From Bradyrhizobium sp. 200 (GTDB lineage: Bacteria > Pseudomonadota > Alphaproteobacteria > Rhizobiales > Xanthobacteraceae), in contig NZ_CP064689.1 of NCBI RefSeq assembly GCF_023100945.1, forward strand, positions 5,252,001 through 5,316,000: 64,000 nt of DNA, given 5' to 3'. The position numbers and the translations under genes are program-made. Within the stretch, counting starts at the first letter, position 1. Every line of letters starts with the position of its first letter. Positions 1 through 64,000 of this stretch are shown one piece after another. Under the pieces are notes generated by a model, which did not search any database, had not been told where the DNA came from, and saw only the letters and a list, made by a program, of their open reading frames with translations.

Positions 1-429
1 GACCCGTTCGACCAGTTCGCTGGCGCGCTCCCGCAAACGCCGCTGCGACGACCGGGCGCGCGGCAGGCCCAGAATGGCCTCGAGCAGGCTCACCCTGCCC
101 TGGCGATGCAGGCCGACCAGCAGATTGTCGTAAACGGTGTCGTTCGGAAACACGCTGGTGCGCTGGAAGGTGCGGATCAGTCCCAGATCGGCGATCTGAT
201 GCGGCTTCAGTCCGTTGAGTGCCGTCCCACGATAGCTCACGGCGCCATGGGTCGGATCCAGGAAGCCGGTAACGACGTTGAACGCCGTCGTCTTGCCGGC
301 GCCGTTAGGCCCGATCAGGCTGACGATCTCGCCCTCGCCGACCGTGAAATTCATGTCCGAGAGTGCGACGAGCCCGCCAAAATGCACGGCTACCTTTTCC
401 ACCCTCAGTGCCGTCGCTGGAGCTGTCAT
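1..429 (-). CDS. livG: Branched-chain amino acid-type ABC transporter ATP-binding protein LivG (partial, C-terminus outside window)
   Basis: This is the first 143 codons of a LivG-type ATPase that powers import through the LivH/LivM channel; the reading frame stays open to base 1. The Walker A motif GPNGAGKTT lies near residues 39-47, followed by the Q-loop region (RTFQRTSVFP), typical of LivG. The ATG at 427-429 shares one base with the livM stop (TGATG), so the two are translationally coupled. It is distal in the operon livJ-livH-livM-livG. A livF partner would be expected just outside the window. The family usually carries branched-chain amino acids, but relatives import amides, urea and aromatic acids; the neighbouring hydroxylase and amidohydrolase suggest a heterocyclic substrate here (inference). 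Confidence 0.93.
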   Translation of the reverse strand, partial: MTAPATALRVEKVAVHFGGLVALSDMNFTVGEGEIVSLIGPNGAGKTTAFNVVTGFLDPTHGAVSYRGTALNGLKPHQIADLGLIRTFQRTSVFPNDTVYDNLLVGLHRQGRVSLLEAILGLPRARSSQRRLRERASELVERV

Positions 430-1475
430 CACGCATGCTCCTTCGCGTCACGTTCGGAGAAAGCGATCGGAGCAACCGTTTCGACTCGTTTCCGCCGTCT
501 TGCAAATCGCAGCGCCAGCGACGGCACGATGCCGCGCGGCAATACGAACAGGATGACAATCAGCACGCCGCCATACGCGATCCATTGCGCTTCCGGCGCC
601 ATGATCGGGCGCAGGAACACGGGCAACAGCCCGAAGATCATGCCGCCGACGACAGGACCGGCGAGCGAGCCCTTGCCGCCAGTGATGACCATGATCACCA
701 TCGTCACGGTATTGATGAAGGCGAACACTTCGGGATCGATGATCCGGATGTAGTGTGCATAAAGACTGCCGGCCGCGCCTGCGATCCCGGCCGAGATCAC
801 CGCCGCCAGCGTGAGCGTCCTTGTCACGTCGATGCCGACGGATACCGCGAGCGTTTCGTTTTCCATCAGCCCGCGCATCGCGCGGCCGAAATGCGAATGG
901 ACCAGGCGCGAGATCAGCACATAGGTGACAACAGCGACGGCAAGCACGAGGTAGTAGTTCTGCAGCTTGGTGCGGAGGGTCAGATCTCCAAGACCTGGCA
1001 ATCCGATGGTAATCGAGGGAATGTTGGTCAGCGCCAGCGGACCCTGCGTCAGTTCGACCCAGTTCAGCGCCACCAAGCGAACCACTTCGGCAAAGGAAAT
1101 CGTCACGATCACGAAATAGGCGCCGCGCACGCGAAACGACAGCAGCCCCACGAGATATCCGCACAGCCCCGCAACGACGATGGCCAACACGAAGCCTACG
1201 ATCGGCGGCCAGGGAACGTGAACGATGCGAAAGCCGAAGGGCAGGCCCACGTCGAAACCAAGCGAAGTCAACGCACTGACATAGGCGCCGATGCCGAAGA
1301 ACGCGATGTGACCGAGGCTGAGCTGGCCGGTGAACCCAAGCAGCAGATTGAGGCTCATCGCGCCGATGATGAAGATGCCGGTCGTGATCAGCGCGTTCAT
1401 CAGATACGGATCGCGCAGCCAGAGCGGCACCGATGCGAACGCGAAGACCGTGAGAATGGCGACCCCTGATTTCAT
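429..1475 (-). CDS. livM: Branched-chain amino acid-type ABC transporter permease LivM
   Basis: Inner-membrane permease of about 348 residues with multiple hydrophobic helices and the LivM-type early segment MSLNLLLGFTGQLSLGH. A longer open frame extends upstream, but the start chosen is the ATG at 1473-1475, which overlaps the livH stop in an ATGA and gives the normal LivM length. The stop runs directly into the livG start. It forms the channel together with LivH. Family membership is clear from sequence; the substrate is not known and is inferred only from the operon, which also encodes a molybdenum hydroxylase and an amidohydrolase. Confidence 0.95.
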   Translation of the reverse strand: MKSGVAILTVFAFASVPLWLRDPYLMNALITTGIFIIGAMSLNLLLGFTGQLSLGHIAFFGIGAYVSALTSLGFDVGLPFGFRIVHVPWPPIVGFVLAIVVAGLCGYLVGLLSFRVRGAYFVIVTISFAEVVRLVALNWVELTQGPLALTNIPSITIGLPGLGDLTLRTKLQNYYLVLAVAVVTYVLISRLVHSHFGRAMRGLMENETLAVSVGIDVTRTLTLAAVISAGIAGAAGSLYAHYIRIIDPEVFAFINTVTMVIMVITGGKGSLAGPVVGGMIFGLLPVFLRPIMAPEAQWIAYGGVLIVILFVLPRGIVPSLALRFARRRKRVETVAPIAFSERDAKEHA

Positions 1476-2344
1476 CCGACGCGCTCCGAGCGCGCGAAAA
1501 GTCCGGTCGGCTTGAAGATCAGAACCGCGATAATGATCAAAAAGCCCATGGCGTCGCGGTATCCCGACGAAACATAGCCGGCGCCCAGCTCCTCCGCCAA
1601 TGCCAGAATGAAGCCGCCAATGACCGCGCCGGTGATGTTGCCGAGCCCGCCGAGGATCACGATTGCGAACGCCTTGACGGCGGCGAGATCGCCCATTTGC
1701 GGGAAGATCACGTAAACTGGACCGAGCAGCGCGCCTGCCGCGGCGGCAAGGCTCGAACCGATCGCAAACGTCGAGGTGTAGATCAGGTCGACATTGACGC
1801 CCATCAGCGAGGCGGTGTCCTGATCCTGAAACGTCGCCCGCATCGCGCAGCCGAGTTTTGTCCTGTTGATCAGGAGATAGGTGACGACGATCAGCATCGC
1901 CGCCGCGGCGAGCACGAACAGCCGCAACCAGGACACCGAGACCGGACCCAGCACTAGCGGCACCTCGGGGAACGGCGTGCTCACCGATTTCGCCACGCCG
2001 CCCCATATCCACAGTGCGCCGGACTGCATCGCGATCCAGGCGCCGATCATGACCAGCATGGTCGTGTCGATGTCGGAACCGCGCAGCGGCCGCAGCAAGG
2101 TCAGCTCGATCGCCGCGCCAAGAAGCCAGCCGACCATGACGGCAAGAGGCAGCGCCAGGAAGAAGTTAACTCCGAGCTGATGCACCACGATGAACATGAT
2201 GTAGGCGCCGAACGTATACAGCACCCCATGCGTGAAGTTCACGACGTTCATGATGCCGAAGATCAAGGTGAGACCGATGCCCAGCAGGGCATAGGTGCCG
2301 CCGAGCACCAGCATGTTGATCAGATGTTGCAGAAACTCGCTCAA
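1472..2344 (-). CDS. livH: Branched-chain amino acid-type ABC transporter permease LivH
   Basis: A 290-residue membrane permease beginning MSEFLQHLINMLVLGGTYALLG, the classic LivH N-terminus with the GLTLIFGIMNVVNFTHG segment, and a conserved late segment AIVILGGLGNITGAVIGG. It pairs with LivM, whose start codon overlaps its stop. It is separated from livJ by 72 bases that hold a strong hairpin (2372-2399), a common arrangement in which the binding protein is made in excess over the membrane subunits. Family assignment is secure; substrate unknown. Confidence 0.96.
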   Translation of the reverse strand: MSEFLQHLINMLVLGGTYALLGIGLTLIFGIMNVVNFTHGVLYTFGAYIMFIVVHQLGVNFFLALPLAVMVGWLLGAAIELTLLRPLRGSDIDTTMLVMIGAWIAMQSGALWIWGGVAKSVSTPFPEVPLVLGPVSVSWLRLFVLAAAAMLIVVTYLLINRTKLGCAMRATFQDQDTASLMGVNVDLIYTSTFAIGSSLAAAAGALLGPVYVIFPQMGDLAAVKAFAIVILGGLGNITGAVIGGFILALAEELGAGYVSSGYRDAMGFLIIIAVLIFKPTGLFARSERVG

Positions 2345-2371
2345 GGTGGCTCCCAGATATCCTGATGCCGT

Positions 2372-2399
2372 CGAGGGCCGCCGCCTGCTGCGGCCCTCG
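2372..2399 (-). promoter_or_regulatory. Intercistronic hairpin between livJ and livH
   Basis: A perfect 10-bp GC-rich stem (CGAGGGCCGC / GCGGCCCTCG) with an 8-base loop lies between the livJ stop and the livH start. No T-run follows it on the minus strand, so it looks like an mRNA-stabilising or attenuating stem-loop rather than a full intrinsic terminator. Confidence 0.75.
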
Positions 2400-2416
2400 C
2401 CGTTAGTAACGTGACG

Positions 2417-3571
2417 TCAGAGTGTCTTCATACCGATCTTGCCGTCGGTGATTTCGATCAGATAAACGTTGGGCTGGCTCTGACCGCTTTCCTTGCCTTC
2501 CGGACCGGACTTGCGGAACACGATGTCGCCGTTGAGGCCCTTCACCTTGATGTCCCAAAGTGCCGCCTTGATCGCCGCAGGCTCCGCCTTGCCCGCCTTC
2601 TCGATCGCGGCTGCCGCGGTGCGGATGCCGTCATAGCCGCGGAAGCTCTCGGTGCAGCCGGCGAAATCGAAGCCGCGCTTCTTCCATTCGGCGATGAAGT
2701 AGTTGGTTGCCTCCGGGTTTGGCGTCTTGTCGGGGAACCAGGGCAGGAAGGTCGTCAAGTGCATGGTGCCGTTGGCTGCAGCCCCCGCCTGCGCGATGAT
2801 CTGATCCGGATTCTGCGACCCGCCGGTGGTGATGATCCGCTTCTTGAGGCCGAGGGCCGCGGCCTGCTTGAAGATCAGCGTGAGCTGGTCGACCGCCGTG
2901 GTCACGATGATCGTCTCGGAATCGGTACCCTTGAGCTTGGAGAGCTGTGCGCTCATGTCCTGGGCGCCCTGATCCATGGTCTCGACGGCGCCGACCGCGA
3001 TCCCCTTTTCCTTCATCATCTTGCTGAAGTCTTCAGCGGTGCCGCGCCCCCAGTCATTGTTGATGATGAGGAAGTCGACCTTCTTCAATTCGAGCTTGTC
3101 GACGATCCCTTTGAACGCCGCAGCCTCGATCGCCGATGGCGGCGCGATACGGAAGATGTAGGGATTGCCGGTCGTGGTGATCTTGCCCGACGAGGAGGTC
3201 TCGACCACCATCGGGACTTCGTATTCCATCAATTTGGGCATCACGGCCAGCGTCAGGCTGGAGCCCCACGCCCCCATCAGCACCGGCACCTTGTCGCTCG
3301 TGATCAGCTTTTCGGCGACGGCGGCCGCTTCCGTCGGATTGCTCTTGTTGTCCTCGATCACGAGTTCAATCTTCTTGCCGAGAATACCGCCCTTTGCATT
3401 GATCTCGTCGGCCGCGATCTTGGCGCCGTTGACGACGTAGGTGCCGGACGCGGCGAACGCGCCCGTCAGCGGCTCGTTCACGCCGATCTTGATGGTCTGA
3501 GCCTCGGCGGCACCGCCCAGCAAGGCGACCGCCAGCGCAATCGCCGGAACAATTCTGAAAGTCCGTGTCAT
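2417..3571 (-). CDS. livJ: Periplasmic substrate-binding protein of Liv-type ABC transporter
   Basis: A type-I periplasmic binding protein of 384 residues. The start is the ATG at 3571, preceded by GGAGAAC at good spacing, giving MTRTFRIVPAIALAVALLGG and a cleavage site after AEA; an in-frame ATG nine codons upstream lacks a ribosome binding site. Mature residues open with TIKIGVNEPLTGAFAASGTY, typical of the LivJ/amide-binding family. It captures the substrate for LivHMG. It lies 80 bases after the CoxS-CoxG fusion gene, so the transporter probably imports the substrate of the hydroxylase (inference). Confidence 0.94.
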   Translation of the reverse strand: MTRTFRIVPAIALAVALLGGAAEAQTIKIGVNEPLTGAFAASGTYVVNGAKIAADEINAKGGILGKKIELVIEDNKSNPTEAAAVAEKLITSDKVPVLMGAWGSSLTLAVMPKLMEYEVPMVVETSSSGKITTTGNPYIFRIAPPSAIEAAAFKGIVDKLELKKVDFLIINNDWGRGTAEDFSKMMKEKGIAVGAVETMDQGAQDMSAQLSKLKGTDSETIIVTTAVDQLTLIFKQAAALGLKKRIITTGGSQNPDQIIAQAGAAANGTMHLTTFLPWFPDKTPNPEATNYFIAEWKKRGFDFAGCTESFRGYDGIRTAAAAIEKAGKAEPAAIKAALWDIKVKGLNGDIVFRKSGPEGKESGQSQPNVYLIEITDGKIGMKTL

Positions 3572-3651
3572 TTGGTTCTCCAATCTCACGCTGTTCATCT
3601 ATCCGCAGTCCAAACTTCGTCGTTTCCGCTTCGCGCGGAGACCTTGATCCA

Positions 3652-4848
3652 TCACGTCGCTCCGTCCTTGTTGGATGAGAAACGACCGACCCAACTCGCG
3701 ACCCGCGCGCGCAAAAGGCCGAAAGCGAGCGCCATTCCATTCAGTTCGACTGCGGTGGCGTCGCCCGGTGATGTACCCGACAGGCGGTGGTCAAGATTTT
3801 CGGAAAATTCCACGATCAGTCGCGCGGCGAGGTCGCGCACCAGCCCCGGCCTTCCGACCTGCGCCAGCATGCCCGTGAGCGTGTACCCGATGGAAAGATC
3901 GACACGCGTCCCCTGCTTGATCGGCACCAACCGATAGCGGATTTCGCCCTGCGTCGAAGACCGGATGCGCCGGTCGTTGCCGATGCCGACGATGCGGCCG
4001 GACATATCGGCGGGGTTTCGCTCGACGCGTGCGGCGCCTTGGAATGTCGCGGCGATCGGGCCGATCCTGACACGGATGGCGCCTTCGACGCGCTCGGGCC
4101 TCGGCGGCGCCATCAACGATGCGCCGGGAAGGCAGGCCGCGACGGCTGCGATATCGTCGAACATCCCAAACACCTGCTCGGGTGGATGCGCGACGACGAA
4201 CTGCTGCTCCAGGACGGTGGCGGGGATGAAATCTGGAATCGAAGGAACAGAACCGACCGCCTCCGGTGACGCTGGTTCGCCTTCGATCGATCGCATGCGT
4301 TCGGCGCGGTCCGCGTGGCTTCGGCCTGAGCCGACGGGACCCAGAACCTTTCGCCCCCCATCCGGCATCGGTGCGATATCGCGGGCGCGCCGCGCTTCGA
4401 TCACGGACTGGACGGCCCGTACGATACCGACATAGCCGGTGCACCGGCACAGATTGCCGCTCAATCCGACGCGGATCAGGCGCTCATCGGCTTGCGGCAG
4501 GCGCAGCACGAGATCACGCGCCGAGACCAGCATTCCCGGCGTGCAATAGCCGCATTGCAATGCATGCTCGCGGGTGAAGGCCGCGCGAAGCTCCGTCGTA
4601 ACGCCGTCGTCGTCGAGCCCCTCGATCGTGGTGACCTCAGCCCCTTCGCAGGCCACCGCATAGGTGATGCACGAGCGCGCCGGGACGCCGTCGAGCAGCA
4701 CGGTGCATGCGCCGCAGACGCCGTGTTCGCAGCCGAGATGCGTGCCGGTCAGGTCGAGCTTTTCACGGACGAAATCTGCGAGGCTGGTGCGTGGCTCCGC
4801 TGACTGCCGCACCGCGCGCTGATTCACGCTGAGTTCAATCATGCTCAT
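3652..4848 (-). CDS. [2Fe-2S] subunit of molybdenum hydroxylase fused to a CoxG-like SRPBCC domain
   Basis: Residues 1-155 are a xanthine-dehydrogenase-type small subunit with two [2Fe-2S] sites: C40, C45, C48 and C60 form the plant-ferredoxin cluster, and the CGYC and CRC motifs form the second. It passes electrons from the molybdenum subunit to the FAD subunit. After a linker of about 60 residues, residues 215-398 resemble the CoxG / SRPBCC family (EQQFVVAHPPEQVFGMFDDI, then AACLPGA and later a GMLAQVGR segment), which in carbon monoxide dehydrogenase loci is a separate membrane-anchoring or maturation protein. One open frame spans both domains without interruption. The start overlaps the coxM-like stop by ATGA. 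Family assignment is secure; the fusion is the unusual point. Confidence 0.92.
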   Translation of the reverse strand: MSMIELSVNQRAVRQSAEPRTSLADFVREKLDLTGTHLGCEHGVCGACTVLLDGVPARSCITYAVACEGAEVTTIEGLDDDGVTTELRAAFTREHALQCGYCTPGMLVSARDLVLRLPQADERLIRVGLSGNLCRCTGYVGIVRAVQSVIEARRARDIAPMPDGGRKVLGPVGSGRSHADRAERMRSIEGEPASPEAVGSVPSIPDFIPATVLEQQFVVAHPPEQVFGMFDDIAAVAACLPGASLMAPPRPERVEGAIRVRIGPIAATFQGAARVERNPADMSGRIVGIGNDRRIRSSTQGEIRYRLVPIKQGTRVDLSIGYTLTGMLAQVGRPGLVRDLAARLIVEFSENLDHRLSGTSPGDATAVELNGMALAFGLLRARVASWVGRFSSNKDGAT

Positions 4849-5681
4849 GCGGCAGCCTCGCTGACCGCACGCTTCAGCACACTTACATGAATATGACGAT
4901 GGGCCGCGCTCGACACGCCTGCCTTTGCCAGAAGGGCGTCAGCTACACGCATATCGAAGCGATCCTTGTAGTCGCCGGCAATGCGGCCACCGAACAGCTC
5001 TGCCGCGTTGGCGATGACGATCGGCGCGGAATCAATCGCTCCAATCACGACGCGGGCGGTCGCGGCGCTCGGATCGATCAGGATTGCGCCGATCGCATGC
5101 GCGAATTCGCCTGTCTTGCGGCAACTCTTGGCGTAGCCCCAGTGCGCCGATGCCGGCATCGCCGGAACATGAATGGTTTCGACGATCTCGCCATCGCGCA
5201 GCGCAGATTCGAGCGCACCGACGATGAAGTCCTCCATCGCCACCATGCGCACGCCCGAAAGGCCTCGCAGCGTCAATCGCGCACCCAGCGCCGAGAGCAC
5301 GGACACCCAGTCTGCCGCGGGATCGGCATGGCTGAGCGATCCACCCACCGTGCCGCGATTGCGCACGGCGCGGTAGGCGATGTTGCCGGCGACGCCCTGC
5401 ATGGCGCCGCGCGTGACGTCCGGAATGCGTCCGTCTTCGATGTCGGCGTGGGTGATACAGGCCCCGAGCACAAGTTCGTCGCCGCGACGCTCGACCTGCT
5501 TGAGCTCGGCAAGGCCGGTGATGTCGACGATCAACTGCGGTTCCACCAGCCGCAGATTGAGCATGGGACCAAGCGACTGGCCGCCGGCAATGATCTTGGC
5601 GAAAGTTTTGGCCTCACCGAGCGCGGCAAGTGCCGCCTGCAAGTCGCGTGGACGTTCGTAGCCGAAAGGCGCCGGTTTCAT
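4845..5681 (-). CDS. FAD-binding medium subunit of xanthine dehydrogenase/CoxM-type molybdenum hydroxylase
   Basis: A 278-residue CoxM-like flavoprotein. Near the N-terminus is AKIIAGGQSLGPMLNLRL, matching the FAD-binding AGGxxL segment, and TVGGSLSHADPAAD matches the second FAD motif (TIGGxxAHxDPA). It takes electrons from the fused iron-sulfur protein and delivers them to the final acceptor. It overlaps its neighbours by four bases on both sides, so the three subunits are translationally coupled. The substrate is set by the large subunit. Confidence 0.95.
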   Translation of the reverse strand: MKPAPFGYERPRDLQAALAALGEAKTFAKIIAGGQSLGPMLNLRLVEPQLIVDITGLAELKQVERRGDELVLGACITHADIEDGRIPDVTRGAMQGVAGNIAYRAVRNRGTVGGSLSHADPAADWVSVLSALGARLTLRGLSGVRMVAMEDFIVGALESALRDGEIVETIHVPAMPASAHWGYAKSCRKTGEFAHAIGAILIDPSAATARVVIGAIDSAPIVIANAAELFGGRIAGDYKDRFDMRVADALLAKAGVSSAAHRHIHVSVLKRAVSEAAA

Positions 5682-8110
5682 GCCGCCGGCCTTTCTGCGT
5701 CGCGCGCGTCCAGAACCGCCTCGACGACGCGATATGGTGTAATCGGCGACTGCATCAGTTCCACGCCAAGCGGCCGCAGTGCGTCGTTGACGGCGTTGGC
5801 GATCGCGGCCGGCGGTGCGATGGCGCCGCCCTCGCCGATGCCCTTCACGCCGAACTGCGTATAGGGCGACGGGGTCTCCATGTGGTCGAGACGCGGCGCC
5901 GGCACTTCGGTAGGGCCAGGCAGCAGATAGTCGGCGAGCGTCGTCGCCAGCGGCTGGCCGGACGCATCGAACGGCATCTCCTCGTACAGCGCGGTGCCGA
6001 TGCCCTGCGCCAGACCGCCATAGATCTGGCCATCCACGACCATCGGATTGACGAGTACGCCGCCATCTTCGACGATGACATAATCGAGGATTTCGATCTC
6101 TCCGAGATCCGGATCGACGGCGACGACCGCGGCATGCGCGGCATAGCTGAAGGTTCCGGTATCGCGCTGTGGCTTGTAGCCTGCCGTGACCTCCAGCCCG
6201 CCAGGATCGACGTCAGCAGGCAGATCCTGCGGCCGGCGATACCAGGTGTGGGCGATCTCCTTCAAGGTGACGCTGCCGTTGACGCCGCGCACTTCACCGT
6301 TCTGCAGCACCACCGCAGCCGGATCGTGCTGCAACAGCTTGGCACCGATGCGTCTGGCGCGCTCGCCCAACTCGCGGCAGGCGGCTGCGACCGCGCCGCC
6401 CGCCATCACCATCGAGCGCGAGCCCCAGGTGCCGGTCGAATACGGCGTCATCGCCGTGTCGCCGTGAATCAAGCGTACCCTGGCGACGTCGACACCCAGC
6501 ATCTCGTGCGCTACCTGCGCGAGCGTTGTTTCCATCCCCTGGCCGTGGGAATGCACACCGACACGAAGTTCGAGGCCGCCGTCCGGCGTCAGGCGTGCGG
6601 AAGCCTGTTCGTGGCCGGGCACCATCGGAATGCCCCATCCGGAATAGACCGAAGTCCCATGCGCGGCCTGCTCGCAATAGATGGAGACGCCGACGCCGAT
6701 CCGGCGCCCGTCCGCCTCGCCCTTGCGCTGGCGTGCCCGCACGCCCTCGACGTCGATGGACGCAAGCGCCCGGCGCATCGCCTCGGGATAATCGCCGCTG
6801 TCGAAGTGCTTGTTGGTGATGTTGTTGAACGGCATCTGCCCGGGCTGCACCAGATTGCGCAGGCGCACTTCGCCTGGCTCCAGCCCGGCTTCGGCGGCGA
6901 CCAGATCGAGCATCAGTTCCAGCGCAAAGCAGACGCCGGTACGCGCCACGCCGCGATAAGGCAGGATCGGACACTTGTTGGTGGCGACCGAAAATGTCCG
7001 GCAGCGATAGGCCGGCATCAGATAAGGTCCCGGCAGGATGCTGGCGACCTGCGCCGCCTCTAGGCACGCTGAGAACGGATAGGACGAGTAAGCGCCGGAA
7101 TCGACGGTCGCTTCGCAGTCGATGCCCCGCAGCCGCCCGTCGCGATCGGCATAGACGGTGATCTTGTAGTGGTGCTCGCGGCAGTTGGAGCTGGCGGTGA
7201 GATGCTCGCGGCGGTCCTCGGTCCAGCGCACCGGATGGCCGCGATGCATCGTCAGCCAGGAAAGGCAGACTTCTTCCGGCAGTAGTATTCCCTTGTGTCC
7301 GAAACCGCCGCCGACATCGGGCGAAACGATACGGATTCGGCCTTGCTCCATCCCGAGACATTCGGCAAGCCCGCTGCGCGTGATGTGCGGCATCTGGGCC
7401 GACGAGTACAGCATGAGCTGGTCGAGGCGGTGATCGAAGGTCGCGACCACGCCGCGCCCCTCAAGCGGCGACATGCACTGCCGCGCGGTCGATATCTCAC
7501 GCGTCACCTTGATCGGCGCATCGAACGCCCTGGAGATGTCGACCTCGAAATTGGTTTCGAGAAAGACGTTATCTCCCCAATGCTCGTGCACCAGCGCCGA
7601 ACCCGGTTCGCGCGCCTTCCGCATGTCATAGACCGCAGGAAGTTCTTCGAGATCGAGCGTCACTGCCGCCGCAATGTCCTCGGCCTCGGCACGCGTCGCC
7701 GCCACGCACATGGCGACGAGTTCGCCGACCTGACGCACCTTGCCGATGGCAAGCACAGGCTGCTCGGAAATCTTGAAACCCGGCAGCCCTGACACCGCGC
7801 GGATCGGATTGACGCCGGTAAGATCCGCCGCGGTAAAGACGCTGCCGCGATAACGCTCCGGCACACGGATGCCGCGGATCAGCGCATGTGCCAAGGGGCT
7901 GCGCACGAACGCCACGTCCTGTAGCCCGGAAAGGCGGATGTCGGCCACGAACTGGCCTCGGCCGCGCATCAACCGATCGTCTTCCTTTCGCGGCAGCCGC
8001 GCGCCGACGCCTTGTCCGGCGTCCGCTCCGCCTGCGGAAGGAAACTCGCGCTCATTGCGCACGATGGCGTTCTCCCCGATCGACCTGACGCTGACCTCCC
8101 TACGCCGCAA
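5678..8110 (-). CDS. Large molybdopterin subunit of xanthine dehydrogenase-family hydroxylase (CoxL/aldehyde oxidase-like)
   Basis: An 810-residue molybdenum-cofactor subunit that hydroxylates an aromatic or heterocyclic C-H using water. Visible landmarks are the early RKEDDRLMRGRGQFVADI, the cofactor-region GGGFGHKG, and a C-terminal GVKGIGEGGAIAPPAAIANAV carrying the catalytic Glu. The residues matching the CO-dehydrogenase active-site loop read PYRGVAR, lacking the Cys of the AYxCSFR signature, so this is not a form-I CO dehydrogenase. The ATG at 8110 overlaps the amidohydrolase stop by 11 bases; a GTG at 8062 with GGGGAG upstream is an equally good start. A nicotinate-, caffeine- or purine-type substrate is possible; not determined. 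Confidence 0.94.
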   Translation of the reverse strand: MRRREVSVRSIGENAIVRNEREFPSAGGADAGQGVGARLPRKEDDRLMRGRGQFVADIRLSGLQDVAFVRSPLAHALIRGIRVPERYRGSVFTAADLTGVNPIRAVSGLPGFKISEQPVLAIGKVRQVGELVAMCVAATRAEAEDIAAAVTLDLEELPAVYDMRKAREPGSALVHEHWGDNVFLETNFEVDISRAFDAPIKVTREISTARQCMSPLEGRGVVATFDHRLDQLMLYSSAQMPHITRSGLAECLGMEQGRIRIVSPDVGGGFGHKGILLPEEVCLSWLTMHRGHPVRWTEDRREHLTASSNCREHHYKITVYADRDGRLRGIDCEATVDSGAYSSYPFSACLEAAQVASILPGPYLMPAYRCRTFSVATNKCPILPYRGVARTGVCFALELMLDLVAAEAGLEPGEVRLRNLVQPGQMPFNNITNKHFDSGDYPEAMRRALASIDVEGVRARQRKGEADGRRIGVGVSIYCEQAAHGTSVYSGWGIPMVPGHEQASARLTPDGGLELRVGVHSHGQGMETTLAQVAHEMLGVDVARVRLIHGDTAMTPYSTGTWGSRSMVMAGGAVAAACRELGERARRIGAKLLQHDPAAVVLQNGEVRGVNGSVTLKEIAHTWYRRPQDLPADVDPGGLEVTAGYKPQRDTGTFSYAAHAAVVAVDPDLGEIEILDYVIVEDGGVLVNPMVVDGQIYGGLAQGIGTALYEEMPFDASGQPLATTLADYLLPGPTEVPAPRLDHMETPSPYTQFGVKGIGEGGAIAPPAAIANAVNDALRPLGVELMQSPITPYRVVEAVLDARDAERPAA

Positions 8111-9377
8111 CCGCCTGCGGCAGGATTGGCGCTACCGCGTCGTATCGCGTACCCCTGCGCAGGCAGAACTCAGGCTGCAGCAGACGCTCGGCGACAACTT
8201 CATTGTTCTCGTTGTCGCGAAGGACAAATCGTCCGGTTCGCTCTCCGATCACCGACACGTCGGCCTCCCTGCCAATCTTGAGGGCGCCGATTTCGTCAGC
8301 ACGGCCGAGCATATTGGCCGGGTTGGAAGTAACCATCGGCACGACCTGCTCAAGCGCGAGACCGAGCGCCATCATCGAACTCATCGCCTGAACCAGGCTG
8401 AACTTGGCCTGGCCGGCGAAGGGATGGTTCTCGTCGTCCTCGTGCTGGTCCGGCGTGCCGGCGGGCGCAGGCACGTGGGTGTTGTAACCGTGAATGTCCG
8501 CGCCGAGCGTGGTGGGAACGATGCCGGCGGCGAGTGCCTTCTTCGCGAGACGATAGGAGAAGTGGCTGCCGTGACCGACATCGACCTTCAAACCGCGATC
8601 GAGCGCCGCCTGAATCACCGGATGCACTTCGCCCTCCCGGTCGACGAATCCGCCAGGATGACGCGTGAACGGATGCGCCAGCACGTCGCCCTCTCGCAGC
8701 AAGGGAATCACACGCGCCAAAATCGTGTCGACGTCTTCGCCGTTGGTACCGCTCTCGGGCAGGCCCCAAAGCTGACCGAAATGCACATAGACCGGCAGGT
8801 CGGCGCGGCACCCGATCTCGGCCGCCATTTCGATGACGCGAATGCCCCAGCGCGCGAAACCACCAATCTCCGCATGGGCCTTGATGCCGCGAACAATGTC
8901 GAGATTGGCCGTCGCCGCCTTCACCGTGGCGTCGATATCGACGCCTTCAGGACTATAGAGCTGCGGATAGTAATGGCCCTCGAGCCCGCCCACCAGATAA
9001 GCCGACAAGAATGCATAGACGCGCGACTTCGCAGGCTCGGCGACGAAGTGCCGGAAGCCGGGCAGCGTCATGCAGGACGGACCGCCCTGATCGACTAGCG
9101 TCGTCACACCGGACTGAACGCCTACCATGTCGGCATTCATGCCGAAGCGGCCGGTGACGTACTGATAGACATGCGCGTGCGTATCGATGAGCCCGGGCAA
9201 TACCAGCTTGCCGGTCACGTCGATCACCTCCCTGGCGCTGGTCGGCAAGATGTCGCTCTGCACGGCTGCGATTTTGCCGTTGCGAATGGCGACGTCCCTG
9301 ATGCCATCGATGCCCGAAGCCGGGCAGATCACGCGGCCGCCGCGCAGAAGCTGGTCGAAGCTGGCGCTGATAGACAT
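8100..9377 (-). CDS. Amidohydrolase superfamily protein (dihydroorotase/deacetylase-like)
   Basis: A 425-residue metal-dependent amidohydrolase. The HxH motif is H67-A-H69 in PGLIDTHAHVYQY, and K166 in the GIKAHAE segment is the likely carboxylated lysine bridging two metals. Other His and Asp ligands (VHFG, GHGSHFS, GADIHG) follow in order. The start has AGGAGA at good spacing. It resembles the amidohydrolase at 31963-33132, making the two likely paralogues. It is the first gene of the hydroxylase-transporter run and divergent from the marR gene, so it probably hydrolyses the ring amide formed after hydroxylation (inference). Confidence 0.88.
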   Translation of the reverse strand: MSISASFDQLLRGGRVICPASGIDGIRDVAIRNGKIAAVQSDILPTSAREVIDVTGKLVLPGLIDTHAHVYQYVTGRFGMNADMVGVQSGVTTLVDQGGPSCMTLPGFRHFVAEPAKSRVYAFLSAYLVGGLEGHYYPQLYSPEGVDIDATVKAATANLDIVRGIKAHAEIGGFARWGIRVIEMAAEIGCRADLPVYVHFGQLWGLPESGTNGEDVDTILARVIPLLREGDVLAHPFTRHPGGFVDREGEVHPVIQAALDRGLKVDVGHGSHFSYRLAKKALAAGIVPTTLGADIHGYNTHVPAPAGTPDQHEDDENHPFAGQAKFSLVQAMSSMMALGLALEQVVPMVTSNPANMLGRADEIGALKIGREADVSVIGERTGRFVLRDNENNEVVAERLLQPEFCLRRGTRYDAVAPILPQAVAA

Positions 9378-9426
9378 GGTGATCTCCTGTTTTCGCCGGC
9401 GGAGTTCATCCCCCGCTCCTGTCTAG

Positions 9427-9446
9427 ATACGAAGCATACTTCGTAT
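9427..9446. promoter_or_regulatory. Palindromic operator between amidohydrolase and marR-type gene
   Basis: A perfect inverted repeat ATACGAAG-CATA-CTTCGTAT lies in the 161-base divergent gap, about 50 bases upstream of the amidohydrolase start. Length and symmetry fit a dimeric winged-helix MarR regulator, which is encoded next door. Binding by that regulator is inference. Confidence 0.7.
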
Positions 9447-9538
9447 TTTACAAAAGCAAAGCTCGTGCCATGATCTAATCGTGGCGTCGGCGTCCGAATC
9501 GGGCTACTCGCGCCGGGTTCCGAGGCTGGGAGAGTGCG

Positions 9539-10033
9539 TTGCGGAAGGCAAAAAATCGTCGCGGCGAGACCAGGCACCGCCCCTGGCCGCTGTCACAACG
9601 GCCGGGATTCCTGATCCGGCGGCTGCATCAGATCCATGTCGCGCTGTTCCAGGAAGCATGCGGCGAATTCGAGATCACGCCACTGCAATACAGCCTGCTT
9701 TCGGCGCTTGCGGTGCGAAAAACCGCCGATCAGACCACATTGGCAGCCGATATCGCATTGGACAGGACGACGACGACCGGAGCGCTCAAGCGACTGGCCG
9801 CCCGCAATTTCGTCGAAAGAGCCGTAGATGACGAGGACCGCCGCGCGCGGCTCTGTAAATTGACCCCGGCGGGAGCGGCGCTTCTGGCAAAAATCGAGGC
9901 CTCGGCGCGGGCCGCGCACCGCGCTACGCTCGATAACTTAAGCGAAAGGGAGCAAGCCGTATTCGTCAACATGATGCAGCGCATCGTCGCAGCGCATTCC
10001 AATCGCGACAGCGTTACTGCCCTATTCGATTGA
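9539..10033 (+). CDS. MarR-family transcriptional regulator
   Basis: A 164-residue MarR/SlyA-type repressor. The winged helix-turn-helix is visible in ITPLQYSLLSALAV, then TTLAADIALDRTTTTGALKRL as the recognition region, and the wing VDDEDRRARLCKLTPAG. The start is a TTG with GGGAGAG upstream. It is divergent from the amidohydrolase-hydroxylase-transporter run, with a palindrome in the shared promoter region, so it likely represses that run until a substrate or intermediate binds. The ligand is unknown. Confidence 0.92.
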   Translation: MRKAKNRRGETRHRPWPLSQRPGFLIRRLHQIHVALFQEACGEFEITPLQYSLLSALAVRKTADQTTLAADIALDRTTTTGALKRLAARNFVERAVDDEDRRARLCKLTPAGAALLAKIEASARAAHRATLDNLSEREQAVFVNMMQRIVAAHSNRDSVTALFD

Positions 10034-10105
10034 GCGCCACGGTGTCATCTGCCGTCTTTTTAGCTCGACTGCATAATTTGTAGTCACTCGAAACTAGCGC
10101 TGTAT

Positions 10106-11773
10106 TCAAGTCGCGAACGCAGCCAGTTCTGGCTCGATATGCGGCACGGCGTCGACCAGCTCGCGCGTGTAAGCGGTTTTCGGATTGTTGAACATCGCCC
10201 GGCTCTCACCCTGTTCGACGATGCGGCCGTTTTGCAGAACGATGGTCCGATCGCACATCATGCGAACGACGTTGAGATCGTGGCTGACGAAGAGGAATGC
10301 CAGGTCATCCTCGCGCCGCAACCGGTCGAGCAGTTGCAGCACCACCGCCTGCACCGAGACGTCGAGCGCCGCCGTCGGCTCGTCCAGCACCAGGAGGCGC
10401 GGCCGGCAGGCGATGGCGCGGGCGATGCCGACGCGGGCCTTCTGACCGCCCGAAAGCTGATGTGGAAAACGCGTCAGCAATTCAATCCCCAATCCAACGC
10501 GCTGCGCGCACTCTTCCACCCGCTGCCGCAAGGCGTCGCCCGGGCGCATGCCGCCGAGCCGCAGCAGCGGATGGGCGATGCAGTCAAAGGCGGTGAACCT
10601 CGGGTTGAGGCTGTCGTTCGGATCCTGAAAAACGATCTGGATGTCCTTGCGAAACGGTGACCGGTGAAAATCGCGGGCCGGGATGTGGCCGATCGACTGT
10701 CCCTCGAACGCGATCTCGCCCTCGCTCGGATCGATCAGCCGGCAGATGATGCGCGACGTCGTGCTCTTGCCGGAGCCGGATTCGCCGACCAGACCGACGC
10801 TCTCGCCGGCACTGATCGTCATGGAAAAGTCTGCCACCGCCGCAGCGCCCTGGTCGAACCGCTTTGCGAGTTTCTGCACCTCCAGCAGCGGCGGCGTACC
10901 CGGCGCAGGCTGCGGCCTAGGCGCGGCATGCATCGCAACGTGCCGCCCCCTCTCCTCTTCCGGCACCAGGTCCGCGATCCGCGCACTCGCCGTGGGCGAA
11001 GCCGCCACCAGACGCCTGGTGTAGGGGTGCTGCGGCGAATGGAAGAGAGTCTTCGGCTCGGCCTCCTCGACCAGCCGGCCCTGCTCCATCACCACGACAC
11101 GGCGACAGTAGCGGGCGGCGAGACCGAGATCGTGCGTGATCAGGATGGTCGCCATGCCGCGCTCGGCCGCAATCCCGGTCAGAAGGTCCATCACCACCTT
11201 TTGCGTCGTGACGTCGAGGCCGGTGGTCGGCTCGTCGGCAATCAGCAGCGCCGGGTTGCAGGAAATCGCCATGGCGATCATCACGCGCTGGCACATGCCG
11301 CCCGACAGTTCGTGCGGGTAAGCGGCCATCCGTTTTTCGGGATCGCGAATTTGCACGGCGCGCAGAAGCCCCAGCGCCTGCGCGCGCGCTTGATCCCGGG
11401 GCATTCGCTTATGGGCCGTGATCGCATCGGCGATCTGATCGCCGACGGCACGGATCGGATTGAGCGCTGCGCGCGGGTTCTGGAAGATCATCGCCATCGC
11501 CGCGCCATGCAGATGACGGAAATCACTCCCCGATATCCGCGTGATGTCCTGCCCACGAAACCGGATGTGGCCTGCCGTGATCCGTCCGGCCGCATCGAGC
11601 AGGCGCGTGATCGCAAAACCGGTGACGGACTTGCCCGAGCCGCTCTCCCCGACGAGGCCGAGCATCTCGCCCGCACCGAGCGACAGCGTGACGCCACGTA
11701 CCGCCTCGACAAGGCCGCGCCGTGTCGAGAAAGTGACGTGCAGGTCGTTCAATGCCAGCAGCGATTGGGTCAT
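10106..11773 (-). CDS. Fused double ATPase of peptide/nickel-type ABC transporter (DppD-DppF fusion, GsiA-like)
   Basis: A 555-residue protein with two complete ABC ATPase domains. Domain 1 (about 1-260) has Walker A GESGSGKSVTG, signature LSGGMCQRV and Walker [13 protein letters not shown]. Domain 2 (about 280-555) has Walker A GESGSGKSTTS, signature LSGGQKARV and LLVLDEPTAALD. The Cys in the first signature replaces a usual Arg. The open frame extends 51 codons upstream, but the ATG at 11773 overlaps the permease stop by ATGA and begins a normal ATPase. It energises the DppBC-type permeases encoded just upstream. Confidence 0.95.
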   Translation of the reverse strand: MTQSLLALNDLHVTFSTRRGLVEAVRGVTLSLGAGEMLGLVGESGSGKSVTGFAITRLLDAAGRITAGHIRFRGQDITRISGSDFRHLHGAAMAMIFQNPRAALNPIRAVGDQIADAITAHKRMPRDQARAQALGLLRAVQIRDPEKRMAAYPHELSGGMCQRVMIAMAISCNPALLIADEPTTGLDVTTQKVVMDLLTGIAAERGMATILITHDLGLAARYCRRVVVMEQGRLVEEAEPKTLFHSPQHPYTRRLVAASPTASARIADLVPEEERGRHVAMHAAPRPQPAPGTPPLLEVQKLAKRFDQGAAAVADFSMTISAGESVGLVGESGSGKSTTSRIICRLIDPSEGEIAFEGQSIGHIPARDFHRSPFRKDIQIVFQDPNDSLNPRFTAFDCIAHPLLRLGGMRPGDALRQRVEECAQRVGLGIELLTRFPHQLSGGQKARVGIARAIACRPRLLVLDEPTAALDVSVQAVVLQLLDRLRREDDLAFLFVSHDLNVVRMMCDRTIVLQNGRIVEQGESRAMFNNPKTAYTRELVDAVPHIEPELAAFAT

Positions 11774-12618
11774 GTTCGCATGCGGGGGTCGAGAATATCG
11801 CGCACCCCGTCGCCGAGCAGATTGAAGCACAGCACGGTCAGCATCAGCGCCAGGCCCGGAAAGGCGACCAGCCACCATTTGCCGGTGGAAATGAAGCGCG
11901 CCCCCTCCGCAACCATGATGCCCCATTCCGGTGTCGGCGGTTTGACGCCGAGGCCGATAAAGGACAGCCCGGCCGCATTGAGGATCGCCCAGCCCAGATT
12001 GAGCGATATCTGCACCGCCATGGCCGGCAGCACGTTCGGCAGCAGGAAGCGCAGCACCACCGAGAGATGGCTGTCGCCGCAGGCGCGCGCCGCTTCGACC
12101 CAGCCGACATTGCGGCGGACATTCACCTCGGCCCGCGCAAAGCGGATATAGAACGGCAGATTGATAATGGCGGTCGCAATGATGATGTTCTCGACCCGGT
12201 TTCCGAGCGCTGCGACCATCGCCATTGCCAGCACGAACAGCGGAAAGGCCATCACGACGTCGACGAAGCGGCCGACGCCGCGATCGAGCCGGCCACCGGT
12301 ATAGCCGCAGATCGCGCCGATCACGGCGCCGATGGCAAAGGAGATTCCAACCGCCGAGACGGCAATGGCGAGATCGAGCCGGGCCGCAACGATGAGGCGG
12401 CTGAACACATCGCGGCCGAGCTGATCGGTACCGGCGATGTGCGCCGCGCTCGGCGGCATCAGGGCCTGCGACACGTTCGAGACGATCGGATCATATGGCA
12501 CGATCCACGGCCCGAAAATGGCGATCACCGCAAGCAGGAAGACGCCGGCGGCAGCAACAGCTGTGAGCGGGTTGCCGCGCAGGATCCAGCCGGCATGCCG
12601 AAGCGTCGCTGAGGTCAT
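11770..12618 (-). CDS. Peptide/nickel-type ABC transporter permease, DppC-like
   Basis: A 282-residue inner-membrane permease with a GTDQLGRDVFSRLI segment typical of DppC/OppC, and an EAA loop (EAARACGDSHLSVVLRF) that contacts the ATPase. It ends in NLLGDGVRDILDPRMRT, the usual DppC tail. The ATG at 12618 overlaps the dppB-like stop by ATGA. It forms the channel with its DppB-like partner. Substrate unknown; peptide-type systems also carry opines, glutathione and other small amides. Confidence 0.95.
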   Translation of the reverse strand: MTSATLRHAGWILRGNPLTAVAAAGVFLLAVIAIFGPWIVPYDPIVSNVSQALMPPSAAHIAGTDQLGRDVFSRLIVAARLDLAIAVSAVGISFAIGAVIGAICGYTGGRLDRGVGRFVDVVMAFPLFVLAMAMVAALGNRVENIIIATAIINLPFYIRFARAEVNVRRNVGWVEAARACGDSHLSVVLRFLLPNVLPAMAVQISLNLGWAILNAAGLSFIGLGVKPPTPEWGIMVAEGARFISTGKWWLVAFPGLALMLTVLCFNLLGDGVRDILDPRMRT

Positions 12619-13625
12619 CCGATTGTCACCCGTGGATCGGCGATGCCATAAAGAATATCCACCATCAGATTGACGATCACGAACACGGTCGCCATCAGCA
12701 GCACAAAACCCTGCACCGGTGCATAATCGGAAGAGAGCAACGCGTCGAGCGCGTAGGAAGCAACGCCCGGCCAGGAGAACACCTTTTCCACCAGGACATT
12801 GGCGCCGAGCATGGTCGAGAACACGATGCCGGCGATGGTGATGACCGGCAGGATGGCGTTGCGCAGCGCATAGGTGACGACGACCCGCCACCAGGGAAGG
12901 CCTACGGAACGCGCGGTGCGCACGAAATCGCTGCCAAGCGAGACCAGCATCGAGGCCCGCGTGATGCGCGCCAGCGGCGCCACCACGAACAGCGCCATGC
13001 TCAGCGCCGGCAAGATCAGTTGCCTGAAGGCGGCCCACCATCCGTCGAAATCGCCTGCAAGCAGGAAGTCGATCAACAGGAAGCCGGTCTGTCTTGGCGG
13101 CAGTGACGCAAAGATATCGACCCGGCCGGTCGGATCGGGCGCGAGCCCGAGCAGGTAATAGAAGACATAGATCAGCAACAGGCCCGAAACGAACGTCGGT
13201 ACGCAGACGCCGAGCGCGCAGAAAAACCGCACACCGTGGTCGATGATGGAGCCTGGTCTCAGGGCCGCCAGCACACCGAGCGGCACCGCCGACAGCAGTG
13301 CGATCAGCAATGCCGTCAAGGTGAGTTCCAGCGAGGCCGGCAGCCGCTCGCGGAGATCTTTGGCGACCAACTGTCCGGTCATCATCGATCTGCCGAGATT
13401 GCCGCTGCCGACATCATAGAGATACAGCATCAGTTGTTCCGGCACGGGCTTGTTGAGGCCCATCTGCTTGCGGATGACCTCGATCTCCTCCTGGCCGGCA
13501 TTCGGCCCGGAAGCGAAGAACACCGCCGGATCGCCCGGCAGCACCCGCATCAGCAGGAAGGTGAAGACGAGCACACCAAAGAGCGCCGGCAGCGAGGACA
13601 GGAAGCGCCTGCCCGCGCGTATCAT
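12615..13625 (-). CDS. Peptide/nickel-type ABC transporter permease, DppB-like
   Basis: A 336-residue permease with the DppB signature near the N-terminus (FTFLLMRVLPGDPAVFFA) and the EAA-type loop VRTARSVGLPWWRVVVTYAL. The ATG at 13625 has GGAG closely upstream; an ATG seven codons earlier is possible. It is coupled by ATGA overlap to the dppC-like gene and lies 33 bases after the binding-protein gene. Family assignment is firm. Confidence 0.95.
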   Translation of the reverse strand: MIRAGRRFLSSLPALFGVLVFTFLLMRVLPGDPAVFFASGPNAGQEEIEVIRKQMGLNKPVPEQLMLYLYDVGSGNLGRSMMTGQLVAKDLRERLPASLELTLTALLIALLSAVPLGVLAALRPGSIIDHGVRFFCALGVCVPTFVSGLLLIYVFYYLLGLAPDPTGRVDIFASLPPRQTGFLLIDFLLAGDFDGWWAAFRQLILPALSMALFVVAPLARITRASMLVSLGSDFVRTARSVGLPWWRVVVTYALRNAILPVITIAGIVFSTMLGANVLVEKVFSWPGVASYALDALLSSDYAPVQGFVLLMATVFVIVNLMVDILYGIADPRVTIG

Positions 13626-13658
13626 CGTTGCTCCAATGGCCTGCATCTGACTTACCGG

Positions 13659-15275
13659 TTACTTGCGATTGAGATCGCGATAATCGACCTGGCGGTGGAA
13701 CTGGTAGGTGTAGCCTTCGACCGAGGACGCCATCACGGCGTCCTGGCTGGGCTGCCAGAGCGGTATCTGCGGTATCTCGCTGAAATGGATGGCGTTGAGC
13801 TTGATGCCGTCCTCCTCATACTTGGCCGCATCGGGTTCGAAACGGGCTTTCTGCGCGATCTCCACCAATTCCGGATTGTTGATCGATGAGTAGTTCCAGC
13901 GCTGATTGCCGGTGTAGAAGTTGCGGTAGAAATAGTCGGTCGACGGCAGCCAAGCGACGATGCCCTCGGTGAAGAAGGGAAGCTTCTTCTCATTGATCTG
14001 CGTCGACATCTGGGCGTCCGGTAGTTTTTGGATATCGACCTTGATGCCGATCTTGGCGAGCGATTCCTTCACCAGGGCAGCCATCGGTTCGGCGGTCGAC
14101 GCCTGACCGACATTGAAGCTGAACGTGGTCGAGAAGCCGTCAGGCATCCCTGCCGCCTTCAGATATTCCTTGGCCTTTTCGAGGTCGAGCTTCACCGGCT
14201 GCGGAATCGGATAGGTGCCGCTCGACGGCTTGCCATCCGCCCATGTCGCGCCGAACAGCGGCGAACCGCGGCCGAACAGCGCCGCCTTGAACATGTCGTC
14301 GTAGGGCAACGCAAAGGCGATGGCGCGACGCACGTTGACGTTATCGAAGGGCGGGATCTGATTGTTCATCGAGACGAAGGTGACGGAGTTGTACTGGGGT
14401 GTCGAGATCACCTTCAGCTTGCCCTTGGCCTCGAGCGATTGGACGTCGCTCGCCTGCAGATCGATGACGAGATCGGCATCGCCGCGCTCGACCAGATTGG
14501 CGCGTGTCGCCGGCTCCGGCACCGACTGCACGATGACGCGCTTGAAGAAGGCCGACTTGTCGGTCGTGCCGCGATTCCAGGCCTCGTTGCGCGCCATGAT
14601 CACCTGTTCACCCGGCTTGAAGGTCTCGATCTTGTAGGCACCGCTGCCGGCCGTGTTCTCCTTCAGCCATGCCAGTGCCCAGGGATCGTCTGCCGTCGCA
14701 TGGGCCTTGGCGACCTTGGAGTTGAAGATGATGGGATAGACGGTGGCGAGATTGGGGAGCGCCAGCTTGTCCGGCTTCGGCAAGGTCACTTCGATGGTCA
14801 GGGGATCGATCACCTTGAACTGGTCGGCTGACGTCATCGATCCCGTGAGCAGTTGTGCCTTGCCGAGGACCGGTGCCGTGACGACCCGGTCAAGCGACCA
14901 TTTGACGTCTTCCGCCGTCACCGGCGTGCCGTCCTGGAACTTGGCGTCCTTGCGCAGGCGGAACGTCATCTTCAACCCGTCCGGGCTGACGTCGTAGGAT
15001 TCCGCCAGTTCTCCCGTGATCTTGCCGAGATCAAACACCCATTTGCCATTGAGTTGCTTGCGGCCGAAGGAAACCAGCCGGTCGTAGGTGCTGAGACTCA
15101 CCGCAAAAGCTTCGCGGGTCGAACCGGGAATATTCGGGTCGAGCGTGTTGACCGATGCACCGGTCACATAGCGCAAGGTTTCGGCGCGCGTCTGCGCCTG
15201 CACCGATCCAGCCGCCAGTGAAACCGCAATAAAGGCAACCACCGAAAGCAGACGCCTGGACCCTGTAACGCTCAT
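13659..15275 (-). CDS. Extracellular solute-binding protein, family 5 (DppA-like)
   Basis: A 538-residue periplasmic receptor for the transporter encoded immediately downstream. The ATG at 15275 follows AGGGAA and starts a signal peptide (MSVTGSRRLLSVVAFIAVSL... cleaved after VQA). The mature part has the family-5 hallmarks (TLDPNIPGSTREA, VTAEDVKWSLDRV, GSGAYKIETFKPG). It shows less resemblance to the three family-5 receptors at 30124, 34578 and 44012 than those show to each other, so it belongs to a separate uptake system. A 138-base gap with no clear terminator separates it from the monooxygenase gene upstream. Confidence 0.94.
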   Translation of the reverse strand: MSVTGSRRLLSVVAFIAVSLAAGSVQAQTRAETLRYVTGASVNTLDPNIPGSTREAFAVSLSTYDRLVSFGRKQLNGKWVFDLGKITGELAESYDVSPDGLKMTFRLRKDAKFQDGTPVTAEDVKWSLDRVVTAPVLGKAQLLTGSMTSADQFKVIDPLTIEVTLPKPDKLALPNLATVYPIIFNSKVAKAHATADDPWALAWLKENTAGSGAYKIETFKPGEQVIMARNEAWNRGTTDKSAFFKRVIVQSVPEPATRANLVERGDADLVIDLQASDVQSLEAKGKLKVISTPQYNSVTFVSMNNQIPPFDNVNVRRAIAFALPYDDMFKAALFGRGSPLFGATWADGKPSSGTYPIPQPVKLDLEKAKEYLKAAGMPDGFSTTFSFNVGQASTAEPMAALVKESLAKIGIKVDIQKLPDAQMSTQINEKKLPFFTEGIVAWLPSTDYFYRNFYTGNQRWNYSSINNPELVEIAQKARFEPDAAKYEEDGIKLNAIHFSEIPQIPLWQPSQDAVMASSVEGYTYQFHRQVDYRDLNRK

Positions 15276-15413
15276 CGAACTTATTCCCTGTTTTGCCAAG
15301 TTTATTTTCTGAATGAGAACATCAACTTAAAGCAAGGGATATGCCAACTCGAACTGCCGGAGGCGCAAGCATAGTAGGTATGAACCAAGCTTCCCAACGC
15401 TGTCGAACGCCGT

Positions 15414-16850
15414 TCACCGTTGCTCGCCCGCAGCCGGCGTTTGCCGCGCGACGACGGCCTGCGGCACGTCATATGCCTTGAACGACGCCCAGTGCCGCTC
15501 GATGTCCGCGCGAAACAGGCCGCGTGTCAACCCATGGACGAGCTTCGGCACCGCCGTAGTCATCGCATTGATCGATGAGCCCGAAGCACCAAAACTCATG
15601 GTGGAGGCGATTGCGAAGACATGAATGTCCGTGATCCACGGTGTTTTACCGGCGACACGCTCCATCAGCGCGTAGTCGTCGGCGAGATAGGGAAAACGCC
15701 CGAGACGCGGGCTGCGCTCGTCCGGCGGCGGCTGATAGCGGCCGGCCCAGGTCGCAATGTTGGCGGCGCAGTTTCGCAGCTCCGGCCGGCCTGCAAAATT
15801 CATGTCGATCCCGGTGCCGCAAATCACGAAGTCGGCTGCGAACGCGCCCCTCAGCGTCTGCAATTCGACGCCGCGAGCCGTTTCGCGGGCGGCATCGATC
15901 GGCGCACCCTCCTGCAGATGAAAATTGGCGTGGCGGGCGCAACGATCGTAGGTCGCTTGCGGAAAACCTTCCCGCATCTCCAGAACAGCGCGCATGAAGC
16001 GCCAGCGCCAGGCATCATCCAGATCGCAAAAATGCCGAAGGAAGCCGCGGAAGGTGAGCCAGCGGTAAGGCTGGATCACCTGGATCTCCGCCCTGCGGCA
16101 AAACAGGTGCACCTCAGTCGCACCTGCCTCCAGTGCGGTCGCGGCGTTGTCGAAGGCCGAAGCGCCGGCGCCGATCACGGCAACCCGCTTGCTGCGCAAG
16201 GACGCGAAGTCGATCGGCTGCGCCGCATGCATGCAAAGCGACGACGGCAGATGGCGCAGCGGCTCCGGAACGATCCAATCGCCCATACCCTCCTGCCCCG
16301 TCGCCAACACGATCTTGCGCGCAAAGACAATGTCGATGCCGTCGGCGGTCTGCACCTTGGCCGCAAGCAATCCACCGGCCGCGGGTGAAATCTCGATGAC
16401 CTCGCACCCATTGCGGACCGGCAGTTCAAGGACGCGCCTGAACCAAAGCAGGTATTCCGCCCAAAGCTCGCGCGAAATCAGGTCGAGATTTCGCCAATCC
16501 TCCGCGCCGAAGCGTGCCTCGTGCCAGGACTGGTAGGTCAGGCTCGGGATATCAAGGTCGGGACCGGTGAAATGCTTCGGACTGCGCAGCGTATGCATGC
16601 GGGCATAGGTGAGCCACGGCCCTTCCTTTCCCTCCTCGGACTTGTCGAGCACGAGGATGTTGCTCACTTGCGAGCGCATCAGCCCGAACGCCGTCGCGAG
16701 GCCCGACTGCCCGGCGCCCACCACGAGCACGTCCAGCGCCGGTCTGTCATCCGGCGCGAGCCTGGGCATTAGCCACGCAGCATTTGGATGCGCGGTCTTG
16801 GCAAGATCGGCACGAACCTGGGCCTCGAGAGCGATAAGGGAGCCTTTCAT
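15414..16850 (-). CDS. FAD-dependent monooxygenase/oxidoreductase (CzcO-like flavoprotein)
   Basis: A 478-residue flavoprotein with two Rossmann motifs: GAGQSG at residues 45-50 for FAD and GAGASA near 227-232 for NAD(P)H, with an aromatic-rich WLTYARMHTLRSPK segment between them. This order is that of flavin-containing and Baeyer-Villiger-like monooxygenases, though no complete FxGxxxHxxxW fingerprint is visible. The ATG at 16850 overlaps the SDR stop by ATGA, while a longer upstream frame only shadows the SDR gene. It is grouped with an SDR, an epimerase and a hydantoinase, so it probably oxidises a side chain or ring of the same substrate (inference). Confidence 0.88.
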   Translation of the reverse strand: MKGSLIALEAQVRADLAKTAHPNAAWLMPRLAPDDRPALDVLVVGAGQSGLATAFGLMRSQVSNILVLDKSEEGKEGPWLTYARMHTLRSPKHFTGPDLDIPSLTYQSWHEARFGAEDWRNLDLISRELWAEYLLWFRRVLELPVRNGCEVIEISPAAGGLLAAKVQTADGIDIVFARKIVLATGQEGMGDWIVPEPLRHLPSSLCMHAAQPIDFASLRSKRVAVIGAGASAFDNAATALEAGATEVHLFCRRAEIQVIQPYRWLTFRGFLRHFCDLDDAWRWRFMRAVLEMREGFPQATYDRCARHANFHLQEGAPIDAARETARGVELQTLRGAFAADFVICGTGIDMNFAGRPELRNCAANIATWAGRYQPPPDERSPRLGRFPYLADDYALMERVAGKTPWITDIHVFAIASTMSFGASGSSINAMTTAVPKLVHGLTRGLFRADIERHWASFKAYDVPQAVVARQTPAAGEQR

Positions 16851-17608
16851 GCCACTAGCCAGCCGCCATCGACCACCATCACCGTGCCGGTCGTAAAGGA
16901 AGACGCGTCGCTGGCAAGATGGAGCGCGGTCTCCGCCACCTCCTCCGCCCGGCCAAACCGCTTCATGGCGTGGCGGTTGCGCGACGCTTCGTGCACCGGT
17001 TCGGGATCGGCGTGACGGGCAAAACTGCGCCGCAGCATCGGTGTGTCGATGGCACCCGGCGCGATCGCATTGACGCGGATGCCATCCGTGGCGAAATCGA
17101 GCGCCATCGTCCGGGTCAAGCTGATGATCGCCCCTTTCGCGGCGATATAGGCGCTGTTGCCCTTGCCGCCGGCGACCGCGAGTTGCGATGCCAGTGTGAT
17201 GATCGAGCCGCTGCCCTGCCGCTGCATCTCCGGCACCGCCGCGCGCGACCAAAGCCAGGTGCCGCCCACATTGGTGCGGAATACCGCGTCCCAATCGGCG
17301 GGATCGGTGGTCAGCACCGTGCCCCCGCAGGAAAAGCCGGCGGCGGCCATCAGCACATCGAGCCGGCCGCGCCGCGCCACGACATCGCCCACGGTATCTT
17401 TCGCGAAATCCGCCTCGCCGACATCGCCGACATGCGGCGATGCTTCCCCCTTCACGCTATCGATCGCCGTCAGCGTCTCCTGCAAGCCCCCACGGTCGCG
17501 ATCGACCAGTGCAACAAAGGCACCTTCCTTCGCGAAAAGCACCGCGCTGGCCCGGCCGATGCCTGAGCCGGCGCCGGTCACGATTGCGGTCCGCCCTGCC
17601 AGTCTCAT
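16847..17608 (-). CDS. Short-chain dehydrogenase/reductase (SDR)
   Basis: A 253-residue classical SDR. The cofactor motif TGAGSGIG is at residues 11-18, and the catalytic S141, Y154 and K158 are present in the SxnYxxxK arrangement. D36 after the second strand favours NAD(H). The ATG at 17608 overlaps the epimerase stop (ATGA) and follows GGGAG; an upstream in-frame ATG is less likely. It oxidises or reduces an alcohol/ketone in the pathway encoded by its operon; the exact substrate is not visible. Confidence 0.94.
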   Translation of the reverse strand: MRLAGRTAIVTGAGSGIGRASAVLFAKEGAFVALVDRDRGGLQETLTAIDSVKGEASPHVGDVGEADFAKDTVGDVVARRGRLDVLMAAAGFSCGGTVLTTDPADWDAVFRTNVGGTWLWSRAAVPEMQRQGSGSIITLASQLAVAGGKGNSAYIAAKGAIISLTRTMALDFATDGIRVNAIAPGAIDTPMLRRSFARHADPEPVHEASRNRHAMKRFGRAEEVAETALHLASDASSFTTGTVMVVDGGWLVA

Positions 17609-18588
17609 GTCAGGTTTCTCCCTCGATGCTCGGTCCACCAACGGCTTAGATCGGCAGCCGAGTCCGCGCAGCCGAACCGCGCGCGCCAGCCGAACTCCTC
17701 TGCCATGCGCGTGACCGACAGCGGTGCCCGGTCAGCCGGACTATGCAGGTCGACCGTTGCCACCTCACCGGCATCGGTCAGCCGGCAAACGAAGCCCGGG
17801 TGCAACGCGGCAAGCTCCCGGCCCCATTGCAATGCCGACCATTCCACGCCGGTTGAAATGTTATAGAGCTGGTGCTTCGGCCTCGCGGCCTCGATCAGCA
17901 CTGTCACGGCCTCCGCGACATCCACGGCATAGATCCAGTCCCTGACGCCCGGACGCGATAGAACGGCCTCGTAGCCCTGCTGCATCGCGGCCAGAATCTG
18001 CGCCTGCGGGCTCGGCGTGTCGCGCACGTCGTTGCTTCGCTCCCACGGCCCGAACACGGCGCTCAGCCGCACGCTGATGATCTCCTGTTGCCAGAGGCCG
18101 GCCAAGCGTGCCGCGACTTTCTCGGACGCGAATTTGGTGATGGCATAGAGTGAGGCCGGATCGCAGGGTGTTTCCTCGTCGAGCAGCGCGTTCCGAAATG
18201 CGCTCGCGCCGTAGGCTGCCGCGGACGACAGATTGATGATACGTCCAACGCCGCTGCTTCGCGCCGCGGTCAGGATCGGAGTCTGAGCCAGCAGGTTTAC
18301 CCGTAAGATGGTATCGGGATCGCTCGCCTCACGCCCCGGTCCGGCGGTGATCGCAGCGCCTAGAATGATGACGTCGTAACCCGCGGCGATCACCTTTGCC
18401 ACGGCTTGGCTATTCGTGACGTCGCCCTGAATACCAGTCAGCCGATCGCCGTGAGACGCAAAATTGCTCTTTGCGTCAGGCGGCAAGGCGGCGCGGTCGA
18501 ACAATGTCACCGCATGACCGCGCGCCAGGAGTGCCGCGGTAATATTGAGCCCGACGAAACCGGTGCCGCCGAAGACAAGGATTCTCAT
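17605..18588 (-). CDS. NAD-dependent epimerase/dehydratase family protein (extended SDR)
   Basis: A 327-residue extended SDR. GGTGFVG near residues 8-14 binds NAD, and a YAITK motif supplies the catalytic Tyr and Lys after LSSAAAYGAS. It lies 28 bases downstream of the hydantoinase gene and is coupled to the next SDR gene. Family relatives act on nucleotide sugars or small 3-hydroxy acids; the catabolic context here favours a small-molecule dehydrogenase, but this is not certain. Confidence 0.9.
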   Translation of the reverse strand: MRILVFGGTGFVGLNITAALLARGHAVTLFDRAALPPDAKSNFASHGDRLTGIQGDVTNSQAVAKVIAAGYDVIILGAAITAGPGREASDPDTILRVNLLAQTPILTAARSSGVGRIINLSSAAAYGASAFRNALLDEETPCDPASLYAITKFASEKVAARLAGLWQQEIISVRLSAVFGPWERSNDVRDTPSPQAQILAAMQQGYEAVLSRPGVRDWIYAVDVAEAVTVLIEAARPKHQLYNISTGVEWSALQWGRELAALHPGFVCRLTDAGEVATVDLHSPADRAPLSVTRMAEEFGWRARFGCADSAADLSRWWTEHRGRNLT

Positions 18589-18616
18589 CGGTCAATTCGA
18601 CATTGCGGCGGATGGA

Positions 18617-20086
18617 TCACAGCAGGGCCGCGCCAAAATTCTGCTCGGGATCCATGTCCGGCATCAGGCGCCCGGTTGGTTTCGCCGCCTCGCCTCCCGT
18701 GCGCGGAAGGAAGCGGCCCGAGCCTGCCTCGACCGAACGTTTGCCGTCCGCCACGATGACGCGCCCGCGCGACAGCACGGTGACCGGCCAGCCGCGCAGC
18801 TTGCGGCCGACGAAGGGCGTGTAACCGGCCAGGTCATGCATCATCGCATCGCTCAGCGTGACCTCTCGCGCCGAATCCCAGATCGCGATATCCGCATCGG
18901 CGCCAACTGCGATCGAGCCCTTGCGCGGATGCAGATTGTAGATCTTTGCCGGCGCGGTCGCGGTCAATTCGACGAACTTTTCGAGACCCAGGCGGCCCTT
19001 CGAAACCATAGCGTCGAACAGCAGCGGCAAGCGAACCTCGAGGCCGGGTAGACCGTTCGCCACCTGCTTGAAATTAGGATTGGGGCCGGCACGCAGTTTA
19101 CCCGTTTCGTCGAACCGGTACGGTGCGTGATCGGACGAAACGGTCTGGAGATCGCCGAGCGCAAGCGCCTGCCACAGCGCTTCCTGGTCGGCGGCGCGGC
19201 GCGGCGGTGGACTGCACATCCATTTGGCGCCTTCCACGCCGGGCTTGTCGAGATCGTCGGCGGTGAGAAAAAGATATTGCGGACAGGTCTCCGCGAATAC
19301 CTTCAGCCCCTGCCCGCGTGCATCGCGGATCACCTTGGCGCCTTCCGCCGTCGACACGTGAAAGATCATGATCGGCTGGTCGATCAGCGCGGCCATGCCG
19401 ATCAGCCGGTTGAAGGCCTCCGCTTCCGAGACACGGGCATGGCTGATGGCGTGATATTTTGGATCGGTATAGCCCCGCGCCAGCAGCCGCTTCACCATCC
19501 AGGAGATGATGCCATGGTTTTCGGCATGCGCACAGAGCATCGCGCCGCCCTCGCGCGCCGCAAGCAGAATATCGAGAAGCGGTTCGTCGTCGATTTTCAG
19601 GCGATCATAGGTCATGAAGATCTTGATCGAGCCATGGCCTTGCTTGATCAACGCCGGCAGATCGTTCTCCAGTGTCACCCTGGTCGGATCGGCGATGATC
19701 ATGTGAAAGGCATAGTCGATCACGGCGCCCTTTCGCGCGAGCGCGTGGTACTCCTCCAGCACCTGCGGCAGTTTCATGCCGACGTGCTGGGCCGCAAACG
19801 GGATCACGGTGGTGGTGCCGCCAAAGGCTGCCGAGACGGTTGCGCTCTTGAACGTGTCCGCGTTCACGATGCCCGCGGCCGAGAGCTGTTCGATATGGGC
19901 GTGGCTGTCGACACCGCCGGGCAGCACCAGCTTGCCCCGCGCGTCGATCTCCCGCCGCGCACCCGGCAGCCCGTGGCCGACGGCTGCGATCTTCTCGCCC
20001 GAAATGGCGACGTCCGCCTCAAATACGTCGCTCGCGGTCGCGACACGTCCGCCGCGAATGAGAAGGTCGTAGGCGGGCTCGGTCAT
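18617..20086 (-). CDS. Dihydropyrimidinase / D-hydantoinase
   Basis: A 489-residue cyclic amidohydrolase that opens dihydropyrimidine or 5-substituted hydantoin rings to N-carbamoyl amino acids. The binuclear metal site is complete: H62 and H64 in DSHAH, K155 in GSIKIFMTY (carboxylated lysine), H187, H243 and D319 in SSDHAP. It heads the minus-strand run leading to the epimerase, SDR, monooxygenase and ABC transporter. It is divergent from the hydantoin racemase at 20293, and a D-carbamoylase is nearby at 21610; together the three are the textbook hydantoin-to-D-amino-acid set. Allantoinase is a less likely alternative. Confidence 0.93.
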   Translation of the reverse strand: MTEPAYDLLIRGGRVATASDVFEADVAISGEKIAAVGHGLPGARREIDARGKLVLPGGVDSHAHIEQLSAAGIVNADTFKSATVSAAFGGTTTVIPFAAQHVGMKLPQVLEEYHALARKGAVIDYAFHMIIADPTRVTLENDLPALIKQGHGSIKIFMTYDRLKIDDEPLLDILLAAREGGAMLCAHAENHGIISWMVKRLLARGYTDPKYHAISHARVSEAEAFNRLIGMAALIDQPIMIFHVSTAEGAKVIRDARGQGLKVFAETCPQYLFLTADDLDKPGVEGAKWMCSPPPRRAADQEALWQALALGDLQTVSSDHAPYRFDETGKLRAGPNPNFKQVANGLPGLEVRLPLLFDAMVSKGRLGLEKFVELTATAPAKIYNLHPRKGSIAVGADADIAIWDSAREVTLSDAMMHDLAGYTPFVGRKLRGWPVTVLSRGRVIVADGKRSVEAGSGRFLPRTGGEAAKPTGRLMPDMDPEQNFGAALL

Positions 20087-20191
20087 GACAAACTCTCCAG
20101 CTCTTGAGTCCTGAATCCTAGGTCTTGCATTGATTGGATAAAAGCACAGATCGTGCCGTTACCCTCCCTTGCGCTTTCGCAGCAGACAGTG

Positions 20192-20218
20192 GACCATGCA
20201 TCGCTGGATGGCATGGTC
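20192..20218. promoter_or_regulatory. Inverted repeat in the hydantoinase/racemase divergent promoter region
   Basis: Perfect 8-base arms GACCATGC and GCATGGTC separated by 11 bases lie in the 206-base gap between the divergent dihydropyrimidinase and racemase genes. The arms are about one helical turn or more apart, as for a dimeric regulator. A role as operator is inference; no regulator gene is adjacent. Confidence 0.45.
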
Positions 20219-20292
20219 ATTGCTTCCATTTTCGTCTCGTTGTGCGCCCGTCTCGCTGTATCCACCGACGCGTCATACTGCAGGAAAACACC

Positions 20293-20955
20293 ATGTCACG
20301 TCCGCGCATTCTCGTCATCAATCCCAACTCCAACCAACTCGTGACACAAGGGCTGGAGCAAGCCTTGAAGCCGCTCGGCTTTGAAGGCGGACCGGAGATC
20401 GTCTGCGAGACGCTGACCGAGGGCCCCTACGGGATCGAGAGCCAGGCCGACGTCGATGGCGTGACGATGCCGCTGCGCCGCCTCGTCGAAGGCGACAACC
20501 ATTCGGCCGCCTTCGTCATTGCCTGCTACAGCGATCCAGGCCTGCATGTTTGCCGCGAAGCAACCGACCGCCCGGTATTCGGCATCGCCGAGTGCGGCGT
20601 GCTGACGGCGCTCGCGCGCGCAGAAACTTTTGGCGTCATTGCGATCGCGCAGCGCTCGATCCGCCGCCATGTCCGTTACCTCAGGCAGATGGGCCTGACC
20701 GATCGCCTGACCAGGGAACGGCCGCTCAACATGAGCGTCGCGGAGACAGCGTCCGGCGAAGGAACGCTCGCGAAGATGATCGAGGTCGGACGCGCGCTCA
20801 AGGACGAAGACGGATCCGGCGCCATCGTGATGGGCTGTGCCGGCATGGCGCGTCACCGCCGACCGCTGGAGCAGGCGCTCGGGATTCCCGTGATCGACCC
20901 GACCCAGGCGGCCGTGACCATGGCGTTGGGCACGGTGCAGTTCTCGCATCACTGA
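20293..20955 (+). CDS. Aspartate/glutamate/hydantoin racemase family protein
   Basis: A 220-residue two-cysteine racemase: C78 in FVIACYSDPG and C182 in MGCAGM are the paired acid/base thiols of the hydantoin racemase group. The start is the ATG at 20293; the longer upstream frame has no support. It would interconvert D- and L-5-substituted hydantoins so that a stereospecific hydantoinase and carbamoylase can use both. It is convergent with the flavin reductase gene, whose 3' end it overlaps by seven bases. The neighbouring dihydropyrimidinase and D-carbamoylase support hydantoin racemase over aspartate racemase. Confidence 0.9.
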   Translation: MSRPRILVINPNSNQLVTQGLEQALKPLGFEGGPEIVCETLTEGPYGIESQADVDGVTMPLRRLVEGDNHSAAFVIACYSDPGLHVCREATDRPVFGIAECGVLTALARAETFGVIAIAQRSIRRHVRYLRQMGLTDRLTRERPLNMSVAETASGEGTLAKMIEVGRALKDEDGSGAIVMGCAGMARHRRPLEQALGIPVIDPTQAAVTMALGTVQFSHH

Positions 20956-21608
20956 CTTTGGTCGGACGTTTCGGCCGCTCCGTTGCGCACGAGCCATTGC
21001 GCGTGGCTTTCGCGCGTCAGCGCAAAGGTATCGCGCTGGGCGGCGTAGAGATTGCCGAACAAGCGGCCGATCGGCCGGTAGGCATCGAAATCGACATACA
21101 TCTTTTCCAGATCGATCAGGCCCTCGCGCGCGTGCAGGCGCAGCACCTCGCCGACAAGAAGCTCACGGCCGGGCCCGAAGGCAAGCGCGACATGCTGCCG
21201 GCACTCGAATGCGAAGGGTGCCGCGGCCAATCGCGGCACCGCGATATCAATCGACGGCAATGTCTGCAGCCCCGCGGCCTCAACCTCACTGTCACCGGAG
21301 GGAAAGTCGATCGCGCAGTCGTTCATGGCCGCGGCGAGCGCCTCGTCCACCAGATGCACGACAAACTGCCCGCTGCGGTGGATGTTGCGCGTAGTGTCCT
21401 TTGGGCTGAAATCGGCCTTGTGCTGCAGGCCGAGCACCAGAAGGGGCGGATCTTCGGAGAAAACGTTGAAGAAGCTGAACGGCGCTGCGTTGACACTACC
21501 GCTCTCGTCAAGCGTCGTGACCAGCGCGATCGGCCGCGGCACGACGATCCCGCACAGCAGTTTGTACCGGTCGTGCGGATCAAGTTCGCGAAAGGAGATA
21601 CCGGACAC
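20949..21608 (-). CDS. Flavin reductase-like FMN-binding split-barrel protein
   Basis: A 219-residue protein of the flavin reductase-like family. It has the core VVPRPIALVTTLDESGSVNAAPFSFFNVFSEDPPLL region that binds FMN in a split beta-barrel. Members supply reduced flavin to two-component monooxygenases or act as oxidoreductases. It starts one base after the carbamoylase stop, so the two share a transcript. No partner two-component oxygenase is seen next to it; the monooxygenase at 15414 is self-contained. Its role in the hydantoin/pyrimidine pathway is unknown. Confidence 0.88.
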   Translation of the reverse strand: MSGISFRELDPHDRYKLLCGIVVPRPIALVTTLDESGSVNAAPFSFFNVFSEDPPLLVLGLQHKADFSPKDTTRNIHRSGQFVVHLVDEALAAAMNDCAIDFPSGDSEVEAAGLQTLPSIDIAVPRLAAAPFAFECRQHVALAFGPGRELLVGEVLRLHAREGLIDLEKMYVDFDAYRPIGRLFGNLYAAQRDTFALTRESHAQWLVRNGAAETSDQSQ

Positions 21609-21609
21609 C

Positions 21610-22542
21610 CTAGTTTTCCGGAGGCGGCACCGCGCCGGTTCGGCTGGTGATCAGGCCGTAATGCTCAATGCGGCGGTGGAGTGCAAAATTGAAGATCGTG
21701 TTCTTGCCGAAGGTGGTGGCGTCGAGATCGCAGGGATGTACCAGCAGTTCATCCTCTTCGGTCTTGGCCTCGACGACGATCTCGCCGTCCGGATCGACAA
21801 TCAGGCTGCCGCCGATCAAGGGGTGGCCATCCTCGACGCCGGCCTTGGCAACGGATACGACCCAGGTCGAGTTCTGGTAGGCGCCGGCCTGAGCGGAGAG
21901 CCGGTTGTGAAACAGCCGCTTCTCGGGCCCCTCCTCGCTCTTCTCGGCATTGACCGAGGGCGTGTTGTAGCCGATCAGCACCATCTCGACGCCTTGCAAG
22001 CCCATCACGCGATAAGTTTCCGGCCAGCGCCGGTCGTTGCACACCGCCATGCCGAAGATACCGCCGAGCGCGCGCCAAACGTTGAAGCCGAGATCGCCCG
22101 GCTCGAAGTAGCGCTTCTCCAGATGCTGGAACGCGCGTTTGGTGTCGAACTCCGAATGACCGGGCAGATGAACCTTGCGGTATTTTCCGACAATTTTAGC
22201 TGATTTGTCGGTGAGGATGCAGGTGTTGAAATGATGTCCATCCGACGTCAGTTCGGCATAGCCGAAATTCATTGCGATCCTGTGATGGGCGGCCCGCTCA
22301 AACAAAGGCCTTGTCGCCGCGTTCGGCATCTCGCGCTCGAACCAGGTATCGACCTCGGCCTGGTCCTCCATGTACCAGCGCGGAAAGAACGTGGTGAGTG
22401 CGAGCTCCGGATAGACGATCAGATCGGTGCCCTTCGCCTTCGCTTCGTCCATCAGCGCAATCATGCGCTTGACGACGGCTTCGCGGCTGTCGGCTTTCTG
22501 GATCGGGCCCAACTGAGCGGCGGCAACATTGATGACGCGCAT
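21610..22542 (-). CDS. N-carbamoyl-D-amino acid amidohydrolase (D-carbamoylase, nitrilase superfamily)
   Basis: A 310-residue nitrilase-superfamily enzyme with the catalytic triad E46 (VYPELALTTFFPRW), K123 (YRKVHLPGH) and C168 (VCNDRRWPE). These blocks match the Agrobacterium D-carbamoylase type closely from memory. It releases ammonia and CO2 from N-carbamoyl-D-amino acids, the product of the hydantoinase. The ATG at 22542 opens MRVINVAAAQLGP; an earlier ATG eight codons upstream lacks a ribosome binding site. A second paralogue lies at 40340-41338. A beta-ureidopropionase activity in pyrimidine breakdown is the main alternative. Confidence 0.93.
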   Translation of the reverse strand: MRVINVAAAQLGPIQKADSREAVVKRMIALMDEAKAKGTDLIVYPELALTTFFPRWYMEDQAEVDTWFEREMPNAATRPLFERAAHHRIAMNFGYAELTSDGHHFNTCILTDKSAKIVGKYRKVHLPGHSEFDTKRAFQHLEKRYFEPGDLGFNVWRALGGIFGMAVCNDRRWPETYRVMGLQGVEMVLIGYNTPSVNAEKSEEGPEKRLFHNRLSAQAGAYQNSTWVVSVAKAGVEDGHPLIGGSLIVDPDGEIVVEAKTEEDELLVHPCDLDATTFGKNTIFNFALHRRIEHYGLITSRTGAVPPPEN

Positions 22543-22945
22543 GGATAACTTTCTCGATGCTTCCATTTAAGGCGGCGTTTGCATGGAAATGAAGCAGTCT
22601 GCGGAGATCGGAGTCCTGTCGGGCTCGATCGAAGTCAGCAGTTAAAGTTTTGGTTCACACGAAGTCAATTCCGGAGACAGTCCGCGTGACGCACGCCAGT
22701 TCTGCGTTTCTGCTCGCCATCGCAGGCCGCTAGTTCTGATGCGCGACGGTCGCCAACTCAATAAAGCCACAGGTTGTCGTTCGGGCCGGCGACGGTGTTT
22801 GATCGCGCGTCATACGCACGACGAATGGTCCCGCTTTCTCGGTCTCGTTTTCAGCGACGGCCCGCGGGCGCAAGAGCCGGCAATGCAGGCCCACGCATCG
22901 TCAACCCCCGGCACCGGAAGGGTTAACGGCTGGTATGTCCTAACG
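22543..22945. other. Non-coding part of divergent intergenic region upstream of carbamoylase
   Basis: About 400 bases with no recognisable gene. A possible minus-strand promoter for the carbamoylase is TTGACT (22668-22663) and TTAACT (22645-22640) with 17-base spacing; the second box is weak. A 69-codon plus-strand open frame at 22739-22948 shows no family features and is treated as chance. Confidence 0.35.
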
Positions 22946-22978
22946 TGACCGAATTCAAATCGCCGTTGTGTTCGGTCA
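22946..22978. promoter_or_regulatory. Inverted repeat flanking the promoter of the URC-like operon (putative operator)
   Basis: Perfect 8-base arms TGACCGAA (22946-22953) and TTCGGTCA (22971-22978) with a 17-base spacer. The right arm sits between the -35 and -10 boxes predicted at 22966 and 22988, so a bound regulator would block the promoter. The regulator is not identified in the window. Confidence 0.55.
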
Positions 22979-22993
22979 AGATCTGACTATACT
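22966..22993 (+). promoter_or_regulatory. Sigma-70-type promoter for URC-like operon
   Basis: TTGTGT at 22966-22971 and TATACT at 22988-22993 with a 16-base spacer; the -10 box matches five of six consensus bases, the -35 box is weak. Transcription would begin near 23000, leaving a leader of about 85 bases with two stem-loops. Confidence 0.5.
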
Positions 22994-22998
22994 ACTGT

Positions 22999-23061
22999 CT
23001 CAGCCGCAGCCGCTGCTGAGATTTTATTGTTGGTGACCAGGCCCGTCTATTCAGGCGGGCC
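22999..23061 (+). promoter_or_regulatory. Structured 5' leader with two hairpins before the URC1-like gene
   Basis: The first stem is CTCAGC/GCTGAG (22999-23004 and 23015-23020), followed by an AT-rich stretch. The second is an 8-bp stem, 23040-23047 with 23054-23061, containing one G-U pair and a 6-base loop, ending 24 bases before the ATG. The second may affect translation; a ligand-binding role is speculation. Confidence 0.4.
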
Positions 23062-23085
23062 GTCGCCGTTTCAGGGTTCGTGGCG

Positions 23086-24336
23086 ATGACTCGTTCCAAT
23101 CGGATTGATCATATTCGCATTACGTCGCACCCGGCACCGGGTGCCAAGCTCAAATTCCCGATCACCTGGGGCGCACCCAGCGCGCGCGAACGCGGGCCGG
23201 TGATCGGCACGGTATCGCGCCCGCAAGACCGCAACGTGATCGGCACCCACGGCGGCTCCTATTCGGTCTATCGCGCGCTTGCCGTCTCATCCGGCGCCCT
23301 CGACCCGATCCGACGTCCGGATCTCACCAATACCCACCCCGCTGAAACCATCGGACCGTTTCCGCAGTGGACCGAGCCGCAGCGGATCGTCTCGCTCGAC
23401 CCGTGGGGACATCTCGCCGCGGAAACTTTTGCGAGCGAGATTACTGAGGGCATCGACATCCGTCCAAGCATTGCCATCACGCGTGCCCGCCTCGATCTGC
23501 CCGAACTGCAAGCGGCGATCGAGGCCGGACGGCTCAAGCAGGATGGCGAGGTCGTGCACAAGAATGGCAGCGTCTCCGTGGTCAAGATTGCGATCGACCC
23601 GGTCTGGTATCTGCCGGGTCTCGCGGAGCGCTTCGCAACCACCGAGAAAAACCTGCGCCGGCAACTGTTCGAGCAAACCGCAGGCATGTTTCCGGAACTG
23701 GTGACGCGGCCTGATCTGCATGTCTTTCTGCCGCCGATCGGCGGCACGACGGCCTATCTGTTCGGCGACGTCGGCAAACTGCCGGACCACTCCACCAGGA
23801 TAACCTGCCGCGTGCATGACGAATGCAACGGCTCCGACGTGTTTGGTTCTGATATCTGCACCTGCCGTCCCTATTTGATTCACGGCATCGAGGAGTGCGC
23901 GCGCGCGGGCCAAAGCGGCGGGCTCGGCATCATCATCTACAATCGCAAGGAAGGCCGCGCGCTCGGCGAAGTGACAAAGTTTCTCGTCTATAACGCCCGC
24001 AAGCGCCAGGAAGGCGGCGATGCCGCGGCCCAGTATTTCGAGCGCACCGAATGCGTCGCCGGCGTGCAGGACGCCCGATTCCAGCAACTGATGCCGGATG
24101 TGGTGCACTGGCTCGGCCTGAAGCGTATCGACCGCTTCGTTTCCATGAGCGACATGAAGCACGATGCGTTGACTGGTCAAGGCATCGAAATCGTCGAGCG
24201 CATCCCGATTCCCGACGATCTCGTGCCTGCCGACGCGCATGTGGAAATCGCGGCGAAGAAGGCCGCCGGCTATTACACGCCGGAGCCAATAGAAAGCCCG
24301 GACAATCCGGTCGGCCGTCCGCTCGAAAAATATTGA
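23086..24336 (+). CDS. URC1-type GTP cyclohydrolase II-like protein (uracil catabolism)
   Basis: A 416-residue protein whose second half is a GTP cyclohydrolase II domain. The zinc site is conserved as C-x10-C-x-C (VHDECNGSDVFGSDICTC), followed by the Arg-containing YNRKEGRALGEV loop. About 200 extra N-terminal residues and the adjacent DUF1688 and upp-like genes mark it as URC1, the key enzyme of the URC uracil-degradation route first described in the yeast Lachancea kluyveri, rather than riboflavin-making RibA. The ATG at 23086 has AGGG nine bases upstream; a GTG six bases earlier is too close to it. First gene of a three-gene operon. Confidence 0.9.
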   Translation: MTRSNRIDHIRITSHPAPGAKLKFPITWGAPSARERGPVIGTVSRPQDRNVIGTHGGSYSVYRALAVSSGALDPIRRPDLTNTHPAETIGPFPQWTEPQRIVSLDPWGHLAAETFASEITEGIDIRPSIAITRARLDLPELQAAIEAGRLKQDGEVVHKNGSVSVVKIAIDPVWYLPGLAERFATTEKNLRRQLFEQTAGMFPELVTRPDLHVFLPPIGGTTAYLFGDVGKLPDHSTRITCRVHDECNGSDVFGSDICTCRPYLIHGIEECARAGQSGGLGIIIYNRKEGRALGEVTKFLVYNARKRQEGGDAAAQYFERTECVAGVQDARFQQLMPDVVHWLGLKRIDRFVSMSDMKHDALTGQGIEIVERIPIPDDLVPADAHVEIAAKKAAGYYTPEPIESPDNPVGRPLEKY

Positions 24337-24343
24337 GGGTGCT

Positions 24344-25588
24344 GTGTCCCCCGTGACCACGGAGACGTCGGCTGCCTTGTCATTGCTGAACGCCAGCGCG
24401 GTCCGCGAGCGCGCGCATCGCATGCTCGCCATCGGCCTTGAAGGCAAGCTTCCAAACTTCCGCGTCGGTCTGGATCGCATGGACGGCGCCGTCGATCTGG
24501 TGCTGGAAACGACGCGCAAGGCCTATCCTTCGTTCGACGTGCCGTTTCACTCGCGCTGGCGGCACTTCGTCACCAATGGAGACGACCGTTGGTCTGGTGT
24601 TGCCGACCGGGCCGGCTGGCCCGACCGCGCGGCCCGCGCCCGGGCTGAATTCGATCTGGCCATCGTCAGCGTCTTCCTCGATGCCGGCGCCGGTCCGTCG
24701 TGGCGCTACCACGATCCGAAAACCGGATCAGCCATCAGCCGTTCGGAAGGTCTGGGACTGGCTAGCCTCGCCATGTTCACGGGCGGCGCCTTCTCGGCTG
24801 CTCCCCAAGACCCCTTGCGCGTTGATGCCAGCATGCTCGCGAATCTTGGCGTTAACGACCTTGAGCGGGGCATGCAGGTCTCTGACGTCAATCCGCTGGT
24901 CGGACTGGACGGCCGCGCCGACCTGTTACGTCGCCTGGGGCGGCTGGTGGCCTCGAAACCGGAAATATTCGGCAGCCGCGACACGCCGCGGCCGGGCGGC
25001 CTGTACGACCGGCTTGCAATGCTGGCAGACGATGGAAAGCTGCCTGCCCCAACGGTTTTAACCGAACTGCTACAACAACTCGGGCCGATCTGGCCATCGC
25101 GGCTGACGCTGGGCGGGATCGCGCTCGGCGATTGCTGGCGACATCCGGCATTGACGACCGCGGATGCCACCAGCGGCCTGGTGCCGTTGCACAAGCTTTC
25201 GCAATGGCTGGCCTATTCCCTCATCGAACCACTGCAGACATCCGGCATCGGCGTGACCGATATCGACGGCCTGACCGGCCTTGCGGAATATCGCAACGGC
25301 GGGCTGTTCGTCGATACCGGGGTGCTCGCGTTTCGCGATGCAGCAGCAGCCCAGCAAGAACATGAGGTATCGTCAGAGCTTGTCGTGGAATGGCGTGCGC
25401 TGACGGTAGCGCTGCTTGACCGCGTCGCGGACGGTCTGCGGCACCGGCTTGGACGCGATGCCACATCGATGCCGCTGGCGAAAATTCTCGAGGGCGGCAC
25501 GTGGGCTGCGGGCCGGCGGCTGGCGCGCGAACGCCGCGCCGACGCGTCGCCTCCGGTGAAAGTCATCAGCGACGGCACGGTTTTCTAG
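24344..25588 (+). CDS. URC4/urg3-family protein (DUF1688)
   Basis: A 414-residue protein recognised as the DUF1688 family, which includes fungal URC4. It starts [27 protein letters not shown] with recurring segments such as [18 protein letters not shown] and [14 protein letters not shown] text near residues 100-145, and a conserved [15 protein letters not shown]. No known catalytic motif is visible. The start is a GTG with GAGGGTG upstream, eight bases after the URC1 stop. The biochemical step is unsettled in the literature known to me; the constant pairing with URC1 and a Upp homologue places it in uracil breakdown to urea and a C3 acid. Confidence 0.88.
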
Positions 25589-25604
25589 ATCCGAGGTCAC
25601 AGAC

Positions 25605-26234
25605 ATGGACGGCGTTACGATCGTTAATCACCCGCTGGTTCAGCACAAGCTGACCCTGCTGCGGAAGAAGGACATTTCAACCAAGTCGTTTCGCGAACTC
25701 CTCAAGGAGATCGGGATGCTGCTTTGTTACGAGGTCACCCGCGATCTGCCGCTGGCCGACATCGAAATCGAAACACCGCTCGCGCAGATGAAGTCGCCGC
25801 AGATCGCGGGCAAGAAGCTCGTGTTCGCGCCGGTGCTGCGCGCCGGCGTGACCTTTGCGGAAGGCATGCTCGATCTGGTGCCGACCGCACGGATCGCACA
25901 TATCGGCCTTTACCGCGAGCCGGAAACCTTCACTGCAGTGGAATATTTCTTCAAGGCGCCGAGCGATCTGCATGAGCGGCTGGTGATCGTGATCTCGCCG
26001 GTGCTGGCAACGGCGAACTCCGCCGTCGCCGCGGTCGACCGGCTGAAGGAGCGCGGTGCGAACGACATTCGACTGGTATGTCTCATCGGCGCACCGGAAG
26101 GCGTTGAGCGCATACGCGGCATTCACCCGGACGTTCCGATCTGGCTTGCGGCGATCGACCAGGGACTGGACGGCAACGCCTACATCGTGCCCGGTCTCGG
26201 TGACGCCGGCGACCGTGCCTACGGCACGAAGTAG
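25605..26234 (+). CDS. upp: Uracil phosphoribosyltransferase homologue with divergent PRPP loop
   Basis: A 209-residue Upp-family protein, normal in length, with the C-terminal uracil-binding [17 protein letters not shown] conserved. The PRPP-binding loop, usually DPMLATGGS, here reads SPVLATANS (residues 131-139): the acidic residue is replaced by Ser and the Gly pair by Ala-Asn. The second block [16 protein letters not shown] also differs from the usual VPILRAG form in its latter half. It sits 16 bases after URC4, in the position of the URC6 step (uracil to UMP). It may be a specialised or altered-activity enzyme. The next gene is convergent. Confidence 0.9.
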
Positions 26235-26256
26235 GCTAGCGAGCTGCGGCACGGGA

Positions 26257-28241
<1,985 letters not shown>

Positions 28242-28245
28242 TGGA

Positions 28246-29169
28246 TCAGAGACTCTTTGCCATTCGCGGATCGAGCGCATCACGCAGGCCGTCGCCAAGC
28301 AGGTTGACGGCGAGCACGGTGACGGACAGGAACGCGGCGGGAAAGAAAACGATGTAGGGCTTGACCTGCCAGAGCGCCCTGCCCTCGGCCATGATGTTGC
28401 CCCAGGACGGAATGGTGGGCGGCGTGCCGGCGCCGATGAAGGACAGGATCGATTCCACGATCATGGCGCTGGCGCAGATATAGGTTGCCTGGACCAGCAT
28501 CGGCGCCAGCGTGTTGGGCAGGATGTGACGCAGGATGACCATCGGCGTTCGCGTGCCGGAGGCCGTGGCAGCGTCGACATAAGGCTGCTCGCGCAGCGAC
28601 AGCACGACGCTGCGCACCAGCCGCGAGACGCGCGGGACTTCGGCAATCGTGATGGCCAGGATGACATTGCCGACGCTCGCGCGTGTCAACGCCATCAGTG
28701 CGACGGCGAGCAGGATCGGCGGGATCGACATCAACCCGTCCATGAACCGCATGAGGATGCTGTCCGCCCATCGCACGAAACCCGAGATGAGGCCGATGGC
28801 GAGACCGGCGAGTGAGGACAGTAGGGCTACCGACAGGCCTACGGTGAGCGAGACCCGTGCCCCGTAGAGCACCCGTGAATAGATGTCGCGGCCCAGCAAA
28901 TCGGTGCCGAACCAAAAATCCGCGGAAGGCAGGCGCGTACGCTTGGCGGGCGCGAGCGCGGTCGGATCGACGGTCCCGAGCCAGGGCGCGAAGATCCCGA
29001 CCAATACGAGGCAGAGCAGCAAGACGCCGCCGATCGCAACCGTCGGATGGTTGCGCAGGAAGCCGAACACACCGCGCCGGATCGCCACCGGCACCATCAG
29101 GTCCGGTAGTTGCGGCGCAATAACGAGGCCCGGCGGCACCGATGCAGTTCTGGTGATGGAGATGCTCAA
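28246..29169 (-). CDS. Peptide-type ABC transporter permease, DppC-like
   Basis: A 307-residue permease with the [20 protein letters not shown] segment, an EAA-type loop ([17 protein letters not shown]) and the tail [17 protein letters not shown]. The proposed start is TTG at 29169, whose bases overlap the dppB-like stop as TTGA, the same four-base coupling seen elsewhere in the window. The alternative ATG at 29097 would shorten the protein by 24 residues and has no visible ribosome binding site. It pairs with the DppB-like permease. Confidence 0.93.
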
Positions 29170-30107
29170 TAGCGGATCCTCGGATCGACCAGGGTGTAGG
29201 TGACGTCGACCATCAGGTTGACGAGCACATAGAGGAAGCTGAACAGCAGCACGATGCCCTGTATGACCGGATAATCGCGGCGCAGGATCGCGTCGATCGT
29301 CAGCCGGCCAAGGCCCGGAATGGCGAACACGCTTTCGGTCACCACCGCGCCGCCGATCAGTAGCGCGATGCCGATACCGATCACCGTCACGATCGGAACG
29401 GCTGCGTTCTTCAGCGCATGAACGAACAGGATGTTGCGTTGCCCGAGGCCTTTGGCGCGGGCGGTGCGGACATAATCCTGCTGCAGCACCTCGAGCATGG
29501 AGGCGCGGGTAATGCGCGCAATCAGCGCGATGTAGACGCTGCCGAGGGCCAGGGCGGGAAGAATGAGGTTCTGCAGCCATGGCCAAAGGCCGGCGGCCAG
29601 CGGCGTGTAGCCCTGCACGGGAAGCCATTCGAACTGTAGCGCGAACACATAGGCAAGCACGTATCCGACAACAAAGACCGGAAGCGAAAAGGCGAACACG
29701 GCAAATGCCATGATGGTGCGGTCGATCCAGGTTCCTGCCTTCCACGCCGCCGCGACGCCGAGCGGCACCGCGACAAGGATGGTCAGGACGAGCGTAATCG
29801 CCATCAGCGAGAACGTCGGCTCGATGCGCTGCGCGATCATCGAGGCGACCGGCAGGTTGGTGAAGATCGAGGTGCCGAGATCGCCATGCAGGATATGCCA
29901 GAGCCAGCTCCCGAACTGGATCAGAAACGGCCGGTCGAGGCCGAGGCCCTGGCGTATGCGCTCGACGTCGGCGGGGCTCGCCTGATCGCCTGCGATCACC
30001 GCGGCCGGATCGCCCGGCGCGATGTAGAGCAGACTGAAGACGAACAGCGCGACGATCCCCATCACGGGCAAGGTCGAGAGTACGCGCCGGAGGATATAAG
30101 AGACCAT
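29166..30107 (-). CDS. Peptide-type ABC transporter permease, DppB-like
   Basis: A 313-residue permease starting MVSYILRRVLSTLPVMG with FSLLYIAPGDPAAVIAGD, the DppB hallmark, and the EAA-type loop VRTARAKGLGQRNILFVHAL. The ATG at 30107 is 16 bases after the binding-protein stop; the longer frame upstream overlaps that gene and is unlikely. Inner-membrane channel subunit of the 26257-31728 transporter. Confidence 0.94.
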   Translation of the reverse strand: MVSYILRRVLSTLPVMGIVALFVFSLLYIAPGDPAAVIAGDQASPADVERIRQGLGLDRPFLIQFGSWLWHILHGDLGTSIFTNLPVASMIAQRIEPTFSLMAITLVLTILVAVPLGVAAAWKAGTWIDRTIMAFAVFAFSLPVFVVGYVLAYVFALQFEWLPVQGYTPLAAGLWPWLQNLILPALALGSVYIALIARITRASMLEVLQQDYVRTARAKGLGQRNILFVHALKNAAVPIVTVIGIGIALLIGGAVVTESVFAIPGLGRLTIDAILRRDYPVIQGIVLLFSFLYVLVNLMVDVTYTLVDPRIRY

Positions 30108-30123
30108 GTGGGTTACTGCACCG

Positions 30124-31728
30124 TCATGCCGTCTTCGACACACCCCAGAAGAAGGGCAGCGGTCCCTTGGCGATACCGGAGACGTTCTTGCGCCACGCCG
30201 TGTAGCTCAGGAAGAAACCGGTCGGCGCATAGACAACATCTTCCATCGCCGCCTTGTTGAGGCGCTTCGCCGCAGCCTTCTCCTCATTGAGATTTTTGGC
30301 ATCGAACCACGCCGTGACTTCCTTTTCCACGACCTCGCTCGTAGGCCAGCCAAACCACGCCTTGTCGCCATTGGCGCGAATGGCGTTGTAGGCGGCGGGA
30401 CTGATGCAGTCCGCGCCGGCGTGCCAGGTGTGAAACATTCCCCAGCCGCCTTGGCCCGGGGGCGTCTTCTGGGCGCGGCGGGAACCCACCGTGCCCCAAT
30501 CGGTCGCAACGAAGTCGACATTCATGCCTATTTGCTTCAACAGATCGGCTGTGACATCGCCTTGCGCCTTGGTGATCGGTTGATCCTGCGCCACGACGCA
30601 GGTGACCGGCTGGCCTGAATAGCCGCTCTCGGCCAGCAACTTCTTGGCCATTGCGAGATCGCGCTTGCCCTTCAGGATCTCGCCACCCTCCTCCGTGTAA
30701 AGCGGCGTGTCCGGCGTGAAGAAGCCGGGCAGCGGCTTCCAGAGCGCGGTATCGTCGCCGACCAGCGCGCGCATGTAGTCTTCCTGGCTCAACGCTGTGA
30801 GCACGGCACGTCGCACCTTCACATCGTTGAAGGGCGGATGCAGGTGGTTCATCCGGAATGAACCGATGTTGCCGAGCGGATCGGCGATGTCGACGTTGAT
30901 GTTGCGGTTCTTCTTGAGCGACGGCACAAGATCGGTGATGGGACTCTCCCACCAATCGACTTCGCCGTTCTGCAGTGCGGCCGCAGCCGTGGCGGGATCC
31001 GGAATCACCACCCATTCGATACGGTCAACCAGCATCTGCTTGCCGCCGGCGAGCCAGGATGCCTTCTCCTGCCGCGGCGTGTAATCGGCGAACTTCTCGA
31101 ACACCGCCTTGGCGCCGGGTACCCATTCGCCCTTTGCGAATTTCATCGGGCCCGAGCCGATATATTCGGGGATCTGCTTGAACGGGTCGGTCTGGGCGAT
31201 GCGCTCCGGCATGATGAAGGCGCAGGGCGTGCTGTTCTTGCCCAATGCCAGCAGCATCTTCGGATAAGGCGCCTTCAGCGCCCATTTGAAGGTTCGGTCG
31301 TCGACGGCGGTCAACTCGTTCTGGATCGCCTTGAGCATCAGGCCCATGGGGTCACGCGCCGACCAGCGCGCGAGGCTCGCCACCACATCCTTGCTCAGCA
31401 CCGGCGCGCCATCGTGAAACTTCAGCCCCGGCCGGAGCCGAAAGGTCCAGACCAGACCGTCATCGGACACCTCCTCGGACTCGACCATCTGGCGCTGTGG
31501 CTGCAGCGTGGCGTCGAGGCCGTAAAGGGTGTCCCACACCAGCGCGGCGGCGTTGCGCACGACATACTGGGTCCCCCAGATCGGATCGAAATTCGCGAGG
31601 TTGGCCTGCGGCACAAACCGCAGCGTGCGCGCGGCCGCGCCTTGGGAAAGCGCCGGCATCGATAGGCCGCCCGTCACCGCCAAGCTGCTTACCCCGGCCA
31701 ATCCTTTCAACACAGTCCTGCGATCCAT
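30124..31728 (-). CDS. Extracellular solute-binding protein, family 5 (Tat-exported)
   Basis: A 534-residue family-5 receptor. The start at 31728 has GGGAGAG upstream and begins MDRRTVLKGLAGVSSLAVTG, a twin-arginine-type signal. The mature part contains KFHDGAPVLSKDVVASLARW, MPERIA and GSGPMKF. It strongly resembles the receptors at 34578 and 44012 in these blocks. It is the cognate receptor of the permease/ATPase set directly downstream. A substrate that is an amide, hydantoin or related compound is suggested by the two amidohydrolases upstream (inference). Confidence 0.93.
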   Translation of the reverse strand: MDRRTVLKGLAGVSSLAVTGGLSMPALSQGAAARTLRFVPQANLANFDPIWGTQYVVRNAAALVWDTLYGLDATLQPQRQMVESEEVSDDGLVWTFRLRPGLKFHDGAPVLSKDVVASLARWSARDPMGLMLKAIQNELTAVDDRTFKWALKAPYPKMLLALGKNSTPCAFIMPERIAQTDPFKQIPEYIGSGPMKFAKGEWVPGAKAVFEKFADYTPRQEKASWLAGGKQMLVDRIEWVVIPDPATAAAALQNGEVDWWESPITDLVPSLKKNRNINVDIADPLGNIGSFRMNHLHPPFNDVKVRRAVLTALSQEDYMRALVGDDTALWKPLPGFFTPDTPLYTEEGGEILKGKRDLAMAKKLLAESGYSGQPVTCVVAQDQPITKAQGDVTADLLKQIGMNVDFVATDWGTVGSRRAQKTPPGQGGWGMFHTWHAGADCISPAAYNAIRANGDKAWFGWPTSEVVEKEVTAWFDAKNLNEEKAAAKRLNKAAMEDVVYAPTGFFLSYTAWRKNVSGIAKGPLPFFWGVSKTA

Positions 31729-31962
31729 AGCGCTCTCCCTGTCTCGGGTTGTCATGGCGGTTCCGGCCAATTCATCGGTCGGAGGTTCGATGCCGCACGA
31801 GGTAAAACGGGCCAGTCAAACCGATGCCAATCAGTCTCCTCTTGCCTGCAAGCGGTATGCCAGCAGGGCCCGCTCGCGCGCCTGCCGATCTCCGGCCAGC
31901 CACACAGCAAGTCCTTTCGGGCGATCACATTTTCGCGCGGTCATAGCCATTTGCGGTTCTGC

Positions 31963-33132
31963 CTAACCTGCAAGCTGCTTAAACTTCGATGATTGCTGCG
32001 GATGCCACCAACGGCCTGCAATGACGACGCCTTCGGACACGATCTTACGGTCGCCGATCAGGTGCTCGCCGACAACGTCGACATAGTCGAACTGGCCTTG
32101 CTGGACCGAGATGAGGGTGGCGTCTCCCACGCTTCCCGGCTTGAGGCTGCCGAGTTCGGGACGCCGCAGCGCCATCGCCGCATTGACCGTTGACGCCGCG
32201 ACCACATCGGGGATCGGCATGCCCATGCACAGGAACTTGGACATGGTCGTCACCTGGTCGAAGGCCGGCCCGTCGATGCACAGGGTATGGACGTCAGAGG
32301 AAATGGTGTCGGGATAGAAGCCGTTGGCAAGCATGGCGCGTGCAGTCTTGAAGGCGAACGAGCCTTTGCCGTGCCCGATGTCGAACAACACGCCGCGTTC
32401 ACGCGCTTCCAGCGCAGCCCTCTTCACCGTACCCTGGGCGGTGGCAGCCGTATTGGGAAACGGCCGGAACGCGTGCGTAAGAACGTCGCCGGGGCGCAGG
32501 CGGGCGAGCACCTCCTCATAGCTCGGCGGCGGATGGTCGATATGCGCCATCAGCGGCATGCCGACCTCTTCGGCGACCTCAAGCGCGATGTCGAGCGGCA
32601 CGATCCCCGAGGTGCCCGAGGCGTGGAGGCCGACCCGCACCTTGATGCCGACGATGAGGTCGCGGTTGGCCTCTGCAACCGCGACCGCGTCGATCGGGTT
32701 CATCAGCCGCATCTCCTCACTCTCGCCCACCATGACCCGATGCGAGAAGCCGTAGATGCCAGCGTGGGAGACGTGCAGATAGGCGAGAATGCGGACCTGG
32801 CTCGGCTCGATGACGTGCTTGCGGAAGCCCGCGAAATTGCCCGGGCCGGCGCTGCCGGTGTCGACCGCCGTGGTGACGCCGGAGGCACGGCAGAACTCCT
32901 CGGCGTCGATGCCGAGCGAGGTACCGCCCCAATAGACGTGGGTATGCAGATCGATCAAACCGGGAGTGACGATGTAACCCGACACGTCGCGCACATCGGT
33001 TCCGGGATCGGCCTTAAGCTCGCTTCCGACCATGACCACCTTGCCGCCGGCGAAGGCGACATCCGTCACGGCGTCGAGCCTCTGGGAAGGATCGATCACC
33101 CGGCCGCCGCGCAGGATCAAATCGAAAGGCAT
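31963..33132 (-). CDS. Amidohydrolase / dihydroorotase-like deacetylase
   Basis: A 389-residue metal-dependent amidohydrolase with H63-T-H65 in PGLIDLHTHVYWGG and K164 in VGIKVRVG as the likely carboxylated lysine. MAHIDHP, DIGHGKGSF and SSDVHTL supply further metal ligands. It resembles the amidohydrolase at 8100. The start has AGGAGAT at good spacing. It follows another amidohydrolase gene by 75 bases and precedes a peptide-type transporter after a 234-base gap. The substrate, probably a cyclic or acyl amide, is not determined. Confidence 0.9.
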   Translation of the reverse strand: MPFDLILRGGRVIDPSQRLDAVTDVAFAGGKVVMVGSELKADPGTDVRDVSGYIVTPGLIDLHTHVYWGGTSLGIDAEEFCRASGVTTAVDTGSAGPGNFAGFRKHVIEPSQVRILAYLHVSHAGIYGFSHRVMVGESEEMRLMNPIDAVAVAEANRDLIVGIKVRVGLHASGTSGIVPLDIALEVAEEVGMPLMAHIDHPPPSYEEVLARLRPGDVLTHAFRPFPNTAATAQGTVKRAALEARERGVLFDIGHGKGSFAFKTARAMLANGFYPDTISSDVHTLCIDGPAFDQVTTMSKFLCMGMPIPDVVAASTVNAAMALRRPELGSLKPGSVGDATLISVQQGQFDYVDVVGEHLIGDRKIVSEGVVIAGRWWHPQQSSKFKQLAG

Positions 33133-33207
33133 CGCGATCTCCTGATATGAGGGAAGCAGTGCGAGGGCGCCTCACCCATCCATGGGCACGCGTGCACCGA
33201 TGAGCCG

Positions 33208-34581
33208 TCAACCATTGAAGGCCACCTGAGCTTCCGGCAAATCCCAGATTTTGCCGATTGCCGCTGACGCGGCCGCTACCATCGCGGTCTCGTCACCGTG
33301 AAGGTATCGGCCCGCATCGATCAGCACGCGCCCGTCGACGATGACCTGATCGATGTTGGCGCGGTTGCCAAGCGCGACCAGCCCGCGCCGCGGATCGAAC
33401 AGCGGCTGCAGATGGGGATGGGTCAGATCGACGACGGTGAGGTCGGCGGTCGCGCCTGGTGCGATTATTCCCAGGTCCGGCCGCTTGATGACCGCCGCCG
33501 CGGTTGCCGTGACCGAATCGATCAGCTCTGGTGCGTTGGCTACGTCAGCGCGGGCGGATGCAATCTTCGAGATCATCGACGCGGCGTTGAGCTCGCCGAG
33601 CAGATCCATGTTGTAGCCGTCGGTTCCGACGACGGTCCGGACGCCGTGCTCCGCGAACCGGCCGAACGCTGCGGTAACGCCTGAGCGCGCGAACACGCGC
33701 GGGCAGTTCAGCACCGTGGCGCCCCTCGCCGCCATCAGCTTCAGATCGCCGTCGGTGCTGGCGATGCAGTGCGCCGCCATAAGATCAGGCGCCAGAAGGC
33801 CAAGCCAGTCGAGATATTCAGCCGGCGTGCGACCGCCGTGCCGGCTTCCGATCGTCGCGACTTCGGCCTGGCTTTGCGCCAGATGGGTGGTGATGGGAAC
33901 ATCGAGTTCACGCGCGCGGGCGGCACACGCCCGCAGCAGATCCGGACCGCAGGTGTCGGTCGCATGTGGACTCATCGCAAGGCCGATCCGGCCGTCGCCG
34001 CGTCCGTTCCAGCGCTGGTATAGCACGTTCCACGTGTCCATATCGGCCTGGCCATCGTCGCCCGCGTAATGCACCACGCCGTCCGGTCCCGCTTTGGCAT
34101 CCGACGTCGAAAACAAATACGGCGCACCATAGAAGCGGATTCCCATTTCCTCGGCGGCGTCGAACATCTCCGGAATTGTGTTGCGGAACGGCTCCATGAC
34201 CGTGGTGGCGCCACCCTTCAGCAATTGCAGGATGCCGAGCCGCGCGATGGCGCGCCGCTCCGACGGCGACAGCATGTCGGCGCCGCGCTTGGTCAGCGGC
34301 AGCAGCACCGTATAGACGATGCTCTGGTTATTCCGGCGACCATTACCGTCCTCGGTGTGCGTCCGGGCGACGGCTTCGCTGAAGCAGTGGTTGTGCAGGT
34401 TCAGAAGTCCGGGCAGCACGAAACGGCCCGGTCTGTCGAATACCTCGGTTGCGGAGGGCCGGTCGCGCTTGACGGCGGCGATCCGTTTGCCTTCCAGCAA
34501 CACCCAGTGATCGCGCAGCACTTCCTGTGCGCCGTCCTTTCGCGACAGCACATAGCTGCCAAAGATCGCGATTGTGCTCAT
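33208..34581 (-). CDS. Amidohydrolase of the TrzA/AtzA/cytosine-deaminase-like group
   Basis: A 457-residue mononuclear amidohydrolase. Metal ligands visible are H63 and H65 (LLNLHNH), the His in ITTHLAQS, the His in MAAHC and the Asp in VGTDGYN. The usual Glu after the third His (HxxE) is Gln here. Relatives deaminate or dechlorinate triazines, purines, melamine or S-adenosylhomocysteine. The ATG at 34581 overlaps the binding-protein stop by ATGA, so it is co-translated with that receptor. The substrate is likely a nitrogen-ring compound captured by that receptor (inference). Confidence 0.9.
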   Translation of the reverse strand: MSTIAIFGSYVLSRKDGAQEVLRDHWVLLEGKRIAAVKRDRPSATEVFDRPGRFVLPGLLNLHNHCFSEAVARTHTEDGNGRRNNQSIVYTVLLPLTKRGADMLSPSERRAIARLGILQLLKGGATTVMEPFRNTIPEMFDAAEEMGIRFYGAPYLFSTSDAKAGPDGVVHYAGDDGQADMDTWNVLYQRWNGRGDGRIGLAMSPHATDTCGPDLLRACAARARELDVPITTHLAQSQAEVATIGSRHGGRTPAEYLDWLGLLAPDLMAAHCIASTDGDLKLMAARGATVLNCPRVFARSGVTAAFGRFAEHGVRTVVGTDGYNMDLLGELNAASMISKIASARADVANAPELIDSVTATAAAVIKRPDLGIIAPGATADLTVVDLTHPHLQPLFDPRRGLVALGNRANIDQVIVDGRVLIDAGRYLHGDETAMVAAASAAIGKIWDLPEAQVAFNG

Positions 34582-36161
34582 GCCGGTTTCACATTCCAGA
34601 ACACGGCCGTGCCGTCGAGGATGCCAGTGATGTTCGAGCGGTACGCCGTCGGTTGCTTGTACTGACCGATCGGGAAGTAGGGAATTTCCTCGAACGACAA
34701 CGCCTGGATATCGCGGCAGATGCGCTGCTGCTCGGCAAGGTTGGCGGCAGCGAGCCACTGGCTTCGTAGCGCGCCCATCTTATCGCTCTTGTACCAGCCG
34801 GCCACTTTGCTGTCGCCGCGCAGGTTCGAATTGCCAGCGGGGTTCAGCCAATCGATGCCTTGCCAGTTGCCAACGCCAGCGCTCCAGCCGCCCTGAGCGA
34901 TGGGATCCTTTTTCAACTGCCGCTGCAACACCGCGCCGAAATCCAGTCCGGCATATTCGACGTTCATGCCGGCCTGCTGCATCATGTCGGCTGCGATGTC
35001 GCCGAGCGGCTTTTGTGCAAGCGAGTTGGTGGGAACGAGCAGGACCACCTTCTCGCCATTGTAACCGGCAGCTTTCAGATCGGCCTTGACCTTCGCCATG
35101 TCGCGCGGCCCGCGGAACACATCGAGGCCGACGTCGCTCGCCATCGGCGTACCCGGCGCGAAGAAGCCGATCGGCGAGGATTGATAGGCGGGATCATCGC
35201 CCGCAACCGCCGTCATGAAGGCGGACTGATCGATCGCGCCCAGCAGCGCCCGGCGGATGGCGGGATTGTCGAACGGCGGCTGCAGATGGTTCACGCGCAA
35301 CATGCAGGTGTAGCCCCGCGGATCGAGAACCCGCGTGGTGATGCCGCCGGTACGCTTCAGCACCGGCAGCAGGTCGTGCGGCGTCGTTTCCTGCCAATCC
35401 TGCTCGCGCGTTTGCAGCGCAGCCACCCCTGTTGCCGCATCCGGCATCGTCGTCCAGACCACGCGGTCGTAGTGAACGATCTTGGGACCGGCGGCCCAAT
35501 CGGGCTTGCCGTCCTGACGGGGTTGATAGCGATCGAAACGGGCGTACACGTTGCGCGCGCCCTGCACGCGCTCATCGGCCACGAAGCGGAAGGGACCGCT
35601 GCCCACGACCTCGGCCAGCGGCTTGAACGGATCCTGGCTTGCCAGCCGCTCCGGCATCATGAACGGCGCCTGGATCGCGGCCTTGCCGAGCGCCGCAGGC
35701 AGCAGAGGGAAAGGCCTGCTCAGCCGAAAACGGATGGTGCGGTCATCCGGCGCCGACAGTTCGTCAGTTGCGGCCATCAGTTCGGCGCCAAAGCCGTCGC
35801 GGGCGGCCCATCGGCGAATGCTCGCGACGCAATCGCGCGCCAGCACGCGTTCGCCATCATGCCATAGCAGGCCATCGCGCAGCGTCAAATCCCACTGCCG
35901 CTCGTCGTTGGAAACGACATGCCCGGACACCATCTGCGGAGAGACATCGAGCGCCGAATTCATGCCGTAGAGCGTGTCGTAGACCATAAATCCATGGTTT
36001 CTGGAAACCTGCGCCGTTGAGTAGATCGGATCGACGAAGGTCAGGTCGATCACCGGAATAAAGCGCAGCGTGGTCTGCGACTGAGCCCGCAGGATTCCTG
36101 GCAAAGACGCCACCGGCGCTGCAGCGGCGGCCTTTAACAGTGAACGACGGGTAACCAGCAT
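34578..36161 (-). CDS. Extracellular solute-binding protein, family 5 (orphan, Tat-exported)
   Basis: A 527-residue family-5 receptor beginning MLVTRRSLLKAAAAAPVASL, a twin-arginine-type signal; AGGAG lies seven bases before the ATG at 36161. It shares the LLWHDGERVLARDCVASIRRW and MPERLASQDPFKPL blocks with the receptors at 30124 and 44012. No permease or ATPase gene of the peptide type is adjacent; the nearest set is 26257-30107. It is fused by overlap to an amidohydrolase gene. It probably feeds the shared transporter with an alternative substrate. Confidence 0.92.
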   Translation of the reverse strand: MLVTRRSLLKAAAAAPVASLPGILRAQSQTTLRFIPVIDLTFVDPIYSTAQVSRNHGFMVYDTLYGMNSALDVSPQMVSGHVVSNDERQWDLTLRDGLLWHDGERVLARDCVASIRRWAARDGFGAELMAATDELSAPDDRTIRFRLSRPFPLLPAALGKAAIQAPFMMPERLASQDPFKPLAEVVGSGPFRFVADERVQGARNVYARFDRYQPRQDGKPDWAAGPKIVHYDRVVWTTMPDAATGVAALQTREQDWQETTPHDLLPVLKRTGGITTRVLDPRGYTCMLRVNHLQPPFDNPAIRRALLGAIDQSAFMTAVAGDDPAYQSSPIGFFAPGTPMASDVGLDVFRGPRDMAKVKADLKAAGYNGEKVVLLVPTNSLAQKPLGDIAADMMQQAGMNVEYAGLDFGAVLQRQLKKDPIAQGGWSAGVGNWQGIDWLNPAGNSNLRGDSKVAGWYKSDKMGALRSQWLAAANLAEQQRICRDIQALSFEEIPYFPIGQYKQPTAYRSNITGILDGTAVFWNVKPA

Positions 36162-36198
36162 CGAGAACTCCTGGAATGATATTTGATCCGCACGGCTC

Positions 36199-37083
36199 TC
36201 AGTTGGTAGCCGCTTCGTGACGTTTGAAATTCGCCGCGATCGCTTCGCCGGTCGCGATCCACAGATCGGGGCAGGATTTGGCATAGGTCAGAAATTCCCG
36301 CAGCAGCCGAAGCCGCATCGGACGGCCGCTGCATTGCGGATGCAGCACGGTCGTGACCATCGCACCCCAGTCCCTGACCTCGTCGAGCTCATCCTTCCAG
36401 ATCGACAGCACATGCTCCTTGGGAAAGATCGGCCGCGGGCTGAATCGGGCGGACAGTCCGTGCATCCAGTCGTCGTAGCTTGCGGTCACCGGAAGCTCGA
36501 TCGTGCCTGGCCTGCCATCTGTGAGGCGATGGCGGTAAGGCCGCACATCGTCGCGAAACGAGGAAGTGTAGACGATGCCGTGGCGCACCAGCGCCACGCG
36601 CAGCTCTTCGGTGAATTCGCCGTAAGGAGCCCGATAGCCGGTCGGCTTGACGCCAAGCCGGCGCTTCAGCGCCTCAAACCCCCGCTCCAGTTCCTCCTCG
36701 ATCCAGGGGTCGCCCGGATCCGGCAGCAAATGGTGATAGCCGTGGTGGCCGATTTCATGACCCGCCTTGAGGATGGCTTCTGCCATCGCGGGATGCGCAT
36801 CCACCGACCAGCCGGTGACGAAGAACGTCGCCTTCAAATCAAGCTGATCGAGCAACTCAAGGAGTTTCGGCGTGCCGACGCGCGCCTCGTAGCCGCCATA
36901 GCTCATCGTGATGAGGCGCTGGGCGTGCAACGCGTCCTTGCTGGTCCAGGCGCTCTCCGCGTCTACGTCGAAGGAGAGGAACATCGCCGAGGTGTACGGC
37001 TTCGGCCAGGGATAGTCCGGAGCCGGCGGCGCGGTGTTGGCGGGAATGAGCGGAATGCTTGCAAGCGCTTTACTGTCCAGCAT
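36199..37083 (-). CDS. Polysaccharide deacetylase-family protein (PuuE/allantoinase-like)
   Basis: A 294-residue NodB-fold protein with MFLSFDVDAESAW (Asp metal/catalytic region), GHEIGHHGYHHLLPDP (paired His) and YRAPYGEFTEE. In catabolic loci this fold includes PuuE-type metal-independent allantoinases and N-acyl or cyclic amide hydrolases, which fits the surroundings better than cell-wall deacetylation. There is no signal peptide, so it acts in the cytoplasm. Its start overlaps the amino-acid receptor gene by 14 bases. The precise substrate is unknown. Confidence 0.85.
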   Translation of the reverse strand: MLDSKALASIPLIPANTAPPAPDYPWPKPYTSAMFLSFDVDAESAWTSKDALHAQRLITMSYGGYEARVGTPKLLELLDQLDLKATFFVTGWSVDAHPAMAEAILKAGHEIGHHGYHHLLPDPGDPWIEEELERGFEALKRRLGVKPTGYRAPYGEFTEELRVALVRHGIVYTSSFRDDVRPYRHRLTDGRPGTIELPVTASYDDWMHGLSARFSPRPIFPKEHVLSIWKDELDEVRDWGAMVTTVLHPQCSGRPMRLRLLREFLTYAKSCPDLWIATGEAIAANFKRHEAATN

Positions 37084-37885
37084 TGATGGTCGCCTTCTCT
37101 ACGCCGTAATCGGTCAGTTTCCATTTCGCGAGCAAAGCACGGTAGGTGCCGTCCGCGATCAAGGAGTCCAGGGCTTCCACGACCGCCTGCTGGAGCGCCT
37201 TCTCCTTGATGTTCAAAGCGAGCCCCGTGAACTGGACCGCGAACACGTCGCCGACCGGGACATAGGTGCCCGGCTCCAGGTCCATCATGTAGGGAAGCGT
37301 CTCGCCGCCCTGGACGGCCGCGTCGATCCGTCCCTGCCTGAGCTGGGTGCGGGCATCGGCGGATCCTTCCGTGCCGACGAATTGAATCGGGTTGCCGCCG
37401 CAATGGGCTTCGCTCCAGGCAGCGATCAGCTTCGGAAAGGACGTGCGCCGGCTGGCGCCGACCTTTTTCCCGCAGAATGCAGCCGTGTCCTTGAACTCGG
37501 CGGCGCGCGCGTGCTGCACGAAAAATCGAGGCCCGTTGCGCAGGTAGTCGACAAAGGTCGCCGTGTCCTGTCGGCTCGCCAGATCAGTCATGCCGGACAG
37601 GATCGCATCCACCCTCCCCGTCGAAATCGCAGGCATCATCTGGTCGAAACTGGTTTGCTGCCAGTCGATCTTGATACCGAGCTTCTTGCCGAGCGCCTCG
37701 CCAAGCTCGACGTCGAATCCAGTCAAGGTGTTGGTCGCGGGATCGCGAAATTCCAACGGCGGATAATTCGGTACGATGGCGACCTTGATGCTGCCCTGCT
37801 TGGCGATTTCCGGAGGCAGCTCGATCGCCATGACCGGAGCATTGGCGGCACTGAGGAACGCAACTGCAAGAAAACGTTTCATCAT
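37070..37885 (-). CDS. Amino-acid-type ABC transporter substrate-binding protein (family 3), second receptor
   Basis: A 271-residue family-3 periplasmic receptor. Signal peptide MMKRFLAVAFLSAANAPVMA; mature part IKVAIVPNYPPLEFRDP and GFDVELGEALGKKLGIKIDW are standard. It closely parallels the receptor at 39514 (CGKKVGASRRTSFP, QLRQGRIDAAVQGGETLPY). Both belong to the same minus-strand operon, which has one permease and one ATPase. It likely binds a charged or ureido amino acid. It precedes the PuuE-like gene. Confidence 0.93.
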   Translation of the reverse strand: MMKRFLAVAFLSAANAPVMAIELPPEIAKQGSIKVAIVPNYPPLEFRDPATNTLTGFDVELGEALGKKLGIKIDWQQTSFDQMMPAISTGRVDAILSGMTDLASRQDTATFVDYLRNGPRFFVQHARAAEFKDTAAFCGKKVGASRRTSFPKLIAAWSEAHCGGNPIQFVGTEGSADARTQLRQGRIDAAVQGGETLPYMMDLEPGTYVPVGDVFAVQFTGLALNIKEKALQQAVVEALDSLIADGTYRALLAKWKLTDYGVEKATINAGQ

Positions 37886-37898
37886 AAAATTTGCCCCA

Positions 37899-38663
37899 TC
37901 AGATTACCGCGGAAAGAAACGACTGAGTGCGGACTTCACGGGGCTTGCCCAGAACCTCGGCCGCTGGCCCGGATTCCACGATTGCGCCATGGTCCATATA
38001 AACAACGGTATCCGCAACCTCGCGCGCGAAGCCGAGTTCATGCGTCACCACCATCATCGTCATGCCGCTGCGGGCAAGCTCCTTCATGACGGTGAGCACC
38101 TCGCCGACCAGCTCGGGATCGAGGGCACTCGTCGGCTCGTCGAACAGCATCAGCATCGGCTTCATCGCGAGCGCGCGGGCAATCGCCACGCGCTGCTGCT
38201 GCCCGCCGGAAAGCTGTGAAGGATAGGCATCGGCTTTCGCCGCCAGCCCGACGCGTGCGAGAAGCTCCATCGCCTCAGCCCTCGCCTCCTCCTTCTTGCG
38301 GCCCTGTACCTGCACCGGACCTTCGGTGATATTTTCAAGCGCAGTCTTGTGCGGGAACAGATTGAAGCGCTGAAACACCATTCCCGTCTTCAGCCGCTGG
38401 CCTGCAATCTTCCGCTCGGTGAGGCGATGCAATCGCCCACCCTCTTCCCGTACACCCAGCAACTCGCCATCCAGCCAGATGCCACCGCTGTCGATCGACG
38501 TAAGCTGATTGATGCAGCGCAGGAGCGTCGTCTTGCCCGATCCCGACGCCCCGATCAGGCAGAGCACCTCGCCTGTCCAGACGTCGAGCGAGACCCGATT
38601 GAGGGCTTGAAACTCCCCAAAATTCTTGCTGACCGAACGGATGGCGACGAGGGGCTGGGTCAT
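37899..38663 (-). CDS. Polar amino-acid-type ABC transporter ATP-binding protein (GlnQ-like)
   Basis: A 254-residue ATPase with Walker [10 protein letters not shown], signature [15 protein letters not shown] and Walker [13 protein letters not shown], followed by the switch His in VVTHELGFA. This is the GlnQ/HisP pattern of the polar amino-acid uptake family. Its start overlaps the permease stop by ATGA. It powers uptake through the single permease encoded upstream. Confidence 0.96.
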
Positions 38664-39517
38664 CGGGTGATCTGCAATGCTCCACGCGCGAAGCGCCGTT
38701 CGAGAAGCATCTGCAAGGGAGTCAGGATCGACACAACGAGCAGGTACCAGGAGCCGGCGACGATCAGGAGTTCGATCACGCGCGAATTCGCGTAATAGAT
38801 ATTCTCGGCGTTGTGCAGCACCTCAGGATATTGAATGACGCTGGCCAGCGACGTGGCCTTCACCATGCCGATGAATTCGTTGCCGAGCGGCGGAATCACC
38901 ACCCGCATCGCCTGCGGCAGGATGATCCGGCGCAGCGCGCGCAACCGCCCCATGCCGATCGCCTTCGCGGCCTCATATTGTCCGACGTCGACCGAGAGCA
39001 TGCCCGCCCGCATCACCTCGGACGTATAGGCGCCCTGATTGATGCCGAGGCCGAGCAGCGCTGATAGAAACGGCGTCATGACATCGACCGCCCGAGCCGA
39101 CCACAGGCCGGGAATGCCGATCGTCGGAAACACCAGCGCGAGATTGAACCACAGCAGCAGTTGCAGGATCAGCGGGGTACCGCGGAACAGCCACGTATAG
39201 CCGGCGGCGACGGACGCCAGAACCGGATTGGACGAGAGCCGCATGATCGCGACGACGACGCCCAAGACGATGCCAAGGGCCATCGCGAGCACCGCCATCA
39301 CCATGGTGTTGGCGATGCCCTCGAGGATCACCTTCGCGGTCAGGAAGCGGCTGACATAGGTCCATTCGATCTGGCCGTTGACGAAGGCGCGGCCGATCGC
39401 AGCCAGCACGACGAGGATCGCCGCGGCAGCAAGCCATCGCCCCCAATGAGCCTGACGCGCGACCGTCATCTCCGAAATGTCGGGGAAGCCTCCCGCAAGG
39501 GCGCGCGCTGTCCTCAT
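38660..39517 (-). CDS. Polar amino-acid-type ABC transporter permease
   Basis: A 285-residue permease with several hydrophobic helices, [19 protein letters not shown] and the EAA loop [24 protein letters not shown], both typical of the HisM/GlnP family. It is the only membrane subunit of this system, so it probably forms a homodimer. It overlaps the first receptor stop by ATGA. A start at MTVARQ, codon 17, is possible and would remove a weakly conserved N-terminus. Confidence 0.94.
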
Positions 39518-40338
39518 TGCGGGGACGCATTCATCATCGGTTGGGCCACCGCGTTCGCGCCCAATCCGTATTTGTCGAGAATGGCCTTGTAGGAGCCGTC
39601 ATTTATCATCGCTGCAAGATGTTCGGTCACCACTTCGCGAAGCGCCACGTCGTCTTTCCGGAACATGATGCCCTGATAGCCGGTGGCGAACGGCTCCCCT
39701 ATGACGCGGTATTTCCCCGCCTCCTGCTGCTGGGCGTAGGGCAGCGTCTCGGTGCCCTGCACCGCAGCGTCGATGCGGCCCTGCTTGAGCTGGTTGCGGA
39801 CATCAATGCTGTTTTCGCCCGGAACATATTGCACGGCGGGCTTGCCGTTCGCCTCGCAATTCTGCTTGCTCCATTTCTCGATCTCGACAGGAAAGCTGGT
39901 GCTGCGCGTCGTCCCGACCTTCTTGCCGCAGAGATCGACGGGAGACTTCACTGCATTGTCCGTCAGGACGAAGAACTGCGGACCTGTCGCCAGATAGTCG
40001 ATGAAATCGGCGGCCTCGCGCCGCGAACTGCGGTCCGAAATGCCGCTGATGATGAAATCGGCGCGCTTGGTCTGCAATGAGGGGATGAGCTCGGCGAACG
40101 GCGTTTCGCTCCAGACGATCTTCACGTCCAGCCGCTTCGCGAGTTCGTTGGCGAGATCGATATCGAGTCCGACGAGTTGGTTGGTCGAGGGATCGCGATA
40201 TTCCATGGGAGCGTAGGTCGAGTTGACCGTCAGCCGCAACGTGCCCGTCTGCCTGATCGATTCCGGCAATTCGGTGGCCTCTGCCGCTGTAACGGCGAGG
40301 AGCGCGGCGAGCCCAAGGGAGAACGAGAGACGCGTCAT
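39514..40338 (-). CDS. Amino-acid-type ABC transporter substrate-binding protein (family 3), first receptor
   Basis: A 274-residue family-3 receptor; AAAGGAG precedes the ATG at 40338. Signal peptide MTRLSFSLGLAALLAVTAAEA; mature TLRLTVNSTYAPMEYRDP and GLDIDLANELAKRLDVKIVW are typical. It follows the D-carbamoylase stop by one base, so the carbamoylase and transporter are tightly linked. Binding of an N-carbamoyl amino acid, ureido acid or amino acid is likely (inference). Confidence 0.94.
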   Translation of the reverse strand: MTRLSFSLGLAALLAVTAAEATELPESIRQTGTLRLTVNSTYAPMEYRDPSTNQLVGLDIDLANELAKRLDVKIVWSETPFAELIPSLQTKRADFIISGISDRSSRREAADFIDYLATGPQFFVLTDNAVKSPVDLCGKKVGTTRSTSFPVEIEKWSKQNCEANGKPAVQYVPGENSIDVRNQLKQGRIDAAVQGTETLPYAQQQEAGKYRVIGEPFATGYQGIMFRKDDVALREVVTEHLAAMINDGSYKAILDKYGLGANAVAQPMMNASPQ

Positions 40339-40339
40339 G

Positions 40340-41338
40340 TCAGCTCCTTTGGCCCGCGCTGCGACCGGCTGCTTGATGTTTGACCGCATCGAGAGTAGCC
40401 GGTTCGATGATGCCGGCACGTTCGGTGATCGCTGTGTATTGCTGCGGTCGCCGATGTGCGGCGAAATTGAACATCTTGTCCTTGCCCTGGCGACAGAGAT
40501 CGAGGTCAAGGTCGGCAAAGATGATCTCGTCTGCGAGCGTTTGCGCCTCCGTGACGATCCGGCCATTGGGATCCACGATGCAGGAGCCACCGATCAGTCC
40601 GGAGCCATCCTCGTTTCCCGCCTTGGCGACCGCGATCGCCCAGGTGGCGTTCATGTAGGCGTTGGCCTGGGTCACGAGCTTGGAATGGAAGGTGCGCAGC
40701 GCCGCGTCTTCAGAGATGCCGCCGTTTGGATCGTAGGCCGCGGAGTTGTAGCCGACGCAAACCAGTTCGACGCCCTGCAGGCCGAGCACGCGCCAGGCCT
40801 CCGGCCAGCGCCGATCGTTGCAGATCATCATGCCCATGATCGCGTGGCGCCAATCCGGTCCCGCCCGAAAGGCAGGAAATCCCAGATCGCCATATTCGAA
40901 ATAGCGCTTTTCGAGCTGCTGATAGGCGGCGCCGGCTCGCGGCTCGACCGAGCCCGGCAAGTGCACTTTGCGATAGCGCCCGAAAATTTCGCCGTCACGA
41001 TCGACCAGGATCGAACAGTTGAAGCGCTGACCGTCCGATGTCAGCTCGGCGTAACCGACGTAGAAGCCGATGCCGAGCGCCCGGGCACGATCGAACAAGG
41101 CCTGCACGGCCGGATTTGGCATGCAACGTTCGAAGTAATGATCAAGTGCTTCGCCCTCGATAAGCCATCGCGGGAAGAAGGTCGTGAACGCCAATTCGGG
41201 AAAAACGACCAGTGTTGCGCCACGTGCAGCCGCCTCCTCCAGCAGCGCCAGCATCCGGCCAAGCGTATGCTCCCGCGAGTCCGCTTTTTGCGTCGGCCCC
41301 ATCTGAGCGGCGGCGGCGCGGAGAACTCGAACCAACAT
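40340..41338 (-). CDS. N-carbamoyl-D-amino acid amidohydrolase (second D-carbamoylase)
   Basis: A 332-residue nitrilase-superfamily enzyme with the triad E48 (VFPELAFTTFFPRW), K124 (RYRKVHLPG) and C173 (MICNDRRWPE). It is a clear paralogue of the enzyme at 21610, with differences around residues 130-165 and the C-terminus. The ATG at 41338 has GGAGG very close upstream; an earlier TTG or a TTG one codon later are alternatives. It heads the amino-acid transporter operon and is divergent from a LysR gene, which likely controls it. Confidence 0.92.
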   Translation of the reverse strand: MLVRVLRAAAAQMGPTQKADSREHTLGRMLALLEEAAARGATLVVFPELAFTTFFPRWLIEGEALDHYFERCMPNPAVQALFDRARALGIGFYVGYAELTSDGQRFNCSILVDRDGEIFGRYRKVHLPGSVEPRAGAAYQQLEKRYFEYGDLGFPAFRAGPDWRHAIMGMMICNDRRWPEAWRVLGLQGVELVCVGYNSAAYDPNGGISEDAALRTFHSKLVTQANAYMNATWAIAVAKAGNEDGSGLIGGSCIVDPNGRIVTEAQTLADEIIFADLDLDLCRQGKDKMFNFAAHRRPQQYTAITERAGIIEPATLDAVKHQAAGRSAGQRS

Positions 41339-41472
41339 TGCCTCCAATCTGAGCGGACTGCTTACTCAAGAGGCGGATGATCCCGCTCCGATAGCGCTCC
41401 GATGCAGGGGTGATTACGCGGAAGCGCAGCCCTAAACGCAATCACTCGTGCTATGATATTTTCAGTGAGACA

Positions 41473-41487
41473 ATAACCGGTAGTTAT
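41473..41487. promoter_or_regulatory. LysR-type T-N11-A palindrome abutting the lysR start codon
   Basis: ATAAC-CGGTA-GTTAT has perfect 5-base arms, and T41474-N11-A41486 fits the LysR box. It ends at the base before the ATG of the LysR gene, so a bound protein would also block that gene's own start (autorepression, inference), while the divergent carbamoylase promoter lies upstream. Confidence 0.6.
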
Positions 41488-42387
41488 ATGAACCTGCGCC
41501 AATTGGAGATCCTGCGAGCGGTTATCCGCCATCGGACCACGGTGGCGGCGGCGGACGAACTGGCGCTGTCGCAGCCGGCGATCAGCAACGCGCTGAAGGC
41601 GATGGAGGCGCAGGCGGGCTTCGCCTTGTTCGAGCGTGTCAACAACCGGCTGTTTCCGACATCGGAGGCGATGGCGCTTTACAAGGAAAGCGAAGCGATC
41701 TTTGCGCTCCACGCCAAACTCGAAAATCGCGTGCGCGACTTGAGGGAGTGCCGCTCCGGGCTGCTGTCGATCGTGGCGACGCCGCCGCTGGCCTACAGCA
41801 TCATTCCGCGCGCTTTGTCGGACTTCCTGCGGCGCCGTCAGCAGACGCGCGTCTTCTTCGATGTACGGCGCTACGAGGGAATCATCGACGGCGTGTCGAG
41901 CCGGGTTGCAGAGCTCGGCTTCGCACTCGGACTGTCACATCATCCCGGCATTGCGCATGAGGTGGTTCATACCGGCGAAATGGTCTGCGTCCTGCCACCG
42001 AACCATCCACTGGCCGAACGGCCGGTCATTTCCGCTTCCGACCTTGTCGGCTTGCCCTTCATCGGGCTGGAGCGCGGCACGCGGTTGGGAGAAGCCGTGC
42101 GCGAGAGCTTTGCGCAGACCGGCGCGCCGTTCCAGCCGACCGTCGAGGTACGCTACTGCAACACAGCCTGCGTGCTCGCGGCCGCCGGTGTGGGCGCGGC
42201 GGTCGTCGATCCCTTTTCACCGCGCCAAGGCGGCGGCCAGGACCTCATCGTTCGGCCTTTCACACCCAAGACGGTGGCGGTGGCCTATATGCTGTGGTCC
42301 GAGGCGGAGCCTTTGTCGCGCCTGGCCAAGGCGTTCCTGAATGAAGTCCGGCAGGCGAGCCGCTCCCTGGAGCAGGATGCCTCTTGA
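41488..42387 (+). CDS. LysR-family transcriptional regulator
   Basis: A 299-residue LysR-type regulator. MNLRQLEILRAVIRHRTTVAAADELALSQPAISNALKAME is the N-terminal helix-turn-helix, and the C-terminal half is the effector-binding fold. The ATG at 41488 gives the canonical LTTR start; the longer upstream frame is ignored. It is divergent from the carbamoylase-transporter run (41338 to 26257), which it may activate, and convergent with the GMC gene. The coinducer is unknown; it may be a carbamoyl or amino compound. Confidence 0.94.
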   Translation: MNLRQLEILRAVIRHRTTVAAADELALSQPAISNALKAMEAQAGFALFERVNNRLFPTSEAMALYKESEAIFALHAKLENRVRDLRECRSGLLSIVATPPLAYSIIPRALSDFLRRRQQTRVFFDVRRYEGIIDGVSSRVAELGFALGLSHHPGIAHEVVHTGEMVCVLPPNHPLAERPVISASDLVGLPFIGLERGTRLGEAVRESFAQTGAPFQPTVEVRYCNTACVLAAAGVGAAVVDPFSPRQGGGQDLIVRPFTPKTVAVAYMLWSEAEPLSRLAKAFLNEVRQASRSLEQDAS

Positions 42388-42423
42388 GCGATGCACGGCT
42401 TGAGGCTGCTCGGGCTCGCTTTC

Positions 42424-44007
42424 CTACAGTGCCATGGCGGAAGCATTGTTCGACACGTCCGTCTTCCGCATCATCATCCGCGCAATGGCCTCGCCAATCA
42501 CTACCGTGGTGAAATGGGTGTTGGCGCGGCAATCGGACGGCATGATCGAAGCGTCCGCCACGCGCAGCGCGGCGATTCCCTTCACGGTGCCATCCGGGTT
42601 CACCACGCCATTGGGGTCGTTGAAGCCCGCCATGCGGCAAGAACCGGCGGCATGTTGAATGTCGCCGGTTTCGCGGCGGAGCAGCGCTTCGAGCTCCCCA
42701 TTCGGCAGTGAAGCGGCCTGCGGCAGCGTCAGGTCGGTATCGATCAAGCGAATCCACTCGCTGATATCCGCCAGCGCCGGCTGGGTGGTGAGCACGGCCA
42801 GTCGCTTCACCGCATCGACCATGCGCAACAGGTCGCGATCATCGGCGAGCATGTTTTCTTCGACGATCGGGTCAATCGAAGCATCGGTCGAAGCCAGCTT
42901 CAAATGACCGCGCGAGTAGGCGTTGAACAGGCCAGCGCCGATGGCGCCGGGGGCGCCGATGCCGCGGTGGTTGAAGGCGATCAGGATCATGTCGCGCTTG
43001 CCGCCATCCGCAAGCCCGGATGAATACGTCACGCAACAGTTGGTATGACGCGTGTCCGGGTCGGTCGGCCGAAACTCTTCGCGCAACTGTATGGTGGCGC
43101 GAAACAGCGGATGGTCGAAAAAGTGCCTGCCGACCGGCAGGTCGCGCTCGACCGCGATGCCCATCGCCTTCAGCTCGTCGGCGGGGCCGATGCCCGAACG
43201 CAGCAATATCGCCGGGCTGTGGATGGCGCCGGCGCACAGCACGATTTCGCGTGCGCTGATTTCCGAACTGCCCTGCCCTTCGATGTGAACCAGCACGCCG
43301 GTGGCCCGGCCATCCCTGATCAAGAGGCGATCGACCAGCGCGTGCCCCCGGATTTCCAGGTTGGCGCGGCCGCGCGCCGGCTCCAGATAAGCTTCATTGG
43401 TCGTGATGCGGCGGCTGTCGCGGCTGTTGATCGGATAGCAGGCGGCGCCGTCGCCATCCGGCCCGTTGAGGTCGGCACACCACGGATACCCCGATGCCAG
43501 CGCGGCGTCGCGGAGCCCACGGTCGATCGGACCCCACGTCTCCGGCGGCGCGCGATAGACCGGCAACGGCCCGCCGCGGCCATGGCCCGGGCTGTCACCG
43601 AACTCGAAATCATCCTCGATGACCGAGAACAGCGGCATTACCTCTTTTGCCGACCAGCCGGTGCAGCCACCAGTCGCCCATTCATCGAACGCATCCGCAA
43701 CACCGCGGATGGCTATCTGGCCGTTCATCATCGAACTGCCGCCGAGGCCCTTGCCGCGCCAATAGAAACGCGCCTCCTGCCCCGCCACCCGGCGGGTCAG
43801 CAGATTCGGCCACTGCCATTTCTCCTGATATTCGCGCTTGTGAATGATCGGAATCGGGTTCGGCGTCCGGACTTCCCAGGGCGCCTCGTCGGCGCGCCAG
43901 TCGAGACCCGCTTCCAGCAGCAGCACGCGTCTGGCGGGGTCCTCGGACAACCGGGCAGCAACCGCGGCGCCGGCAGAGCCGCCGCCGACTACAATGACGT
44001 CATACAT
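42424..44007 (-). CDS. GMC-family FAD-dependent oxidoreductase (choline dehydrogenase-like)
   Basis: A 527-residue GMC flavoprotein. FAD binding is set by VIVVGGGSAGAAVAARL near residues 4-20 and GKGLGGSSMMNGQIAIRG. The C-terminal HAAGSCRMA segment and the later NTHFTTVVIGE supply the active-site His residues. It oxidises an alcohol, such as a polyol or choline-like compound, to an aldehyde. It starts four bases after an extracellular receptor gene, so the receptor and enzyme are co-expressed. No signal peptide is visible. Substrate unknown. Confidence 0.93.
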   Translation of the reverse strand: MYDVIVVGGGSAGAAVAARLSEDPARRVLLLEAGLDWRADEAPWEVRTPNPIPIIHKREYQEKWQWPNLLTRRVAGQEARFYWRGKGLGGSSMMNGQIAIRGVADAFDEWATGGCTGWSAKEVMPLFSVIEDDFEFGDSPGHGRGGPLPVYRAPPETWGPIDRGLRDAALASGYPWCADLNGPDGDGAACYPINSRDSRRITTNEAYLEPARGRANLEIRGHALVDRLLIRDGRATGVLVHIEGQGSSEISAREIVLCAGAIHSPAILLRSGIGPADELKAMGIAVERDLPVGRHFFDHPLFRATIQLREEFRPTDPDTRHTNCCVTYSSGLADGGKRDMILIAFNHRGIGAPGAIGAGLFNAYSRGHLKLASTDASIDPIVEENMLADDRDLLRMVDAVKRLAVLTTQPALADISEWIRLIDTDLTLPQAASLPNGELEALLRRETGDIQHAAGSCRMAGFNDPNGVVNPDGTVKGIAALRVADASIMPSDCRANTHFTTVVIGEAIARMMMRKTDVSNNASAMAL

Positions 44008-44011
44008 GGCG

Positions 44012-45574
44012 TTACTTCTCGATGTTCCAGAAAATCGGAATCGCTGACGGTATCAAACCACGCAGATTGGCGCGATAGGCGGCCGGCTGAGCGAACTGCC
44101 CCCACGGAATGCCCGGAGCCTGATCGTACATCACGGCCTGGATCTCGGCTGCGATCTTCTTGCGGTGCTCCTCGGCGGGCGCCTTGGCAAAGGCATCCAG
44201 CAGCGGCGTGATGCGCTGGTCGCATTGCCAGCCCGTGAAGTCGACGCAGTTGAACGCCACCATAACGTTGGTAAGCGGCGAGGCCAGATCGAAGCCGCCG
44301 GCGTGAACGCCATAGACACTCCAGCCTTCCTTCTTGGTGCGACGGGCAAGCACCGAGGCCCAATCCATCACCTGCAGATCGACATTGAAGCCCGCCTGCT
44401 TCAGCTTCTCTGCAAGAACCTGCGCCGAAATACGCGGCGCCTCAAGGTCGCTGGCCTGCATCACAATGATCGGCTCACCGGCATATTTCGTCGCCTTGAG
44501 TGCCGCGCGCGCCGCCTCAATGGACGGATTCGCTGCAGCTTCGGTTCCGGCCTTGCTGTCATAGGTGGTTCCGCAGGTGAAAAACGTTGCGCAAGGTGTG
44601 GCGTATTTGGCATCGAGGCCTAACCCGTCCAGCACCTCGCGCTGATCGACCAGCTTCCATAGCACGCGCCGGATCGCCGGATCGTCGAACGGCTTCTGCG
44701 CGGCGTTGAGGCGATAGGCGCCGGCAAACATGTTGCCTCCGGTGAAGTTCACGACCTTCACCTTGGCATTCTTTTCAAGAACCGGCAGCAGATCGAACGG
44801 CGCATACTGCATGTAATCCACTTCGCCGGTCTGCAGCGCAGATGCTGCGGTGGAACCGTCGGGGATGACACGAATTTCCAGCGTGTCGATGTTGACGCGC
44901 TTGCCACCGGCCAGGAAGTCGGCAGGTTCGGAACGCGGCACATAATCGGCGAATTTCTTCAGGATCATGCGATCGCCGGTGCGGTGATCGGCCTTGCTGT
45001 AGACAAACGGTCCAGAGCCGACGATTTCGGTGATGCGTTGATCGGCAGGCGTCTTGGCGACACGCTCGGGCATCATGAAGGCGACGGGGCTGACGGGATT
45101 GCCGAGCGCATCGATCACCAGGCCCGAAGGCTCCTTCAGCGTCAGTACGAATGTCTTGGTGTCACTCGGTTCGAGCGACGCGGTGATGGCGAAGATTCGC
45201 CGGCCGAGTGCGTTGCGCTGCCCCCAACGTCGCAGTGATGCGACGCAGTCCACAGATGTGACCGGCTGGCCGTCATGCCATTTCAGGCCATCGCGCAGCG
45301 TGAATGTGTAGATCAGTCCGTCAGGCGAAACCTTCCAGTCCTGCACCATCTGCGGCTTGATTTCACCTTTGGCGTCCTTCGCGAACAGAGTGTCGAACAC
45401 CATGAATCCGAAGGTCCGCGAAATATAGGCCGGCGTAAAATGCGGATCGAGCGTGGCGATTTCCGCTTCCAGCACCGCGACAAGATTGCCGGCGGCATGG
45501 CCCGGCGTAACCGCCGGAGCCGCGACGAGCGCGAGCGAAAATATCGCGGGGATGAAAGCCTTCAATTTGGACAT
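44012..45574 (-). CDS. Extracellular solute-binding protein, family 5 (orphan)
   Basis: A 520-residue family-5 receptor with Sec signal MSKLKAFIPAIFSLALVAAP cleaved near GHA. It contains LKWHDGQPVTSVDCVASLRRW, AFMMPERVAK and EIVGSGPFVYS, matching the receptors at 30124 and 34578. No peptide-type permease is next to it; the downstream gene is a GMC oxidoreductase. Together with 34578 it is an orphan receptor that may serve the transporter at 26257-30107 or an unlinked one. The 5' gap to 45730 has no clear promoter. Confidence 0.92.
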   Translation of the reverse strand: MSKLKAFIPAIFSLALVAAPAVTPGHAAGNLVAVLEAEIATLDPHFTPAYISRTFGFMVFDTLFAKDAKGEIKPQMVQDWKVSPDGLIYTFTLRDGLKWHDGQPVTSVDCVASLRRWGQRNALGRRIFAITASLEPSDTKTFVLTLKEPSGLVIDALGNPVSPVAFMMPERVAKTPADQRITEIVGSGPFVYSKADHRTGDRMILKKFADYVPRSEPADFLAGGKRVNIDTLEIRVIPDGSTAASALQTGEVDYMQYAPFDLLPVLEKNAKVKVVNFTGGNMFAGAYRLNAAQKPFDDPAIRRVLWKLVDQREVLDGLGLDAKYATPCATFFTCGTTYDSKAGTEAAANPSIEAARAALKATKYAGEPIIVMQASDLEAPRISAQVLAEKLKQAGFNVDLQVMDWASVLARRTKKEGWSVYGVHAGGFDLASPLTNVMVAFNCVDFTGWQCDQRITPLLDAFAKAPAEEHRKKIAAEIQAVMYDQAPGIPWGQFAQPAAYRANLRGLIPSAIPIFWNIEK

Positions 45575-45729
45575 GGATGCCTTTTCAGGTTTGCGAGGAA
45601 CGTCTGGGAGGATTTGGAACCGGGTAATGCGCCTCGAAGCAGGATGTTCTTCTCAAGCAATGTCCGTGCCGCATAGGGTGCGCCGCTCATGTCGCAACGA
45701 CTACCTGCTGTGCGTTTGTTCAATTTGCG

Positions 45730-45906
45730 ATGAGACGCAGAATCCCTGAGCGCAAAGCTATCAACGCCGGCGCGGATCCCGGCAGCCTGAAGACGATCGA
45801 GATCGAGGATATGCCGATCGCCTACCTGCCCGGCAACTCACTGCGCGTTCGTGTCCGGGTTGCCGGCGCGCTCAACCGGATCGAGGCCAGCCGCGAGGTC
45901 GCCTAA
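45730..45906 (+). pseudogene. Remnant of the 3' end of a small hyuA-like hydantoinase/oxoprolinase gene
   Basis: An open stretch of 58 codons on the plus strand contains AINAGADPGSLKTIEIEDMPIAYLPGNS (split here as AINAGADPG, then SLKTIEIEDMPIAYLPG) and RVRVRVAGAL. This reads like the conserved C-terminus of the short (about 520-residue) hydantoinase/oxoprolinase family, as I recall it. The body of that gene is absent upstream, so it is probably a deletion scar. It lies between two minus-strand genes. Identity rests on memory of the family, not a search. Confidence 0.45.
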
Positions 45907-45919
45907 GCGACGGCTCGCA

Positions 45920-46543
45920 CTAGAGATCGTTGACACGCTGCACGCCGATGGCAGCCATCCCTGCCCAGGCGGCGTCGAGCGAGCCCGCAAGATCGATGGC
46001 CCTGCATCCGGCCTCAACAAGCACGGTGTCGAAGCCGAGCCGGCGCGCATCCACGGCGGAATAGTGGACGCAAAAATCGGTGGCGAGCCCGGCCAGGAAG
46101 ACTCGCCGAAAGCCTCGGTCGCGCAAATAGCCCGCCAGACCGGTAGCCGTGCGCCGATCGTTTTCAAAAAAAGCCGAGTAAGAATCGATTTCGGGACGGA
46201 AGCCCTTCCGAATGATCAGCTCCGCCCGGTCGACCAGGAGTTCTGGATGAAACGCCGCCCCGGCGGTGCCCTGGACGCAATGATCAGGCCAAAGGGTTTG
46301 CTGACCATATGGCATAGCAACACTCTCGAAGGGGCTCGCTCCCGGATGCGATGTGACGAAAGAGCTGTGACCTGGCGGATGCCAGTCCTGGGTCAGCAGC
46401 ACATGATCGAAGCGTTCGGCGAGGCGATTGATAATCGGCACCACGGCGTCGCCATCGGCAACGGCAAGCGCGCCTCCAGGGCAAAAATCGTTCTGCACGT
46501 CGATTATCAGCAGCAAATCATCGTTGCCCGGTCGGATCTGCAT
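45920..46543 (-). CDS. pncA: Nicotinamidase/pyrazinamidase-like isochorismatase-family hydrolase
   Basis: A 207-residue cysteine hydrolase. The catalytic triad is D15 (IIDVQNDF), K113 (IRKGF) and C158 (GLATDFCVHYSA); metal ligands D53, H55 and H59 sit in QDWHPPGHS, and WPDHCVQGT is the nicotinamidase signature. It converts nicotinamide to nicotinate and ammonia. The ATG at 46543 gives the usual length; the longer upstream frame has no support. In this setting it may also act on another amide such as a carbamoyl or ureido compound, but the PncA motifs are full. Confidence 0.92.
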   Translation of the reverse strand: MQIRPGNDDLLLIIDVQNDFCPGGALAVADGDAVVPIINRLAERFDHVLLTQDWHPPGHSSFVTSHPGASPFESVAMPYGQQTLWPDHCVQGTAGAAFHPELLVDRAELIIRKGFRPEIDSYSAFFENDRRTATGLAGYLRDRGFRRVFLAGLATDFCVHYSAVDARRLGFDTVLVEAGCRAIDLAGSLDAAWAGMAAIGVQRVNDL

Positions 46544-46712
46544 TCTGGACCTTTGATTGTCTTGATCACCAAACTCTAGCGCAAGACAAGAATTTTCCAA
46601 GTAAACTACTATGTAAAGCACGGCCGAATTGCGGAACATCTTTCTGCTGTGTTCACCCAGGAAAGCCGCTGTGCCGATCAGTCGCGGTAGTATTCCACAG
46701 CGTGGGCGCGGC

Positions 46713-48017
46713 TCATCCGTAGAGAAGTCTGGGCAGGATCGTGACGATGCTCGGAAAGAGCGTCAGCAGCAGCACGAAGCCGACCATAATGGTCAGGTAG
46801 GGTAACGTCACGCGCGCGATATAGCCGAGCCCATCATCCGTCAGGCCCTGGATAACGAACAGGTTGAAGCCGACGGGCGGCGTGATCTGCGCCATCTCGA
46901 CGGCAAGCACGAGGAAGATTCCGAACCAGATGTCATCGAAGCCTGCCGCCTTCACGATCGGCAGCACGATCGGCAACGTCATCACGATCATCGAAAAGCC
47001 ATCGAGAAAACAACCGAGGACAAGGTAGAAGCCGATCAGCACGACGATCAACATGAAGGGCGACAGGCCAAGGCCCTTCACAAGCGCGGCCACGGCCTGC
47101 GGAATGCCGAGGAACGCCGCCGCGTTCCCGAGGATCGACGCGCCGAGCACAATCAGCGCGATCATCGAGCAGGTGACCACCGACCCGATGACCACATCGC
47201 GCACTACCTGCTGCGACAGCGATCCCTGGCCCCAGGCGACCAGCGCGGCGCCGAACACGCCGACCGCTGCCGCCTCCGACGGAGTCGCAAGGCCGCCATA
47301 CATCGAACCGAGCACGCAGACGATCAGAAACAAAGCCGGCGCGAGGTCTTTCAGGGCGGCGAAGCGTTCGCGCCAGGAGACCAGCGCGAGTTTCGCCTCC
47401 GCCTCCGGTACCAGCGTCCGGTCCAGAGTGGTGTGCAGCATCACCCAGGCCATCAAAGTCCCTGCCAGTAGCAGGCCCGGCAGGACGCCGGCGGTAAACA
47501 GTTTCAGGATCGAGACGTCGCCGAGCACGCCATAGATGATCATGATGTTCGACGGCGGAATCAGAAAGCCGAGCGTGCCGGCGCCTGCGAGCGAACCGAT
47601 CGCGATATCCCTGGAATAACCCCGGCGCAGCAGTTCGTTGAGCGACATGCGGCCGATCACCTGCGTCGTCGCCGCCGACGAACCCGAGATCGCCGCGAAG
47701 ATCGTGCAGCCGATCACGTTCACATGCAGCAGACGTCCCGGCAGCAGTCCGGCCCACGGCGCCAACCCCTGAAACAGCGATCGCGACAACCGCGTGCGGA
47801 ACAACAGCTCGCCCATCAGGATGAAGAGCGGCAGAGCCAGGAGCTCCTGCGTGGTCAGGATGTTCCAGGCGTATTGCGGAAGCAGCTTGTCGAGCGGGAT
47901 CGACCGATACATCGCCAGCAGCAAGGTCGCAGTGAACGCAAGGGTCAAGCCGATCCAGAGTCCCCCCGCCAGCAGCACGAACAGAATAACGAAGAGGCTG
48001 ACGACTTCAACGGTCAT
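46713..48017 (-). CDS. dctM: TRAP transporter large permease, DctM-like
   Basis: A 434-residue inner-membrane protein with about a dozen hydrophobic segments, starting MTVEVVSLFVILFVLLAGG, with AAISGSSAATTQVIG and GAGTLGFLIPPSN, both DctM hallmarks. It drives sodium- or proton-coupled uptake of the substrate bound by DctP. It is the last gene of the hyuA-hyuB-dctPQM operon. GGAAAG lies upstream of the ATG. Confidence 0.95.
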   Translation of the reverse strand: MTVEVVSLFVILFVLLAGGLWIGLTLAFTATLLLAMYRSIPLDKLLPQYAWNILTTQELLALPLFILMGELLFRTRLSRSLFQGLAPWAGLLPGRLLHVNVIGCTIFAAISGSSAATTQVIGRMSLNELLRRGYSRDIAIGSLAGAGTLGFLIPPSNIMIIYGVLGDVSILKLFTAGVLPGLLLAGTLMAWVMLHTTLDRTLVPEAEAKLALVSWRERFAALKDLAPALFLIVCVLGSMYGGLATPSEAAAVGVFGAALVAWGQGSLSQQVVRDVVIGSVVTCSMIALIVLGASILGNAAAFLGIPQAVAALVKGLGLSPFMLIVVLIGFYLVLGCFLDGFSMIVMTLPIVLPIVKAAGFDDIWFGIFLVLAVEMAQITPPVGFNLFVIQGLTDDGLGYIARVTLPYLTIMVGFVLLLTLFPSIVTILPRLLYG

Positions 48018-48072
48018 GGAACTTGCTTTCCGACGGCGGGAGCGGCGGCGCTGGCCCTCGTTGCGCGTGTAG

Positions 48073-48672
48073 TCATTCGACGGGCGAAGCCTTCATGCGA
48101 TGGTCTTCGAGCGGCAACCCGAGCGCCGCCTGGATGGCGCGCGCCAGGAATTGCAGCGTCAGCAGCAGCATCCCGAAGGTGACGACGGCTTGCGGAAACC
48201 ACAGCGGCGTGTCGCTTGCCGTCGAGAGCTGCCCTCGCGTGAAGGATCCCCAGGCGAACTTGACCATCGCCAAGGTCAGGAACGCCATGAAGGCGAAGCC
48301 GGCCAACGCCGAGAGAACCTCAAGCGCACGCCGGACCGGCGCCGGAACGTTCTTCAGCAGCAGCACGACACGGATATGGCCGCCGACGCGCAGCGTCATG
48401 GCCGCGCCGAAGGTGAAGGACGCCGCCATCAGATAGGAGGAATACTCCCAGGCGATCGAGATGCTCGGAGGAAAGAACGGCAGGAAGTTCGACAGCAAAC
48501 GCGTCGCGACCTCGGCAAGCATCAACAGCGTCAGCATCAGCAGGCAGCCGCCGCCGATCCAGCCGTCGAGCCGGCCGAGGCGATCGATTGCGTCGAGCAG
48601 GATGCGCAGCGGCGCCGGCGCCGCCGCGTTGAGGCTTTCTGGGGGAGCAGGCAGGACGCTCACCACGGCCAC
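48073..48672 (-). CDS. dctQ: TRAP transporter small permease, DctQ-like
   Basis: A 199-residue protein with four main hydrophobic segments and the DctQ core WEYSSYLMAASFTFGAAMTL and GGHIRVVLLL. The start is placed at GTG 48672, four bases after the DctP stop; the longer ATG frame (48750) overlaps dctP and reads as shadow sequence. It links DctP and DctM. Alternative GTG codons lie two and three codons downstream. Confidence 0.88.
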   Translation of the reverse strand: MAVVSVLPAPPESLNAAAPAPLRILLDAIDRLGRLDGWIGGGCLLMLTLLMLAEVATRLLSNFLPFFPPSISIAWEYSSYLMAASFTFGAAMTLRVGGHIRVVLLLKNVPAPVRRALEVLSALAGFAFMAFLTLAMVKFAWGSFTRGQLSTASDTPLWFPQAVVTFGMLLLTLQFLARAIQAALGLPLEDHRMKASPVE

Positions 48673-48676
48673 GCAC

Positions 48677-49675
48677 CTAGCGCTTGATTTCGGCGAGATA
48701 GGCCCGCACCGGCTTGTCCGCCGCCGGCACGCGCTTAAGGAAGGCCTCAAGCAGCGGCGCGGTCCGGGCGCGGATATCCGTCATCATCGCATCCGACACC
48801 GGCATCACCTCCATGCCGCCCTCCTTGAGGCGGTTGAGACTGTCGACGTCGGCCTTGAGCGAATTCGCCCAGAAAGCCGGCTCCATCTTCGCGGCGATGT
48901 CGGCGACCAGTTTCTGCTGATCGGCGCTCAAAGCCTTCCAGGAATCGAGATTGACGGTCAGCATCTGCGACGACCAGACATGGTTGGTCGGATAGATGTA
49001 CTTCATGAACTCCCAGAACTTGCCGTCGACGCCGGAGACCGCCGAGGTCGAAACCCCGGCGACCGCGCCCGACGCCAGCGCCGGTATGGTCTCGCCCCAA
49101 GGAATCATAACCGGCGCCATCCCGACCGCGTTCAGCATGTCGACGGCGTTCTTGTCGGGCACGCGTATCTTGATGTTCTTCAGCCCGTCGACACCCGCCA
49201 CCTTGACCTTGAGGTGAAGATATTGCGTCGGCCAGGGCACGATATAGAGGATCTTCTGGTTGTTGCGCGCGGCGATCTTGTCGTATTCGGGTCGCACATA
49301 TTTGTGCAGGACCTTCAGCTCGTCCATGGAGACGGCGAGAAACGGAATGCTTTCGACACCCATGAAGGGCTCGTCGCCAACCTGCTGGATATTGAGCACG
49401 TCGGCGAGCGGAACCAGGCCATCGCGCACGGCGCGCAGATGTTCGGGTCCCTTGAAGCCGAGCTGACCGCCGGCCTTCACCGTGATGTTGACGGCGCCCT
49501 CGGTCTGCTTCTTGACCGCGTCGGCGAAAGCCATGGCGTTATGGGTGTGGAAATTGCCGTCGGGCCACACTGTCGACAAGTCCCAGCTCGCCGTTGCCGC
49601 CATGGCACGCGTCGAGAGATGGCCGGCGGCGAGCATCGTCACCGCTCCCGTCGTAAAGGTCCGCCGCGTAATCAT
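48677..49675 (-). CDS. dctP: TRAP transporter substrate-binding protein, DctP-like
   Basis: A 332-residue receptor starting MITRRTFTTGAVTMLAAGHL, a twin-arginine-type signal. The mature part has FADAVKKQTEGAVNITVKAGG, IKIRVPDKNAVDMLNAVG and WGETIPALASGAVAGVST, which place the conserved Arg that binds the substrate carboxylate. It therefore likely carries an organic or amino acid. It follows hyuB by 52 bases, making a hydantoinase-uptake operon. Confidence 0.94.
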   Translation of the reverse strand: MITRRTFTTGAVTMLAAGHLSTRAMAATASWDLSTVWPDGNFHTHNAMAFADAVKKQTEGAVNITVKAGGQLGFKGPEHLRAVRDGLVPLADVLNIQQVGDEPFMGVESIPFLAVSMDELKVLHKYVRPEYDKIAARNNQKILYIVPWPTQYLHLKVKVAGVDGLKNIKIRVPDKNAVDMLNAVGMAPVMIPWGETIPALASGAVAGVSTSAVSGVDGKFWEFMKYIYPTNHVWSSQMLTVNLDSWKALSADQQKLVADIAAKMEPAFWANSLKADVDSLNRLKEGGMEVMPVSDAMMTDIRARTAPLLEAFLKRVPAADKPVRAYLAEIKR

Positions 49676-49727
49676 CCGTCCTCTCCGTCTTGTTGAAAAC
49701 TAAAGTGCTGCGCCGCCACCGGACGCG

Positions 49728-51392
49728 TCAGCCCGCGAAACCGTAAACTGCAACCGCGTTCGCGCTCGACACCAGGCCGCTTTCGACATCGTCATGCACG
49801 CTTGCCGTTGCGCGCTGCCTCGGATCGCCGATTCCGGCGCCGCCGGGCGTCAGCACCACCAGCCGGTCGTCCGGCGGCACGGTCTGAAAGCCCTTGCCGC
49901 GCAGCTTCAGTCCCGACTTCAGTCCGACATAGCCGGCTTCGCCGTCACAGCCGCCATCACGGCCGCGCGGCGGATGATCGATGCGGTCGAAGGCCGCCAG
50001 AATGTCGAACGGCGCATCGACACCGCTGCCGACTTCGATGATCTGGCCGAGACCACCGCGCGTGCGGCCGGCGCCGCCCGAATCCGGACGGAGTTCCTTG
50101 CGCCAGAAGATCAACGGCGTCTGCGTCTCCGCGATCTCGACCGGCGTGCCGCGGACGCCGCTGGGATAGGCCGTGGCCGACAATCCATCCTTGGCAAAAC
50201 GCGCGCCGGTGCCGCCATTGCTCGTCACCGCCATCGAGAACCCGTAATTGCCGCCGGCGCCGCTGCGCGTCTGCCCACGCACGTTGAGATTCCACAGGCA
50301 GGACGTGCCTTCGGCCGGCACGCGCTCGGGAATGATCTGGCGCAGGCAGCCGAACACCACGTCGGGCAGCATCTGCCCGATGACATGGCGCGACGCCACC
50401 GGCGCCGGCTTCGGCGCATTGAGGATCGAGCCCGCGGGCGCCGCGACAGTCAGCAGCGAGAGCGACCCCGCATTGTTCGGGATCTGCGAGGCGACCACGC
50501 AGCCGAGGCCGAACACGGTGTAGGCGGTGGTGTAGGAAAGCGGCACATTGATGCCGAACTTCGAGGCGCCCGAGGTACCGTCGAAGTCGACGTGAATGCC
50601 CTCTTCCGAGATAGTCAGCGCCGCCGTGAGCGTGACCGGCGCATCATAGCCGTCGACGACCATGCTGTTGCGCCAGACGCCTTTCGGCAGCCTGGCAATC
50701 TCGGCGAGCACCGCCTCCCGCGAGCGGTCGCAGATGAAATCGCCAAGCGTATCGAGCGAAGAGATCTCGAATTCGCGCATCATCTCGACAAGGCGCTGGC
50801 AGCCGACATCGTTGCAGCCGGCCAACGAATAGGTATCGCCCTCGGTGTCGATCGGCAGCCGCGTGTTGCTGCGGATCATCGCCATCAGCGTTTCATTGAC
50901 GACGCCCTGATCGATCAGCTTCAGCATCGGGATATAGAGCCCCTCCATGAAGACGTCGGTGGCATCAGGCCCGAAACCGATACCGCCGATATCCATCAAA
51001 TGGCTGGTGCAGGAAAACAGTGCGACCGCCTTGCCGTCCTTGAAGCAGGGCGTAGTGACGACGAAGTCGTTGAGATGGCCGGTCCCCATCCAGGGATCGT
51101 TAGTGATGTAGGCGTCGCCCGGCTTCATCGTCTCGATCGGGAAATGCGCGATGAAATGCTTGACCGACTCGGCCATGGAATTGACGTGGCCCGGCGTACC
51201 CGTCACCGCCTGCGCCAACATGCGCCCCTTGAGGTCGAACACACCGGCCGAAAGGTCGCCACATTCGCGCACGATCGGGCTGAAGGCCGTGCGCAGCAGC
51301 ACCTGCGCCTGCTCTTCGACCACGGCGATCAGCCGGTGCCACATGATCTGCAGATCGATCAGGCTCGCGCCGCTTGACTCATTCATGGTCAT
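49728..51392 (-). CDS. hyuB: Hydantoinase B / oxoprolinase family protein (HyuB)
   Basis: A 554-residue HyuB subunit. LLRTAFSPIVRECGDLSAGVF and ITNDPWMGTGHLNDFVVTTP are diagnostic, as is GGAGRTRGGLGQIIEVGSG near the C-terminus. With HyuA it hydrolyses a hydantoin or 5-oxoproline-like ring in an ATP-dependent reaction. It overlaps HyuA by ATGA, so the two are co-translated at equal dosage, and it is followed by TRAP transporter genes. The exact substrate (hydantoin, N-methylhydantoin, oxoproline) is not visible. Confidence 0.95.
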   Translation of the reverse strand: MTMNESSGASLIDLQIMWHRLIAVVEEQAQVLLRTAFSPIVRECGDLSAGVFDLKGRMLAQAVTGTPGHVNSMAESVKHFIAHFPIETMKPGDAYITNDPWMGTGHLNDFVVTTPCFKDGKAVALFSCTSHLMDIGGIGFGPDATDVFMEGLYIPMLKLIDQGVVNETLMAMIRSNTRLPIDTEGDTYSLAGCNDVGCQRLVEMMREFEISSLDTLGDFICDRSREAVLAEIARLPKGVWRNSMVVDGYDAPVTLTAALTISEEGIHVDFDGTSGASKFGINVPLSYTTAYTVFGLGCVVASQIPNNAGSLSLLTVAAPAGSILNAPKPAPVASRHVIGQMLPDVVFGCLRQIIPERVPAEGTSCLWNLNVRGQTRSGAGGNYGFSMAVTSNGGTGARFAKDGLSATAYPSGVRGTPVEIAETQTPLIFWRKELRPDSGGAGRTRGGLGQIIEVGSGVDAPFDILAAFDRIDHPPRGRDGGCDGEAGYVGLKSGLKLRGKGFQTVPPDDRLVVLTPGGAGIGDPRQRATASVHDDVESGLVSSANAVAVYGFAG

Positions 51393-53473
51393 GCCGCCTT
51401 CCGTTCCATGACGATACTGCCGGCACCGTCGATATGGGCATCGAAGCTTGTCGAGACGAACGTTGATGTCTCATCTTCCGCGATCACGGCAGGTCCCGCG
51501 ACGGTCGCTCCCGGCGCCATCTGGTCGCGATGATACAGCGGAATCTCGACGATCTTCCCCGCACGGCCATCGAAAAACTTGCGGCTGCCTGCGGCTTTTC
51601 CGGCCGGCTTGCGCGTCACCTCGGCAACGCGCGATGGATTGCGCGGCTCGGTGGTCGCAAGCACCGACCAGCTCAGCACCTCGATCGCAGCCCCCGGAAT
51701 CGACCGCTCGAACAAGGCCGCATAATCCGTCTCGAAAGCCTGGCGCAGACCTGCGAGATCCGCGTCCGTCAACCGCCGGTTCGGCAGCTCGATCGTGATC
51801 TCGTGTCCCTGTCCGACATACCGCATGAAGGCGGCGCGTCGTTCGCGCACTGGCGCACCGGCGGCGCCCGGCTCGACCAGGGCGCGCGCCTCGGTCGCCA
51901 TCTCATCCAGCAGGTCGGACACAGCCGTGACATCGAACGCATCGAGCTTGGCATGACGGCTGCGCACCAACTCATAGGCGATGGGCGCGGCAAGAAATCC
52001 GACGGCGGAGCCGACGCCGGCATTGGACGGTACGATCACCCGCGAGACGCCGATCTTCTCGGCGACGCGGGCCGCATGCAGCGGCGCAGCGCCGCCGAAG
52101 GCGATCAATGTATGCTGACCAACGACGGCGCCGCGCTCGACTGCATGCACGCGGGCGGCGCTCGCCATGTTCTCGCACACGACCTCATGCACGGCGTAGG
52201 CCGAGGTTTCCGCCGACAATCCCAGCGGTTCGCCAATGTCGCGCAACAAGGCCTGTCTCGACAATTCGGCGCTAAGCTTGATGGTCCCGCCTGCAAATGC
52301 GTCGGGATCGATCTTGCCGAGCGCGACATCCGCATCTGTCACGGCGGGGCGTTGACCGCCGCGGCCGTAGCAGGCCGGCCCCGGCTCGGATGATGCGCTC
52401 TCAGGGCCGACCGTGACGCGCTTCAGGGCGTCGACCCGCGCGATCGAGCCGCCGCCCGCGCCGATCTCGACCATCTCGATCACGGGAATGCGCACCGGCA
52501 GGCCCGACCCCTTCAGGAAGCGGGCGGCGCGATCGACCTCGAACACGCGCGAGGTTTCGGGCTGGTACTTTTCGATCAGGCAGATCTTCGCAGTAGTGCC
52601 GCCCATGTCGAACGACAGCACCCTGCTCTCGCCGAGACGCGCCGCGATCTGCGCCGCAAAAATCGCGCCGCCTGCCGGCCCCGATTCGACCAGGCGCACC
52701 GGAAAGCGCCGCGCCGTCTCGATCGAGGTGACGCCGCCGCCCGAGGTCACGAGATAGATCGCGCCGCGAAACTGCTCGGCCTGCAGCCCCTCGGCCATGC
52801 GCGCGAGATATCCGTCGATCAGCGGCTGCACATAGGCATTGGCCACCGCAGTCGAGGTTCGCTCATATTCGCGGATTTCAGGGCACACCGCCGACGACAG
52901 CGTTACCCAGATGCCCGGCAATTCCTCTTTCAGGATCGCGGCGGCGCGCCGTTCATGCTCGGGATTGGCGTAGGAGTGGAGGAAGGCGAAGGCGACGCTT
53001 TCCACATTCTGCGCGCGCAGTTCGGGCACCAGCGCACGCACGGCGGCTTCGTCGAGCGGCAACCTCACAGCGCCCTGCGCGTCGATGCGCTCGGGGACCG
53101 TGAAACGCAGGGCGCGCGGCGCCAGCGGTTTCGGCTTGTCGATCGCAAGGTCGTATTGATCGTAGCGGCTCTCGGTACCGATATCGAGCACGTCGCGGAA
53201 ACCTTGCGTTGCGACAAGCGCCGTCTTCGCGCCGCGGCGTTCGATGATGGCGTTGGTCGCAAGTGTCGTGCCGTGAATGAAGACGTCGATATCGCATATG
53301 TGGGCGCGCGCGTCGGCCAGAATGAGACGCATCCCGTCCAGCACCGCTTGCTCCGGTCGCGCGGGCGTCGTCAGCACCTTGCGCGTCCTGCGATCCTGGC
53401 CCACGTCCAGGACGATATCCGTGAACGTGCCCCCGATATCGACGGCAAGCCGCACTTCGGCCCCCTCAAGCAT
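51389..53473 (-). CDS. hyuA: Hydantoinase A / oxoprolinase family protein (HyuA)
   Basis: A 694-residue ATPase-type subunit of the ASKHA fold: the N-terminus RLAVDIGGTFTDIVLDV carries the phosphate-binding DxGGT motif, FIHGTTLATNAIIERRGAKT follows, and SFDMGGTTAKICLIE is the second phosphate loop. It pairs with HyuB. The ATG at 53473 has GGAG seven bases upstream; an ATG five codons earlier has none. First gene of the hyuAB-dctPQM operon; the 270 bases before it hold no recognisable gene. Confidence 0.95.
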   Translation of the reverse strand: MLEGAEVRLAVDIGGTFTDIVLDVGQDRRTRKVLTTPARPEQAVLDGMRLILADARAHICDIDVFIHGTTLATNAIIERRGAKTALVATQGFRDVLDIGTESRYDQYDLAIDKPKPLAPRALRFTVPERIDAQGAVRLPLDEAAVRALVPELRAQNVESVAFAFLHSYANPEHERRAAAILKEELPGIWVTLSSAVCPEIREYERTSTAVANAYVQPLIDGYLARMAEGLQAEQFRGAIYLVTSGGGVTSIETARRFPVRLVESGPAGGAIFAAQIAARLGESRVLSFDMGGTTAKICLIEKYQPETSRVFEVDRAARFLKGSGLPVRIPVIEMVEIGAGGGSIARVDALKRVTVGPESASSEPGPACYGRGGQRPAVTDADVALGKIDPDAFAGGTIKLSAELSRQALLRDIGEPLGLSAETSAYAVHEVVCENMASAARVHAVERGAVVGQHTLIAFGGAAPLHAARVAEKIGVSRVIVPSNAGVGSAVGFLAAPIAYELVRSRHAKLDAFDVTAVSDLLDEMATEARALVEPGAAGAPVRERRAAFMRYVGQGHEITIELPNRRLTDADLAGLRQAFETDYAALFERSIPGAAIEVLSWSVLATTEPRNPSRVAEVTRKPAGKAAGSRKFFDGRAGKIVEIPLYHRDQMAPGATVAGPAVIAEDETSTFVSTSFDAHIDGAGSIVMERKAA

Positions 53474-53743
53474 TCCAAATCTCCGCATGCTGACCAGCGA
53501 ACTGTAGCCAAATGTTCAGCAATTTCCATGCCACTGACTGCTCCCGCGGAGACGTGCCAAGCTATTTTGCCGGGTGCCTATGCAGCGCAATTTCGACGAA
53601 CTCGCCTCCCTTGCCCGCAACTGCAGCGCTCGCAAGCGCAACCGACTTTTTGCAACAAAATCCGCCAGAAGCGCGGTCAAGCCTGATTGTTCGATCAGCA
53701 CGCCAGCGCGGGCTTCAGCTCGTCGTCCAGACGCACCAGTGCG

Positions 53744-55027
53744 CTATGCCTGATTCAAAGCCTGCGCAATGTCTGCGATTAGATCAGACGGGTGCTCGAT
53801 GCCGATCGACAGTCGGATCGTGGAGTCGAGAACGCCTATCTTTTGACGGATTTCAACCGGAACGCCCGAGTGGGTCATGGTGGCCGGCAGGCTTGCAAGC
53901 GACTCCGTGCCGCCCAGGCTCACCGCCAGCTTGAAGATTTGCAGCGAGTTCAGAAATCGGGACGCCGCCGCCTGGCCGCCGACAATGTCGAACGAAAACG
54001 TGGAGCCCGCGCCCAGGCATTGTCTCGCGAACAAACGGCCGGCGTGGGAGGCTTCATCATGATGAGCGAGGTAGTGAACCCTCTCCACCTTGTCGTGGTC
54101 GCGCAAGTAATCCGCCACAAGCCGCGCATTCTGGTCGGCCTTTTCCATGCGCAAGCTTAGCGTTTCGAGCGATCGGCCAAGCATCCAGCAGGAATGCGGG
54201 TCAAGTTGGGTGCCGATCGCGCCTCGCAACGACTTGATCTCTTTCAAGAGGGCTTTTGAGCCGAGCGCAGCGCCGGCGATCAGGTCGGAATGGCCGCCGA
54301 CATATTTGGTCAGCGAATACAACGAAAGATCCGCGCCATGTTCGATCGGCCGCTGGAACACCGGCCCGAGCAACGTATTGTCACACGCGACGATCGGCAC
54401 GTGGCCTTGCGCCTTGCCGATGTTGTCGGCGATGCGGCGGACCATCGCGATATCGACGAGTCCGTTGGTCGGATTTGCGGGGGTTTCGATGAGAATCATC
54501 GCAACCCGCCCCATTCGCATAGCCTCGTCCCCCGCCAGCTCGACAGCGGCTTGGTCGATGCCGTCGGCAAAACCCACCGCGCCGATCGAGAAGCCGGCAA
54601 GCGTTTTCGCAAGCAGCGTTTCGGTGCCGCCATAGAGTGGCTGCGAATGCAGGATCACGTCGCCCGGCCGCACGAACGCCAGAATCGTGGTCGCAATCGC
54701 CGACATCCCGGACGAGAACAGCGCACAGGACTCGGCGCGCTCGTAGACGGCTAGCCTGTCTTCGACAATCTCGCTGTTGGGATGATTGAACCGCGAATAC
54801 ACCAGGCCCGCGCCCATCCCCTCGGGCGGCTCGCGCCGGCCTGCAACGTAGTCGAAGAAGTCCTTGCCATCTTCAGTGGTCCTGAAGACGAAGGTCGAGG
54901 TCAGGAAGACCGGTGGTTTGACGGCGCCTTCCGACAGTTGCGGATCGTAGCCGTAGTTCAGCATCAGCGTTTCAGGATGCAGTACGTGGTTGCCGATGTG
55001 GGTCTTCGACGGAAACGGTTTCACCAT
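53744..55027 (-). CDS. PLP-dependent Cys/Met metabolism enzyme (cystathionine gamma-synthase/gamma-lyase family)
   Basis: A 427-residue fold-type-I PLP enzyme. K241 ([11 protein letters not shown]) is the Schiff-base lysine, D216 contacts the pyridine nitrogen (ACDNTLL), and Y78, R80 (YSRFNHPN) and the QPLYGG tyrosine at 132 complete the site. It may be methionine gamma-lyase, cystathionine gamma-synthase or a related beta/gamma-eliminating enzyme. It lies 70 bases after hutU in the same direction and could be part of the hut transcript; that would make it unusual in histidine breakdown. Confidence 0.92.
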
Positions 55028-55097
55028 GGCCTGTCTCGCTGTCTTGAGGGACGCTCAAACCCGGTGCGCACCAATGACGCTATAAATCTCCAGTGCG

Positions 55098-56768
55098 CTA
55101 CGACGCCAGACTGGGCAAATCGAGCCCGTTGGCACGGGCGCATTCTATCGCAGATTCGTAGCCCGCGTCGGCGTGACGCATGACCCCGGTCGCTGGGTCG
55201 TTCCAAAGCACCCGCTCGATACGGCGCGCAGCCTCCTGGGTTCCGTCGGCGACAATCACCATGCCGGCATGCTGCGAATAGCCGATTCCGACACCGCCGC
55301 CGTGATGCAGCGAGACCCACGTCGCCCCACTGGCGCAATTGAGCAGAGCATTGATGAGCGGCCAGTCGGACACAGCGTCCGAGCCGTCGCGCATCGCTTC
55401 GGTTTCGCGGTTCGGGCTCGCCACCGAGCCGCTGTCGAGATGATCGCGACCGATCACGATCGGTGCCTTCAACTCGCCGCGCGCCACCATTTCATTGAAC
55501 GCCAGGCCCAGCCGGTGGCGATCGCCAAGGCCGACCCAGCAGATCCGCGCCGGCAGGCCCTGAAACTTGATCCGTGCCCTCGCCATGTCGAGCCAATTGT
55601 GAAGATGCTTGTCGTCCGGCATCAGCTCCTTGACCTTGGCGTCGGTGCGAAAAATATCTTCAGGATCCCCTGAGAGCGCCGCCCACCGGAATGGCCCGAC
55701 GCCGCGGCAGAACAGCGGACGGATGTAGGCCGGAACGAAGCCCGGGAAATCGAACGCGTTCTTCAATCCCATGTCCTTCGCCATCTGGCGGATATTGTTG
55801 CCATAGTCGAGCGTGGGAATGCCTTGGGCGTGAAAATCCAGCATGGCCTGGACATGGCCGACCATGGAGGTCTTGGCCGCGGCTTCAACCGCTTTCGGAT
55901 CGGCGCTGCGTCTTAACTCCCACTCCGCGAGCGTCCATCCCTTTGGCAAGTAACCGTTGATCGGATCGTGCGCGCTGGTCTGGTCGGTGACGATGTCCGG
56001 CCTCACGCCACGGCGCACCAGTTCGGGAAAAATATCGGCGGCATTGCCGAGCAGGCCGACCGAAACCGGCTTCCCGCTCTCCGTTGCCTGTTCTATCGCC
56101 ACGAGTGCCTCATCAAGCGTGCTGGCCTGCCGGTCGAGGTAACCGGTACGAAGCCGCATCTCGATGCGGCTCGGCTGGCACTCGATCGCAAGCATCGACG
56201 CTCCGGCCATCGTCGCGGCAAGGGGCTGGGCGCCGCCCATGCCACCGAGTCCCGCGGTCAGGATCCACTTACCTGCCAGGCTGCCACCGTAATGACGTCG
56301 CCCGACCTCGACGAATGTTTCATATGTCCCCTGCACGATGCCCTGGCTGCCGATGTAGATCCACGATCCGGCCGTCATCTGCCCGAACATCATCAACCCC
56401 TGTCTGTCCAGTTCGTTGAAGTGATCGAGCGTCGCCCAGTGCGGCACCAGGTTCGAATTCGCGATCAGCACGCGCGGCGCATCGGAGTGGGTACGGAAAA
56501 TCCCGACCGGTTTGCCCGACTGCACCACCAGCGTCTGATCGGCGTCGAGCTTGCGCAGTGAGGCAACGATCCGGTCAAAGCTGTCCCAGTCGCGGGCTGC
56601 GCGGCCGATGCCGCCATAGACGACAAGTTCGCTCGGCCGTTCGGCAACGTCAGGATCGAGATTGTTCATCAGCATCCGCAGCGGCGCTTCCGTCAACCAG
56701 CTCTTGGCGCTGATCTCGGACCCGCGGGGGGCGCGGATCGTACGGTCGTTGTCCAGTCGGCGGTTCAT
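55098..56768 (-). CDS. hutU: Urocanate hydratase (urocanase)
   Basis: A 556-residue urocanase with the NAD-binding [16 protein letters not shown] near residues 169-184 and long blocks such as [20 protein letters not shown] and [18 protein letters not shown] typical of HutU. It hydrates urocanate to imidazolonepropionate in the cytoplasm. Its ATG overlaps the hutH stop by ATGA. It is third in the coupled hutI-hutH-hutU set. Length and motifs match the family. Confidence 0.97.
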
Positions 56769-58342
56769 GACAGATGACCTCTCTCGGCAAGGTTTGGAAA
56801 CGGATTCGTCTTCAGCGCCGACATCGCGGCGGCCGGCAATGTGCCGGCTGCGACCAGCGCCGTTGCCTTTGCGAGATCGTCGGCCATATAGCGATCGCCA
56901 CCGAGCGCCGGCACCTGCTCGCGCAACGCGGCAATGACCGCCGCAAGCGCGGGGCTGGTCGTATGCGGCGCGCGCAGGGTGATGCCTTGCGCCGCAACCA
57001 AGAGCTCGATGCCGAGAATGGCGGCAAGATTGTCCGCCATGTCGGACAAGCGGCGCGCCGCGTGCGCGGCCATCGACACATGATCTTCCTGGTTGGCGCT
57101 GGTTGGCGTCGAATCGATCGAGCAGGCTGCAGCGCGCTGCTTGTTCTCGGCATAGAGGGCTGCGGCCGTCACCTCGGCAATCATGAAGCCGGAGTTGAGG
57201 CCGGGATCAGGCGTCAGGAACGGCGGGAGACCAAAGTTCAGCGCGGGGTCGACGAGGGTCGCAATGCGACGCTCGCTGATCGCGCCGATCTCGGATAACG
57301 CCAATGCGATCTGGTCGGCTGCGAATGCAACCGGCTCGGCGTGAAAATTTCCGCCCGAGACGATCTCGCCACTCTCGACCAGCACCAGCGGGTTATCCGT
57401 GACGGCATTGGCCTCGATCGTCAGCGTGCGGGCGGCCTGCGTCAACAGATCGAGCGCCGCGCCGGCCACCTGCGGCTGACAGCGCAGGCAATAGGGATCC
57501 TGCACGCGCTCGTCACCTTCGAGATGCGACATGCGGATGTCGCTGCCTTCCAATAGCGCCGTCAACGCGACGCCGGCCGCAATTTGTCCGTGATGCCCCC
57601 GCAGTTGCTGGATCTCCGGGCGGAACGGAGCTGTCGAAGCCATGGCCGCGTCGACCGACAAGGCGCCTGTCACCAGCGCCGTGCAAGCCAGACCATGGGC
57701 GCGCAGCAAACCGGAAATGGCATAGGCCGTCGAAAACTGCGTACCGTTGATCAAAGCGAGGCCTTCCTTCGGACCGAGGGTGATCGGCGCGAGATTAGCC
57801 GCGGCCAGTGCATCGCGGCCCGGCACAGCCTTGCCGCCGACAAGCGCCTGCCCCTCGCCGATCATAACCGCTGTCATATGCGCAAGCGGCGCCAGATCAC
57901 CGGATGCCCCGACCGATCCCTGCTGCGGCACCAGCGGACAAATGGCCCGCGCCAGCATGGCCTCGAGCAGTTCGATGACCTCGCGGCGCACGCCCGACGC
58001 GCCCCGCCCCAATGAGACGATCTTCAGCGCCATCATCAGGCGAACGATCGGTTCGGGCGTGGGCGGCCCTACCCCGCAGCAATGCGACACAATGAGGTTG
58101 CGCTGGAGCAGCGTCGTCTGATCCGGCGGGATGCGTTTCGACGCCAGTTTTCCGAACCCGGTATTGATGCCGTAAGCCGGAACGTCCGAACGCGCGGCCT
58201 CCGCAACAATGGCCGATGCAGCTTCCACGCGCGGCCAGAATACCGGATCGAGTACGACGTCCGCGCCTGAAAGTACTTGCGCCAGCTCTTCGAGGCTGAC
58301 CGCTCCGGGCGAAACGACAAGGGATGCGTCGTGGTCGCTCAT
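56765..58342 (-). CDS. hutH: Histidine ammonia-lyase
   Basis: A 525-residue HAL. The A146-S147-G148 triad in [15 protein letters not shown] forms the MIO electrophile, and Y57 in [10 protein letters not shown] is the catalytic base. It converts histidine to urocanate and ammonia. The ATG at 58342 overlaps the hutI stop by ATGA; the longer frame upstream is a shadow of hutI. It is slightly longer than usual bacterial HAL by its N-terminal tail. Confidence 0.97.
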
Positions 58343-59553
58343 TGCCCCCTCCACACCCGGCGGTGCAGCGGGTTGAAGCCCATCCGGTAGATCAGCTCGG
58401 CGGGCCGGTCGATATCCCAGATCGCGAGCTCGCACCATTTGCCAGCCTCGAGCGTGCCGGTCTCACCGAGAATGCCCAGTGCACGCGCGCCTTCTCGCGT
58501 CACGCCGGCGAGGCATTCGGCAACATTCATCCGGAACAGCGTTGCGCCCATATTCATGGCCAGCAGAAGCGACGTCAGCGGCGAGCTGCCGGGATTGCAG
58601 TCGGTAGCCAGCGCCATGTTCACGCCGTGGGCACGGAACAGTTCGACCGGTGGCTTCGTCGTCTCGCGAATGAAATAGAACGCGCCCGGCAAGAGCACGG
58701 CTACCGTACCCGCCCGCGCCATCGCCGCGACGCCGGCCTCATCCGTGTGCTCCAGATGATCGGCGGACAAGGCAGAGAATTCAGAAGCGAGCGCCGCTCC
58801 GCCGAGGTTCGATAACTGGTCCGCGTGCAATTTGACCGGTAGTCCGAGCGTCTTTGCCGCACGAAACACCCGCGCCGTTTGATCTTTCGAAAAAGCGATG
58901 CCTTCCATGAAAGCGTCGACTGCATCTGCAAGTCCAGCCTGCGCCACCGCCGGGAGCATCTCGCGGCAAACAAGGTCGATGTATCGATCCTTGTCGCCAT
59001 CGGCTTCGGGCGGCAGTGCATGCGCGCCAAGAAACGTCGTCCGGATGCTGACCGGTCGGCTGCGGGCCACCGCGCGCGCGGCTGATAATTGCCGCATCTC
59101 GGTTTCCGTATTCAGCCCGTAGCCGGATTTGATTTCGACCGTCGTCACGCCCTCGCCGATCAGGGCGTCGAGCCGCGGCAGCGCGCCGGCAACGAGTTCA
59201 GCCTCACTGGAGCCCCGCGTCGCCGCGACTGTCGAAACAATGCCGCCGCCCGCACGCGCGATCTCTTCGTAGCTTGCGCCCTGCAGCCGCAGCTCGAACT
59301 CGTGGGCGCGGTTTCCGCCGAAAACCAAATGGGTATGACAATCGATCAGTCCTGGCGTGATCCACCGCCCGCTACAATCGATCCGTTCGGCCGCATCGGC
59401 GTCAGATGGAAAGTCGGACCGGCTGCCTGCAAAGGCGATGCGGCCATCCCGCGCGGCTATCACGCCACGCTCAATCACGCCGAGGTCGGGCAGATCACCC
59501 CGCACGGTGGCGAGCCGGCCATTATGCCAGATTCGATCGAAGCGTTCGGCCAT
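58339..59553 (-). CDS. hutI: Imidazolonepropionase
   Basis: A 404-residue amidohydrolase with H73-T-H75 in [19 protein letters not shown], and [11 protein letters not shown] and DHLEHTDE as further metal and substrate residues. It opens imidazolonepropionate to N-formimidoylglutamate. GAGGGAA precedes the ATG at 59553. It is the first gene of the hutIHU run and diverges from hutF, sharing a promoter region with a HutC-type operator. Confidence 0.97.
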
Positions 59554-59579
59554 GCAGCATTTCCCTCAAGGGCGAAAAC

Positions 59580-59610
59580 TTGACGGGGGTATCAATATGT
59601 CTATACATAT
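59580..59610. promoter_or_regulatory. hutF promoter with overlapping HutC-type operator
   Basis: ATATGT-CTAT-ACATAT (59595-59610) is a perfect 6-4-6 palindrome containing GTCTATAC (59599-59606), which fits the HutC subfamily consensus GTNTANAC. A plus-strand promoter, TTGACG (59580-59585) and TATACA (59602-59607) with 16-base spacing, overlaps it, so bound HutC would occlude transcription of hutF and probably of hutI. Confidence 0.8.
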
Positions 59611-59646
59611 TCCCGTGTTGGTGTTCTGTCCACCCGGTTTGGAAAC

Positions 59647-61005
59647 ATGTCCACTCTGCATTTCGGATTAGCGCTGCTTCCCTTCGGCTGGGCAGACGAT
59701 GTGCAGGTGGTTGTGACCGGTGGAACCATCACGAAGGTGACGGCCGGCGTGGCGCCGGAAGCCGACGATGAACGCCACCAACTGGCGATCCCGGGAATAG
59801 CGAGCCTGCATAGTCACGCGTTCCAGCGCGGCATGGCCGGTCTCGCCGAAACACGCGGCAACACCGCGGATACGTTCTGGACATGGCGCGAGACGATGTA
59901 CCGTTTCGCGCTGGAAATGACTCCCGAAGACACCGAAGCCGTCGCAACGCTGCTCTATGTCGAGATGCTCGAACAAGGCTATACGCGCGTCGGGGAATTC
60001 CACTATCTCCATCATGACCACGATGGCTCGCTTTATGCCAATCCTGCCGAGATGGCGACGCGAATTGCGCGCGCCGCCGAGGTCACCGGTATCGGGCTTA
60101 CGCTGCTGCCGAGTTTTTACGCGCACGGCTCCTTCGGCGGGGCCGCACCGCATGCCGGCCAGCGCCGGTTCATCTGCTCGGTCGACCAGTTTGCCAAGCT
60201 GATTGCCGCGACGGAGGTGGCCGTCCGCGAATTGCCCGGAGCCAACGTCGGTATCGCTCCGCACAGCCTGCGGGCCGTGACGCCGGACGAATTGGCGGCC
60301 ATCGTAGCACTGGCCGAAGGCAGGCCGATTCATATCCACGCCGCCGAACAGATCAGGGAAGTCGAGGAATGCATCGCCTGGTCGGGCCGGCGGCCGGTTG
60401 AGTGGCTGCTCGAACATGCGCCCGTCGACCGGCGCTGGTGCCTGATCCATGCGACCCACACCACCGCGACGGAGATCGCCGCACTTGCCGGGAGCGGCGC
60501 CGTCGCAGGCCTCTGCCCGATTACAGAAGCGAGCCTCGGCGACGGCATTTTTCCGACGCGCGAATTCCTTGACGCCGGCGGCCGGCTCGGCGTCGGCACA
60601 GACTCCAATGTGTTGGTCGGCGTCGCCGACGAACTGCGTCAGCTCGAATATGGCCAGCGGTTAAAGCACCGGGAGCGCAACGTGTTGTCCGGCGGCCCCG
60701 GCATTTCGACCGGCCGCGCGTTGTTCGACACTGCACTGGCCGGCGGCGCCCAGGCGCTCGCGCAGCCGATCGCCGGGCTGCAAGCAGGTGCACGCGCCGA
60801 TATCGTGACCCTCGACACCACGCATCCCTCGCTCGCCGGTCGCAGCCGGGATACCGTCCTCGACGGCTGGATTTTTGCAGCGCGCTCGGGCGCCGTCGCA
60901 TGTGTATGGGCGGGCGGAAACAAGGTCGTCGAGAATGGACGCCACCGGCTTCGCCAAGAAGCGCGCGACGCCTTCAACTCAACCATACGAAGGCTCGTGG
61001 CATGA
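59647..61005 (+). CDS. hutF: Formimidoylglutamate deiminase
   Basis: A 452-residue deiminase of the amidohydrolase superfamily with H55-S-H57 in SLHSHAFQRG, followed by TFWTWRETMYRF, HYLHHDHDGS and VGTDSNV. It removes the imino group of N-formimidoylglutamate as ammonia, giving N-formylglutamate, which a HutG deformylase would split. HutG is not in the window. The stop overlaps the hutC start. The alternative, guanine deaminase, is excluded by the FWTWRE motif and the hut context. Confidence 0.96.
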   Translation: MSTLHFGLALLPFGWADDVQVVVTGGTITKVTAGVAPEADDERHQLAIPGIASLHSHAFQRGMAGLAETRGNTADTFWTWRETMYRFALEMTPEDTEAVATLLYVEMLEQGYTRVGEFHYLHHDHDGSLYANPAEMATRIARAAEVTGIGLTLLPSFYAHGSFGGAAPHAGQRRFICSVDQFAKLIAATEVAVRELPGANVGIAPHSLRAVTPDELAAIVALAEGRPIHIHAAEQIREVEECIAWSGRRPVEWLLEHAPVDRRWCLIHATHTTATEIAALAGSGAVAGLCPITEASLGDGIFPTREFLDAGGRLGVGTDSNVLVGVADELRQLEYGQRLKHRERNVLSGGPGISTGRALFDTALAGGAQALAQPIAGLQAGARADIVTLDTTHPSLAGRSRDTVLDGWIFAARSGAVACVWAGGNKVVENGRHRLRQEARDAFNSTIRRLVA

Positions 61006-61745
61006 GCCTCTCGATCGATCGCGACAAATTCCAGGCAGCCGACAAGCCGACGCTGTACAAGCAGATCCGGCTCGACATCGAGCGCCACATCCTGACCGGC
61101 GAATGGCCGCCGGGTCATCGCATCCCGTTCGAGCACCAACTGATGACGCGCTATGGCTGCTCGCGAATGACCGTGAGCAAGGCGCTCTCGGAACTGGCGC
61201 AAGCCGATCTCATCGAGCGGCGGCGGCGGGCCGGCACATTTGTGCGCCGTCCCAAATTCCTGTCAGCAGTCCTGACGATTCCGGACATCCGCGCAGAAAT
61301 CACCGCGCTCGGCCGCAGCTATGGCTATCAGTTGATCCGGTGCGCGCGCCGGGCGGCCAACACCGCCGACCGTACCCGTCTCGGGGTACGGAAAGCCGGC
61401 AAGGTGATCGCAATCTCATGCCGCCACAGCGCCGACGGCGTGCCGTTTGCGATCGAGGACAGGCTCATCAATCTCGACGCGGTGCCCGAAGCCGCCACGG
61501 CGGATTTTGCGATCGAACCGCCGGGCACATGGCTGCTCCACCATGTCCCATGGACGGAGGCCGAACATTCGATCAGCGCGATCGTGGCTGACGAGCAAAC
61601 CGCAACGGCACTGGATACTGCGATCGGCGCACCCTGCCTCGTGATCGACCGCCATACCTGGCGCAGCGCACGGACGCTGACTGCCGTGCGCCTCATCTAT
61701 CCGGGCGAGTCCCACAAACTGGTTGCCCGCTTCAATGGCGGCTGA
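61002..61745 (+). CDS. hutC: Histidine utilisation repressor HutC (GntR family)
   Basis: A 247-residue GntR/HutC-type regulator. The N-terminal winged helix (YKQIRLDIERHILTGEW, then TRYGCSRMTVSKALSELAQ) is followed by a UTRA effector domain, which in HutC binds urocanate. The ATG overlaps the hutF stop by ATGA. It would repress the divergent hut genes through the palindrome at 59595 until urocanate accumulates. Confidence 0.95.
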   Translation: MSLSIDRDKFQAADKPTLYKQIRLDIERHILTGEWPPGHRIPFEHQLMTRYGCSRMTVSKALSELAQADLIERRRRAGTFVRRPKFLSAVLTIPDIRAEITALGRSYGYQLIRCARRAANTADRTRLGVRKAGKVIAISCRHSADGVPFAIEDRLINLDAVPEAATADFAIEPPGTWLLHHVPWTEAEHSISAIVADEQTATALDTAIGAPCLVIDRHTWRSARTLTAVRLIYPGESHKLVARFNGG

Positions 61746-61756
61746 GGGGGATATCG

Positions 61757-61828
61757 ATGCAAATGGAAGTCGGCACAATTTATGCAGCAGTTGATGCAGA
61801 AGTAGGACGAACAGGACGCAATCCATAA
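61757..61828 (+). CDS. Possible 23-codon leader ORF between hutC and the ABC receptor gene
   Basis: An ATG with GAGGGGG seven bases upstream opens a 23-codon frame ending in TAA just before the receptor gene. It has no run of His codons or known leader features. The strong ribosome-binding sequence is the only support; it may be a chance frame. Confidence 0.25.
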   Translation: MQMEVGTIYAAVDAEVGRTGRNP

Positions 61829-61849
61829 ACCGACAGAGGGAAGACAATC

Positions 61850-62794
61850 ATGTTTAGTTCTAGAATATTCGCCGCAACCGCCGCTCTCCTGGTGTCCGCG
61901 CCAGCCGTCGCACAAGACGTGAAGGTCGCCATCGGCATTTCGGGATGGACCGGCTTTGCGCCGCTCACGCTCGCAAACCAAGCTGGCATTTTCAAGAAGA
62001 ACGGGCTCGATGTGACGATCAAGAAAATCCCGCAGAAGGACCGCCACCTGGCCGTTGCATCAGGCGACATCCAGTGTGCGGCAACCACGGTCGAAACCTG
62101 GATTTCCTGGAATGCCAACGGCGTTGCGACCAAGCAGATCTTCCAGCTCGACAAGAGCTATGGCGCGGACGGCATGGCTACGCGAAACGATGTCGCATCG
62201 ATCAAGGATCTGAAGGGCAAGACGGTCGCCGCGTCCGCGCCCGGCACCGCCCCCTACTTCACCCTGGCCTGGATGCTCAAGAAGAACGGTCTCACGGTCA
62301 AGGACGTGACCGTGGTGAACCTGGAGCCAGCCGCGGCCGCGCAGGCATTCGTGGCCGGCCAGAACGATGCAGCCATGACGTATGAGCCCTACCTCTCGAC
62401 GGTGCGCGCAGCACCCGACAAGGGCAAGATCATCGCCACCACGCTCGATTACCCGATGATCATGGACACGTTCGGCTGCACGCCGAAATTCCTGACCGAA
62501 AACCCGAAAGCCGCGAAAGCGCTCGCTGACAGCTATTTCGAGGCTGTCGCTTTGATCGAAAAGGACCAGGCCAAATCCTATGAGATCATGGGCTCCGACG
62601 TGAAGCAGTCCGGCGAGCAGTTCGGCAACTCGGCAAAATATCTGCGCTGGCAGGACAAGGCCGCGAACCAGAAGTTCTTCGCGGGCGAGTTCCAGGCGTT
62701 TACAAAGGAAGCCGCAGAGCTGTTGCTCGAAATCGGCATCATCAAATCGATTCCGAAGACCGACGACCTCGTTGACACGAGCTTCATCAAGTAG
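61850..62794 (+). CDS. ABC transporter substrate-binding protein (NMT1/TauA/SsuA-like)
   Basis: A 314-residue receptor; GAGGGAAG precedes the ATG. Signal MFSSRIFAATAALLVSAPAVA; mature VKVAIGISGWTGFAPLTLANQAGIFKKNGLDV (in shorter blocks: GISGWTGFAPL, LANQAGIFKKNGLDV) is typical of the taurine/sulfonate and thiamine-precursor receptors. It follows hutC by about 100 bases and leads a three-gene transporter. A histidine, urocanate or related imidazole substrate is likely from position (inference). Confidence 0.93.
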   Translation: MFSSRIFAATAALLVSAPAVAQDVKVAIGISGWTGFAPLTLANQAGIFKKNGLDVTIKKIPQKDRHLAVASGDIQCAATTVETWISWNANGVATKQIFQLDKSYGADGMATRNDVASIKDLKGKTVAASAPGTAPYFTLAWMLKKNGLTVKDVTVVNLEPAAAAQAFVAGQNDAAMTYEPYLSTVRAAPDKGKIIATTLDYPMIMDTFGCTPKFLTENPKAAKALADSYFEAVALIEKDQAKSYEIMGSDVKQSGEQFGNSAKYLRWQDKAANQKFFAGEFQAFTKEAAELLLEIGIIKSIPKTDDLVDTSFIK

Positions 62795-62821
62795 GTTCGT
62801 TCGGCGCCGCGCCGGTCCCGC

Positions 62822-62843
62822 TTCCGCACCTGTGGATGCGGGG
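62822..62843 (+). promoter_or_regulatory. Hairpin between receptor and permease genes
   Basis: TTCCGCA and TGCGGGG pair over seven positions (two G-U) around an 8-base loop. It lies in the 91-base gap between the receptor and permease, the same position as the livJ-livH hairpin, and could make the receptor mRNA more stable. No T-run follows it. Confidence 0.4.
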
Positions 62844-62885
62844 CCGTCCGCGATCGGCGCACCGATTTGAGGAACACGCCCTGTG

Positions 62886-63659
62886 ATGCGTCCCCTGGAT
62901 CCCGTGACATCGAAGCAACGCGCAGTCTACGGCTTTGCGTTCTTCGTTCTGTTCGTTGCCCTGTGGGCGTGGGCGACTTTCGGCGGCTACGTGTCGAAAA
63001 CGTTTCTCGCCAACCCGCTGACCATGCTGCAGGAGGGCTTTGAACTCCTGACCAAGCACGGTTTCCTGTTCGACATCGGCATGACAATCTGGCGGGTTGT
63101 CGGCGGCTTTGCGCTGGCGGCTGTCATCGCAGTGCCGCTCGGCGTTCTGATGGGCGCCTACAAGCCGATCGAGGCGTTTCTCGAGCCGTTCGTCTCGTTC
63201 GCCCGATACCTGCCGGCCTCGGCCTTCATCCCGCTGTTGATCCTGTGGGCCGGCATCGGCGAACTGCAGAAGCTGCTGGTCATTTTCATTGGCTCGGTGT
63301 TCCAGATCATCCTGATGATTGCCGTGAACGTTGGGAATACAAGGCGCGACCTCGTTGAGGCCGCCTACACGCTGGGCGCCGGCGACAGCGGCATCATCCG
63401 CCGCGTGCTGCTGCCCTCCTCCGCGCCCGAGATCGCGGAAATCCTTCGGCTCGTCCTGGGTTGGGCGTGGACCTATGTTATCGTCGCCGAACTGATCGGT
63501 TCATCGTCGGGCATCGGCCACATGATCACCGACAGCCAGGCGCTGCTCAACACCGGCCAGATCATCTTCGGCATCATCGTCATCGGGCTGATCGGGCTGG
63601 TGTCGGACTTCCTGTTCAAGGCCTTCAACGCCTGGCTGTTTCCGTGGAGATTAGCGTGA
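62886..63659 (+). CDS. ABC transporter permease (TauC/SsuC-like)
   Basis: A 257-residue permease with about six hydrophobic segments, MTIWRVVGGFALAAVIAVPLG, and the EAA loop EAAYTLGAGDSGIIRRVLLPSSAPEI of the TauC/SsuC family. The ATG at 62886 is one codon after an in-frame GTG. Its stop overlaps the ATPase start (GTGA). It pairs with the receptor upstream. Confidence 0.94.
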   Translation: MRPLDPVTSKQRAVYGFAFFVLFVALWAWATFGGYVSKTFLANPLTMLQEGFELLTKHGFLFDIGMTIWRVVGGFALAAVIAVPLGVLMGAYKPIEAFLEPFVSFARYLPASAFIPLLILWAGIGELQKLLVIFIGSVFQIILMIAVNVGNTRRDLVEAAYTLGAGDSGIIRRVLLPSSAPEIAEILRLVLGWAWTYVIVAELIGSSSGIGHMITDSQALLNTGQIIFGIIVIGLIGLVSDFLFKAFNAWLFPWRLA

Positions 63660-64000
63660 CCACGCTGAAGATTGATCAGGTCGCCCGCACCTTCCCAGCG
63701 CGCCAGGGCAATGCGCCGACGCGGGCGCTGGAGCCGACCAATCTTGACGTCGGCAACAACGACTTCGTCACCATCCTCGGCCCGTCGGGCTGCGGAAAAT
63801 CCACGCTGCTCCGCATCATCGCCGGCCTTGACCGGCCGACAAGCGGCCGCGTCGTTCTGGACGGGCAAGAGGTCACGGGACCCGGCGCGGATCGCGGCAT
63901 GGTGTTTCAATCCTACACGCTGTTCCCGTGGCTGACGGTGCGCGAAAACATCGCGTTCGGTCTGCGCGAGCGTGGGATATCCGAGGCGGATCGCAGCAAG
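63656..64000 (+). CDS. ABC transporter ATP-binding protein (TauB/SsuB-like, partial, cut by window end)
   Basis: The first 115 codons of an ATPase with Walker A GPSGCGKST and the Q-loop MVFQSYTLFPWLTVRENI. The start is a GTG whose bases overlap the permease stop as GTGA. The signature and Walker B lie beyond the window. It completes the transporter beside hutC. Confidence 0.93.
   Translation, partial: MTTLKIDQVARTFPARQGNAPTRALEPTNLDVGNNDFVTILGPSGCGKSTLLRIIAGLDRPTSGRVVLDGQEVTGPGADRGMVFQSYTLFPWLTVRENIAFGLRERGISEADRSK

Follow-up and report, generated by a model that had tools for sequence, protein, structure and literature searches.

A bacterial URC uracil-degradation cassette beside a predicted D-hydantoinase set in Bradyrhizobium sp. 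200, with URC4 as a probable remote homologue of Q_salvage

Introduction

Uracil breakdown by the URC route has been described in yeast. There, URC1 and URC6 yield ribosylurea together with 3-hydroxypropionate. URC4 degrades ribosylurea to urea (PMC7530994, partial text), and a conserved URC gene organisation in fungi and bacteria has been reported (PMC3869809, partial text). URC4 is a core enzyme of this uracil pathway common to fungi and bacteria. The three-gene route is already known, though little studied, and in the open-licence literature we found no paper naming the chemistry of URC4 beyond 'ribosylurea to urea', in agreement with the original prediction for this locus, made from the DNA alone, that the biochemistry of the enzyme is essentially open.

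The window analysed here, a stretch of 64,000 nucleotides from Bradyrhizobium sp. 200 (NZ_CP064689.1), encodes members of the same protein families as Lachancea kluyveri URC1, URC4 and URC6 and fission yeast urg1/urg3, but differs from the yeast system in that the three bacterial genes are adjacent, that the urea outlet is probably urease and not urea amidolyase, and that an RNA-like leader occurs in many Rhizobiales. Next to these genes lies the set known from the hyu cluster of Bradyrhizobium BTAi1 and ORS278, which comprises hydantoin racemase, D-hydantoinase and D-carbamoylase, with the racemase gene reversed between hyuC and hyuH; here, in contrast, URC is located between hyuC and an ABC transporter, and the available part of that source makes no mention of URC nearby (PMC3546935). 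The reductive (PreTA) and Rut pyrimidine pathways have in common with this locus a flavin reductase and an enzyme of the hydantoinase/dihydropyrimidinase family, but differ by PreA and RutA, not found here, and by the type of carbamoylase.

Taken as a whole, we consider it quite probable that the locus represents a bacterial URC operon with URC4 as an N-ribosylhydrolase, a leader hairpin and separate D-hydantoinase neighbours. The new leads are the probable kinship of URC4 with Q_salvage and a leader hairpin that has no match in Rfam.

The URC cassette

URC1, URC4 (DUF1688) and a uracil phosphoribosyltransferase (UPRT) are real genes that form the standard cassette on the plus strand, and profile scores confirmed the initial assignment of the three as URC1-like, DUF1688 URC4-like and Upp. 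URC1, which ends at 24336 and starts with GTG at 23080 or ATG at 23086, combines GTP_CH_N (268 bits) with a GTP cyclohydrolase II-like ring-opening domain (GTP_cyclohydro2, 52 bits) and is separate from RibA, as it scores 745 bits against NCBIfam NF005536 (PRK07198; cut-off 403) and 594 bits against PDB 7eev/7ej3, with no RibA-type model giving more than 58 bits. In the alignment with RibA 2bz0 three cysteines and the EGR and D-x-R positions coincide, which we take to be the zinc ligands and catalytic residues. A riboflavin-type RibA identity for this gene was ruled out by the RibA-model scores and the 2bz0 comparison; the URC route was thus rightly preferred to riboflavin synthesis, and neither a placement of URC1 with RibA nor of the gene at 24344 outside DUF1688, the outcomes named beforehand as speaking against it, was observed. 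URC4 (24344-25588, 414 amino acids, DUF1688 474 bits) is the proposed N-ribosylhydrolase, and UPRT (Upp/URC6, 25605-26234, 275 bits with a cut-off of 114), which converts uracil to UMP, is located in the same cluster.

URC1, URC4 and UPRT follow one another in this order on a single strand in 73 of the 80 best-matching loci, those closest to the query among 578 confirmed loci, and in 38 of 40 further loci, hand-picked from the matches in the phylum (20 of 26) and in the genus (20 of 114) with one linked genome (G200) left out, so that the cassette is not a product of chance. Counted against the best explanation are four loci (L141, L151, L152 and L153) with URC4 but no URC1 nearby. Around 29 diverse URC loci, with 114 of the 116 adjoining open reading frames scanned, no neighbouring family occurred in more than five.

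Uracil degradation in the genome

No route of uracil degradation other than URC was recognised in this genome. The DHO_dh family has a single match in the whole genome, which was read as PyrD, so no dihydropyrimidine dehydrogenase PreA was found, and the Rut route was ruled out as the best RutA score in the genome reaches 109 bits with a cut-off of 498. Two matches to urease alpha exceed the cut-off, providing an enzyme for urea.

In the proposed pathway, UPRT would convert uracil and PRPP to UMP, the pyrimidine ring of which would be opened by the cyclohydrolase URC1, with its GTP cyclohydrolase II fold, under release of the three-carbon part. The product left would be ribosylurea or 5-phosphoribosylurea, in which URC4 would cut the N-glycosidic bond to yield urea and ribose or ribose 5-phosphate, with urea passing to the ureases of the genome; the URC4 reaction and the possible 5'-phosphate substrate we infer from sequence comparison. 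Of 132 loci searched, 12 have a phosphopentomutase gene (deoB) in the vicinity of URC and two a close adenosine deaminase, in keeping with a ribose-phosphate link.

URC4 and Q_salvage

URC4 probably shares a remote homology with Q_salvage (DUF2419/Qng1), the queuosine 5'-phosphate N-glycosylase, for which a thermophilus enzyme is also cited (PMC11592518, partial text). The Q_salvage family PF10343 was matched, below its cut-off, by 20 of 51 and 8 of 25 URC4 proteins, with a best E-value of 6.7e-4, and any other family is seen on at most 3 of the 51; URC4 of the window reaches 17.4 bits, below the gathering score of 25 bits. When 60 whole genomes were scanned, none gave a Q_salvage match over the cut-off, and 7 of 11 sub-threshold matches, including the three best, fell inside URC4; these came from 7 of the 45 genomes that carry URC4, the genome of the window giving none there. 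The two families align co-linearly, and conserved residues fall together at 13 positions (11 with identity and 2 with similarity, vertebrate members only on the Q_salvage side). Of 600 shuffled alignments 588 were parseable, and one of these reached that number. One protein (P0247) of the 120 Q_salvage proteins listed carries both Pfam labels. K284, Q287, E315, R317 and W387 are invariant in the 25 and 51 aligned URC4 proteins, and E383, compared with an active-site aspartate, is replaced by glutamine in 1 of the 25 and in 6 of the 51 rows, one of the differences from Q_salvage, next to the greater length of URC4, its score below the family cut-off and its location within a uracil operon. The alignments comprise 50 of the 80 best-matching loci plus the window (A2, with L174 left out for its broken frame), 45 of 75 possible rows (A3) and 25 of the 120 Q_salvage proteins (A5).

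A chance likeness, with URC4 as a hydrolase of the ureido (amide) bond or in another role, is a rather unlikely reading, for which the direct scores nevertheless speak. The profile-profile comparison by hhalign is not significant (E 0.07-0.09, probability below 1%), its score being reached by 17 controls with shuffled columns and by 82 with shuffled blocks, out of 300 each, and the aligned length of 174 columns is the sole measure to beat all 600 controls; the URC4 profile scores at best 10.1 bits on Q_salvage proteins, where 1 of 2400 shuffled sequences scored 12.6. Searches of PDB with URC4 profiles returned noise only and no Qng1, and none of 299 genomes of the phylum gave a Q_salvage match at E 0.001, so that no bacterial member was obtainable that way. 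Against chance stand the recurrence of Q_salvage matches in the same region of URC4 and the coincidence of conserved residues.

The probable kinship of URC4 with Q_salvage suggests that the protein is an N-ribosylhydrolase which may free urea from ribosylurea or its 5'-phosphate and, if true, names the reaction, the substrate class and the five invariant residues as mutation targets. Bolder, and on balance somewhat doubtful, is the proposal that URC4/DUF1688 constitutes a new branch of the Qng1 superfamily, re-used for the cleavage of 5-phosphoribosylurea to urea and ribose 5-phosphate, and that in Rhizobiales the operon is under the control of an undescribed RNA leader, an attenuator-like hairpin released according to the pyrimidine or nitrogen state.

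The leader hairpin

Upstream of URC1 on the plus strand lies a conserved terminator-like hairpin (23032-23067, core 23040-23061), with GTTT and a stretch containing GGG behind it and, ahead of it, a putative promoter TTGTGT-N16-TATACT (22966-22993), recognised by eye in the leader alignment. The hairpin is present before URC1 in 76 of 121 leaders. With its occurrence in 30 of 31 URC4-bearing genomes of the genus examined, it offers a handle on how the URC pathway is switched; in many Rhizobiales, it probably controls read-through into the operon. A search with 4227 Rfam models gave no match in 22400-26500 at E up to 1, and a consensus scan listed neither the hairpin nor the promoter.

Alignment A6 comprises 47 of the 76 leaders, all selected by the core pattern; the core is therefore invariant by construction and the lower stem, the register of which shifts between clades, provides the only independent evidence. 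A DNA operator bound by a regulator, in place of an RNA hairpin, is an unlikely reading of the element. In its favour, the core is nearly palindromic, neither the number of pairs changed on both sides (4, shuffles 3.9) nor that of pair types (14, shuffles 14.2) exceeds shuffles, and sliding the stem by +3 raises the covariation score slightly, from 0.144 to 0.157. An operator is, however, at odds with the spacing of 5 or 6, with a T:G position that breaks DNA symmetry but keeps an RNA G-U pair in 42 of 46 rows, with the 29 cells changed on both sides, a value that none of 500 shuffles reached (16.5 in shuffles, the rows being related), and with the pairing of 85% of cells versus 34-58% upon sliding, again among related rows.

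The hydantoin neighbours

To the left of URC lie an N-carbamoyl-D-amino-acid hydrolase of the CN hydrolase family (CARB, 21610-22566, minus strand), assigned by profile and PDB comparison, a flavin reductase (20949-21608, minus strand) with a profile match, which according to locus comparison is optional in the set, a hydantoin racemase (Asp_Glu_race, PF01177, 177 bits; 20293-20955, plus strand) between flavin reductase and hydantoinase, and a D-hydantoinase/dihydropyrimidinase (HYD, 18617-20086, minus strand; TIGR02033, 624 bits). The original prediction had listed dihydropyrimidinase, carbamoylase and flavin reductase correctly, and had missed the racemase. A minus-strand open reading frame at 20296-20997 was rejected as an unknown conserved gene, as it lies antisense to the racemase gene and in several relatives the frame holds stops; it served solely as a marker of racemase position in the counts on genus genomes.

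CARB reaches 395 bits with N-carbamoyl-D-amino-acid hydrolases in PDB versus 30-60 bits with chains named beta-ureidopropionase, and hence is of the D-carbamoylase type. As hydantoinase, D-carbamoylase and racemase occur together, the set is a D-hydantoinase (hyu) system, with a predicted activity that would convert hydantoins to amino acids separately from URC, and the neighbours are not, as first proposed, of the reductive pyrimidine type. A second hydantoinase over the cut-off, at 3.36 Mb, has no carbamoylase match within the surrounding 20 kb.

The reductive pyrimidine route was ruled out by the D-type carbamoylase in the set together with the lack of a PreA match in the genome, and the initial suggestion that both pyrimidine routes are present side by side or share enzymes has become highly improbable. 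Enzymes of the hydantoinase family often also open dihydropyrimidines (PMC3546935, partial text), and the adjacency with URC recurs by locus and genus counts; however, with PreA and RutA missing from the matches and with a D-type carbamoylase and a racemase in the set, this reading also meets the finding that 106 of 113 other URC4-bearing genomes of the genus sample are without this racemase type within 10 kb, although draft contigs may hide some. One of these 106 genomes (G502) has only a distant racemase paralogue within 10 kb.

The count within 10 kb that had been proposed demonstrates a recurrent trend towards adjacency of URC and the hydantoin set, which does not imply a shared enzyme. 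Two or more of the three genes for hydantoinase, racemase and carbamoylase, at 60% identity or more to the type of this set, are located within 10 kb of URC in 5 of the 80 and 1 of the 40 loci, 17 and 2 of which, respectively, are shorter than 19 kb. Among 71 genomes of the genus with both sets, 8 including that of the window have them within 10 kb compared to an expected 0.17, assuming random placement and independent genomes. The hydantoin set is upstream and divergent from URC in the window and in L093, L096, L098, L120 and L180-L185, and downstream on the same strand in L100 and L104. On a URC4 tree of 124 rows (126 minus the duplicates L163 and L181; L183 is missing as its URC4 is cut), the linked state requires six changes, at least four of which are forced by starred branches, in a sample enriched for linked rows since L180, L182, L184, L185 and L186 were fetched for closeness to the racemase.

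The excess over random placement, the two arrangements and the repeated changes on the tree speak for a functional link, for example one in which both sets degrade ureide products of damaged or turned-over nucleosides, with nitrogen control in common. Such a link is nevertheless improbable, as 63 of the 71 genomes do not have the sets within 10 kb, though just 31 of the 71 hold both genes on one contig, the genomes are not independent and the tree sample is enriched. In two relatives (L189 and L190), in addition, the hydantoin island occurs without URC, and 138 bp or more upstream of CARB is intact.

More probable, though with some reserve, is that URC, hydantoin, histidine and transporter genes share one reshuffling catabolic region in the absence of biochemical coupling, with the D-hydantoinase set as a separate catabolic unit that would have repeatedly settled beside URC; only the proximity of the sets above random placement speaks against such neutral clustering. 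In L189 and L190 the plus-strand URC block of 3.57 kb (22707-26277) is missing between CARB and the dipeptide-type ABC transporter (26257-31770, minus strand), which adjoin directly, and the empty-site edges map to 22705/22707 and 26277/26279, demonstrating that the URC and hydantoin units separate cleanly. The right flank of URC varies among the ABC transporter, hut genes and amidohydrolases, and in L073, L088 and L125 URC is found after hutU instead.

Results and discussion

Three adjacent plus-strand genes at 23080-26234 code for URC1, URC4 (DUF1688) and uracil phosphoribosyltransferase (UPRT). URC1 stands apart from ordinary RibA, as the original prediction held, since its own NCBIfam model gives it 745 bits, over a cut-off of 403, and RibA-type models give it at most 58 bits; its nearest solved structures are 7eev and 7ej3 (594 bits), with the RibA chain 2bz0 at 43 bits. 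Three cysteines, the EGR motif and a D-x-R pair coincide in the alignment with 2bz0, positions which we take to be zinc ligands and catalytic residues. The URC operon itself is already known, and the three-gene cassette is ordinary for Bradyrhizobium, the genus of the closest named relatives of this single-contig, 9.49 Mb genome. Counting the window's own genome, DUF1688 is present in 26 of 398 phylum-sample genomes and 114 of 146 genus-sample genomes, and the one-strand order URC1>URC4>UPRT is kept in 73 of 80 named loci, the most similar among 578 confirmed, and in 38 of 40 further chosen loci. Four loci (L141, L151, L152, L153) have URC4 without a nearby URC1, L152 also without UPRT.

The only DHO_dh match in the genome is an ORF that, judged from its start, is presumably a class 2 PyrD, and on this reading no PreA was found; a profile search of the genome did not find RutA, and URC is the only uracil route recognised among those searched for, these two included. 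The genome carries two urease alpha genes.

According to PMC7530994, URC1 and URC6 of yeast produce ribosylurea and 3-hydroxypropionate from uracil, and ribosylurea is then broken down to urea by URC4. In Pfam scans of URC4 the sole other recurrent family is Q_salvage (PF10343, the Qng1 family of queuosine 5'-phosphate N-glycosylases), in 20/51 and 8/25 proteins, with a best E of 6.7e-4 and every match listed under the cut-off; one Q_salvage protein among 120 listed (P0247) bears both Pfam labels. When 60 whole genomes were scanned in six frames with the Q_salvage model (E up to 10), 11 matches came up, and seven of these, including the top three, lie inside URC4. Of the 45 genomes that carry URC4, 38 had no match in it, and the window's genome is one of these 38. 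URC4 aligns co-linearly with 25 vertebrate Q_salvage proteins over 174 columns, and the controls gave a mixed picture. This length was reached by none of 600 shuffles; 13 conserved positions coincide (equalled by 1/588 shuffles), and the alignment score is equalled by 17/300 and 82/300 shuffles. In the plain profile search true Q_salvage proteins reach at most 10.1 bits (median 2.8), reversed sequences stay below 0 and one shuffle among 2400 reached 12.6 bits. On this sequence evidence URC4 is likely a remote relative of Q_salvage, a likeness that our search of open-licence papers did not find, reports in other literature being possible, and given this kinship it would be an N-ribosylhydrolase.

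URC4 E383-x3-W387 resembles the active-site pair D298/W302 given for the S. thermophilus enzyme in PMC11592518, a likeness judged by eye, since the motif lies just outside the aligned block; E383 is replaced by glutamine in 1/25 and 6/51 URC4 rows. The invariant E315, aligned to D239 of the vertebrate proteins, is the better candidate for the active-site counterpart. A search of 132 loci, URC4 being present in 127 of them, placed phosphopentomutase (deoB) close to URC in 12 (L133, L138, L142, L145, L147, L148, L150, L060, L161, L162, L159 and, on the strand opposite URC, L172), with adenosine deaminase also close in L159 and L161; this fits a ribose-phosphate product, or PRPP supply.

Upstream of URC1, at 22966-23067 (plus strand), conserved promoter-like boxes precede a terminator-like leader hairpin. 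The core reads GGCCCGYC-N5/6-GRCGGGCC; together with the lower stem that extends it and a T stretch behind, it is found in 76 of the 121 URC1 leaders, the window's included. The last 110 nt hold a terminator-like hairpin in 77 of these 121 versus 90 of 1989 control upstream regions; of the 45 leaders that lack the core, only two have such a hairpin. Across 40 same-genus genomes the core turns up 45 times; 30 of these occurrences are no more than 3 kb from URC4, and they cover 30 of the 31 URC4-bearing genomes (in the exception, G431, URC4 is near the contig start); the nine genomes without URC4 have it at four places. The window's leader folds at -27 kcal/mol with z -4.4, nine leaders spanning z -0.9 to -4.4. 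Paired cells are 85% in register and 34-58% once slid, and two-sided changes number 29 cells versus 16.5 in shuffles (0/500 as high); neither the pairs changed on both sides nor the pair types are more numerous than in shuffles, and sliding the stem by +3 yields a slightly higher covariation score than the true register. Rfam gave no match for the leader, and the open-licence literature searched held no URC leader hairpin, though leader RNA was not itself a query subject. We infer that the hairpin acts as an attenuator.

The explanation we favour, with reasonable though not strong confidence, combines a URC operon, URC4 as N-ribosylhydrolase, the leader hairpin and a separate hydantoin set. 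The more specific proposal, that URC4 is a new Qng1 branch cleaving 5-phosphoribosylurea and that an attenuator-like RNA leader governs the Rhizobiales URC operon, is tentative and rather less probable. The variation at E383 and the weak scores in the plain profile search lower our confidence in both.

The neighbouring dihydropyrimidinase, carbamoylase and flavin reductase had been assigned to reductive pyrimidine breakdown; the genes are present (18617-20086, 21610-22566 and 20949-21608, all minus strand), but a fourth, a hydantoin racemase (20293-20955, plus), had been overlooked. As the carbamoylase is an N-carbamoyl-D-amino-acid hydrolase and a racemase is present, the set is a D-hydantoinase system, and with PreA not found the reductive assignment is not supported. 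The same arrangement, reversed racemase included, is known from Bradyrhizobium BTAi1 and ORS278 (PMC3546935). A HyuA/HyuB-type (oxoprolinase/caprolactamase-like) gene pair at 49728-53488 adds a hydantoinase of a second kind to the window.

The adjacency recurs. If a locus counts as linked when two or more of the hydantoinase, racemase and carbamoylase genes (60% identity or higher) lie no further than 10 kb from URC4, five of the 80 most similar loci are linked (17 of the 80 being shorter than 19 kb), as is one of the 40 further ones (two of the 40 being shorter than 19 kb; the choice omitted G200, a linked genome). Among 71 genus-sample genomes holding both URC4 and the racemase marker, on one contig in only 31, the two lie within 10 kb in eight, the window's own included, versus 0.17 expected by chance under random placement and independent genomes; a paralogous racemase gave 1/49. 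The hydantoin set is upstream and divergent in the window, L093, L096, L098, L120 and L180-L185, and downstream on the same strand in L100 and L104; on the URC4 tree, from a sample enriched for linked rows, the linked state needs six changes, at least four forced by starred branches. In G517 (L189) and G416 (L190) the hydantoin island is kept and the carbamoylase gene joins an ABC transporter directly, without the URC block (edges 22705/22707 and 26277/26279), which G416 holds elsewhere (L089, 90% identical); this state counts against a tight link. At least 138 bp upstream of the carbamoylase gene survive there without URC, so the two promoters are separable. In L073, L088 and L125 hutU precedes URC in place of the hydantoin set, and L098, L180, L181 and L182 carry hut genes on its other side. 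We read the neighbourhood as a reshuffling nitrogen-catabolism region; a functional link of URC with the hydantoin set is possible, though unproven.

The window also carries hutU, hutH, HutF, a GntR regulator and an NMT1-type binding protein at 55098-62794, with an amidohydrolase where hutI is expected. At 33208-42387 lie an amidohydrolase, a polysaccharide-deacetylase-family protein, an amino-acid-type ABC transporter, a LysR gene and a second carbamoylase-like CN hydrolase, and much of this gene order also adjoins URC in L120 and L185, and reversed in L186. In one group of same-genus loci the gene divergent from URC1 encodes a threonine-synthase-like PLP enzyme (6551-7798 in L072), whose family is present in 16 of the 40 chosen loci.
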